From assembly GCA_003614735.1 (NCBI GenBank), contig KZ992443.1:1-60612 (forward strand): 60,612 nucleotides of DNA, given 5' to 3'. The notes beneath the pieces are model-generated. The model saw nothing but the letters and a program-made list of their open reading frames with translations, was not told the origin of the DNA and did no database searches. The position numbers and the translations under genes were made by a program. The DNA comes from Thamnocephalis sphaerospora. Its lineage: Eukaryota; Zoopagomycota; Zoopagomycetes; Zoopagales; Sigmoideomycetaceae. Of the stretch, positions 1-60,612 are shown piece by piece (position 1 is the first letter of the stretch; every line of letters starts with the position of its first letter).

Positions 1-2772
1 GCATTAATCCACTTGGTGCGTGCCTCCTGGTTGGTATCGAAATCTGCGGGCTTTGGTGGTGTTTGGACGGAATCATGCAGCGGCGGAATGCTTGGATATG
101 CTTTGCCTGCAGCATGCAAACGCGGCATGTAAGCGTGCTTCAAGCGTACAACGCCATCCACCGCGTACCACCACCCACCAGTGTTCCATGCTTCCAGCGC
201 AGCATCAAAGACTTTGCGGTTGATCGTCCACGGCTGGCTACCTAGCACGTCCAGACCGTTGAGCACCATGCCGATGCGGCCCTGCAACGACGCCTCCTTC
301 AGATAGCGGTACTGCTCCGGCGAGTCTTTGATGCGCATGCACACGTCTGTACGTGTCCAGACATTAGCGTCGATACGAGCCGCAGAGGTTATCCAAGGCA
401 CACGCGTGTTCACTCACTCTTGCGCGACATGTAACCACCACTGTCAAAGTTGATCCACGGCCGCGGCAACACAAGCATTGGCAACATACGTGGGTCCAGT
501 GCCTGTAGACACGGACAATGCGCACTCAGACTAAACTTACATCGGGGGTTGTTCAGTGTCACGCCACTTACCTCACTGATGCTATCGCGCGAAAAGAGCT
601 CACTCAGCTTGGGATTGAACTTGACAACACCCGTCCGGTGGCCGCCGCGAAACAGATATGTGTGGTAGAACGCGTCCACTTCTTCCTCACTAGTGTAGTC
701 GCCAAGTCATGGCCGGTGAGTTTGAGCCTTTGCAACGGATAAATACGTCCACCTACACATTCTCGCCAACACGCTTGCTCTTGATCTTGGCCACACTGAT
801 CAACATTGAGGTGAGAAGTGAGCCCAGCTAGAGCAAACAGATTGCAAGTGTCAGTAAATCAAAGGGCAAAAGTTGATGCCTAGGCCAGTGCACTCACCTT
901 GAGGCGAACAGCAGACGGCCAGCGCGGAAGCCAGTTCTCATCCGGCTCCTCCTCCAGCAGCTTCGCCTGCATCTTGCGCACGTGCATGTCAAACAGTCTG
1001 CCCGATGAATACAGCGTTTGGAGGTTGATGCGGCGAGCATTCTACAGTAGACAAGGTACGTTAGCAGCAGTAATCTCCCGACTCTCGTATCACATTGCTC
1101 TTGACACATACCACGACGCTATTGTGGCGTGTGCGCAGCTGTTCGGCATAGTACTCCATTTCGATGGCGCGACCCACGTCGGCCAGCACGCGTGCCGTCT
1201 TTATGCCCGTGACGGTGCCGTGCGTGGCGTTCAGCCGAAGCACCTGCTGAATCGTGAGCACCGAAATCTTGTCCGCGTCCAGCAACGTGATGAACGGGCC
1301 ATAAGTCAAGCGATCGGTTTCTGATGGCGCCACTCACGTTAGCAAGCAACGCACGGATTAACCTAGAGATTTTGTCACGTACTGCCGGTAATGCTGCGTG
1401 CACGCTCTTGCTCCTCCCTAATCATCGGCGCCAACTTTTGATGCCACTGCCACATCAGCGTACGAAGTGGCGACGAGCTGAGCTTCATTTCGGTGCCCTG
1501 AGCAGCCGCTACCGCGCGCAGTCGCTCTAGGGAGGCAATCATCGCCTGGTCCTCCAGCTGCAGCTGACGCTCGTACAGATCCAGGTTCTTGGCCGCCACC
1601 GGATTCAGCGATTTTTTAAGCAAACGCACGCCAAGCACCTGTACATCCACGCATACGTGTCCACACACATTCGTATAAGTATGCCGTCGCGACGCTTGTT
1701 TGCACACATGCTACGTACATCCGTAGAAATGGCTTCGGGAACATTGTCGCTCTTTTTAACCTCAGAGGCATCGCTGTCTGCTTGCTCCTCCTTTGTCGAC
1801 GCCGCATTGCGACCAATTCCCTCCATCAGCCGCTTAATGGTCACCGCGGAAATCTCCACACCTTCGGCACCACTACGACCATCGCGAAGAAGCTGCACGT
1901 AGGAGAGTGGACAGTTGTGAGTACAGGATCTTCTGACGTTGAACACGACTGGCCCGCTCACTTTCAATGCCTTTAGGTCTTCATCTCGTATCATTGGATT
2001 TGTCATAAGTGCCTGGAGACTATGCCCAGCCTTGAGCATCTCTTGCAGGAGCAGGTGCGCGGTATTGACCGTTCCGGCGCTTTTGTTGCAGGGACACCCG
2101 CGTCGTCAGCATACCCCGTCAACAGCCCCGCCCCTTTCCTCGGCATGCAGCCGTCGACACTTACCGCAAGAAGCCCTTGATGAGAATGGCATAGGTGCTG
2201 ACCGTCGGCATGGCGCCGTATTTTTTCATTTCGTCAAACCAGTAAAGTGCCTGGCGTGTGGACGGCCGAGCAGACCGGTTCATGTATGCATCGATAAACG
2301 CGTTATGGAGATGCACATCGGCAAAGCGCGCACGCTCGTGCGGGTACTGTGTGGTGAGCGCCCTGAGAATGTGCAGCGCGCGCTCTGTCTCGCCCAGCTT
2401 AAGACAGGCATGCATGATCGCCAGCTGGTCATCAATACCGGCCGATCGCGCGTCAACAAAGATCTGATCGCGTGCCAGAATCAGTGGCTGAAGGGCGACT
2501 GGTGGCGACACACTGGGCGTGATCGCAACAGGCTGCGTGATGGTGGAAACAGCCGCCGCGGCTGTCGACTGCGGCCGGCTGGATCCAATCGATGTGGCAG
2601 CGGCCGAACGCGGTGCAGTATCCGCCAGCGACGATACCCTGTTCGTTATGGTACGCGTGGTGGCGGTGACGGGTGAGATCGCACCGTGTCGGCCGAGTCG
2701 TGTCGGCCATGAGGTCTGCGTCACTGGACGTCGCAGTGCCGGCCCGCGCCGACTCGCCAGGCGAGAGAGCAT
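1..2772 (-). CDS. RPO41: mitochondrial DNA-directed RNA polymerase, 5' part (runs off left edge)
   Basis: Single-subunit phage-type RNA polymerase that transcribes mitochondrial DNA. Exons on the minus strand: 2772-2165, 2079-1962, 1892-1719, 1638-1383, 1332-1112, 1041-898, 827-757, 689-572, 502-418, 346-179 and 106-1; all phases join. The start MLSRLASRRG begins an Arg-rich stretch without acidic residues, fitting a mitochondrial presequence. Exons 1-2 encode PPR-like helices (ALYWFDEMKKYGAMPTVSTY, then HLLLQEMLKAG). Family signatures follow: YGPFITLLDADKISVLTI, INLQTLYSSGRLFDMHVRKM, PRMLPMLVLPRPW with SGGY, and GLDVLGSQPWTINRKVFD. The catalytic C-terminal part lies beyond the window edge. 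The promoter is probably shared with the divergent remodeler gene 1 kb away. Family assignment rests on several conserved blocks in the right order, so I am confident; individual splice sites are inferred. Confidence 0.93.
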
Positions 2773-3787
2773 ATAGCTGATCGGGTGTAGGCTGCCTGTT
2801 GGTGCAGCCTACAAAACAACGGCAGACAAGGACGACGAATGCCGTTTACACAAACGACCGCCTAGACGCAGAGCGACCAGGACAGCGTGGCGGAATCCAC
2901 CTGGAACAGACGTGACGGTACGCGTACACGCGCGTAAATGAACGACGATGCCTGCGGCAGTGGTGGGTAAGCAATCGTAGACAGCCGGGTGCCGACGAGT
3001 GGACAAAGTGGACAAAGCGCGGGAGGCGTAGGAGCAAAAGGAGCACGCCTGGTAAAAAGAAAAATTCACCCGCCGCCCATGACGGAGCGAGCCGATAGCA
3101 AGACTGCTTTCTCGGGCTCGCCTTACATGAACGCGTTGCGACACGCTTACGCCTAGGCCGACGCGCCAACCTTTGCCACCAGCAGCCTAGCACGATAGAA
3201 CAGCAAAAGTCTGGGTGGAGCTGCGCCAGAAGGCCCAATCTAGCACGCGCATCACGCCACAATCCGCTGCAATCCAATGTCAAGCATGTTCAGCGATACC
3301 CACGTTCAAGCGTTTCCAGCAGCGCATGCAAACATGCTCTGCAGACGAGCGCCCACCCTCCGTGCTGCCATCCCATCTCCTTGGCAGACAATGATGGCCA
3401 TCGTCTGTGTCCGCCTATCCATGTCTAGATCCGTAGCTAGTCACATATCAAACTCAGATGAGGGAATGGTAGTTTGGATAAACTGTCGGCAGCAGCTGTT
3501 GTGGTGTTTGAGGCGTGGGTGGATCTTTCTCTGACACTTTCACCCATTCACTCACTCCTACACACACACACCACTCGCCCCCAGCGCACCGCTTCACGCT
3601 CGAACCGACCTGCCGTCAGTCCAGAAAAGACGCGCACACACGATTCGCCCGCGTAAACAAGCACTGTGTGTGGTGTGTGTTTGCCATCCTCCTGGTTCGC
3701 CTCTGGTCGCCTCACTGCTAGTCGCCTGCACGTGCCCACGTCGCTCTAGCACACCGCTGCTGCCATCGGCTATCATCGCCGGTCGCG
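2773..3787. other. divergent intergenic region RPO41 / remodeler
   Basis: About 1 kb between two divergently transcribed genes, so it should hold both promoters and leaders. It includes a CA/CT-rich stretch around 3540-3600 just upstream of the remodeler start. No ORF here has recognisable content. Confidence 0.6.
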
Positions 3788-9582
<5,795 letters not shown>

Positions 9583-9757
9583 GCAGCACTGGGTGTCCGT
9601 CCTCGTTTGTCTTCGCCATTCTTCGTTATGTATTAAATTCCGCAGCCCATCGCTGTTCAAACACACGCGTACACGACCACGCTAGAGTGCAATTATAGGG
9701 GGACAGTTGTGTATTTTCAGTGCGCGTGCGTACATTATTTACTCGCGCCACGGTGTC

Positions 9758-10814
9758 CTACTCGCGCTTGGTCGTCTTGGTGGTGGATTCCCGCTTGCGC
9801 GTGCCGCGAACGTAGGTGTCGCGGTACATTTTCGCAAACAAGCCCAGGTAGATGGTGAGGAGGGCAGCGGCAAACACGCCACCAAAGCCTCCGCTGCCGT
9901 TGCAGGAGCGCATGTATGGCAGGATGGACAGCCGTTCGGCGTAGTAGTTGTAGACGCACGAGTAGACGACGATGATGTCGAGCACGAATTGGGAGATTTG
10001 CATGGTGGTGATGTACTTTTTCCACCAGACGCGCACTCCCATGGAGGCCAGATAAAAGTAGTAGTACATGATGACATGCACACCAAGGTTGATGACGATT
10101 GGGAACCAGGACTAGTGACAACGACAAGCGCAAGGTCAGCGATGGTTAGCAAGCACACATGGCAATGAAATGCGGTTTTTCGAGGGAGAGAGAGACTTAC
10201 CACTGTGACGTGGTAGATGATTTGGATGTAGCACAAAATCATCGTCTGGCTGTGGTGGAAGTAATGCAGGAACTCTGCAAGTGTCGTTGGTTAGCAAAAA
10301 AAGGAACAAATAGCTAAAGAGACATAGCTATTCGCCGACGAAGCTTACCAAGCGGCTTCTTCTTGAATGCCAGCAGCAGTGTGTCGATAAGCTCGTAGTA
10401 CTTGAACAGGTAGTTGATGTAGTAGAGCAGCTCCAGACGCTGCGTCCACGCTTCTGTATCGCATAGCGACCAGCCCAGCCCCTTGACGGCAATCATCGAG
10501 ATGACCTGCTCAAGGTGCAGCAGCAGGAGCACGGCACTGCCCACGCTGAGAAGCAAGTTGTGCATGCGGGCCAGGGTGGGGAAGGCAATAGGGGCACGGT
10601 TGCGCATGATTGCTTGGATGCCAAAGATGACCACCAGGTAGCCGACCGCCACGGCTGCCACCTCGGTCACCGTAGAGAGAGGTGTCTTGCCGACCACGAA
10701 CCGGAAGGTGTCTGGGTGTGCACCAACGACCGCTTGGTAGACGGGAGCGAGGGTGTTGTACAGGCTCAGGCCGAACGGCCGAGTGGCCTCAAACGCGGCG
10801 GTAGCGTTGGACAT
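9758..10814 (-). CDS. fatty-acid elongase, ELO family (paralogue 1)
   Basis: Membrane-embedded ER 3-ketoacyl-CoA synthase that condenses malonyl-CoA with an acyl-CoA in very-long-chain fatty-acid synthesis. Exons 10814-10349, 10274-10201 and 10111-9758 give 894 nt, 297 aa. The start MSNATAAF was chosen because it aligns with MANASAAQ of the second elongase gene; an in-frame ATG nine codons upstream is possible. Family marks are the LLYYINYLFKYYELIDT helix, the FKKKPLG turn, the histidine box HYFHH and HVIMYYYF. Several hydrophobic segments fit a multi-pass protein, and the C-terminus KRESTTKTTKRE is basic, resembling ER-retrieval tails. Both intron positions and phases match the paralogue at 18274-19343. 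The 3' end lies only 175 nt from the remodeler stop, in convergent orientation. Acyl substrate specificity cannot be read from the sequence. Confidence 0.95.
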
Positions 10815-12830
10815 GGCGACGACAGTAGCGGAATAGTGCACAGCTGGGAGCGCGATGGCGGGGCAGGACAGTGCGAACGATACGCCGCTATTTTATCTAT
10901 CGCGCTGGCCCGTCTGTCGCGACCCTTGGGGATGCCCGCGGTGGTGGGAGCGGCTAATGCTCCGACCAGCATGTTTACATCGGATTGGGAATTAGTGGGG
11001 TTGTGACTGGTATTGCGTGCCCGCACTGGCCGTTGGGGTGCAGTCTACGACGATAAGCGGCGGACGCTTGATAGCTGATCGTGCGCATGGTTGGGGTAGT
11101 CAATAGTTCCCACACCTGATTGGAAGCCTGTGCGCGAGTATGATTGATGGCGACTTTACACTTGGCAAAGCGTCTCCTCCGATGGCAGCGGTATTAGCCG
11201 AAGCGTGTGCGGTGATGTTGGCCGAAAGGCACCCTCCCATTGGCCACGCAACGGGATGAGGAGGCCATGGTCGGCACCTTCGGCAACAATGCGGCCGCGC
11301 GTGCAGTATCTGCAAACATACCACTGGCCAACTGGCAGGGTACGGGCCAGCCGACACGTTGGGGAAGGGATGGCTGCGAAATATCGGCCATGGCGCCGTA
11401 ACGGGTCCCAGCGCCGCTGCAGACGGTGTTGCTGCAGCACTGGGCAGTAGACTGGATGCATACGCGTCTTTCGGACCGGTGGCTCAAAATCCAGGTTTAG
11501 CGGACAAGCACCCGTGCATACCGGTAGACAGACCATTGCTTTCTGCTGGTGTGACGCCGAGGTACTGCGAATGACAGGCCATGAGCCTGCAAGCTGATAC
11601 GTAACCGTTACGATAGTCTGCATGCTGAGCTGGTACCCACTGGCGGTGTAGGACAACTGGCGCTGCCTTGTGCGGGTCCTCTGACGGTGCAGTCGCCCAG
11701 GACGCGCTGCTGTCCTTGTCGCCAGGGCCACCCAAGGCCGCTTGCTTGAGAGGCGTTGACCAGGTTTCACCAGAAAGCGTCTGCGCAAAGTGCCATGCCA
11801 AAAGCCAATGCTGTTATCCGCCCTAGGCAGGACGCTATGCTGCAGGTCCGCCGCCTGTGCCTGCTGCCATGACAATGGTGTGATCAATGGTAAATCGCAC
11901 GGCAGGCGCGACCGCAGCAGCGCATGTACCTGATGTGCACCCAACTAACCATCTACCGGCTGATAATCTACGCTCTAGGTACAGACTGCAGCACAAGTGT
12001 TGCTGGACGGGGCCACTGGCGGTATGGGTACGCGTCCTGGCGCGCACGAGCACTGCATGCGTCGGACACGTCCAACATCTAGGCTCCTCTCAGAGTGGCC
12101 TGCGGTGCAACCGTGCGGCTGTGCAAAAGGCTGTTGTCGACGCTAGCAATGGTGGCCATTGCACCGGTAACCGCCGTATTCAGTGAGATTGTCGCGCAGC
12201 GTGACAGGCTTGTGCCTCAAACAGGCAGCAACATGCCCGGCATGCGTCAGGAGCGCAGCGCTGTGTCTCGCTCATCGATTGGTAGCCGTGACGTGGCAGC
12301 ACCGAGTCAAGGGGCCAAACTGGCGTGTCGCGTGCGAGGTAGGCTCGGTGCTGCTTGCATCCCACGCGTCTGCCTAGCGGACAAACGCGATTTGTGGGTG
12401 GAAAGAAGAAACGGTGGAAATCCACAAGCGGCCCTTGCCACATTGGCCAGCGCATTCCACTGCAGCCGATGGCACCAGAGATCGATAGCGACTCGAGCCA
12501 GTGCGTCAGGTCAAGGCGCGTACACGCGACCAAGGCTGCGGTAGTTGTCGCGGTAGCTGACGGTAGCACCCACTGCCACCAAACTCTGTGCACCTGCAGC
12601 CGACAGACGTCGGCGCTCGAGGCGTTACACATGGCCGGTGCACTCACAGCAGCTATTCGTTCTCCGATGCCGCATGGCAGATGCCATGTCAGCCTGTACG
12701 TGTATGCTGAAACGCCCGCTTCAGCCAGTGTAGACGCGAGCGATTGCTGACAGGGCAGAGCGTGGACGCGCGCTGGCCATCAAAGTGTCTTCCCCACGGC
12801 AGTGCAGATCGCTCCACGCATATGCATATC

Positions 12831-12849
12831 TTATCTTGGGTAAGATAGC
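12831..12849. promoter_or_regulatory. inverted pair of GATA motifs
   Basis: The sequence CTTATCTTGGGTAAGATAG has 6-bp inverted arms (TATCTT/AAGATA) with a 4-nt spacer, so an HGATAR-like site occurs on each strand. In fungi such pairs can bind GATA factors. The distance to any coding start is large, so function is speculative. Confidence 0.25.
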
Positions 12850-15455
12850 CTGCCGGCTGTGCATTTGACGTACCATGCCATTGGTGGTGACTTTTATTGA
12901 GCAAAGGACAGCCTGGCATGATGATGATGGTGGTGGCAGTGGATGTTGTGCAACAATGGCGGTAGAAGAAGCACAGCTGCACACGTTGTGTACATACGCG
13001 CTGCTATTGGCTGTGCGCTGTCATCCATTGTGCGGCCATCTGGTCGGGTAGTAGTGTGTGTGTGTGTGAGTGTGTGTGTGTGTGGAAAAGTGGATGAGTG
13101 GAGGAAAAAACGCGCACACGCTATATCACCGATTGGTCGCTGGTGGTGACATTGACACCGACCATAGTGGTCGTTTCTCTTGCAATGCCAGCAGCGGACC
13201 CTGGCCATGCTCTGAGCGATGCTAGACAGAATGCACAAACACCCACTGCTGCCGTCCATGGGTGTACGCTGGTTCGTGCGAATACTGTGGCATGACCATG
13301 CTGTGCTCATTCACAGATGGCTGTGCACAGGGCATTGCACGCTGGCTCGTCTTGGACAACCCGTTACTGAAAGCACGGTTCACTTGCATGGATGGCACGA
13401 CAGCTGCGCGTAGCTTTGTCGGGCGCAAATACGCGTCCGCGCAGCGCGTGCACAGCGTCCGAGCGGGCAAAAAGCCACGCACTGAGTTTGGCAGTGCCAC
13501 CTTTGGCAAAACAACCGTGCGCACCAGTGCACAAATAGTTGGGCAGACGGCCGGGTTGCGGTGCCACAGGATGCCATGTATGGCGCGCGGTTGCTAAAGA
13601 GGCGGTGACCCAGCCGTGGAAAATCTCCGACGCGTAGCTTTGTAGGCGTGCCAATGTCCGGGCCTGAACGGCCGGTGGTGGTGGTGGCAGTCGCCGTGAC
13701 CGGTCGCGGTGGCCGTCATGGTCGCCGACAATGCACCGGCCACATGCGGCTAAACCGGCAGCCATGACATGCTGGGCTGCGATCAATGGCCTGCCGGTAT
13801 AACTGCATCCGCTCGACGCATATCCGCTTGCACTGCGCTGCTTTTGGTCCGCGCCAGATCGCCTGAAAATGGCCGTGTGCGGTCGGCCGACTCGAGCACA
13901 AAGCACCAACCACGCAGACGGCCGAGCGCGGACTGACCGACGCAGCGCGACTGGCGGCGTGCTTGAAGGAGCCCCATGATAGGTTCGTGGCCGCTGCGCC
14001 TCGCGGCAATCCGCATTCCCCGGGCTGCACCTGGCCTTCGTAGTATGTATGCGCACACGAGGCACACCCAGTTTTCGGGCGCTGCTGCATGCGCGCAGTG
14101 GCCAGTGCACTGCAGAACTTAATCTAACGGCAGGTGTGCGGCTAGGACAGCATGCTGGCGTGCGCTGCATTGTACTTTCTGGCCAGAGGAGATGTGCTTT
14201 GCTAGAGAGCGGCAAAGGCTACGGCAGCTGTCTGGGGTCATGTGTCATCCGGTGCCGTGCCAGCGTCTCTCTGCCGGCCATGCATCGTCAGCAGTGCGCT
14301 TAATGCCTCAGCGAAAACTTCCGAAGCAGATTCGTGTCACCTTGCGGCGGATCCTCACGAGCTGATTGCGAATCGGCTTATGACAGCGCGTGGCCTATGG
14401 CAGCACCACAACTGGCCAACTGCTGCCGTTGCCGTTGCCGTTGCTGCTGCTGGCGTCTGCTCTTTGATGCGCACGCACGCACGTCGAAGTACACGCGTGT
14501 GCGTGTGTACACCGCAAGTCGTCGTGCATCTCAACTGCGTGCATCAAGCGCAGTCGGCTGGTCCTGCGTCCTGGTTGCAGTGCATACGTGCAACGTCCAA
14601 AGCATTTGCAAGCGTGCGCGCGGCAAACACTGGACAAGGGCAGATGACGGCTTGTAAGCGGCGGCCGGCGGCGCGTGAGCAAGCACATGCTGGCCGTCCG
14701 TGCATGGCCGTCATGAGGCCAACGTAGCCCGTGCACTGTCGTTGTCGCGGCGGCGGTTACCGTTGCTGTCGCCGATCTTGGCTCGACAAAGCACGAGCTA
14801 GTGCTGCCGTGTCTTTCCGAGCACGGCATTACTGATGCTTTGACCGGATTTAGATCAGACGTCGGGGTTTGAGATCAGCGGCAACACACAAGCCGTTTAG
14901 ATTGGCGCCTATCACATTGGTGGTGTCGCCGGTACGGCGGTGCGTGAAATGCGCCGCAGGACGGGAGACGCAGCGGCGGTGGCGGCGGACAGGTGTAGCG
15001 CCGCATGCAGCAAGGAGCGCGTTATGGCGCCGCTACGCCTACTTGCTTGCACCATGGCTTGCGCCGCTCCTTGGCTGGTCAGCATCGCGGCTACACGCGT
15101 GTGCGCGCCATTGTCTGTCTGCGCGTTGACTGTCTCTGAGCCGTAGTGGAGGTACAGATGGCTGTCCTACCCACATTTTCCGCGAAGGATCGACTACCTT
15201 TTGAGGCTGTGCGGCAGCATCCAACGTGCAGCTTCCACTATGCAGCGGTCACGTTTGACGACTGGCGCGCCCGTGCGCGCCGTGCATCCATTTCTGCTCG
15301 TTTCGGCGGCAGTTGTACCGGACTGCTCGTCGATAAAAAGGCCGGCGGCAGCACGCGCATCCTGCCCCGGCTACACTAGTCATCCATCTCTATTCAGCTA
15401 TCAGCGTACGCGTGTGTAGGCTTGCGCTCTGGCGACCGTTTCTTTTCTGCCGTTG

Positions 15456-15456
<1 letters not shown>

Positions 15457-15486
<30 letters not shown>
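15457..15486. repeat. (CT)n tract in leader of the methyltransferase gene
   Basis: About fifteen CT units on the coding strand, ending roughly 160 nt before the ATG at 15649, within a wider pyrimidine-rich leader. Confidence 0.9.
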
Positions 15487-15490
<4 letters not shown>

Positions 15491-15648
15491 CCTTGGCTAG
15501 TTCCATCTTTGCGAGTGGAGACGCCCCGCCGCTTGCCAACATCGCTTCCCTGGTGGCTGCGGTGGTCTACTGTTACCGAGTGTGAACACTGGTCGTTTTT
15601 TTGCCCACCCACTACACCCACTACACACACATACACGTGTCTTCGATC

Positions 15649-15971
15649 ATGGGTAATCGCATGTCAACATCGCGCCGCTCGTCACTGCACGAACTTCCGC
15701 GCAAACGACGCCCATCCAACCATTGCGGTCTGTCGCGGAGTAGCGGAAGCAGCGGCCGTGCTTCTCTAGGCGGCTCACGCTCTCCGACCGTCGAGCGGCC
15801 GTGCCCCGAATGGATCAACGGTCGGCCGCCTATTGATGCGCCGGCCGGCGGTATGCCCGAAGCCGAGATGGACCGGTACGTTAATCCCACATTGGCGTTT
15901 TATGCTTGGCAGTTGGTGCCGACCGCTGGGCATGGATGATTGCATGACAGCCGGTCGGGCAGCAGCTTCGC

Positions 15972-16006
<35 letters not shown>

Positions 16007-17084
16007 ACCACTGAGCGTTGCCGACACATCTGCATGGGTCTCGTGATAACTGTGGCTCACCCCGTTTACTGCCGCCGCCGCCCCCCGACAGCCTGCAGCA
16101 GCAGCACTATCTCCTGTTGCTCCAGCTCGGCGCAAACCACTTTGCACCCGTGGAGAACCCCACGTCAGCGCTTGATGTCGGCTGCGGTACCGGCATCTGG
16201 ATGATGGTACGTAAGCGTTGCTGTCGGCGGTGCTATGCAACATGGCGCTGATACGATCGCCTTGTAGGAAATGGCCACCGAGTTTGCCGACTGCGAGTTC
16301 ACCGGCATCGATCAGATTACCGCGCAGCCCGACGACGTTCTGCCGCGCAACTGTCAGTTTGTGCCGTGCGACCAGCTGACCGGTAAGCATTGGCATGCAC
16401 GCCAGCGGATTCTCATACCCTCCTCGATCGCCGCCAACTCACTCATCCCGCCCCTTTTCGCTGCACATGCGTACAGGCGGCCTGCCATTCGGCGACGCAA
16501 GCTTCGACTATGTACATCAACGCATGCTCGTCGGCAGCGTGCCCACCGGCGAGTGGGGTGGCGTGTGCGATGAGCTGTTTCGCGTCACTCGTCCTAGTGG
16601 CTGGACCGAGATTGTCGACACGGATGGTCTGATCCACGGCTACTGCCCGCCGGACGGCGACTACCACAAAGGACACAGTCTCGGTCTTTGCTCCGACTCG
16701 GGCATCGTCACCGAAAGCGAGCTGTCGCTCTGCCTGGGCCCTGCGGCGGCCCGCATCAACCGGTGGATGCTGGCGGCCATGGAGTGCCGAGGCGTGCAGC
16801 CCGAGGAGGCGTTTGAGCTTCAGCCTGTACTACAAAAGAGCGGCTTCGCCGACGTTCAGTCGCGCTGCGTTGCCATCCCCATGGGCACCTGGGGCGGCCA
16901 GGCCGGCCAGATGTGTCTTAATATCATGCGTAGCGCTATTGTCAGCCTGCGCTCGTTCCTGCTTCAGGAGCAGATCACCGACAGCGTCGAGTTTGCCGAG
17001 ACACTACGTGACTGGGAACTCGAAGCCGATCGTGGCTGCTACCACATGGAGGTGGCCGTCTACTGGGCACAACGGCCCTTCTAA
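15649..17084 (+). CDS. class I SAM-dependent methyltransferase, LaeA/TAM-like fungal family
   Basis: Predicted S-adenosylmethionine methyltransferase. Exons 15649-15875, 16092-16206, 16268-16382 and 16477-17084 give 1065 nt, 354 aa. The N-terminal 60 residues are Ser/Arg-rich and look disordered. The catalytic fold begins around residue 75 with RLQQQHYLLLLQLG, followed by motif I ALDVGCGTGIW (about 102-112), EFTGIDQ (motif II), a FDYVHQRMLVGSVPTGEW block and GWTEIVDTDG. This layout is that of the large fungal LaeA-like/UMTA methyltransferase group, whose members include LaeA (a regulator of secondary metabolism) and many enzymes of unknown substrate. Intron 1 holds a GCT repeat. The substrate cannot be inferred, and no biosynthetic core gene sits next to it. 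Confidence 0.87.
15974..16004. repeat. (GCT)n repeat in methyltransferase intron 1
   Basis: About ten GCT/TGC units lie within the 216-nt first intron, on the plus strand. Confidence 0.85.
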
Positions 17085-18273
17085 CACCGCCACCACCGTC
17101 GCCAACGCACTTGCAGCCTGCGCAACCTGTATACACCATTCGCTTCTGCTGTACCAACATGCACAGACAGACAGACCCAGACTCACCCACCTGCAACCTG
17201 TCTAGCATCATCTCCTCTGTCGTTGGCTGCAGTGCCAAGGCCTCGCCTTCACCAGAGCCCTAGTGTTGCTCTGGCGCTCCTATTACTTATTTACTGCTTG
17301 TCCATTTTCTTTCTCTCCTCTCTCCGCACACGTGCATTTCATTCAGGCTGTGTCGCTTTGCACCTTTTCCGCTTTGCCGTTACGTACATCTTGCATCTTG
17401 CATCTCTTGCTCTTTATGCTCCACACACTTGTGGCTCAAATCTACACCAACAAACACTAAGATATTCCGCATCGTCTGCGTCTACGCCATCTTTTTCGGC
17501 GCCTCATCGCCATTGTACCGACAGGTGCACCACCACCCATCCGCCCAGCGTCAGCTCGCCTTGAACTTGCTCGTGTCTGTTCAGCCTTGTTCTTGTGTGA
17601 TGTGTTAAGACGCTCCAATTCAAAAGTTGTTCTCTGACTACCGTGTGTACGTGTGTGTGTGTGTCTACGTGTTCTGTGTCGCTCTGATGCATCGGGCGGA
17701 CAAGCGGGCGGTGTTCCTGCTGTGCAAACCCACTGTGCCGCCAGTCACGTACAGCGGTCGTCGGACTGCAATTGCTTCCAAATGCAAACTTGTTCCTAAG
17801 CGACACTTCTAAACACGTGAAAACCGTCGCCCACGTTGGATGACGTGGCCCGCTTTGGTGCAAGTATGTAGCGCTGTCGATCGCTATTTGCCCGGCTGCG
17901 GGTTGCGCCGCCGCCGACCTGCCTTGGTAGCTGGACTCGCGTGCCGAATAACGAGGCCCAGGAGGCAGCAAATAAGGATTGTCTCTAGTACATGGCGTGA
18001 ACATATTGGTCCAATGACCGACAACTTCCCGATCCATGCGAGTCGGTAAACACATCCCGGCCAGCGCGCGCTGGATGTTATCCGGTCGACCGGTTTTGCG
18101 CACTCGCACGCGCCTCTCTGCCGCTCCTTTTCTTGCCGTTATTCCGCTAAATAGGCGCCGCTCTTGCCGTACGCTTGATTGCGCGCACACTCTGCCCGCC
18201 ACCGCCTGCCACGCACCACCACCACCACCACCACATCTCGTTCTAGTCCGCCGCTGCAGCAGCCACCGTTCTC
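17085..18273. other. intergenic: methyltransferase 3' end / elongase 2 promoter
   Basis: 1.2 kb between tandem plus-strand genes. The segment 17250-17520 is pyrimidine-rich on the plus strand, a GT-rich run lies at 17640-17670, and the last 200 nt before elongase 2 are again C/T-rich with a (CCA)n run at 18218-18235. No credible ORF. Confidence 0.55.
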
Positions 18274-19343
18274 ATGGCCAACGCTTCTGCCGCACAGGAG
18301 GCGGTCATTGCGGCCGCTGAACCGCTCTTTTCGCTGTCGCTTGACCGCCCGTTTGGATTCAACCTAGATGCTGGTTTTGCGTATGCGTACCAGCTGCTAT
18401 TCGGTCAGCACCCCGACCAGTTCCGCTTTGTGCAGGGCAAGACGTGGCTTTCCACCAACATGGCGGTGACGGCGACGTGTCTCATCTACCTTGCTGTAAT
18501 CTTTGGCGGCCAGGCGCTCATGCGCAACCGCGCTCCTATCGCGTTCCCGATCCTCTCCAAGGTGCACAATTTGATCCTCAGCGTGGGCAGCGGCGTTTTG
18601 CTTTTGCTTTTCATCGAGCAGCTGCTGGGCCCAATCCTTCGCAAAGGCCCCTTCTGGGCGGTGTGCGCTGATGAGGCGTGGACTCAGCGTCTGGAGCTGC
18701 TCTACTACATCAACTATCTGTTCAAGTACTACGAGCTTGTCGACACGGTTTTCCTCATGCTCAAGAAGAAGCCGCTTGGTAGGCAGCTGGTGGCGGAGCT
18801 GCGTGCGGAGCGGTACTAGTATCGACACTGACGCCATTGCGCGCGCGTAGAGTTTCTGCATTACTACCATCATAGCCTGACTATGGCGCTTTGCTACACG
18901 CAGCTGGTTGGCAGGACGTCTGTGGTACGTGATTGGCTGGTATTAATAACGCACTGGCACGCTCGACTGACTTTTATGCTGCACGTGCCTAGTCCTGGGT
19001 GCCCATCGTCCTCAATCTCGGCGTGCACGTCGTCATGTACTACTACTACTTTTTGGCATCGTGCGGCGTGCGCGTCTGGTGGAAAAAGTACCTGACCACC
19101 ATGCAGATCACCCAGTTTGTGCTGGATCTTACCGTCATCTACTTTTGCACGTACACCTACTTTGCCGCCACCTATGCGCCCAGCCTGCCCAACATGGGCA
19201 CCTGTGCTGGCACGGAAACGGCCGCACTCTGGGGTGCTCTGCTATTGTCGTCCTACCTGGTGCTCTTTATCAAGTTCTACCGCGATACTTATATCAAGCA
19301 GCAGCGTGGTCGTGCTGCGGTCAAGGCCAAGAAGAGCGAGTAG
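18274..19343 (+). CDS. fatty-acid elongase, ELO family (paralogue 2)
   Basis: ER very-long-chain fatty-acid elongase, same family as the gene at 9758-10814. Exons 18274-18778, 18851-18924 and 18993-19343 give 930 nt, 309 aa. Diagnostic segments are RNRAPIAFPILSKVHNLILS, LLYYINYLFKYYELVDTVF, LKKKPLG, the histidine box HYYHHSL and HVVMYYYYFLASCGVRVWWK. The C-terminus VKAKKSE is basic and suggests ER retrieval. The middle exon is 74 nt in both paralogues, and both introns fall at the same codons and phases, so the pair arose by duplication of an intron-containing gene. The two genes point in opposite directions about 7.5 kb apart. Start chosen as the first ATG after a pyrimidine-rich leader. Confidence 0.95.
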
Positions 19344-19962
19344 AGAGGTACCAAGATTGGCGCCGAGACATCAATGATGGTGCGCACGCTCCGACCAAGG
19401 AAATGCGCGCCATTAGCTTGATGTTTATTTGGTCACAGCGGACCTTTGTCTTTGGTGTTTAATTTCAACAAAGTGCTGCTGAGTGTGGCATGTGACCGGC
19501 GTTTACCACAAAACAACGTGGATGCAGCACAAGTATTACGCATCCAGACGTGGCGGCTCAACTCGGTGTCTGCCTGCAAGGGTGGAGTTGGGATGTTATT
19601 TGGTTTATACATTGTATCACTTGATAGTGTGACCCGCGCGAGCGAGAAAACCCGTAAAATATGGCATGGCGTAGGTTAGATATGCAGGTGATAGCGTCAT
19701 GGGATATTCAAGCGCTGCCAGGCAGTATATGTTGTCAGCTACCATGTCAGCATCGTTACGCGTCTACGTTTTCCCAACTACACGGACAACGGCTGCAATG
19801 TAAAAAGGCCAAACCGCCGCCATCACTGTTTTCCACCACACCGCACGCATACTGTTCACACACTGCTGTCTTTTGGTTTAAACTACTTGCGCCCACTCGA
19901 GTTGCATCTGGCTCAAGTATTGCCTTACACTCTGCTGCTTCTACTGCCACCAAGCCGTCAAC
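19344..19962. other. intergenic: elongase 2 / dioxygenase
   Basis: 0.62 kb with lower GC than its surroundings; presumably the elongase 3' UTR and the dioxygenase promoter. I see no coding sequence or RNA gene. Confidence 0.5.
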
Positions 19963-21191
19963 ATGACTGCTACTTCTCTGCCTATCATCGACTTTGGGGT
20001 CTGCCTAAATTCCGATTCCAACCCTGAGCAGCGGCGAGCAATGGCAAGCGCAATCGACAAAGCCTGCAGTCAGCATGGGTAAGTGCAGTGCATGAACCAT
20101 GGCTCAAGCAGCAGTGACAGTAACCTTTGTCATGTTGCTCCAGCATATTTTACCTCGTAAATCATGGTATATCTCAGGAACTCTGCGATAAAGTACGCAC
20201 TCTTGGCCGCAATTTTTCCAATTTCCAGCAGAAGAAAAGCGCAAGCATCAGCTGGAAAGCTTAGCTCGCGGCTATTGGCACAAAAACAGCATATCACAAA
20301 CGGAAAAGATTCACGCCGAGTCTATTTCGTTCTATCCGCCCATTCTTTGCCATGACAAAGAATCTACATCCGACACAAAGGCGGTCTCGCCAAACACCGG
20401 CGCGTTGATGGCCCCTGATGTACTTGGTGATCAGAATTCCTGGCCAGGCGAGGAGTTCCGTACATTGGCGGAAGAGTACACAGTCTGCGTGCAGCAACTT
20501 GCAAATCACGTACTTGCCGCCATTTCGGCCGGTTTGGGCATAACTGATGTGTCTCGCGCTAAACTGCAAGATATAGCGCCACATATAACCTTCAATGGAT
20601 ACCAGGCACTTACTCAAGTGGAACAGGAGCAAGGAGGAATCAGCGTGGCAGAGCATGCGGATACCAGGCTAGTACTTGTTAGTGCATTGACAAATATCCA
20701 GCTAACCTCGTCAACATTGCGCACCACAGCTATCTAACCTTTTTGAATCAGGCATGCCTGCAGGACAAAAAAGGGCATGTGCGTAGCTAATATAGTTTGC
20801 GCACAGGACGGTGAGCATGTATCGCTGCAGATTCAAGACCGTGATGGCAAATGGCACGGCGTGCCGCCAATTCCTGGTGCATTTGTCATAAACGTCGGGT
20901 CAACGCTCAATGTAAGCGATGAGCTATTCAATTGTCGGCAGATATGTTTCTCACATTTCGTGTTTCCCCTAGCTGTTGACAAACGGCCGGTATATTGACG
21001 TGAACTATCGTGTGGTTCATTGCTCCACAAAGTCGCGTGTTAGCGTAGCGGTATTCTTCGATCCGCCGTTTGATATGTCCGTAGATCCACTACCAGAGTT
21101 TGTCACGGTTAACGAGGACTCGAGGGGACATGCATCTAAAACCTACGGCAAATACTACCTGGAGCAATTCAAGGCGTACTTTGGCTCATGA
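19963..21191 (+). pseudogene. 2-oxoglutarate/Fe(II) dioxygenase (isopenicillin-N-synthase-like), probably inactive
   Basis: Intact relatives oxidise small molecules using Fe(II) and 2-oxoglutarate. Best exon model: 19963-20078, 20144-20667, 20730-20751, 20807-20911, 20973-21191. Recognisable parts are the DIOX_N segment (LPIIDFGVCL, FYLVNHGISQELCDKVRTLG), the HxD ligand pair in VAEHADT, VPPIPGAFVINVG, and the terminal RVSVAVFFDPP. Three defects are visible. (1) Frame is lost at the T5 run 20213-20217: upstream reads RTLGRNF, while downstream EEKRKHQLESLARGYW is one base out of phase. (2) Two introns would need GC donors (20668 and 20752) around a 22-nt exon encoding YLTFLNQ. (3) The distal iron ligand, His in HRV-x7-RxS, is Tyr (NYRVVH). 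The five exons sum to one base short of a full frame. Alternatives are a sequencing error plus unusual splicing, or a GTATAT..TTCCAG intron (20166-20227) that bridges the frameshift but deletes conserved residues. Confidence 0.75.
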
Positions 21192-21622
21192 AGCCATGCC
21201 GCTGCTAGGTCCGGCTTTTCACGCGCTCTGCCCTTTTGCGGCAGTGCAGGTTTATACTATTGCAATAAACCAACCCAGCTGATATACACCTTGCTCCTTA
21301 CATTCCAGATGCAGTGCATCAACTGACCTCTCCTCATCGGCAGACGGGAAAGCTGACGAGCCAGGGGCGTCGGTGCACTGCGCTTCCTCTAGAATCGTCA
21401 GCAAAATGCATCAGCGTTCCTGGCTAATGCTCGACTGCTTTACTGATCAGCAGACACTGCGCCTAAAGCGCTATGAATCAGTGTGGACATAGATTACATG
21501 ACAGAATGCGGCGGGCTTAGTATAAAGTAACGAGATCAATGGGCAAATCACGCAAAATGGATGGCATCAAAGAATGTTGGTTGCAGATGCAGCGTACGGG
21601 CTTGGACACTTGACAGTTCAGC
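21192..21622. other. convergent intergenic region dioxygenase / permease
   Basis: 0.43 kb between two gene 3' ends. Apart from the AATAAA at 21264 nothing stands out. Confidence 0.55.
21264..21269 (+). terminator. AATAAA polyadenylation signal
   Basis: A canonical AATAAA lies about 73 nt after the dioxygenase stop codon, in TGCAATAAACC. It is well placed to terminate that transcript. Confidence 0.45.
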
Positions 21623-23599
21623 CTAGCGGTGGCGGCGTAGAAATGCCGGTGGTTGTACGCGCACCCAGTAAAGCGGCACTGCCAGAAGTGAGCCGCATAT
21701 ACAGGCAACATACATCCAGATATTGCCGCTAGCATCTAGCAGTGGCGCAATCACCAGAAAGGCGGTAACGATGCAGAATACTACGGCGACCGGTGTCCAG
21801 ACACGGAAAGCTCGCGGTGCATCGGGGAAGCTGATGCGCATACGCAAAAGACCGAGCACGGTAGCCAAATAAGAAATCCAGAATAAGAACATGACCACGT
21901 TGGCCAGCTGAGCAAAGTCACCAGTGCATGCCCACGCCGACGCTACCACACCAACAAACAGCAGAGCACGCACTGGCGTCTCGCGCGTTGGGTGCAGGCG
22001 AGCGAGCGCCCGAGGAAAGATTGCATGAGCAGAGGTGCTGGCCACTGGGGCGTGCAAAGGACATTAGCCATCGTGATAGCAAGTGCAGTATTTGCCGAGC
22101 GCAGCTTACAGGTTACACGACTGCCCGCGACAATCAGACCATTGATGGCGCCAAAGCTGGACATGGCTACCATCACTGCCATAAAGTACTTGCCAAACTT
22201 GCCGAGCGTGTACATGCCAAAGTCCTAGAGCGTCCAGCGGCACGATATCTGCGTTAGATACAAGGTGGACGTCATGTAGGGCAAAGCCACCAAGGCACGT
22301 ACCATGGCTACCGTGTTGGATGTGCGAACCACGTCCAGTGGCAGGACAACCAGGTAGGCCAGGTTTGCGAGCAGATAGCAGGCGATAACCAGCAAGAGTG
22401 AAATGGTAATGGCGAGCGGCAAATTTCGCCGCGGATTTTTGAGCTCGCCCGCGGCGTAGTTTAGATTATTCCAGCCTACGTACTAGATAAAGTGCATGCA
22501 ATGACAATCAGCGCTAGCACAACACATGTGTCCCCATCCATCTAGACCTACCGAGAATAGCGCTAGATATGTGGCCGTACTGTAGCGCAGTGGTTCCGTG
22601 GTCGTGCCCTGGAACGGCTCGTGGAAGTTTTCCAACGTGCTACGGCCGCTGACAGCCCAGCCAGCGCCGATAAGCACGATAATGGCAATGGCGCCCAACT
22701 TTGCGGCGGTGAAAATGTCCTGTACGCGACTGCCGCTACGACGGCTGATGCAGTTGACCAGCGCTACTGTCATAATGGCGCTCACGGCCACCAGCTTTAC
22801 CATGCCGCCAGGCACAGCCGCGGCAGTTTCGCGCGTAGACAGGTCGGCAAACAGATTGCACACGTATTGCGCAAACACCAGTGAAATGGCGGCAAGCGCG
22901 ATGCCATTGCACAGCATCACCATGGTCCACGAATAGGTGAGCGCTGTCAGCGGGCCAAACGCCTGCAGCAGATACTGGTACTCGCCACCTGATGCCGGTA
23001 TCATTGTGCCAAGCTCTACGTGCAGGAGCAAAAGATAGCAGTGCAAGAAATAAGTACGCTGTAGCGCTCAACATCAACGGCAAGTGCCATTACGTACCAG
23101 CGTAGCAGTATGCACCAGTCATCGAGAGTACGCCGGCAAGTAGCCAGATGACCAATGCCATGCCGACCGAGCCCGACTGGACCAACTACACCAGCAAACA
23201 CCCCTGTGTGAGCGCAAAACAAGCACGGGGTACGCAGGAGTCTGGCAAGCTTGGCATCGCCGCCTACCAAGGGACCAGGAGACGCAAAGATACCCGAGCC
23301 AATGATTTGCCCAACAATCTAGAGGCAGTAGCGTAAGTGTGTGGGCTGCTGCTGCTGCTGCTATACTCCAAAAACGGCGTGCTTTGACGCGCCAAAACCG
23401 CAACGCCACCACCTACCAGCGTAACGCCGCTAAACAGACCCATGTGGCGCTCGCCGGACGCCCTCAGTCTGGCTGCTTGCGTCGACTCTAGCAGCGCCTC
23501 GGTCTCTGCCTGGTCGGTTTTTCCAGTGGCGCTAACAATACTGTCATGGTCTGAAAGTGTCCCGTAGCCACGGGATAACGTGTCGCCGTTGTCGGTCAT
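21623..23599 (-). CDS. amino-acid permease, L-type (LAT) family of the APC superfamily
   Basis: Predicted multi-pass plasma-membrane amino-acid transporter or exchanger. Exons on the minus strand: 23599-23417, 23318-23268, 23185-23098, 23015-22552, 22482-22303, 22224-22110, 22044-21623; 1503 nt, 500 aa. A hydrophilic N-terminus of about 55 residues precedes TM1 with the APC signature VGQIIGSGIFASPGPLL (substrate site GSG). LAT-family marks follow: GAYCYAELGTMIPASGGEYQ, GWNNLNYAAGELKNPRRNLP and GAINGLIVAGSRV. The first exon ends just before TM1. The start MTDNGD was preferred over in-frame upstream ATGs because the DNA before it is a pyrimidine-skewed leader. The family includes methionine permeases of the Mup1 kind and animal SLC7 light chains. 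Substrate cannot be told from the sequence. Confidence 0.93.
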
Positions 23600-24038
23600 A
23601 TTGGCGGGCGCGTGTTTGCTTGGTGATTGCAGCTGTCGGCAACTTGTATGGCTGGCGTGGATACGGCGGGAAGGTGCGGCAAAGCAGCGCTTAAAGGTGG
23701 CACCGGTTAGCAGAAGATGGAATGAAGAGGAGAGAGATGAGAAGGGAGGTGCAGCGAAACACGCGGGCGGCAAGGAGGCGAGGCAGGTGAGAGCAAAGCC
23801 GGCGGGTAGCGCAGCCCCACACACACACGCACGCTGCGTCGTGCTTATGCGTCCGTGATCACCTTCAGGTGGATCGGTTGGGAGTCGGAGATACAAGGAC
23901 GCTCGACACAGTATGGCGCAACAGACGCGCAGATGAGCAAACAAGGCAGTCCCGCGGCAAGTCATGTGGTGACACAGAGGTCAAAGCTATATTGGGAGCT
24001 ATGTACACGCAGCCACGCAGTGCTGTGCCGCCTGGTAA
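23600..24038. other. permease leader / Sec14-like 3' spacer
   Basis: 0.44 kb. Purine-rich on the plus strand (GAAGAGGAGAGAGATGAGAA near 23720), i.e. pyrimidine-rich in the permease transcript direction, as upstream of other genes in this window. Confidence 0.5.
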
Positions 24039-25244
24039 TCATATATTCTCTGGCGACGCTGAGCGATAGTGCACCGTCTGCTCCAGCAGCCGTGGCCAGT
24101 ACACGCTGTGGTTGTGCTTGAACGGCCGGCGGCCACCCACCGACGTGTGCAGCAGCTCTGGAGGTACTAACCCCCATATGGACGACTCGATTTCCATGCC
24201 CATGGCGTCATCAGCATCATTGTCGTGCTCATCCTCGTCACCATGCATGTCAGTCAGACGACGAAGGCCTGGCATGCTCACATGTCGCCGACCTTTGCTG
24301 CTCGTCTGGCCTCCCTCACCGCTACCCGATGGTCCGCTCGATGTGTTGGTGCGACGCTTACGGCGCCCCAAATCCACCACATGGATTTTCTGTTTGGTGA
24401 TGGGATCTATCAGCGGAGAAACCAGCTTGTAGAGTTGGTTAAAGTACCATGGAGTTCCCACGAGCACGGCGGCATTGAGGCGCTCTGGGTAATGCTGGTC
24501 CAAAATAGACACCACCGACTTGGCCACCCAAGGGGCCGGCGAGTTGAACACGGACGAGCCGGCAAAATCGACAATCAACGTCAGCTTCTCCACACCGGGC
24601 GGCATGACTGCGACCGCACGTTCCAAAAAGAAAATCATGTGGTCAATCTGCCGCTGGCTGGACTTTGTGTTTTCCAGTCTAGGCGTGATGTAGATGACTG
24701 GGCCGCCCTTGAGGTCGAATCCGTCGACGATGATTTTGCCTGTAACCGCCTCAGACTCTACATAGGCCGGGCTGAGCAGATGTGGCCGATGCTCATGGCG
24801 CCATACCAGTGTCTTTGCTAGGCGTTCCGTCGCAACGTCGGTATCCCACTGAGAAGCGCGCAAGTAGCGAGCCAGGCAGCAGTCGGTGCAGAATATTACA
24901 TCCTCCTCATGCAGTGGACTGCCGGGCGGCGCTATCAGCGAGGGCAGCTTTTGGCGCACCCTATCAAGGCGCAACTGTTGCTCCGTGGTCATCTCGTTAT
25001 TCTGTGGCGCTGGGTATAGCCATTCTGGCAGCGTAAACACAGGCTCATACTCGGAGCGCTTCTGATCGTCGCGATCAAAAAGCGACACTGACGAGGCAGA
25101 CGCGCCGAGAGCGTCTTGCTCAACGGGCGAAGACGTTCGAGGCGTCGTAGGCGCCGCTGGCGAACTGTATCCACGCTGTCGCCGTACGCTATCTCCCTGT
25201 TTCTGCGCGTTGCGCACGATACTGAGGCGGCGAAACGCACTCAT
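24039..25244 (-). CDS. Sec14-like CRAL-TRIO phosphatidylinositol-transfer protein (tandem copy A)
   Basis: Predicted cytosolic lipid-transfer protein of the Sec14 superfamily. Intronless, 402 codons, 401 aa, starting MSAFRRLSIV; the ATG 15 codons upstream is possible but not shared with copy B. Residues about 105-150 form the CRAL-TRIO-N helices (CCLARYLRASQWDTDVATER). The lipid-binding fold follows with GKIIVDGFDLKGGPVIYITP, IDHMIFFLERAVAVMPPGVE, LTLIVDFAG and HYPERLNAAVLVGTPWYFNQ, then LVSPLIDPITKQKI. That arrangement resembles Pdr16/Pdr17-type Sec14 homologues. An acidic and Ser-rich insert (about 295-355) is followed by a conserved end (WGLVPPELLHTSVGG, YWPRLLEQTVHY) shared with copy B. 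The lack of introns is unusual here. Confidence 0.93.
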   Translation of the reverse strand: MSAFRRLSIVRNAQKQGDSVRRQRGYSSPAAPTTPRTSSPVEQDALGASASSVSLFDRDDQKRSEYEPVFTLPEWLYPAPQNNEMTTEQQLRLDRVRQKLPSLIAPPGSPLHEEDVIFCTDCCLARYLRASQWDTDVATERLAKTLVWRHEHRPHLLSPAYVESEAVTGKIIVDGFDLKGGPVIYITPRLENTKSSQRQIDHMIFFLERAVAVMPPGVEKLTLIVDFAGSSVFNSPAPWVAKSVVSILDQHYPERLNAAVLVGTPWYFNQLYKLVSPLIDPITKQKIHVVDLGRRKRRTNTSSGPSGSGEGGQTSSKGRRHVSMPGLRRLTDMHGDEDEHDNDADDAMGMEIESSIWGLVPPELLHTSVGGRRPFKHNHSVYWPRLLEQTVHYRSASPENI

Positions 25245-26103
25245 AATCTGCCAGTGCCAGTTGTTTGCTGCCAAACGTCCAGTCAGCACAGTGCGGTGTA
25301 GCTGGTCCAGAGACGGCCATGCGCGAGCAAAACAGCAGCAACCTAGTTGTACGATGCAGTAACGCGGATGGCAATGAACAAGCTACTGTGGGCACGAGTC
25401 AAGGATATGATGCTGAGAAAAGTGACGGACGCGAACACGGCAGGTGCATAATACAAAGCAATACAGGTGCTCCGAGCGCGCATGGCTGCTATCCAGCCTG
25501 TGGGTACATTTTGTAGCCAAGATGACGATGGGTGGGTACCACATGTTTCTTCGTAATCCAGCGACAATCGTCAACGCCTCTACATGGCGTCCAGTTTCAG
25601 CCAAAGGAAAACAGTAGCGGGCCAGATCACTAGAAACCACGCATATCTCGTAACACCGCGTTTGCCTTTCATTTTGGTACGCGAATATTTCGTATGTTCC
25701 ACTTTCGGGTAAATAAAGGCGCGAGAGTATCGTGTTCGTTTCTGATCATCGCGGCTGTGTCTGTACGTGCTAGAGTCTGTGGCTCAACATAGCGCTGGGA
25801 CAAAAACGATTTTAATGACATTGGGAGCAGTTTGTTTTGGAGAATGGTAGCTACGCGCAGCGGATACGCCATGGCGGCTACAGTACGACAGTCCCTAGCT
25901 ATTTGCTATGCGGTGGCTGGTGTACTACTAGAGATGCTCGGGATACATAATACTGCGTTGAGTTGATGCATCGGGACGATGCTAGCGTGGTGGTGGAGAT
26001 GATGACGATGGGAGTGGTGGTAGTAGCAGTAGTAGTAGTAGTAGTGGCGGTGGTGATGGTGCGTAGAAAGCACCACGACGCATGCCTGCTCTACTTGCGC
26101 CGT
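25245..26103. other. spacer between the two Sec14-like genes
   Basis: 0.86 kb holding the copy A promoter and copy B 3' end. A GTA/GTG triplet repeat lies at about 26020-26060. The interval 25640-25950 is comparatively AT-rich. No credible ORF. Confidence 0.5.
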
Positions 26104-27300
26104 CTAGTTCATCTCTGTTCGCACACCGTTGACAGTGCCATTGGCCACGTCGGTAGCCGAAACGCCCGGCGGTAGCTCCGGTGAATAGTGTACCGTCTCG
26201 GCGAGAAGGTGTTCCCAGTAGGTGGGCATCTCATGACGGAAGACGTAGCGTCCGCCGATGGTTGCGTCCAGCATCTCGGGCGGAATAATGTCCCACATGG
26301 GCGATGGCACGCCCGCCGGTGTCCACTCGCCGTTCTGCTCCACGCCTGGTGCCGGCGCGCCCTCTTCGGCCTCTAGCGTCGCACCAGTCTGTTTGCCAAT
26401 GGTGCTGGAAGCGCGTGGAAGGCTGGTCGCGGCTGCTGTGGCACCACTGCGACGGCCCAGTGAGAACCAGCCCTTGCGCGTGCCACCGGCCTCCTTGGTG
26501 CTCTTTGGCTCTTCCGGCTTGTGCTTTAGGTCGACGAAATTGATCTTGTCTCTGGTGACAGTATCGAGGAATGGTGAAACCAGCTTGAAAACCTGTCCAA
26601 AGAACCAGGGCGCGCCGACAATGTAGGCCGAGCCGAGACGCTCCGGGTAGTGCTGCTCTAGCATGTTGGCAGTCTCCTTGGCCACACCGGCACCGGGAGA
26701 ATTAAAAAGGCTAGCGCCGGTAAAGTCGATGATAAGTGTAACCTGCTCGACGCCTGGCGGCATCGCAGCGATTGCACGCTCCAGAAAGAAGATCAAATGG
26801 TCCATCTGCCGACGCGAGGGCTTGGTATTTTCGCGGCGTGGCACCAGGTAGATCACGGGCCGGCCGTAGCGATCAAAGCCGTTTACGAATATTTTGCCGG
26901 TGGCAGCCTCGGGCATCACGTAATCGGGGTCTAGAACATGTGGACGGCGTTCGCGCCGCCATGCCAGCGTGTTGCCGAGACGCTCAGCCGCTTTGGCCAC
27001 CTGCCAGCGCGCAGCGCGAAGATAGCGCAGCAAGCATGCATCTGTCAGCCACGCTGCATCGTCGGGATGCGCCGCCGCCAGCGTCTCTGCCTGCACGCGC
27101 AATGCAGCCAGCTTGTCCTGCTGTTCCGCGTCGAGCGGCTGCGCACACGGCAACGTTGCCGGCAGCGCTTCAGGCTTGAATTCGCTAGGCAGCCTTAGCA
27201 TTGGCACGGTTGGGTCCCGCGCCGTCAAAGGGGCGACACTTGCGACGGTGCGTGTCGCGGCGTTGCTCTCCGCCTGCGACGTTGTTTGCGTGGCGGCCAT
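26104..27300 (-). CDS. Sec14-like CRAL-TRIO phosphatidylinositol-transfer protein (tandem copy B)
   Basis: Intronless, 399 codons, 398 aa, same orientation as copy A and about 0.9 kb upstream of it. The start MAATQTTSQ was chosen because everything further upstream in frame is hydrophobic, basic and unlike copy A. Domain features are CRAL-TRIO-N (DACLLRYLRAARWQVAKAAE), GKIFVNGFDRYGRPVIYLVP, MDHLIFFLERAIAAMPPGVE, LIIDFTGASLFNSPG, HYPERLGSAYIVGAPWFFGQ and LVSPFLDTVTRDKI. The linker after the lipid domain is basic (GWFSLGRRSG) where copy A has an acidic stretch, so the two probably differ in partners or membrane contact. The shared C-terminal block (WDIIPPEMLDATIGG, YWEHLLAETVHY) is a good signature for searching other genomes. 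Confidence 0.94.
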   Translation of the reverse strand: MAATQTTSQAESNAATRTVASVAPLTARDPTVPMLRLPSEFKPEALPATLPCAQPLDAEQQDKLAALRVQAETLAAAHPDDAAWLTDACLLRYLRAARWQVAKAAERLGNTLAWRRERRPHVLDPDYVMPEAATGKIFVNGFDRYGRPVIYLVPRRENTKPSRRQMDHLIFFLERAIAAMPPGVEQVTLIIDFTGASLFNSPGAGVAKETANMLEQHYPERLGSAYIVGAPWFFGQVFKLVSPFLDTVTRDKINFVDLKHKPEEPKSTKEAGGTRKGWFSLGRRSGATAAATSLPRASSTIGKQTGATLEAEEGAPAPGVEQNGEWTPAGVPSPMWDIIPPEMLDATIGGRYVFRHEMPTYWEHLLAETVHYSPELPPGVSATDVANGTVNGVRTEMN

Positions 27301-27939
27301 AGTGCGAGTGTGCGCTTTACAAGCCAGACAGAGCGAGCGGCGGTGATTTACGGAGCGGAAAAAGAAAGAACTGGCGCAAAACACGGTGGGACGCGCTCGG
27401 AGCAGCAGATACATATAGCAGACAAAACGGGAGCGGCGGCCTCGGATCAACACTATGGCCGCCACGATGCGTCTCTGCGTCATAGCATGCTGCCGGGCAA
27501 GCGTGTGACGTGTTCCTATAGGGCCGCAAGCCGTGCGTTGCAGCTGCCAATGCCACCACGCTTATGGCCGTCGCCAGTTGATCCGCATCAGTGCAGCACT
27601 GGCCCAGCATCGAGTCGCCGCTTGAAGCGTGCATTTGACAGGAGAGCGCAGAATAAGGTGGGATTGTGAACCTGAACTGCATGATGCAAATCACATTCTG
27701 ATCTCTCGTTGTCAGTGTAGTGCCACTTTGTTCCTTCTCGCCTTGCCTCACTGTTGCGCAACTATCCACTGTATCCTCCGGACGCCGTGCCAAGACCAAC
27801 TGCGCGTGTGCTATAACCCTCCTCTCTCATCAGCTGCACGTACGTACGCACGCACACGCTCACGCACCTCCACCTTTTACGCTGTCCCGTGTTCTACTGT
27901 TGCCGCCACTGCCCCTACTCTGCAGCCTACGCTACTACC
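27301..27939. other. divergent promoter region Sec14-like B / DUF4870-like gene
   Basis: 0.64 kb. The left part is purine-rich and the right part pyrimidine-rich on the plus strand, matching leaders that point away from each other. No coding signal. Confidence 0.55.
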
Positions 27940-28735
27940 ATGGATCGCCAGGCTGCTTCGTTTAGCCCGTACACCGATTCCTACCAGGCATCGCGCCCGC
28001 CGACAGGCAAATACCAGCCGATCGGCAGCGAAGGGGCAGAGTCTAACCAGAGCGCCAATCCGTTTGCCAATGCATTCTACCGGTCGCCTGACGATGCACA
28101 CAACGGCAATACCGCGGGCGGAGCACGCATCAACAAGTACGAGACGTCGCTGCCTGTGCGTGTGGATGTGGAGGCAGCGCTCGCCTACCTGCTCGGCTGC
28201 TTGACGGGTGAGTTGGCGCAAAGGGGCGGTGCTAGCCGTGCAAATAGGCCACCGACAACGCCGGATAACGCAGCACGTGTCGAAATGCTTACGCTGCTGG
28301 TCGATGCATACAGGCGTGTTCTTTCTAATCTTTGAGCAAAAGAACGACTATGTACGCTTCCATGCGTGGCAGTCGTGCCTGGTGTTTGGCCCCATGATGG
28401 TAGGTGACGGGCGATGACAGACATGACAGTCTGTCTGCTGACGCTGTTCTTGGCCCACAGGTGGTGCAGTTTATCATTGGGCTGATTTCGTCAGTGCTGG
28501 GCTGGCTGCTGTTTATTGCCAACCTGGCGATTACCGGATTCCTGATGTAAGTGTCAATGCTCGGCTGCGGCGGCTCAGCTTCAAGCTAGCATTCCGGCGA
28601 CGGTGTCTGAGTCGTCAAGCGGCTAACGTGCGTCGACTGAGCAGGTATCAGGCATACCGCAACGGCGCGTCGCTGGATCGCTTTCTTGTGCCTGTGGCCG
28701 GTGGTATTGCGGCGCGGTGGATTGACGCCGAGTGA
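27940..28735 (+). CDS. small DUF4870/UPF0132-like membrane protein
   Basis: Exons 27940-28207, 28314-28399, 28461-28546 and 28645-28735 give 531 nt, 176 aa. The N-terminal 75 residues are hydrophilic and rich in Ser, Asn and Pro. The remainder carries three hydrophobic segments with the pattern typical of DUF4870/UPF0132: VEAALAYLLGCLTG, FFLIFEQKNDYVRFHAWQS, VVQFIIGLISSVLGWLLFIA, ending with LDRFLVPVAGGIAARW. Function is unknown throughout the family. The conserved block between TM1 and TM2 (EQKND-VRFHAWQS) is the best evidence. The gene is convergent with chorismate mutase, 291 nt away. Confidence 0.8.
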
Positions 28736-29026
28736 CAAACATCTCTTTGCGCTCGTCAACGTGACGGTGTCAGGATGTCATGCTAGCCAGTGGGCGCTCG
28801 AGCCGAGTCGGTTTGGAACCGTGACAGTACGCAACAGACTAGGGCTCGTGTGTCCAATAGGCATGAATGGAAACTGCGAATATGCAGCTGCGTCTGTGTA
28901 TTCAATGTCTATGCTCTGGGGCGATTGTAGCTGCTTGTACGCAATATATTCTTTGAGTTTACCAAATACGCGCCATAGTGTACGAACGCAGCACAGGTGT
29001 ATACACAGATGGAGCGCAGCGACCGT

Positions 29027-30136
29027 CTAGTCGTCCAGGCGCTGCATCAGATATTCCACCTCGACTACCTTGGTAAGCGGAATCACAAATCGCTCGTACA
29101 GCTCAACGACCAGGTCTAGGTTTATCTTGAGCGGTCGGCCGTCGGGCGATCCAGCTCCAGATGGCGTCGCTTCTTTGCCGCCATTGTTGCTGTTACCATT
29201 CGCCGCAGTCTCTTCCTCGTCGCCAATGTCTTGGCCGTAGATCATGGCTTTACGCCGCAGACGCCGCAGTAGACGTGCTTCCACTGCTGGCACCGTCAGG
29301 CGTGCCTCGATGGCAGCACGATCGCCAGCTCGGATCAGCTGTGCATAGCCTGCGGGGTCTTCACGGTACTTTGCCTCGGCGATAAACTTGCCATAGTGAA
29401 TGCGACGCGATAGCGCTTGCAGACATTCAATGTCGCGTGTGGCCGCTGAGCCGTAGTTTTCGTCATCCGCATCTCGACATAGACCGGGGATAATGTGTTT
29501 GAGATAGGCGCTCAGCACTTGGTCGTTGATGTTTACCGTGTTGGCATGCAGCGTGGGCGGATAGTTGAGTTTGGGCAGGATGGCCGATGGCAGCTTGTTG
29601 GTAAAAGGGTACTCGTCCGGACTGTTGTGACCACGTGTGTGTGTGTGTGTGTGTGTGCGTCCACCGGTGAGTGACTGGGCGTATCGGCCAGCACGCGTTG
29701 TTACAGCTTACCTTTCATAGCGGCGGACCTTGGCTAGCGCAGCCAGGGACACGCGATGTCAGCGGGACTGATCATCTGAGAATGGCGCTGGCTTTCGCAC
29801 GCGTATGCGCCTTACCATGGACTTTTTCCACCTCGGCCAAAAAGTACGAGAAAAAGGAGCCGTTGTACCCGTCGACAAAGGGAAAGGCACCTGGCTCGTA
29901 GATGCGCGCGTTGCGTGTAAACTGCGCACGCTCAATCAAGGCTAAGTAGACGCACGACGGTGCCGTTAGCGTGAGCACGGGTGGTGACGACAGCAGTGAC
30001 GGCCGTGACAGCGGCTACATGTGGCACGCAGTACGCTTGTCTACCCACCAAAGATGATGGTGTCCTCAAGGCGGATCAGCGTGTTGCGAAGCTTGTCCAG
30101 CGGGAGTGCGTCATCCTTGACGTGCAAAAGATCCAT
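29027..30136 (-). CDS. ARO7: chorismate mutase
   Basis: Converts chorismate to prephenate, the committed step toward phenylalanine and tyrosine. Exons 30136-30049, 29941-29816, 29733-29712 (a 22-nt micro-exon) and 29621-29027 give 831 nt, 276 aa. The all-helical AroQ fold of eukaryotes is recognisable from the start: LDKLRNTLIRLEDTIIF, ALIERAQFTRNARIY, FLAEVEKVHAKVRRYESPDE, LNYPPTLHANTVNINDQVLS, DIECLQALSRRIHYGKFIAE. The micro-exon supplies KVRRYE, a conserved stretch, so the model is well constrained. A low-complexity insert rich in Gly, Asn and Ser (around DEEETAANGNSNNGG) makes the protein slightly longer than the yeast enzyme. Intron 3 carries a (GT)n repeat. Yeast Aro7 is activated by tryptophan and inhibited by tyrosine; I did not test whether the allosteric residues are kept. 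Confidence 0.95.
29635..29657. repeat. (GT)n microsatellite in chorismate mutase intron 3
   Basis: About eleven GT units. On the coding strand this is (AC)n lying just upstream of the acceptor CAACAG, comparable to the CA tract in remodeler intron 11. Confidence 0.88.
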
Positions 30137-30516
30137 GGTGGTGTCAGACGAGGATGCAACAGCAGCAGTAGCAGTAGTGGCAGTGGTAGCTGGGTGTGAC
30201 GGGCAGACGGCACGAGCGATAGAGTGCGCAAGACAAGGCGTATACAGGTGACTAGCAAAGGGAAGAAAGAGGAACAGATGGACAACAAGAAGAGGACACA
30301 GCGTCGGCTAAAGCCATGCGGCACCACGGCGAAAGCCACGCCCGCCCGCAGAAGGCAATGTGAAGCGGAGTGATGGCAGTACGATGGTCCTTCACGACTG
30401 ATGATGGCACGAACGCGATACTGGGGCAGGCCAATCAGCGTGCATCTGTGGTGTTAGCCGGATGCTCGCCCACCGCCTGCTTGCCACCTCATCGACCTGC
30501 TCACACTCTTGTCGCC
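30137..30516. other. divergent promoter region ARO7 / EMC5
   Basis: 0.38 kb. It begins with a CAG/GTA-type run near 30160-30190 inside the ARO7 leader. GA-rich on the plus strand left of 30300, consistent with a pyrimidine-rich ARO7 leader. Confidence 0.5.
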
Positions 30517-31220
30517 ATGTCTGTCGCCAGCGCCGCCTTTTCCGCCAGCGCGCCAGCCGGGCCTAGTCCGCTGGGCCGCATCTTGTGCACGCTTGGATTT
30601 CTGCTGCTGGCCCACTCGGGTTACTCGACCTACGAGCGTACGTGGACCGATGACCGCGCACTTGCACACAGGCGCTGCCATGGTGGTGTGCGGCCGCTGC
30701 CGACGTGGCTTTTCGCGTGACCGCGCATGGCCGTGCAGCAGGCGGCGCAACGGGCAGGCGTTGTTATGGTTACTATGCTTACACGCGGCGCGCAGATCTC
30801 TCCTATCTTAAGGTGGTGGGGCGCCACTCGGACGGCATTCCCTTTGACGTGAGTGCCAGCGTGTCTCGTCAACGCATGCGCACCAGTTATTTGGCGCTTG
30901 ACTAACGTCGCATGTCCGGTCTGGCTGACGACGACGACGACGACGTGCGCAGATCGTTGTCGAGTGTCTAGTAGCCACGCTGGTGTTTATGATTGGCATC
31001 GTCTACGTCTCTGGTCCGCTGCGTGAGGCACAGCTTGAAAAGGCCATGGAGCGTCAGTAAGTTGAACGGATGCTTTTTCACATCACCGGCGATGATTGTC
31101 GGTGCCACTTGGCGCTGACGTTGCTTGCGGATGACACGTAGGACGGTGGAAGAGGTCGAATCGCGCCCATCCTTTGTTACGTTCAACAACCGGAGTCGCG
31201 TGCTGTTTACACGAACGTAG
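30517..31220 (+). CDS. EMC5: ER membrane protein complex subunit 5 (EMC5/MMgT family)
   Basis: Subunit of the ER membrane protein complex, an insertase for tail-anchored and multi-pass proteins. Exons 30517-30637, 30796-30848, 30953-31056 and 31142-31220 give 357 nt, 118 aa. The first hydrophobic segment (LGRILCTLGFLLLAHSGYST) and the second (IVVECLVATLVFMIGIVYVS) flank the family block HLSYLKVVGRHSDGIPFD. The conserved tail is SRPSFVTFNNRSRVLF, matching the family pattern of a Phe-rich stretch followed by RGRVLF. Length is close to other fungal EMC5 proteins. Intron 1 (158 nt) is longer than most here, but the joined protein matches the family without a gap. Confidence 0.9.
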
Positions 31221-34200
31221 ATCACGCACCTCACGGGTGGTGCCGTTGAGCTCGGATGCTGCGCTTGGCACCGCGCACGACGTTGAGACGTGGTCGGCGG
31301 CCGCTGGATGGCGTGCTGACGTCGCATGGCACCGCAGTGCATTAAACGAAGGCTCAGTGCTGCTAATCCGGGTGTGCAGTAAAGACATCTATCGTATCCC
31401 GTGAGCTGCTTAGAAAGCGGTGGTGGTCACTTGGCCGAGTAGGCTACCACTGGGCATGTCACGTGTGCATCGCGCCATTTTCTATGCTACGTTGGCATCT
31501 GTGCGGTCATGGGTGCATCATAAGCCAATGCCAGATGGGCGAATGAGCATGCCGGTCCAGGCCTGCGCCAGCTGCACGTTCCATCGCGCACGCTGCGGTG
31601 GTCCGTCCGCGCTACTCGGCTAATTCAAAGAATATCGGTCTTACACCGTGCTAGTGTGCGCATGCATGCGTTGGTCCTCCCATGAGCGTAATGCGCTACC
31701 GCGGTACAGGCAGCTGGATCCCTAGCCGCTAATTAAAAGCACCGTGCCCGTCTGCAGTCGGCATAGCATCCGCGTGGTCGGCTGTGATCTCTCTCTCGGC
31801 GGTCACGCGCCATGGCAGGCGGCGGTCATAACCATGTGTCATCGTCGACGCCATTGCCGCCGTCGTATTCGCGGCTGTCATGGCCACATCGTTTGGCCAG
31901 CCTTCTGCCGCGTGCGGGGCCGCTGAACGGAACAGCTGGCTTCGCCCACACGAAAAAAGGAGCCGCTATCCGACGCTGTCACCATGTGCGTGCGCGTGTC
32001 AGGCCACATGCCGCACACGCTCGTGGGCTGATGCGGCGCATCCTTTAGCATCGCATGGAGAAGGGATCCGCGCGGCACCACCATCACCATCACCATCATC
32101 CTCAAGCGGTCGCACACGGCGAGCTGCGCCACACTTTGTGCTTTTCAGGACGTCGGATGTGCCGTGTTCCACTCGGCACTAAAGACTAGTGTTCCTGTTC
32201 TTTTTCGCCGTCCCCTTTTCGCCTGCTGGCTTTACCGTTGTTCCTTCCTCTCGCGCGCGCCGTCTGCTCCGGCTCCCACTCATCAGCTTGTGCTCATCGC
32301 CGCTTCTCACTTTGCTCCGTTGCGACTTGTCCTCTTTCCCGCTGCAATTCATTTGCTTGGTCGTTTGCACTTTTGACGTCCGTGCTGTCAAGCACTTTGC
32401 TTCGACACACACACACACACAGCTTCCGTACACCTGGTACGCCCTTGTTGGTGCGCGCCAGTGGGTCTGTTACAGTATCTGGCATTGTTTCTCGTCCTGT
32501 GCGTTCCGGTACCGTTTGGTGGACGCTTGTCACCGAGATTGCTCTGGTGCAGCGTGCATTTCCCCTTCTTCCCACCTCTCTCTCCATCTGTCGTCTATCC
32601 ACTCGGTCGCGGACGCCTCGCTCGGTCGCGGCCTGCGTCTTCCTGCCTACTCTGGCCTATACTGCACCTTACCACTGTTGCGCCAGGTCATCACAGCTGC
32701 CCCGGCTGCTGCAACGGCGTTTTGTCCTCAGGTAAGCATCCTGACTGCAACAGCAGCAGCAGCAGCAGCAGCAAAGACGGCACATTTGGCACGCCAGCCT
32801 ATCCGCGGATCGGGTAGCGGCGATGGCGGCAGCAGCCGTGTGGCGCACGGCATGTGTATGTGAGCGCGCAAGCCACGGCGGCGTTAATTGCATTCTGCCG
32901 CCCTCGGCGTTGACGTCAACGACACACGTCCGAAACCGACCAGTCTCCTTGTCCGGTGCCCCATTAATGGAATGTGGCCTGGTGCTGCGTGGCCTAGGAT
33001 GTGCGCCAGCGCGGTTTCTCCTGCTGTTCCCAGCAACTGTGGCTGTCTCGCGCATTCTCCCATGCAAGCGCGCAATGTCCTCCTCCGTCGGTTGCTTTCG
33101 CGTCTCTACGTGTGAGCCAGTCCCACACGTGGCAGCGGTAGGCGTGAGATGCGTTGGGAGTGATATCCATGGTTCACACGTTGGCTGCCCCCCTTCTGCG
33201 GGCTGAGTACCGGCGCGCTCATCCGGGGATGCTAGCCGAGTCGGATGCCCCTTTCCGCGGTAAAGTACTCCATCGCTGGTACTTTCTAGCTGCTACGCCT
33301 TTGCAGCGTGCAGCGCCGTTCAAGCAGATGCTGCAAGCTACGCTGCGATGTCCACCCCTTGCCGGCAGGCGGTGGCAGCGGCTTCGAATGGATGACACGG
33401 CGTGCTGCAGAGCAGCGCACATGGATACACTGTTGCTAGCATGCATGCCCCTGTGTGTAGCGAGGCGCCATGGCCACCGGTGGCGGCGCCTCGCCACTCG
33501 CACTTTGGCAAGTTTGCCAGCTGCATTAGATTAGCATGACCCGTAGCCGGTGTACGTGTCTGCTTCATGCGGACAGGCTCGTTTATGCCGTACGTGACTA
33601 CTGATGATGCTTTGGGCCATTGTGGCCACCGCCGCTGCGCAGCGGACACGCCGGCAACGGCAGTTCGCATCATGGCTGAGCTTTGGTCGCCCAGAGGCGG
33701 GCCGATCGCGCAGATCACAGTTTCACTCCGCTGTCGGGCGCGCCTTTTTCGGCGAGAGCGGTGGCCTCCCGACATGCGCCTTCCCCGCTCGTCCGCCACC
33801 TCCCATTACGGGACGGTTGGCGGTACAGAGCTGCGCTGAGCCGTGCTCCTGCCTGCGTGCGTGCCTATGTAACGCCGTGGCGTTCGACGCACTGGCATCG
33901 GGCGTACAGACATACTGTCGTCCATGTGGCCGTTCATGCTGTCTGCGCCAATACGTCGGCCGACCATAAGACGACCGGAGCAGCAGTCCGCTCTGCCGCG
34001 GGCTGTTGGTGCCGCTGTTCGTGGGTGCACATGTGCGGCCTTTTTTCGCCTCAAACTGCTGCCACGCGCTCGCCGGTTCGCCGTCCTTGCCTCTCTTACC
34101 CATCGTCTTTTCGTCCATTACCACCGTTGCAGTCGCGCAGCACCCACGCCGTCCTCTGCTCGCACCTCGTTTCCTCTGCTTGCCGCTGCGCCCCACTGTC

Positions 34201-35195
34201 TGCTTTTTCTGCGCTAAACGCTCACGGGTACGCGTGTGGCGGTGCGTGCGTCAGGGCGGCGCTCATCTCAAACGTGTCGTGCGTCTTGGCCGTCCTTCTG
34301 TCGTGGACGCTTACGATAGTGTTCGCACCTCGCCGGCTGGCCGCACGGAGGGATACTACGTCGACTGTCTTTTCGCTAACCTGCTTGACTGCGTGTGCTG
34401 CAGTGCTCTGTCTACCGTTTGCAGCCGCTGTTTGTACGCTCGGCGGAGCTGCCTTACCACCATCGTCATCAGCCTACACTTTGGTAACAGCGCACAGTCG
34501 CTACTGCTGTTGCTGCTCGGGACGCTTGTCTGGAACACTGGACACGCTCCTACTTTCTGGTTCCTTTCTGGTTTCTCCGAGGGTCGGTCGACTGTGTGTC
34601 TGTCCTAGTTTGCGCGCGCATACACGCCTCCACGCACACTGGCTTGCGTACTCGTGGTGGTGAGCGTGTTGTAGTGTGAGCTAGTGTCTACGTGGCCTCC
34701 TGCTGCTGGTGAACCACCTTTTTTCTTCTGCCGCCCACTCGCTCACACACCTATCCTCCTCTTGTGTCGACCGACCACCCATCGTCGCTCTCTCTCTCTC
34801 TCCACTCACTCACACTCGCTCACCTTTTTTACTTTGTCCGTCCGTCCGTCCGTCCACCTGTGTAGACTACGACACACGCACACACCTCCACCGCCGCTTG
34901 TCCGCGTGCGCTCCCGTCTGTCTGTCTCCTTCTCCTCGCCTTTTTGGCACGAACGACGGAACGATCTCTTACTTTCCCGCACGTCCACATTCAGGTGCGT
35001 CACTGCGTCCTCTCTCGCCTGGCGCCTACTGGCGGTTGCGTGGCCTGCCTACCTGGGGTGGCGGTGAGATCCATGGCGTCACCGATCGAGCCACCCACCC
35101 GCACGCGTGTTCTGCGAGATCCATGTGGGCTTATGCTTGCCAACTGCTGACGCGTCCTTGTTTTGCCATGTTTGCCCGCAGCCATTCTCGTCAGC
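31221..35195. other. 4 kb non-coding region upstream of the KH-protein gene
   Basis: No ORF with recognisable content; the longest (33683-34663, plus) is a by-product of pyrimidine-rich DNA. Two blocks are strongly C/T-rich on the plus strand, 32170-32730 and 34030-35000. The first ends at CTCAG followed by the donor-like GTAAGC (32732). An acceptor CCCGCAG sits at 35175-35181, 14 nt before the ATG of the KH gene. A spliced 5' leader, possibly with alternative promoters, would fit. CAG repeats lie at 32750-32772. Confidence 0.5.
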
Positions 35196-36632
35196 ATGTC
35201 GGATCAAGCCGTAACCCCGCAGACCACCTCTGGTGTGGACGAGGCGGCCGCGCGCCTGAGCGGCCTTCACTTCAACGCTTCTGCGCCCGAGGGTGCCAAC
35301 TCGGCCGAAAGTGATATTGCGGCCGACAAGGCGCCAATCTCCGGCCAAGATGCTCCGTCTGAGCGCGACGAGGCGGCGGCCGATAGCGGCAAGATCGAGG
35401 CCGATGGCAACTCGGAGCTCACTCTGCGCGCGCTCGTCACCACCAAGGAAGCGGGTGTGATCATCGGCAAGGCGGGTCGCAACGTTGCAGAACTGCGTGA
35501 GCAGACTGGCGTCAAGGCTGGTGTATCCAAGGTGGTGCCCGGTGTGCAGGACCGTGTGCTGACGGTCACCGGTACGCTGGACGGTGTCGCCAAGGTAAGA
35601 AGGCAGCAGCAGCAGCAGCAGCGGTGATAGTGGTGCACATTGGTACATGTGTACGCGTACAGGAGGTGTACATGGCGATGCATACAGCCTACGGGCTGGC
35701 GGCTCATCGGTGCTCAGGTACCCACTCGACCGCATGCACACGTGGTGGCAAGTGGCGAGTGCGAGGCTGTTCCACCCCCTTCCATCGGGCGCCATTGTCC
35801 TTTTGCCAACCGTGTATGCTAACCATGACACTGCGGACCACCCTAGGCCTACTCGCTTATCGCGCAGACCATGCTGGACAACCCGATCACGCCGCAAACC
35901 ATTGAGGGTGCGCAGGCGCAAGCGGCCACCATTGCCACGGTGCGTCTGCTCATCTCGCACAACCTGATGGGCACCATCATTGGTCGCCAGGGCACCAAGA
36001 TCAAGCACATCCAGGATGTGTCTGGTGCGCGCATGGTCGCCAACAAGGAGATGCTGCCGCAGTCGACCGAGCGTGTGGTTGACGTGCAGGGCATGGTCGA
36101 CTCGATCCGTGTGGCTGTCTGGGAGATTGGCAAGTGCTTGATTGAGGACGCCGAACGCGGCGCTGGCACCGTGCATTACAACCCAGCCGCGCGTCTCACG
36201 GCTGGTGCGGGCGTGGTGGCCGGCGCTGGTGCGGGCGGCGCGCTGTTTGGCGATCGCATGCAGTTCCCGCGTGTGCCGCGCACCGGCAACGGCGCCGACT
36301 TTGCCCGTCCCATTTACGAGACGGCGCACTATGATCCGGAGCGTGATCCGTACCTGCAGGCGACCTCTCGCACCCAGCACATTTCCATTCCGACCGACTA
36401 TGTCGGCTGCATCATCGGCAAGGGCGGCATGCGCATCTCTGAGATCCGTCACCTGAGCGGCTGCCGCATTAGCATCGCCAAGCCGGCCGAGGACAGCAAC
36501 GACCGCATGTTTACCCTGACTGGCGTGGCCGAGGCCAACGAGAAGGCGCTCTATCTGATTTACCACCAGCTGGAGATGGAGAAGCAGCGTCGCCAGCGCG
36601 CTGGCACGCTGATGGGCGAGGAGGAACAGTAG
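35196..36632 (+). CDS. triple KH-domain RNA-binding protein (PCBP/hnRNP-K-like, Rnc1/Pbp2 type)
   Basis: Predicted poly(C)-type single-stranded RNA-binding regulator. Exons 35196-35594 and 35847-36632 give 1185 nt, 394 aa. An acidic, disordered N-terminus of about 72 residues precedes KH1 (about 74-136; GxxG loop GKAG in VIIGKAGRNVAELREQTG). KH2 (about 163-230) has GRQG in IIGRQGTKIKHIQDVSGA. A Gly/Ala-rich linker follows, then KH3 (about 304-375) with GKGG in IIGKGGMRISEIRHLSG. Three intact GxxG loops argue for real RNA binding at all domains. This layout matches fission-yeast Rnc1, yeast Pbp2/Hek2 and animal PCBPs. The single 252-nt intron carries CAG and GT-like repeats and falls inside the end of KH1. 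An acceptor 14 nt before the ATG suggests a 5' UTR intron. Confidence 0.94.
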
Positions 36633-37376
36633 GCGGCGTGTACGCGGCCGTGTTCACGTTGGCGTTGGTTAGCATCATGACGGTGACAGTCGTTGGCCGT
36701 GTGCTCTGAGCCGCCTACGACGATGGTTACTACTTGCGGTTTACTGACGCCACCGCACGCTTTCTTTCCGCATCCATCTGGGCGTTTTCTCTCCTCTCTC
36801 TCTCTCCCTCCCCTTTCCCTCCCGTCACCGTCGCTTCACCGCCATCGCCATTGCTGTCGTTGTGGACAGCGCTGACGATGGCCGCTTGCTTCTTTGCTTG
36901 CTGACTGCGAGTGCTGGTAGCGGTGGTGTGGCGTATCCTTCTCTCTCTCTGTGTGTGTGTGTGTGAGTGGGTGCACATGTCGCGTGTGTGTATGCGCTTG
37001 TGCATGTGTATGCCCTCGTCTATGTGTATGTTGACGCGTAGACATGTCCATGACGCTAGCTCCTCTTGCGCACGCGTACTTGTGTGCCTCTTCTCCTTCT
37101 CTTCTCTCTCGACCACAAGAAGACGACCGAGATGCTGCCCATTGACGATGGCCTATGGTCTAGTCCTGTTATCATGTCCCTGTGTATGCACCCATCTCGC
37201 ACTAAAAGTTTGTTGCTGTCGCGTGAATATGACAACAATCTGTCAAACGTGTCATCATCACTCCTCTCTTATCACCGCCTATTCCACGCCCACACGAGTC
37301 CATCCGCGCGTGTCGGCCAATTCCACCTTGTCTACGCACACGCAAGCCACAAGGTTGCTGGAGACACCGTGGCACG
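36633..37376. other. intergenic: KH gene / Ash2-like gene
   Basis: 0.74 kb. C/T-rich at 36760-36830, then a (CT)5(GT)n junction at 36940-36970, and another C/T-rich stretch before the ATG. These resemble leaders of other genes here. No coding signal. Confidence 0.55.
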
Positions 37377-40300
37377 ATGGATATCTCGGCGCTTATCAGT
37401 CATAGCGGTGGCGATTCACCCGAAGACGCGGCCGGATTTCAGTTCAGCAACACGTCGGTGGAATCGTCCACGTCCAGTGCGTCTTTGGCGTCTGATAAAG
37501 CACCTGTACATACCGCGAAGGAGGAAGCGACCAAAGCAAGTGCGCTGAAAACCGGTGTTGCGCAGGCACCAGGAACAGAGGACGCTACAACGACGCAGTC
37601 TCAGTCGGCAGCGGTGCCAGCTAAGATGGACGACCGCGTAAAACTGCCCACTAAAGCAGCAGCGGTCGAGGCCTTTAACACCACCACTGCTGCTGCTGCT
37701 GCCGCTGCCGCTGCCGAGAGAGAACGGGATGATGAAGGCGCTTCGTTACTGCTGCAACTGGCGGCTGGTGCAGAGTTTGGCGTACGCACAGACGCTGATG
37801 CCGATGCAGCACCGGTCACATCCGCATCGATCGAGTCTGAGAGATCACCAACGACGCCAGATGTTCCGTCAGACTCGCTCGACGTTACTAGTGAAGCGAA
37901 AATAGCCGAATCAGAGCGCGCAACATCGCCTGTAGCTGCTAATGTAACGACTACAGCTGCGGTGGAAAAGGAGGAGGAGATGGATGTGAAGATGACCATG
38001 GAGCTGGAACGTGCGCTGGAAACAGAGCTCGATGAAGAGTTGGTGGATATTACCGCTGTTACCACGCCTGCAAGCGTTGACCCTATAGCAACGTCGGCCG
38101 AAGGCGACTCGGACGTTAGAATTGTATCGGATAGCTCACAAGAGGCCGACCAGATGGGCGCTGCAACAACAACAGCACCGTTTGTTCAGCCGCCATTGGA
38201 GCCAACGCAGGATGTCAATATGCGTTCAGATACCGCTGAAGACAGCGTGCAGAATCATTCGGAAGAGCGGCCGATGGCGACACCAACAGGTACCAAGCAA
38301 AATGTGAGCAAAGTACCCATTGCGCTTGAAAGTGAGGCGGTAGCTTTGCCACCAGCCGATGCATCGCTGGGCCAGACGTGCAAGGGAAACGCCATTCAAG
38401 ATGTCATCATGGCAGAGGCGCTAGCACCAGCGCCGTCTGAAGCAAAGGTCAATGTAACCGCGCTGACTGGCGAACCAACGCGTGATGTTCTGGTACATCG
38501 ACGACACAAAGCACGCCGGTGTTACTGTGGTCGCGACAGGCACTCGTACGTGACCACGAGGCATTGGTATACGCCATGTTGCTTACCACCCATGCTGTTG
38601 TTATCCACAGGGCCAAGCGACCGTCTATTCCATGCGTTCGTTGCGGTCTGTGTTTTCACATTGGTATGCAATTGAGCACTGCACATGCTATGACCGTGCC
38701 AGTGCTTACACAGTCACCGCTACTGCCAGACTGCATCCCTAGCGCCAGCCGTTACTGGAAGGCGATTCTACCTGGCGACAACTTTTTCCACCTCATCTGC
38801 ACCGACTGCGGCGATGGGCAGGAGACCTTTCAGCGACAGCAGCTTGATTGGTGGGTGGGTGGATGCAACGCATGGTTGGGATGGACAAGTGCAACGGTGC
38901 AATGTGCTAATGGACGCGCGAACGCAGGCTAGAGGTTACTCATTTAGCCCTGTTTACGCTGTCGCACATGTCGCCATGGAAGGAGCGCGATCCACAGGAG
39001 GACGGTCGCGTGTACTTTGCGTGGCGGCAGGACATTTGCGCTTTAATCGAGTCACGCTGGGAACAGTTCTGGCTTAGAGAGCAGCATGCAACCTGGAGAG
39101 ACGATGTGGCGGCCGCGCTGCGCAAAGGTGCTGCGCAAGGGCGATTCGAGTCGGGCGAGCAGAATGTAGGCCGACCCGGTGAGTGGAGATAGAGTTTGGC
39201 CGTATCGGGCGGCCAAGCACCGGTGACTGGTCTCGATTGCCAGGAATAGGACAGGATCCTTGTACCGACTCATGACTAACAAAGCCACGGTGGTACACAG
39301 GGCTGTGGGCGCTGTCTGATGTGGGTCGCTTTCCCCAGTCGTACGCAGACGACAGTGCGCAGCGTGATGCTGCCGCGGAAGCAGGAACAGCCGACCGCGT
39401 GCCGGCCTACGACATTACACTGGCGGGAAAACTCGTTGATCTTGCCCCACTTGCTCAAAATGTCGCATCGACATTACACCCATTCCCAGCAACGCCATCT
39501 GCGCTGGAAGCGCCACCTGCTGTATCTCCGCTGGTTGGCGATGGTGGTAGCCATGAACCGTCGCCGCAAGCAATAGAAATGGGCGTGCCCACGCTGTCAC
39601 GCAAACGAGCCGACTTGAGCGATGGTGCATTGGTGCGGCCACGCGACTGCCGCCAGCGCGAGCACGCATTGGCCACTGACTAACCGCCACCCTCTGGCTG
39701 CGGCAGGATGACGATGCAGCTGCCAAGCATAAACGCATGAAGCAAGAATCACGCCGTAAATTGCGAAAACAAGCTGATGCCGAAAGGCCAGGGCCGACCA
39801 TCGGTAAGTGTGCTCCGACGCTTAGCGACGGCGATCACAGCTCACGCAGCAGCATTTGCCGAGGCAGCCATGTATCCCGACTTGGACAATTCGGGCGGAC
39901 CAGTCCGTCTGTCACGCCAGCCCACGCACACATCTGCGCGCGTCCACGTCTCTGACGACGGCATGGCGACCTGGAATGAAAAGGTACGGTGACAGCGCGA
40001 CCCTTTACACCATCAGCTTACACGTCTGGCACAGGGCTACCGGCTGGCAAAAGCGTCGCATAGCGTATGCGAAGGTACCTGGTACTATGAAGCACGCCTT
40101 GGTGGCGATGGAGGTGGCAATGCACGAATTGGATGGTCGCAGATTTCCGGAGATCTTCAGGGACCCTGTGGACTGGATCACTTCAGCTACGGCTATCGCG
40201 CTTCACCGGGCACCGCATTCCACCGCTCCGTCGGACATACATTTGGCGACGGCTATGGTATGTACAGCGATGTGCCCACATGTGGAAGACGATTTTTCAT

Positions 40301-41063
40301 GAGTGCAAACACATGCTTATCATGCTACGCTGGCCGTTTCCGTCTGTCCTAGGCCCTGGCGATGTGCTAGGCGTGCTGTTACACATTCCATCCTTGACGC
40401 CATCCGAGCGCGAGGATCTTGCGTCCAGACGCTGGCAGTTTGGCGCGGAATACGAGCCATTCCGTTACGCGTGCCCAACGCCGGCCAAATCTAGCGACGC
40501 GTCACCTGAAGCGGCCGACACTCTTACGCCAAAGGACAGCGAAATAGATGAGCCGATGCCACGTGTACACGGTAGCGATGTGCGCTACTACAAAAACGGC
40601 CAGCTCATTGGCACGGCGTTTTCCGACCTCTTCCTCGGTGAGGGCGGCGGTCGGCAGCGTGTAACGCTCTGATGTCAACATCTGACGCGCGTATGCAGGT
40701 CACTACTATCCGGCCGTATCATGCTACATGGGCGCACACGTTACGGTCAATTTCGGTCCAGATTTTGCGTACTGCCCTGTACTGGAGGACGGTACGCGTC
40801 CACGTCCAATTGCCGAGCTGGAACGCGAAGCAGTGGGAACAGCGCCTATTCCCACGTCGGCCCATGCATCCAGCAGAGGCCAGCCTACAGAGCTAGAGAT
40901 GCTATCACCGAGCAGTTCTACCGACACGGAGTACGCCGTCTCTCTACCCAAAGTGGACACGGACGTTGTCGCTGCCGCCAGCACCAGCGACGCCTCCACT
41001 GCCGCCGCGTCAGCTGCGCTGCAGGCCAGCCCGACTACTGCGTTACCGACACGGTTGGAATAG
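37377..41063 (+). CDS. ASH2: Ash2-type subunit of the Set1/COMPASS histone H3K4 methyltransferase complex
   Basis: Predicted nuclear scaffold subunit that stimulates Set1-dependent H3K4 methylation. Exons 37377-38545, 38611-38850, 38928-39178, 39301-39632, 39707-39803, 39850-39983, 40035-40257, 40353-40637, 40699-41063; 3096 nt, 1031 aa. The first 365 residues are acidic, Thr/Ala/Glu-rich and disordered, with an Ala run coded by GCT/GCC. An atypical PHD finger follows (about 380-460; CYCGRD, CVRCGLCFH, CTDC), then a winged-helix domain (about 470-560; HATWRDDVAAALRKGA). The SPRY domain (about 715-930) is clear: WYYEARLGGDGGGNARIGWS, HFSYGYRASPGTAFHRSVGH, GDGYGPGDVLGVLLHIP, RYYKNGQLIGTAF. PHD-WH-SPRY is the Ash2 layout rather than yeast Bre2, which lacks PHD. 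The acceptor of exon 6 is ambiguous among three in-phase AGs (39840, 39849, 39852). Confidence 0.92.
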
Positions 41064-42657
41064 ATGCTGCTATGACCGCACATGGCCTATGTTTTGTGGT
41101 GCTTGGCGTACAACCGTATTTCTGTCCTGGGTATGAAATGCTGCACATATGTTTGGTGGTGCTGCCGCTTGGCGCTCCATGCTGACGACACTTGCCCGAA
41201 CGGTGCGCGTTATGGCCGACCCATGCTGCCAAGCGGCGTAGTTGGACGCATGCGTTTTTGCACATGCGCTATGTGGTCCGCATATCTAAGCCGTAGGTAT
41301 CTACGCCCTGAAACCTGGAGAAACGAGCCGCCGGAGCGCGTATCGGTCCGCCATGGCTGCCGCTTGGTGGCTAGGTGGCGGCATGGTGCCCTTTTTCGCC
41401 AGCCAATCAGCGCGTCCTACTGACAGCCCCCACCACGTAATGGCATTGAGCCACAGCCGCCGCTGCCTCTACGCACGTCGACCCGCCTCCTTCGCTCACA
41501 CTCTTTCGCCTTCCGCTATATTTCCGCCACCCTAGTATATTATCCGTTGTAGCATTCACCTTCAGGTTCCTCAGCACCGTTGCTACCCAAAGCGCCGCCC
41601 TTTTGTTGCGGCGAGCAGAGTCCAGAGATCCAATTAGCGAACCATTAGCAGCGCAGCACAGCACCAGCCTACCCGGCAGCCACAGAGTGACGCTCGCCTT
41701 GACCAGTGCGCACCGACTGGTTGCTAGGCTGTTCTCGGCCGTCTGGTATAGGCGCAGCGTGGCTGTCGACTTTTTTAGCACACCGGACGCTTGCCAAGCG
41801 CTCACCAAACGAGTGACCACCTCGGCCGGTGTCCTCTCTATACACCCCTTTTCACGCCTTCTACCCCGTCAGACGCATACGACGTGCGTGTTTGGACGGC
41901 TACGCTTGGCTTTTTGCGTCGCCGATATTCCGTCGGCGTCGGTCGTTCAAGGTGATTATCCGCAGCATCGGCGTTTACGGGTTTCAGAAATAGCGATGGA
42001 CGCTTAATCATCCCCGTCCCTGCGTTTAGCAAGGTATCTGCACCAGGGCGCGCTGCCCAGCCAGTGTGTTGCCGTCTACACGCAGGTAAGCATAGGCCAG
42101 GGTGGCGTTGTGGCGTTGGCTGCACACGACTTTGCAGCCGAATCGCCATGATCCGCTGCGCGGTAGCGTGTGCGCGTGTGCGATGCTGGCCTGTTGCGGT
42201 GCGCGTGTGTGTATGCGTGGGGGAAGGAGATCCGCTTGCAACTGTGCGTGTGTAACGGTGCTATATTCAGCGTCCGACCAGCTTTGCCTGGCTGGCTGCA
42301 ACCACGCATGCGGGCGCTACTGCTTATATAGAGCGCCATGGGACGTCGTTTGCTTCTCCTTTTCACTTAACCTTGGCTGCGTGCTTTGCACCGTTGATCT
42401 ACCTTGTTGGATGCTGTTGTACGGTTACTCTTTTCCTGCTGCTGTTTATCGCTGATTTGCCGTGCTGTAACTCCCCAAATACCTTATCTCTGCCACGCCA
42501 CCATCCCACTTTGTCCTATACCATCCACCGCTAACCACATATCCGATTGCTGGCGTCACCGTGTCGGTTGTGCTACCATCATCATCATCATCACCATCAT
42601 CATTATCGTTGTCACCTCAGTGTCATCATCGTCGTCTAGAGTGTGGTTGTGGTTCCA
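41064..42657. other. 1.6 kb upstream region of PacC-like gene 1
   Basis: Non-coding. It carries at least six GCCAAG/CTTGGC hexamers (41102, 41168, 41228, 41793, 41905, 42372) and two GCCAGG/CCTGGC (42096, 42287), the form recognised by PacC/Rim101 in other fungi. A TATA-like element lies at 42325. From 42350 to the ATG the plus strand is C/T-rich with a (CAT)n run near 42580-42605. Confidence 0.5.
42325..42330 (+). promoter_or_regulatory. TATA-like box of PacC-like gene 1
   Basis: TGCTTATATAGAGCGCC, about 330 nt before the ATG and directly followed by a pyrimidine-rich leader. Placement fits a core promoter; not otherwise tested. Confidence 0.4.
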
Positions 42658-43952
42658 ATGAGCTCACCCGTCATGTCGACGACTGCATCACCCGAACCCG
42701 GACTCGGCGATGGAGGCCTGCAGTGCCAGTGGCTCAACTGTGCCAGTCAGTTCAACACGGCCGAAGATCTATTTGCGCACGTAAACGAGGACCATGTTGG
42801 CCGGAACGCCAAGGGAAACCTGTGTCTGGAGTGTCGCTGGGCTGGTTGCACCGTGTCCAAAGCCAAGCGCGACCACCTGATCTCGCACATTAAGAGCCAC
42901 CTCTCCTACAAGCCATATGCATGCGGTCTGTGCGAGGCGCGGTTCAAGCACATGTCGGATCTGAAGCGGCACGAGGGCACGCATCGCGAAAAGGTACCGT
43001 CGCCGTCTGTGATGATGTATGACCAACTGTCGGCCGAGGCGCAGGCCACGGCTAGCATGGCAGCCGCTGCCGCTAGCATCAACGCGGCGTACATGGCGGC
43101 GAGTCCCAGCGTGCAGCATGCTATGCTGGCCGGACATGTCGGCACCACGCTGCCGCCTTCGCCGGTGACTACGCCGAGCATGAACGCGCAGCACTATGTG
43201 CCGTACCAGGCGCTGTCGACGGATCCTGCCTCTGCGCCGGTTGTTCCATGTGGTGGCAACCTTTGTAAGTGTAACACGGCGGCTGTTTGTTTGGGTCAGA
43301 TGCTTACTGGGGCACCGTTGCATTCGTCCTTTTTGCTATGCTAGGGTCGCCGCCCGCCACTGCCGGCGCCATGTTTCCTGGACAGCCGGTGCCGGATGTG
43401 TTCCAGCCAGGCATGGTGGATTCCAGCGGCGCATACCCGCCCCTATCGCCCGAGACGGCGCAAGAAGTCTACAATCAGTTCATGAACTTTACGCTTCACT
43501 CGCAGCGGATGCCCGCGGAGATGCAGCCAGGTATGCTGCTACATCGCCATTCTCTGAATGCGTCGGCAGCGAATGCGTGCGCGCCATCGGTTTTTCAGCC
43601 TCCACTTGGTCCCATCACGCTTCCGATTGAGCCTCTCCCGTTGATTACGCCTAGTCCGAGCAACAACTGCGCCCTGAGCATGGTCAACGTCGTACCGTCG
43701 TCGCGTTCTCCGTCGCTGCCCACCAGTCCGACGGTCGGCACCGTGCGCATGGGTCGATCACGGTCGTCCTCTTGCGTGGCAAAGCGTACGCCCGTGTCGC
43801 GGCGCACGTCGCCCATCAGCGCCATTACGCGCGCGACATCTCGGCTGACGGTGAACCACGGCAGTGCGCGCCGTCGATCGGCGGCCGACTTGGAGGCTCT
43901 GCCGCGTTTGAGCTTTTTCGAGGCGAATCCTATCAGCCATGAAATGCCTTAG
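42658..43952 (+). CDS. PacC/Rim101-type C2H2 transcription factor (paralogue 1)
   Basis: Predicted DNA-binding regulator. Exons 42658-43264 and 43345-43952 give 1215 nt, 404 aa. Three zinc fingers occupy about residues 22-110: CQWLNC..H..H, CRWAGC..H..H and CGLCEARF..H..H. The linker between fingers 1 and 2, [18 protein letters not shown], is the PacC/Rim101 hallmark. The finger 2 helix AKRDHLISH is close to the PacC consensus, whereas finger 3 (HMSDLKRHEGTH) is diverged from the RPQDLKKHE type. Unlike the other three paralogues it has no intron at the finger 3 boundary; its only intron lies about 90 residues downstream. The remainder is Pro/Ser/Ala-rich with a basic patch (MGRSRSSSCVAKRTPVSRRT) that could be a nuclear signal. 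Much shorter than classical PacC, with no obvious processing domain. Confidence 0.9.
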
Positions 43953-44962
43953 ATGACGACGTCTACATTGCCACTGGCTGGCGGCGCGCCAGCTTGTCTC
44001 GGGCCAGTCCAACCGTGCTCTCTCCATCTCCCTCCCTCCCTCCCTCCCTCCCTCCCTCCCTCCCTCCCTCTCCCTCTCTCTCTCCCTAAGTTTGCCCCCT
44101 TTTCTCTCCAACTATGCTCGCCCTTTTCTCTCTCTCTTTTCTCGCACCCTCATTCTTTTTCTTTTCGGCCAACTCTGGCGTTCCTGTCCTTTGCTGCGGT
44201 CGCTCTTTTGTTGTGGGGCTAGCACCCTTTCTGGTGTAGTCCTGCGCTTCTGTGCATGCTGGTGTGTGTGTGTGTGTGTGCGTATGTGGCTGTGTTTGCA
44301 CGTTCACCAGCATGTACCTTGTGCGCGCCTACTGCCCTTTTGCCGCGTAGGCGTCCGCGTGTGCATCTATTCTGGCCGTGGCGATCGTGCCACAGCCGGA
44401 TGAGTCGCTCGGTTGTCGTGTCCTTTCTAGGCATGTACATACGACTCCTCTTTTTGTTTTCCGTCGCTCTCTGCTCGCTATTTGGTTCACTTGCCGCATT
44501 TGACTTATGGTCACCGCTCGGTGACCTGCCTGTCCATCTCACGTTTATTCTACTTTTGTGGCGCATTCGACATATCGTCTGCGAATGCCTCTCGACTCTG
44601 CTCGCCGCTACATCCCAGCTTGTTCCCCCCTGCGGTGCATCATTATCATCATCGTCATCATCTCATTCCTGACCGCCCATGCCCGCGCATCACTCTGTGC
44701 CTTTCTGTTCTTTGCATCTGTTCACGCATTACCTTTGCTTATGTTCACTTTATTCATTGCATTTTACACCCCTATCGGCGTGCACGCTGCGTGTACGATT
44801 CGGCCTCATGCTCAGTTGATTGCGAGCTCATTTTGCTTTGCGTCATGTATTACGCGCCGCCTCGGACGCGAACCAATATACGTGGACGCCGTCGCTAACC
44901 CGCCGGCGCTCTACAACCTTTTCTTTCGTTGCCGAGCAGATATACAAGAGCTGTTGTTCCTC
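43953..44962. other. intergenic: PacC-like 1 / unknown gene
   Basis: 1 kb, strongly C/T-rich on the plus strand from 44020 onward, including a CCCT/CT repeat. An acceptor-like GCCGAGCAG ends at 44939, 23 nt before the next ATG, preceded by a branch-like GCTAACC (44896-44902), so the following gene may have a 5' UTR intron. Confidence 0.55.
44029..44087. repeat. (CCCT)n followed by (CT)n
   Basis: About ten CCCT units pass into CT units. This is a long homopyrimidine run able in principle to form a triplex or slip during replication. Confidence 0.9.
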
Positions 44963-45862
44963 ATGTCTCAAATCGATGCCGCTACGCTGGATATGTTGGT
45001 GCGCGCCACGCCGCCCGACCAGCTGGCCCTACTGCAGCAATATCAGATGCAGCTGGAAGCACAGATGCTGGCCGATGCCGCCGGCTTTACTCAGGCCACG
45101 CCAATGATGGCACCGCTGTCTCCCGCGCCGACCGAAGGATCCATGGCGTCACCGGCCCTGCTGCCAACCGTGGAAAAGCTTCCGCCGGCGCACTATAGCA
45201 CGCACGGCGCCACAATGATTATGCCGCGCAAGGTGGCCACCGTCAAGGATCGCGGCAACGACTCGGTGCTGTCGTCGCTGATGAGCAAGCTACACATTGG
45301 TTCGCGCCAGGGTGAGGAAAAGGACTCGCGCAAGATGAAGCCGGCGACGACGGTAGCGGTGACAAACCCGGCCCAGACAAAGCCGTCAAAGGCTTCGATG
45401 GGCGGTTCTGCGACCGCGCCAGTGGCCGCTGTTGGCAAAAGGGACGGTATGAAGCGGTACACGCCGCCGGCCAGCCATCGTGCCAAACGCTTCGAAAAGC
45501 CCACGACCAACAGCCTTGCTTTGGCGAGCGCCGGATCACTAGGTAAGAAGAAGACAGAGGCAAGCGCTGGCAAGACAAAGGATCAACCGGCGGTCGACGG
45601 ACAAACCAAGGGCAAGGAAAGCGAACGCGACGATGCCCCTGCGGACGCGCCTGGCGCCGACAGCAGCAGTGCCGCGGTGGGACGGGAGCGCATGCTTGCA
45701 CTGCTCCGACGCTTGCAGATGCATGTAGATCAGACCACGAAGGTGCAGGAAAGCGAACCGACTTCCGACAAGGCCTCCGACAAATCGGTCGCAAGTTTGA
45801 GCACGGCCGAGCCCGCTTCAGACGCCGATGCCGTGGCACCAGCGCAGGCCAGCATTGGATGA
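44963..45862 (+). CDS. hypothetical disordered protein
   Basis: I do not recognise this gene. The frame is open for 300 codons (299 aa) from MSQIDAATLD to a TGA at 45860-45862, with gene-like third-position use and none of the Arg/Cys/His excess of the random frames nearby. The N-terminus has a short amphipathic helix (LDMLVRATPPDQLALLQQYQ) followed by QMQLEAQML. The middle is Lys/Ala/Thr-rich with a distinctive RYTPPASHRAKRFEKP block. Near the end RERMLALLRRLQMHVDQT could form a helix, and the last 40 residues are acidic. Upstream codons in the same frame read as a hydrophobic leader from pyrimidine-rich DNA and were left out. It lies between two PacC-like genes but has no zinc finger itself. 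Confidence 0.6.
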   Translation: MSQIDAATLDMLVRATPPDQLALLQQYQMQLEAQMLADAAGFTQATPMMAPLSPAPTEGSMASPALLPTVEKLPPAHYSTHGATMIMPRKVATVKDRGNDSVLSSLMSKLHIGSRQGEEKDSRKMKPATTVAVTNPAQTKPSKASMGGSATAPVAAVGKRDGMKRYTPPASHRAKRFEKPTTNSLALASAGSLGKKKTEASAGKTKDQPAVDGQTKGKESERDDAPADAPGADSSSAAVGRERMLALLRRLQMHVDQTTKVQESEPTSDKASDKSVASLSTAEPASDADAVAPAQASIG

Positions 45863-48273
45863 GACCGTGTGGTAGCATTCCGAATCTCTTTGCTATCGCC
45901 TACTTTCCTTTTTTCCCTTGTCGCGGTTGGTTTCCCTGTGCCAGCGGTGCATATTTGTGCTGTTCGGCATTGCCGGCAGCGGCACAGCCATGCTTGCCAT
46001 CCGTCGGCACCGTGGGCCGTTTCTCATCGGTTAAACAGCGGTGTTTTGCGTATTCCGCTCACGAACAAGTTCTGAGCCCTGCCTTGCCAACAATGCGTAA
46101 TGATATCGGTGATTGGCACCGATGCTGCACGCGCGCCCCTTGCGGTCTTCGCTCGAGACGAAGCATGCTTGCATTTGGAAGCATGCGAGTTACTTGGTTG
46201 GTTGACGCGGGCGTATCTGGCGAGAGCAAGCGGCAATGGCAGCCGCGTGCATGCTGACTGGTGACGGTGAGCGCCAGGTTGGTAACTTTACTATTTGTTG
46301 CATCATCCCAGCGGCGTGTCTGCTTGTGTGCGTGCCTGCTTGGAGCATGCTGCCGCCAAGTTGCATGCTGGCCAGCAAAGCGCAAAGCAAGCCGTCTATT
46401 TCTGGCGACGTGCCGACCGTCGCTGGAAGGCGCGGTACCACCATTTACTTAGGAATGCTTAGAATAGGTGCGTCGCGGCCAAAGCTTGGCGAGGTGACCA
46501 AGCCTTTTTCCAGGCGTACCCAGTGTGTTATTAGTCAGAATGGAAGCGACCATGGTCACGAGCTAAGCGGACGCAGCGATGGCGTCGGCAACAGAGATCT
46601 GCACGTACGCCTTCTGTGAAACGCACGCATGAGCATGCGCCTCGACAGCGAACATTCGTTCCAGACCAAGCCGAACTGGTAGAGCTTGGCGCACATGACG
46701 TAGGCCCACGCGTACGAAGCAAGGCGAACGAATGAATGCATGCACCGCTGGCACATCCATGTCGGAAACTGCGCCGTAGGTGAAGACCATTGCAGATCGA
46801 GCGTGCAGTCGCTGCAGACAGTACAGGCTTGACGAATGGCCTGCTCGACAGAGAAGCAGGCCTTTGGCAGTATGGTATGACAGCGCCAATACGCAAGGCG
46901 GCCATGACGCACGCGCGCCATACAGGGCGGAGGAATATGTACAGGCACGCGTAGGTATGTAGGCAGCTGCCGACCGGCGCTACGGTTTCGCCGAGATGGC
47001 GGCGGCGATGGAGGCCAGCCCCATGCCGTCGGCGTGACGCTCGGCGTATCATGACGTGTTGTCGTACGTGCCTTGAACAGGTGCATATGTCCAGTAAACG
47101 GACCGAACGCTTGACAACGGCCAACTGGGCATTGCTGGCTAGAAGCCACCCGCCGACCAAGCGAAGCTGATGCGGCGGCGGCTGATGACGACGATGGTGG
47201 CGATGGTAACCGCCATGAAGGATGAACAGGTAATGAGGATGGATGGATGGTGGTAGCATAGAGCATATGGACCAACGCATGGCCAGTGCACCCACGCTAG
47301 TCATGCGCATGCGCCGCAAAAAGCATGTCATCTGCCTACCCCGAGGTTTACCTTGGCACTACACGCAAATACACACCGTGTGTCTGCCAACTGCGTAGTG
47401 GCCAATATGCCAAACAGGTCTGGACCTTCTCGGCCCGTTGCGCCACGCACGGTGGCACATGTAGAAGTGACGGCGTGCGCGCCACATGTGACGTGGTAAC
47501 GCCAGCATCGGAGGAATACAGATGCACATGCGCTGCCTTGCTGTGCTCGGCGTCAGCCTACTTGCCAACATGAGCCATCGTGATATCGGACAGCATGACG
47601 TTTTGCGAGCCAAGCATGACCTTGCCAGCGAATGAGATGGCATTACTACGTTCGATGCTACGGTGATGACTGCAGCGGCGACTGTCAACCACCACCACGA
47701 CGTGTGTGTGTATGTGTGTGTGCATGCGTGCCTGCACGGCCAGGATGGCGGTCAGAGTGTTGGCTATGGCGTGTTCCTTAGCCATGGCATATACGCGCAC
47801 GCGCTCATGTCCACCCACACAACACGACTACCGGACTGCTGGGCAAACGTTGCCTTGTACAAAGCTATCGGCATGGTGCCTAGACGGGCATACACACATG
47901 ATGATGGGCTTGGCTTTGGCGCGTGCATCGTCATGACTGCGCATCCTACACGCGTGCATACATGTGCACTCTCTCGTCCATCATGGGCCGCGATGTACTG
48001 GGCAGCTCGGCGTACTGACCTAGTGCACGCGCGCATCTCGACAGCCTATGGAAGCCTGCGTGGCAACGCGCGTGAACCGTCCGCCCCTGCTCATGCTTTG
48101 CATGTACGCATGTATGCGATAATACATGGTCGGAGCGGCGCCAACCTCGGCCTTGCGCCTCGGTGGCCACAGCAGCGTTCGTTACTGTAGCATCGCGCCG
48201 GAATTACTACACGATGCTTGCCGGATTCATCGGCCCGCCGCTCAAGCTGCAGCCGTTGCTGTGCGTCGATGCC

Positions 48274-48281
48274 TATATATA
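48274..48281 (+). promoter_or_regulatory. TATA-like box (distal), upstream of PacC-like gene 2
   Basis: GCCTATATATACGCGCG, immediately followed by a 360-nt pyrimidine-rich block that ends at a donor-like GTATGT. It could start a spliced leader transcript reaching the gene at 50361. Confidence 0.35.
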
Positions 48282-49843
48282 CGCGCGCGCTATGCTGCGA
48301 TCCCCGCCTATTTGCCCCTTTGCTCCTCTTACACTTTTGTGCCTGCACCGTTTAGCTCGCTTCGCTCTGTCTGCCACTCTGCTTGGCTCGATCCAGCGCT
48401 GTCATTCTATCGCGTACGCGAGCCCATTTCGGTAGCCAGTGTGCAGTCTGTTCCGCCTCCTTTTTCACCATCATCTGTCTGCCTGTTCGCCTGTCTCTTT
48501 CCACTCGTCTTCTCTCGCTTTCGCTTTCGCTCTCTCTCTCTCTATCCGCTTTCGTGTTCGCTCCTTGCTTCATATAATCTACCGGTGGCAACGACAACGT
48601 GATCCGTTATCGGTGCCGCCTTTGCTCTTTCTCGGTCACACGCCCTGTACGTGCTAGACCAAGTCGGCAGGTATGTGTTGCCGCAGCGTCTTTTACGTGC
48701 GGCCCTTGGAGGGGGTTATCTTTGGCCTAGGATCGCCTTGTATGCGTGCGCATGGGCGGTGTCGTCACAACGGGGGGCATTGCCTTTTTCCATCTAGCAA
48801 GTTCTGCCAAGAAGTCAACGGTCACCCCACTGGTGCTGACGGATGGATGGCTGGCTGGCTGGCTGGCTGGGTGTGGCGTGGTGTGGTGGCGTTTCGGGCA
48901 GATGGCTATTTGTGCACATAGGCTGCCTCGATGCTGGGTGCACGCATGTTCTGCTGTGCACCGAAATGTCGAATAAGCATGCGGTCCAGCAGGGCCCAGT
49001 GCATGTGTACGAGTGCGAGTGTGTCGTGGAGGAGGTATCTGCCTTGTTCTGTGCTTGACCTATTTCGGCGCCGGGTGAACCGCGCTGTCCGCACGCTGCG
49101 TCAGACGCACACCCATCTGCTTGTGTCCCCGTGGCCACGGCGGTTTGCCAAGCCGGCTGCCGGCCACCACGCTCGCTTGGCCTGCATCACCTTTTGCGCG
49201 CCACGCATGCCACGCTTCGAGGCCGCCGGCATGAGATGTGTGCGCATAGGCGGCCTAGCCGGCGTGCATGTGGCGTCTGACGTGATGGACAGAGCGGGGT
49301 GGGTGTGGGTCGATGTTGGCAACGTGCGGAGTACGCTTGCTAATGCGCGCCGGTCTTGCCCGTGGCCAAGCCAGCCGATGGGCAAGCATACGTGGGGGCG
49401 GATGGTGAGTGTGAGCGACGATGGGTGGGTGGGTGGTGGGTGGTGGGTGCTCATGAGCGGGCGCGGCAGCATGAGTGTGAGAGTCGCAAACTCGGCCGGC
49501 TAAACGCTGGCCCCAGTAAGCTTGCTCACGTTGCCGATGACGAACGAGCACTCTTGGCGATGCGCTGCAGTCTCGGCAGTGGAACGCGCCATGGAAGCAT
49601 GCATATGTGTGTGCGCGTATGTGTGCGCGTGGATGGGGGTGGATATGTACGTGAGCGGGTGGGTGGATGTGCCTTGTGGTCTGCCATGGCATCGTCCTGG
49701 CCAGTGCCTTACCTGGCGCGTTGGCTTCGGCGGAAAATAGCCGTCCAACCGATGATGATACACCTGCCTCGCCTTGTCCAGTGCCGGTTTGGCCCAATCC
49801 ACTGTGGTCGGGTGCTCTGCTCTGTCGTCCTCTCTCTCCCCTC

Positions 49844-49851
49844 TATATATA
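49844..49851 (+). promoter_or_regulatory. TATA-like box (proximal), upstream of PacC-like gene 2
   Basis: CCTCTATATATACACC about 510 nt before the ATG; a second TATATATAT lies at 49934-49942. Both precede C/T-rich DNA. Confidence 0.4.
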
Positions 49852-50360
49852 CACCTCGGCGTCGGGCGATACGCTCACACGCCCAGCACACGCTTAGTCG
49901 CCCAGACAGTCCTTCTCCTGGCCGTACGCCGCATATATATATTTAGCGCTGAGGCTTTCTCGGCGTTGCCGGCCCTATCTCCTCGACTTTTGGCTAGCCT
50001 GTTCTTTTGCTTCTCGCTCTCCCTTCCACTCACCGCTACGTTACTGCCTGGCACAGTGCTTGCATTGACCTTTCTGCCTGGCGCTCGCTCCCACGATTAG
50101 GATTGACCTCGTTTATTGTGCGTGTGGGTGCGTCGACTCTGACCACGCGGCGACCATCACGGCTTCTACTCTGCAGGCGTCCGCACGCGCGCATATACGC
50201 TGCGCTCCAACTGCTACCTCTACCGCGTTCGACCGCAGTTGCGCTAGTAGACGTGCACGCGCTACCGATTGCGCCACGGGTTGAATCAGCTCGTGCGCTA
50301 GAAACGCTGTCGCCGCCACTGCTTCTCTGCCGCTACTCCCTTCGTAGCGTACGCTAAACT

Positions 50361-51817
50361 ATGTCGGCGCTGACCCATACAGTCGCCCCGCAAGTCGCCG
50401 TGAAACACGCGTTCCCGCTGCTACCGCTGCCGCACTCGGCGTCGGCACATTCATACACGCGCGTTCAGCAGCGGTCGCCGCCCTACGCGATCAAAACGGA
50501 GGAGCCGATGCTGCCGGCTTACCGACCTGCTTCGACGGAACCGCCACTCTACGTTGAACACCAACACCACCAGCAACAACACCACCACCACGCGACGGCG
50601 CCGCATACCCCGCCCACGCCGCCTATGCCTTCGCTGCCGGTACCGCACTCGGTGACGCCGCCGACGCACGGCCACCAGCTGCCGTCGCTGTCGAGCATCC
50701 TGGAACCGACCTTGTCCCAAGCGCGGCCGTCGCGCACCGCGTCGGCGTCGCCGGGACTGCCGTATCCAAATGCCGGTCTGGCCTCAGCGCCGATGCCGGC
50801 GCCTATTTCCGCGCCGGGCCCTTCGCCCGCATTGGGTATGCAGACCACCGTACTGGCATCCGGTCGCTCGTCGCCCTCGTCGCCTTCGCACATCTACCAC
50901 TGCCGGTGGCGCCAGTGCGCGCGTACGTTCCATGGCCCCGAGTTGCTCTACCAGCACCTCTGCGACGATCACGTCGGCCGCCATGCACGCGGTAACCTTT
51001 GTCTGGAATGCCGCTGGGAAGACTGCCAGACAGTGACCAACAAGCGTGATCACATCACGTCGCATCTCCGCGTTCATGTCCCGCTGACGCCGCTGCGCTG
51101 CCGGGTAAGTTTTGCGGCGACACTAGGGTGGATGAGCAGCCCTTTGCGAATGGGGACGATGGGGTGCCCTTGGTTTGTCATGCCAAGCATTCGCCATGCA
51201 TAGCGCCAATCCTCAGCCAACTAACGATGTTGCTTACCGCTTGGCCACGTCACATCTGCAGGTATGCGATAAGCGTTACAAGCGCCGCCAAGACCTGAAA
51301 AAGCACGAACGCAAACACATGGAGCGTCTAGAGCTGGCTGGCGGTCAGCTGGGCGCAGAGTTGTCGGGCATGGTAAGCCCTTTGCCAGGCACCATGCTGC
51401 CTACACCGTCGGCCGTGGGTGCGCCGGGCGGAGGACATGCGCCATTGGGCATGACGGGCCGGCATTCGCTTTCGCCGGCGATGCAGATGCGTCACCAGTT
51501 GCCAGCGCCCGTGCCGACGCCCACTTCGGCTTGCTATCTACCTGGACCGCCGTTGCCGCCGCCATCGTCGTCGCCGGCGTCGGCGTCGTCGTCGGTTGCA
51601 CACATGAACGGCGTGGCACCGACAAACAACTCGGCGCCGTACGCCCAGACGCCGTACCAGCATCAGCGGTCCAACTCGTGCCCACAGCCGATGGCCTATC
51701 ACGCTTTGCCGCCGCTCTTGTCGGGACAGCCAATGCACGAGTCGGCTCGCCCGCATGATATGCATTCTACATATCCGTATCCATCGCAGCAGCAGTCATC
51801 ATCGACACACCATCAGT

Positions 51818-51851
<34 letters not shown>

Positions 51852-52287
51852 CCATCATTCTGCACAGCAGTCGTGTCACCATCGCTCGCATCCCACCTTG
51901 CCCTTGCCGCATAGCCCGCGCGGCGAGTTCTCGTCGATGCAGCCACAGGCCTACCCGCCTGCGTACTCGCCGGTGGCCCCGAATGCACCCTGCTCGTACG
52001 CCGCCCCTTGTCGTACCGAGGATGCACCTGCCGGTCACCAGCATCAGGCGCCTCTGTCGCACGGCCACCGGTCCAACTCGTCGTCGTCGTCGTCATCATC
52101 TTCGTCGTCGTCCTACTTTCCTCTGCAGCAGCCGCAGCAGCCGCACCACCTGCACCGGCAAGAGTACGCGCCGATGATCACGGAGCGGATATCCAACTCC
52201 CCCGTCGGTGACTGCCGCGTACTGCCGCCGCCGCTGTCCAACGGCCCTGTTCCCATGTCTGCTTCCTCGACCAGTGGTTCGCGCTAA
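50361..52287 (+). CDS. PacC/Rim101-type C2H2 transcription factor (paralogue 2, closest to the PacC consensus)
   Basis: Predicted pH-response-type transcription factor. Exons 50361-51104 and 51262-52287 give 1770 nt, 589 aa. Zinc fingers span about 181-272: [38 protein letters not shown] and [20 protein letters not shown], then [19 protein letters not shown]. This is nearly the textbook PacC/Rim101 three-finger block, so it is the best candidate for the ancestral gene of the cluster. The intron falls in phase 0 between CR and VC at the start of finger 3, the same place as in paralogues 3 and 4. Flanks are long, Pro/Ser/His/Gln-rich and disordered, with His, Gln and Ser runs coded by CAT, CAG and TCG repeats. 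A sumoylation-like IKTEEP and the C-terminal half may be regulatory. I see no clear PacC signalling-protease site or YPxL motif. Confidence 0.93.
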
Positions 52288-52550
52288 ACGATAGCGGCGT
52301 GGCCAGCTGGTAGCTGTGGAACGTTGCCCATCTCCCGGCTTTCTTTTGGCCATCTTGGCGTGCAGCGCCCTACATGGCGGTTTGCGCGCTTCCTCTTGTG
52401 TTTTCCGACCACGTACTTTGTAACGAGAATCCGTACGCGTCGCCCTTGGCATGCGACGCGCTCCTGAAGCGTGAGCCGGCTGGCTTTGCGCTCCGGACGC
52501 GTCTCCGCTTCTTACACAGCTTTGTTTCTTGCCGGTTTTGCCTCCTCTCT

Positions 52551-52593
<43 letters not shown>

Positions 52594-53986
52594 CACACTC
52601 TCGCTCGCTGCCATCCTCTCCGCTTTTCTGCGGCGCGTACGATTCACGTCTCACTCCCACTCTCTCTCCTCTTCTCTTCCACAGAATTGCTGCCATTTTT
52701 GCTTTTATTGCACTTGCACGCCCTTGTCGTGGTTTTGCCATACTCGCTGCCTTTGTTCTCCGCTTTTCGCTGTCATTATACTTTCTTCGCCGTATCGACG
52801 TGCACGCACCCCACCCAATCCACACACACACATTGCCGCCGTCTCCCTTTCTGCCATCATCAGTTTTTCCGCGCTCTGGTTCTGCCACAGCGTCTGTTCT
52901 TTCCAACCATTTCGTCTGCGCTTTGCTTGCCATATTTGCACTCCTTCAAGGAGCATGCGCGCACGCTCATCTAAACACAGCGCGCCGCCCATGCATACAC
53001 CTGTACGGATGCACGCACGTCCGTGTGCATCCACATGCAATGCCACACTTGCACTACTCACTTTCCGGTCGCGCAAGCCATCGGCCATCTCCATCTTCAT
53101 TAAAACACGGTCATGCTCTGAATAGCTATGTTTTTCCGTTCCGCGGCGGAGACAGCGATGACGACAGTGACGGAGGCGGTGCTGATGATCCTGGCAACGA
53201 TAGCACCATCATCGGCAATGGATAATCCATTTACCAGCACGGGCAAGCCAGCGAAAATAGCCTAAGCTTACTCAGCGCACCGCCCCCTTTTTTCTTCTCT
53301 TGGCCCATTTGATGGCACTGTCACGCAGGCGCCGCCTCTTTGGTTGCCTAATCGGTCCACATTGACAAGGCACAGCACCAAGGCATCACTATCCGGTGCT
53401 CTCTCCCTTTTCCACTGTGGCTCGCGCATGGACGCACAGGGCAGAGGAGGGAACGTTGCAAGCAGTGTGTAATTGTATGTATAAAATAGTGCGTGTCGAA
53501 ACGAGGAAAATAGTGGACTGGCGACGCCCGGAGATAAAAGACAAGCAGACGCCGATAGCGACGGGAAAGAGGTAAGCTGGCAAATGAAGACGCATCCACA
53601 ACCGGCGAGGCGGTGATGTAAAAAGAGAAGGGCCATCTTTCGGCGGGTTCCGGCGCTGGCGGCCGGCGAAAAAAGGATAGCGTGCGTCGAGGCCCAGGCA
53701 TCTTCCGGAAGCAAAAGCGGTGCGTCGATGAGCGCGCGTGCGCCGTACAGCAACGGTCGGCCGGCAGCGCAGTGCAGACAGAAAGACAGACGTATGCGAA
53801 TTCGAAAATAGCGGAAAAGTACAGGCGCCCGCGATACAAACGCGCCATCGTGCCAACATTGGCATCGCGGATCACGTAAGCGCCGCAGGCAGCATGGACC
53901 GCGCGGCACAGAGCATGAATCGCCAGCGCCGCTGTTGCCGCGGCTATGGTGTCGTCGTAACGGCGGGACAACGACGACGGCGGCGA
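52288..53986. other. 1.7 kb convergent region between PacC-like genes 2 and 3
   Basis: 3' ends of two genes facing each other. C/T-rich on the plus strand over 52330-52900, with a (CA)n repeat at 52552-52587. No credible coding frame; the 283-codon frame at 52374 is translated microsatellite and pyrimidine-rich DNA. Confidence 0.55.
52552..52587. repeat. (CA)n microsatellite
   Basis: About eighteen uninterrupted CA units, in the 3' flank of PacC-like gene 2. Confidence 0.92.
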
Positions 53987-56652
53987 TCACTGGCCCTGCC
54001 AGCGGATCCGTTCTAGCGACCGTTTAAACTTGATCTGGCCCGGCGCGCCAGAGATATTACGCAGCGAAAGCTGCTGCATCCGCCGCATCACCATATCAAT
54101 ACGAGCCCGCGAGCGCTTGTCGCCCGGCATGCCCGGCGTTCCAACGTTGCCCGCCGCCATCACCGGCGCCATGCCCGCCATGGTGGTCGCCACTGGTGGC
54201 GTGGCCGGATGGCTCACCATTCCCAGCGGGCCATTCTCTGGGAGCGGAGGCGTGCTGTGCATCGCAGCCGTTGCCGCCGCCGCTGCTGCTGCCGCTGCCG
54301 CCGCTGCATGCATACGCAGCGCGTCCATAGACTGCGACGAGCGCAGCAGGTTTGCAGCCGCCGTCGAGTGTTGCCGTGAGAGACGGTCGGTGCTGCGCGA
54401 CGGTGAGACCATGCGCGTGCGCAACTCGGTGCTGCGCATCGGCCGTAGCATGGACGGCGAGCCTGGCGGGCGCACTGTCGGCCGCATCCGACCGCGGTCG
54501 ACCAGCATCGGCGTGGACTGCACTCGGCGCAACGATCGCTCGTCACCTGCCAAGCCGCCGTTGGACTGCGCAAGCCGGCTGGCCCACGTCGACATGCTCG
54601 TCACCGGTTCGTCAGCGCCCGTGCTGTGCGCGGCTGCTGACGTGCTGTCCTGCGATGGTACACCAAATATTTCGCTTGGCTGCACGCCCATGGCCGATTC
54701 GATGCCCATTGGATACTGTGTGCATGAGATAGCAGCAATGGTTAGCATGCGACCCGTTTCGCGCCAAGTCCCATCCAAGGGCGCCCACCTCTTGAGCCAT
54801 CAGCCAGCTGTACTGCGCCGCGTCCATCTGTGGGCCTGTAGCCATCTGCGTGTCCATCTCCGCCGGCTCCTCTTCAATCTTGACGGGTGGAGAATAAGCG
54901 GCGAACGCGGCGCTTTCTAGCGGAGCTCCATAAAGCAGCCCGTCGTTGGCCGGTGTGGACACAGGCACCTGCGGCTGCGAGGAAAGCTGCGGAGCAAATA
55001 CCATATGCTGCGGAAGTGTAGCACCCACGCTGGACGAAGCCAGACCTGCCGGCATGCCCGCCTGGGAGAATGGTATGCCCGCTGCCAACAGCGCCGTCTG
55101 CTGGTCGAGCAGGTACTGGTTGCCAGCCGCGGTGAACGGCGTCGTCAGCGGCAGCCCGTTGATAAAGGTGTCGGCCGCCGGAGACGACGCAACGCTAATA
55201 TCGTCGCCCGACATGGCAGGACTCACGCCGCGCTGCGCCAAAAATGTCATGCTATCTATCATGGCAGCGTTGGTCGGCACCATCGAGGGCGACGTGGGCG
55301 GTTCGCTTCTTGAGCCACTGGCGCGTGCTACAAAGCATGCCCCATCAATGACAATGACGACGCTGGTTAGTCGCCATACTTGGTCACGAGAGAGAGAGAG
55401 AGAGAGAGACATGGACGCATAGTCGTCGTCGTTGTCGCCATTGTCCTACCCACCTTGTCCGCTGGCGTTGAATACACCAAAAAAGTTTTCCACAATATGC
55501 ATGGCATCCGGGTTACTCGACAGCAGTTGTTTCAGCATTTCCGGGTCCATGTTGGAAAATTCTTCGCTCCACGCTGCAAGCGCTGTAGGTGGCACAAGCA
55601 TGGGCGTACCATCACAGTGAGCAAGCGATGATCGGGTCAGGTCGGCTTGGGTTGCACGTATTTACCCTTGCCCTTGCCGCAACCACCCGTACACCTACCT
55701 GGATCGTCTAGATTGGGCTGAAGACGCCCTTCGCTGATCGCCTGGATGAAGCGCTGGAAGGTGGAGATGGAGCGCTCTCGCTTTGCGTGAAGCTGCGCCG
55801 CTTGCAGGTTGGCATCCACCGGGAATCCATTGGACATCAATCCACCTGCCACTGTACGCAAGCCATGAGCACATGATCTCCACCTGCCTGACCAACTCAT
55901 CCATAAACAACTTACGCTGATGCATCGGCTGGTGCTGCGACTGCTGCTGCTGTTGCTGGTGATGATGATGATGTTGCTGCTGTTGCTGCTGCTGTTGCAC
56001 TTGCTGCTGAGCCAGCAGCGTAACGATGGAGCTATCGTTTTCCACCGCCACACCGTGCAATGAGGCCAGATCAGTGTCGTCAGACAGCACTGAACCCGTT
56101 TCCATGGCATTATCATCCGGCGAGCCGCCAGCAGCTGGGCCGGCAATGTCGTGCTGCCGGCGTAGATGCTTGGTCAAATCCGACTTCCACTTGAACGTGA
56201 CCGCGCAAATCTAACCATAGACATAAGTATACCCGTTGAACGCACCGATTCATCCCCAAGCTCCAACGTTCATCAAGCGCAACGTGTCTTACATGGCACT
56301 GAAAGGGCGACAGCGGCACATGGCTGCGCAAATGACTGTTCATATGATGCCGCTTCTTGCTCTTGCATCGGTACTGGCAGCCTTCCCAAAGACATGCGAC
56401 ACCCTCGGCCATTTCACCCGATTTGCCATCCACATCCGCACCACCGGATGTCTCTTGAGCCAAACCCAGGGCAGCATAGGAGCTGCTGGCATGTGCTTGG
56501 CACAAATGGTCATAGAGCGACTGGGGACAAAAGAGCCGGCCTGCTTCAAGACAGCCACGCCAGCGACATGCCAGCTGCTGCGTGTCTTCGTTGAGCGGGC
56601 GTAGCGACAAGGAAAGCATGCCAGTACCGGTGCTGGTAGCATTGCTGGCCAT
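53987..56652 (-). CDS. PacC/Rim101-type C2H2 transcription factor (paralogue 3)
   Basis: Exons on the minus strand: 56652-56293, 56210-55916, 55851-55699, 55582-55454, 55327-54789, 54715-53987; 2205 nt, 734 aa. Fingers lie at about 29-141: CRWRGC..H..H, then an expanded linker (ASSSYAALGLAQETSGG) instead of the VGR-GNL linker, CLWEGC..H..H with KKRHHMNSHLRSHVPL, and CHICAVTFKWKSDLTKHL. Intron 1 is phase 0 between CH and IC at finger 3, matching paralogues 2 and 4. C-terminal features are a Gln/His-rich run (about 175-205), EEFSNMDPEMLKQLLSSNPD, an acidic VKIEEEPAEMD patch, an Ala run of about 12 residues, and a basic end (MRRMQQLSL, FKRSLERIRWQGQ). Exon 4 could instead begin at 55645, adding 21 in-phase codons (DLTRSSLAHCDGTPMLVPPT). 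Intron 4 contains (GA)n. Confidence 0.88.
55388..55409. repeat. (GA)n repeat in PacC-like gene 3 intron 4
   Basis: About eleven GA units, read as (CT)n in the transcript of the minus-strand gene. Confidence 0.88.
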
Positions 56653-59081
56653 GTTGGCGTTCTAGCGACAAACGTTGTCGTCGTATTACGGTCCGGCCAC
56701 AGACAGCAGAGGGTGGTCAGCCCAGCGTGTAGTGTAGACGGATAAGTGGTGATGGATAGCGGCTGATCCAGGGTGGTGGACTAGGGCAATAACAATCGCG
56801 AGAGAGATGGACTCGGGCAAGGGGCGAGTAATGCGTGTATCGGAGCCTGCGGACAAGGGGCGCACAGCCAGGAGGCGATAATAAAAGACGAGCCAGCGGC
56901 TCCGCCAGCAGCGTAGGCGGGCCAGACACAGTCGGCCGGTGGCAGGCGTACACACACACACGCGCGTGTGCTTGGTGCGCAGGTCAACGCGAATCGAATT
57001 GACACGGTCGCACACCGCACGATAGGCCGAGCTTAATGGCGGTGGATGGAATGCGCACGCGTGGTCGCGGCAATAGAGCGATGGTCGGCCGCTTCTCAGA
57101 CCGCAGCACTAGACCAGCGTCGGCAGACGGACCGTCTTGGGCACCAAAGAAAGAACCTGGCAGGAGAAAAAAGAGACCTGGATGGAGACAAGCGCAAGAT
57201 GATTGCGCGTTATGGTGGTCAGTGACACGCGAGCTAGCCAACAAGCACGCGACAGCCCAGCAGGAGACGAGCCAACGGCGGTAGAAAGGGGACAAGAGAG
57301 CCTAGGGAGAAAAAGTCTGGCAAGCCAGGTAGAAGCAGGCCAACGGAGCAATGATAGGGCGAAAGCAAGCCACTGCCGCCGCCGTAGCGCAGGCGCGTAC
57401 GCTTGGGTGGACAGGAAAGAGACGAAACAGCACCGTGCCAAAAGCTAAATGACCGACGTGAAGCGACAGTGCGGCCGTGTGCATCAGAGCGCAGGCACGC
57501 GATGCACCGAGTTGTGAACCAAGTTGCGGCAGGCAGCAAAAGCGTGGGTGAGGGTGTGTGTATGTGCGGGTTGGTGTGCGTTCGTGCGTACAGACATGCG
57601 TGCGTACACAGACGCGTGGACTGACCAGCGAACCGACTCGCAAAGCGCCAAACGAGCGCACGCGCGGAATAGAATGCCTAGCCAGCACCGCCAGTAGGCG
57701 TCGTAGAGTGAAAAAAGACAGGATGAAGCGACTTTGTCGAGGCGCACACGCAATAGATGCGGTGGTACGAGCAAATGACGGGGCGATGGTAAAGGACGCA
57801 GGGCCGCAATGGCAAGGCCAAAGCCGGTCGGAGCAGGATGAGGCGAACAGAGACGGGTGGGAGTGGGGACAGAGCGTGCGTAGGCGTATGGAAGCGCGGC
57901 AGCGACGGAGTGAAAAGGCCGGGCGGAGCAAAGATGGCGTTGAGGACAGAAAAGGGAACTGCGCGGTAATAACACTGGCCACGCCTGAAGACGCCGTCTA
58001 AACTCACCTAGGACGGCGAAACGGCGGACCGCGTGAGCAAGGGCTTTGCAAGCGTAGAAGGCGTGTAGCGTTGGCAGTGACGGCGGAAAGGGACGATGGG
58101 GAAGAGAGGGTGGAGGCATGGGGCCAGGCGGGCGGACACAATAAGCCAAGCGAGTGAACGAGCCATGGTGCAGCAGCAGCCGCACCCACCAATCGCATCA
58201 TCAGGCAGACCACTGCCATGGCCATGGACAAGAATGGACATTCACAGTAGCATCCAACCACATAGTGGCGGCAACAGTCGTGGGGTAGACACGTAGATAG
58301 ACACGTAGGTAGGTAGGCAGGTAGACCAGGAGGTAGGTGGATGATGGTAGGATGCTATCGTCTATGGCTCATGATTACTGCTACTACTGCTGCTGCTAGA
58401 GCAAACCAGCTAAACCTTGAAACGCCAGTGACAAAGTTGGCAGTGGGCACAAGTGCAACCAACGGATGCCCTGACGAGCTGCCTGACCAGCTGATGATAG
58501 TAGCAATGGTATGGCACAGACAGATGCTGGTCATACGCATCTACCACCCCCACCACCACCACCACCACCACCACCATCTACATTCACGCGTATCCCATCG
58601 CGTTCAGTGGACGGCAGCATGTGAGTGTGGGTACAGATCTGTCGGGAATAGAACGCGGGGCGGGATAGCACGCGCCATCTCTACGGCACAACGTGGCGAT
58701 GCGTGCCACTTGAAGTGAGCACCGCATGCAAGTGTGCTCGCGCGTTGCCTGTACCTTGGCCGCGCAAATAGCATTGCATGCGGGCAAAGCAGGCAGGGTG
58801 CAGCTGGCACGCAGCAGAGGCGCAGCGATAACGTGAACCCGCGTTTATTCAAGCGTCACCTTGGCAGCAGCCTTTCAGGTCGTGTGCTACGTGCGTTACA
58901 ACGCCGCTCGACCTGCGAGCAATCTTGTGCTGGTGGCTGGCCAGCAATTGAAACAGCAAAGAGAAGGTTATACATCAATGGAAAAGGCAAGGAAATGCAG
59001 AAAGGGAAACCATAGCTAAACATCATCATCCACCCCACCCTCTCGCAAAACGAGAGACCTGGAGCAATGGAAAGGGCAGCG
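56653..59081. other. 2.4 kb region between PacC-like genes 4 and 3
   Basis: Promoter and leader of gene 3 and the 3' flank of gene 4. From about 56850 to 58100 the plus strand is purine-rich, hence pyrimidine-rich in gene 3 orientation, suggesting a leader over 1 kb long. GCCAAG/CTTGGC hexamers occur at 58145, 58755 and 58860. A (CAC)n repeat lies at 58550-58576. No convincing ORF. Confidence 0.5.
58550..58576. repeat. (CAC)n repeat
   Basis: Nine CAC units on the plus strand in the spacer between PacC-like genes 3 and 4. Confidence 0.88.
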
Positions 59082-60033
59082 TTAGAACAGACCAAAGTCA
59101 CTGGCGTCGCTCTGACTCGGTGAGGATAGACCGAGCATTTGCAATAGCATCATATGCGATGCCTCCTGGGGAACGTTCTGTGGTGTGTCTTGCGGCACAT
59201 AGGGCGATACGCTTGGCGTTAGATCCTGCGGTAGAGCGGTATCGACCAGCGGCAGCATCGTCAGGGCCGATGACAGTGACGCCAGCGATGGTGTGGGTGA
59301 GGCACTCTGCGGCACAACGTTGGTGATGCCTTTGCCTGGCGTTTCAGCAGAGCTGCCACCATGGTTGCGGTTGATGTGGCGGTTCAAGCCGGACGAGTGC
59401 TTAAAGTTGCGGTGGCACACCTGGTTACAAGTGGGTACAAGCGTTAGCGCACGCAGTCACACATGGCTTGTGTAGCATCGTACTCACTCGGCAGGAGAAC
59501 ATCCAGCATTTTACGTGGCATTTGAGATGAGCAATCAAATGGTCCCGTTTCTTTGACACTCGGCCGCAGCCTTCCCAGCGGCATTCGTGGCCAGTGGGCT
59601 TGGGACCCCGGCAGCGACCGCGGGGCACGTGTTCTCGGCCAAGATGTTCCAACAGGTCGGCGGCATCGGCAAAGACACAACCGCAGTTGCTCCATTTGCA
59701 CACGTGGAGCTGGCTGTTGGCGCTGAGCGGCGGCGGCTGTGGCGCAGGGTGGTAGGCCTCGTGGGCGGCAGGTGGCCGCACGGCTGGCTGGGCTGGCCAC
59801 ATGCCGGCGGGATAGGCCAAAGCGGCGGGATAGGGTGGGCCGACGACACCGACGCTCAGCGGCCTGGCATTTGGCATGGCAGCATACGGAATGCCCATTG
59901 GTGCGTTCGCTGGACTGGTCAGCGGATCGGCACTAGACACCGCAAACGGATTTTTGGTGCCAGGCAGTGCGTTGCAAAACTGCGCGTGAGACATCAGTTG
60001 CTGCACGTGCGCGGCCGAAAAGTTGAACGTCAT
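59082..60033 (-). CDS. PacC/Rim101-type C2H2 transcription factor (paralogue 4, shortest)
   Basis: Exons 60033-59488 and 59420-59082 give 885 nt, 294 aa from MTFNFSAAHV; an in-frame ATG 12 codons upstream is possible. A Pro/Ala-rich N-terminus of about 110 residues precedes the fingers at about 112-203: CKWSNC..H..H with DLLEHLGREHV, CRWEGC..H..H with KKRDHLIAHLKCHV, and CRVCHRNFKHSSGLNRHINR. The intron is phase 0 between CR and VC at finger 3, identical in place to paralogues 2 and 3. Finger 3 has SSGLNRHI where PacC has RPQDLKKHE, so sequence preference probably differs. The tail of about 90 residues is Pro/Ser/Thr-rich and ends QSDASDFGLF, a possible small acidic-hydrophobic activation motif. 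It reads toward gene 3 in the same orientation. Confidence 0.9.
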
Positions 60034-60612
60034 GGTGCTGGATGGACCGTGCGTAGACGATGTAGGCAAAGGCAGAAAGGCAGGCTAAGAAGCGGGCAAG
60101 CAGAGGATCAGGCAGGTGGATAGGCAGATAGGCGAGCGCTGTGCAGCCGTGAACACGCTAGGTGGCAAGGTGCAGAACAAAGGCTAGCAAAGCACACGGT
60201 GGCTAGGCCGCGCAGCGGTGGTCGTAGAGAGCGTAAGGCAGGAAAGAGCGACGAGAGGAAAGAAGAGCGCGATGGTGGTGGCGGCGACGTAACGCTCAAA
60301 CATAAATACGCGCGGCAAACGTTCAAACGTAAATGGCGCAGTGAGCAAGTGGCGTGGACGTGGGTTGGCGTTGCTGGGCAGCCGGCTGGGGTGGTGAAAG
60401 TGGCAGTGGTGGTGGCAGTGGTGTTGGATGGGCGAAAGAGCCGGGATATGGTGGATGCGGCGCTCAGCGTCGATCAAAAGGTCGTGGACGTGCAAAAGAT
60501 GAAGGAGATAACGTGGTGCATAGGGTGCACGAAAGCGGAATGAAGCGGAACGAGGGTCGGGACAAAAGAGACGAAGTGGATGTGAGTGAGCGAGCGTTAG
60601 CGGAGACGGAAC
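60034..60612. other. leader/promoter of PacC-like gene 4 to window end
   Basis: Purine-rich on the plus strand (GAAGCGGAACGAGGGTCGGG near 60540), hence pyrimidine-rich in the transcript direction, as for other genes here. No coding frame recognised; a further gene may lie beyond the edge. Confidence 0.5.

Follow-up and report, generated by a model that had tools for sequence, protein, structure and literature searches.

Gene complement of the window and the genome

The window analysed in the present study, a stretch of 60,612 nucleotides, constitutes an entire contig (C20) of Thamnocephalis sphaerospora, a member of the Zoopagales, and carries four genes (P1 to P4) within positions 42658 to 60033 (Table 1). 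Each encodes three C2H2 zinc fingers with the signatures CxWxxC, CxWxxC and CxxC, the third finger having both histidines, and the genes lie in the orientation + + - -, forming two pairs that point inward; both features, reported in a preliminary description of the locus, are borne out by the gene models. Three C2H2 fingers with CxWxxC signatures are likewise found in canonical PacC/Rim101 proteins such as those of Coemansia biformis (P0003) and Cokeromyces recurvatus (P0007). PacC is a conserved pH-control gene of fungi, and T. sphaerospora is an obligate mycoparasite that grows on other fungi.

Table 1. Coordinates of the genes P1 to P4, their finger-3 introns and the upstream regions with GCCARG matches
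Feature	Position	Strand	Remarks
1 kb upstream of P1	41658..42657	+	5 GCCARG matches, either strand
P1, PacC-type three-finger gene	42658..43952 (exons 42658-43264 and 43345-43952)	+	404 aa; fingers at about 42724-42996
1 kb upstream of P2	49361..50360	+	7 GCCARG matches, either strand
P2, PacC-type gene	50361..52287 (exons 50361-51104 and 51262-52287)	+	589 aa
P2 finger-3 intron	51105..51261	+	Phase 0; predicted, GT-AG junctions read from sequence
P3	55701..56652 (exons 56652-56293, 56210-55916 and about 55851-55701)	-	Putative later exons reach to about 53987; one joining of them runs into a stop
P3 finger-3 intron	56211..56292	-	Position and phase as in P2; predicted from sequence
P4, short PacC-type gene	59082..60033 (exons 60033-59488 and 59420-59082)	-	294 aa
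P4 finger-3 intron	59421..59487	-	Position and phase as in P2; gene model equals deposited P0123

For P4, the model agrees residue for residue with the deposited THASP1DRAFT_21688 (P0123). No deposited protein equal to P1 or P2 was found among the protein-search matches, and the models of these two genes are thus without deposited-protein support. P3 is the most diverged of the four and carries an insertion separating fingers 1 and 2, and the linker is rewritten in P4. The classical linker, earlier noted as being kept by paralogue 2, is indeed present in P2 but is not peculiar to it, as P1 also has the linker (13 residues).

The cluster of four described earlier is present in the window but understates the repertoire, as at least 12 PacC-type loci, distributed over five contigs, were identified in the genome. 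These comprise P1 to P4 on C20, C586-A, C586-B and C586-C, C210-a, C210-b and C210-c, and one locus each on C11 and C87; C423 was treated as a copy of C210. C87 was added to the count for its three fingers and the common finger-3 intron, and enters neither the trees nor the profile scoring. Weaker matches from the same genome (C126, C112, C370, C17, C59, C54, C434, C243, C223 and weak matches on C210 and C423) were excluded from the count. In a check of 13 loci for CxWxxC fingers, C54 and C223 not being among them, the fingers of C126 and C59 looked GLI-like by eye, and C17, C112 and C434 were found to have CxWxxC fingers of other make.

A phase-0 intron at one position inside finger 3, located after the first cysteine and one further residue and before the next residue and the second cysteine, was observed in 10 of the 12 loci (P2, P3, P4, C586-A, C586-C, C210-a, C210-b, C210-c, C11 and C87), which supports their common descent; it is missing from P1 and C586-B. 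The derived genes would have retained the three-finger frame and, mostly, this intron, which is most likely ancestral.

Recognition residues and the C-terminal block

At the recognition positions, all the canonical PacC blocks examined (118/118) read KDHS in the second finger and RQDK in the third, an invariance that may be overstated, as these blocks were taken from the 120 listed matches to P2 (the best 120 of 506; P0001 has no third finger, and P0063 was left uncut). Both sets are kept in P2 and in C210-c, the latter lying outside the window. KDHS alone is kept in P1, C586-A, C210-b and C11, finger 3 being changed (to HSDR in P1), and P4 carries a nearly canonical KDHA in finger 2 and HSGR in finger 3. 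Both fingers are altered in P3 (KHHS and WSDK), and C586-B and C586-C have neither KDHS nor RQDK; C210-a and C87 were left out of this scoring. The divergence of paralogues 1, 3 and 4 in finger 3, pointed out previously, is thus confirmed at the recognition residues, and the specialisation proposed for these genes appears plausible from the changes.

A mid-C-terminal PacC block, KRxxDxxxxFxxDxKKxRxxPxYD, was matched in 77 of 119 canonical proteins, the other 42 being without a match. Among 2850 ORFs of five contig stretches, a clear match was obtained only for C210-c and its C423 copy (28.4 bits, E-value 2.2e-7; next 5.2). The profile search of ORFs gave no match to the block on the window contig, and hence none in P1 to P4, P2 included. 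C210-c, in which the fingers, the canonical recognition residues and the block are all present, is the best PacC orthologue of the genome among the loci examined. Compared with canonical PacC/Rim101, the residues of fingers 2 and 3 are identical in C210-c and P2 and the block is kept by C210-c, whereas the window contig gives no match to the block, P1, P3 and P4 have a changed finger 3, and a single genome holds 12 loci.

The last-helix tail of C210-c gave a weak match, yet the top-ranked one, to a tail profile (10.2 bits, E-value 0.06) built on 38 of 52 matching proteins after removal of near-identical sequences. An ORF between P1 and P2 (44963-45862), considered as a split PacC tail on the basis of by-eye likeness, was rejected, being absent from the tail-profile matches and giving nothing with Pfam. 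A third canonical C-terminal element, matched by a regular expression in 10 of 119 canonical proteins and by an iterated profile in 97 of 119, was also rejected as a tie to P3 and C210-c, no ORF here exceeding 5.1 bits in the profile search. YPx[LI] motifs were too scattered in the 120 listed matches to serve as a test.

Family identity and origin of the expansion

With a profile of canonical PacC, the best stretches of P2 and P1 score 148.7 and 113.9 bits, and those of P4 and P3 score 61.7 and 53.1 bits, an animal GLIS2 (P0137) reaching 55.9 bits, so that for P4 and P3 the scores do not decide between PacC and other C2H2 families. The PacC/Rim101 identity assigned earlier is therefore secure for P1 and P2 and is supported for P4 by the intron and its grouping with C586-A, a clear PacC relative; it is weaker for P3, where it rests on the intron and the clustering, as the score lies below that of GLIS2. 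The animal GLI/GLIS proteins are alike in the CxWxxC signature and general spacing but have more fingers and other linkers and helices. In terms of whole-sequence scores, animal Gfi-1 (73.6 and 73.0) and GLIS2 (68.9) are above P3 (63.3) and P4 (62.0), and the PacC descent of the low-scoring genes hence rests on the intron, position and tree. A mixed origin, in which P1, P2, P4, C11, C586-A, C210-b and C210-c are PacC-derived and P3, C586-B, C586-C, C210-a and C87 come from another GLI-like C2H2 family, partly in the same region, would be in line with the best stretches of P3, C586-B, C586-C and C210-a (31.6 to 53.1 bits, all under GLIS2), with C210-a being outscored by the top one among 21 other C2H2 ORFs in the genome (34.4 bits) and with P3 having no Pfam family at cut-off. 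It is nevertheless considered unlikely, as P3, C586-C, C210-a and C87 have the phase-0 finger-3 intron position of the canonical PacC, C210-c, and P3, C586-B, C586-C and C210-a occur on contigs also holding clear PacC relatives.

Had a single PacC gene recently been duplicated in tandem at this locus and its copies then specialised, four similar genes would be expected close together, as they are here within 17.4 kb, and three of them have a common intron position; local duplication of the four genes from each other was the origin first suggested. A single clade of P1 to P4 is, however, rejected (AU p = 3.7e-11, from 91 alignment columns with long branches), their finger blocks are 37-49% identical, P4 groups in the tree with C586-A and C210-b, located on other contigs, and P1 has a relative in Syncephalis fuscata; a single local origin of the four genes is thus rejected, and this explanation is regarded as very improbable. 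When the 14 derived rows were tested as one clade, this grouping was missing from the second tree, the bootstrap of which had not settled, yet was not rejected (p 0.39). An assembly or contamination artefact, with DNA of the host fungus or chimeric amplification behind the apparent copies, might be suspected as the genome is a single-cell co-assembly by SPAdes, according to the portion of the genome paper available (PMC6784888), and C423 repeats 14245 bases of C210 at 99.96%. The G+C content is nonetheless 57.5-59.5% in C20, C210, C423, C586 and the 8364-base end of C11, and comparison of the finger blocks from 11 loci gives identities of just 24-57%, indicating that the loci are neither allelic nor amplified copies. 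Close relatives of P1 and C586-B moreover occur in Syncephalis, both with a 541153-base longest contig, and an artefact is hardly credible.

The Syncephalis relatives, from S. fuscata and S. pseudoplumigaleata, are C2H2 proteins deposited as hypothetical: P0121 of S. fuscata has 74% identity to P1 in the finger region, which suggests that the expansion predates the genus Thamnocephalis, and P0125 and P0126 are 73-78% identical to C586-B in the matched part. A relative of P2 from a metagenome (P0001) shows 80% identity across 72% of the query region. The view that most fungi have a single PacC/Rim101 gene is a simplification, as two entries each were seen in Zychaea mexicana, Benjaminiella poitrasii and Parasitella parasitica (BD408DRAFT set) among the best 120 of 506 protein matches. 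C20 and C586 may be adjacent in the genome, judging from the sisterhood of P4 and C586-A and the longest contig common to the Syncephalis relatives; no exact end overlap directly links the two in the assembly, and the last 37 bases of each have no second occurrence in it.

Taken together, P1 to P4 are probably part of an old expansion of PacC/Rim101 zinc-finger genes, several of which kept finger 2 and changed finger 3, with one full-length PacC beside them. The expansion would be common, at least partly, to Thamnocephalis and Syncephalis, both of the Zoopagales.

Putative regulatory roles and significance

Fingers 2 and 3 of PacC are reported to bind GCCARG in the available text of PMC12193740. 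The matches upstream of P1 and P2, as compared to a contig mean of 2.14 per kb, hint at PacC sites and are suggestive only; no clear enrichment is observed before P3, and no match is present before P4. Evidence for the Pal/Rim pathway in the genome is thin: PalH (20.7 bits) is under the cut-off, the ALIX V-domain (PalA) is represented by three pieces, each under the cut-off, and calpain, as a candidate PalB, by two loci above it.

C210-c, with its classical fingers and mid-C-terminal block, is most likely still the pH-regulated factor. For several derived genes, the predicted sites would most likely have one half as in the PacC site and the other half different, such half-shared sites being expected from an unchanged finger 2 and a changed finger 3. 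P2, in which both recognition helices are kept and the PacC C-terminal block was not matched, is predicted to bind GCCARG and may compete with or reinforce PacC; it would do so without the usual proteolytic switch. Truncated PacC works independently of pH in Aspergillus and Fusarium, as stated in the accessible part of PMC6994591.

The expansion of PacC as such is already known, the same source describing in Fusarium oxysporum NRRL 32931 one full-length orthologue (pacC_O) and truncated homologues (pacC_a, b and c) that likewise bear the fingers and have lost the C-terminal regulatory part. Those copies lie in lineage-specific regions beside transposable elements, with the DNA-binding domain kept at the amino-acid level, whereas T. 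sphaerospora has a larger number of copies, which occur in clusters and carry changed recognition helices. In the portions available of the literature on PacC/Rim101 paralogues, Syncephalis, early-diverging fungi, Mucorales, C2H2 expansion in Zoopagomycota and T. sphaerospora, no description of the present expansion is apparent, and the terms 'transcription factor' and 'zinc finger' do not occur in the main text, as available, of the T. sphaerospora genome paper (PMC6784888). PacC is reported to matter in the antagonism of Trichoderma virens toward other fungi (PMC3618310, available part).

A more far-reaching proposal, offered tentatively, is that in the Zoopagales an ancient clustered duplication made the pH regulator a family of at least a dozen factors, with finger 2 fixed and finger 3 diversified in several, mostly in two arrays (the window with C586, and C11-C210 including the full-length PacC). 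These might read PacC-like half-sites, some under the control of PacC, possibly for mycoparasitism. The PacC recognition residues look nearly frozen among the canonical blocks, and a lineage that retains one canonical copy along with several relatives in which one finger is kept and the other changed represents a natural experiment in the evolution of binding specificity. Obligate mycoparasites also gain a candidate regulatory expansion, most members of which differ in the part that contacts DNA, so that what was one conserved pH switch may now be a small set of distinct ones.

Gene models and number of PacC-type loci

Gene models predicted from GT-AG junctions bear out the finger signatures, the coordinates and the + + - - orientation given in the preliminary description for the four PacC-type genes (P1 to P4) of C20, a whole contig of 60612 bases in an assembly of 14,455,036 bases and 594 contigs. 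In searches with the finger blocks, the P4 model was identical to the deposited T. sphaerospora protein THASP1DRAFT_21688 and the deposited THASP1DRAFT_25719 matched C586-B; searches with the P1 and P2 models gave no deposited T. sphaerospora counterpart among the matches listed. Excerpts of the genome report (PMC6784888) describe single-cell methods and a SPAdes assembly, and the organism is regarded there as an obligate mycoparasite.

Genome searches using the finger blocks of P2 and of P1, together with reading of the contigs, identified at least 12 PacC-type loci on five contigs, four in the window and eight elsewhere; these lower bounds omit the weak matches C54 and C223 and contig C423, a reverse copy of C210 10732-24976 (14245 bases at 99.96% identity) representing either assembly redundancy or two haplotypes. 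Across five stretches (C20, C586, C210, C423 and the C11 end), the measured G+C content lies between 57.5% and 59.5%. The cluster of four is real and correctly located, but it is part of a larger and older set than was claimed. PacC expansion is already in print for Fusarium, as excerpts of PMC6994591 indicate; the literature search results held no clustered dozen-locus PacC set with altered recognition fingers in Zoopagales.

PacC-type loci and other features (residues compared for ten loci, best-stretch bits scored for eleven; P1 to P4 and unprefixed features lie on C20)
Feature	Position	Strand	Finger 2/finger 3	Bits	Remark
P1	42658-43952	+	KDHS/HSDR	113.9
P2	50361-52287	+	KDHS/RQDK	148.7
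P3	from 56652, read to about 55701	-	KHHS/WSDK	53.1
P4	60033-59082	-	KDHA/HSGR	61.7
C586-A	1083	-	KDHS/HTGR	100.3
C586-B	5926	+	SFRS/HGDK	43.0
C586-C	9235	+	NFCS/HCDK	42.4
C210-a	4141	+		31.6	found by motif
C210-b	14417	+	KDHS/RPAR	108.0
C210-c	18859	+	KDHS/RQDK	150.7
C11	73830	-	KDHS/RHDK	132.6
C87	match 9152-9334	+			recovered among weak matches
QLQ domain	4136-5107	+			55.9 bits
CRAL-TRIO (Sec14-like)	24039-25382	-			neighbouring pair, first
CRAL-TRIO (Sec14-like)	26104-27561	-			neighbouring pair, second
Chorismate mutase type II domain	29027-29707	-			34.8 bits
KH-domain protein	35847-36632	+			two stretches, 109.7 bits
Open frame	44963-45862	+			P1-P2 interval, ~300 aa
PalH-like membrane protein (possible)	C136:4936-5271	-			20.7 bits, below Pfam cut-off

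The CRAL-TRIO genes form another tandem pair on C20, 42% identical over 387 aligned positions. The open frame has a charged, low-complexity C-terminus and no Pfam match. The QLQ domain occurs in chromatin-remodelling ATPases.

Probable common descent and arrangement of the loci

The scoring profile comprised 118 canonical PacC finger blocks, taken from the best 120 of 506 P2 matches minus P0001 (a partial metagenome relative) and P0063. On best-stretch score, C210-c, P2, C11, P1, C210-b and C586-A are secure PacC relatives; the controls reached 55.9 (GLIS2), 26.9 and 26.4 (two Gfi-1) and 34.4 (top of 21 other C2H2 ORFs of the genome). The family identity proposed for all four window genes therefore holds by score for P1 and P2, while P3 and P4, like C586-B, C586-C and C210-a, need intron, tree and position besides; for C586-B, the only grounds are its relation to C586-C and the fact that it lies on C586. 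Whole-sequence scores, which sum repeated fingers, put Gfi-1 (73.6, 73.0) and GLIS2 (68.9) above P3 (63.3) and P4 (62.0).

In 10 of the 12 loci (all except P1 and C586-B), a phase-0 intron interrupts finger 3 at one position: the first Cys and one further residue lie before it, and one residue and the second Cys directly after it. Since the canonical-looking C210-c also has it, the intron probably predates the duplications. The C87 locus combines this intron with C586-B-like surroundings (GPF-x-CRW, DIWQH, HLDW).

In a first tree (52 rows, 91 columns), C210-c was placed among the canonical PacCs, the ten other copies then known formed a 17-row group with Syncephalis and metagenome relatives (97/94), and P4 stood beside C586-A (99/82). 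The derived-copy group was absent from a second tree (48 rows, without C210-a, C586-C, the outgroup and P0001), yet was not rejected (AU p 0.39), nor was the same group with C210-c (p 0.41); P1 and the Syncephalis fuscata protein P0121 grouped with P4, C586-A and C210-b (95/91). Canonical rows numbered 33 of 118, near-identical ones being removed; the small number of columns and the long branches drew warnings in both trees, and the 48-row bootstrap had not settled. Local duplication of the four genes from each other, as had been proposed, is contradicted by the 48-row tree, which, with its few columns and long branches, rejects a single P1-P4 clade (AU p 3.7e-11).

The C11 right end overlaps the reverse complement of the C210 right end, and the C423 start, by exactly 55 bases, the pattern of adjacent contigs in a k-mer assembly, from which we infer k = 55; this indicates a second array of C11, C210-c, C210-b and C210-a, all on the same strand. 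Comparison of contig ends and a search of the assembly gave no overlap joining C20 and C586. Adjacency of the two is nevertheless likely, because P4 lies 579 bases from the C20 end and C586 starts, in the same orientation, with C586-A, to which P4 is most closely related in the first tree, and because P0121 and P0125 (a C586-B relative), both listed with the longest contig 541153 bases, suggest a single S. fuscata contig.

Predicted DNA recognition and control

Helix positions -1, +2, +3 and +6 are taken here as the recognition residues. In all 118 canonical blocks among the matches listed these residues are KDHS for finger 2 and RQDK for finger 3, and C210-c and P2 share both sets; the divergence of finger 3 noted for P1, P3 and P4 is confirmed against this standard. 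P0121 has the same residues as P1, whose altered finger 3 is hence conserved between genera, both of the order Zoopagales. As fingers 2 and 3 contact the PacC site GCCARG (excerpts of PMC12193740), P2 is predicted to retain this site, whereas an altered one is predicted for P1 and P4.

GCCARG occurs 5, 7 and 3 times in the 1 kb upstream of P1, P2 and P3, respectively, and 0 times in the 579 bases upstream of P4 (contig mean 2.14 per kb). These counts were reached by 4, 1, 42 and 300 of 300 first-order random sequences each; among 597 overlapping one-kb contig windows, 3.9% held at least 5 sites and 0.8% at least 7, and five scrambled patterns occurred 0-2 times upstream of P1 and P2 and 0-5 times upstream of P3. 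Possible feedback is suggested for P1 and P2 only.

A mid-C-terminal block profile, matching 77 of 119 canonical proteins, found only C210-c and its C423 copy among the 2850 ORFs of five contig stretches (28.4 bits, E 2.2e-7; next 5.2), and a last-helix profile ranked C210-c top, weakly (10.2 bits, E 0.06). Absence of the block is not conclusive, since 42 of the 119 canonical proteins likewise gave no match. Because of this restricted occurrence, and because the predicted models of C586-A and C210-b end soon after finger 3, the window genes resemble DNA-binding forms that lack the control region usual in PacC, comparable to the truncated pacC genes described for Fusarium oxysporum in excerpts of PMC6994591.
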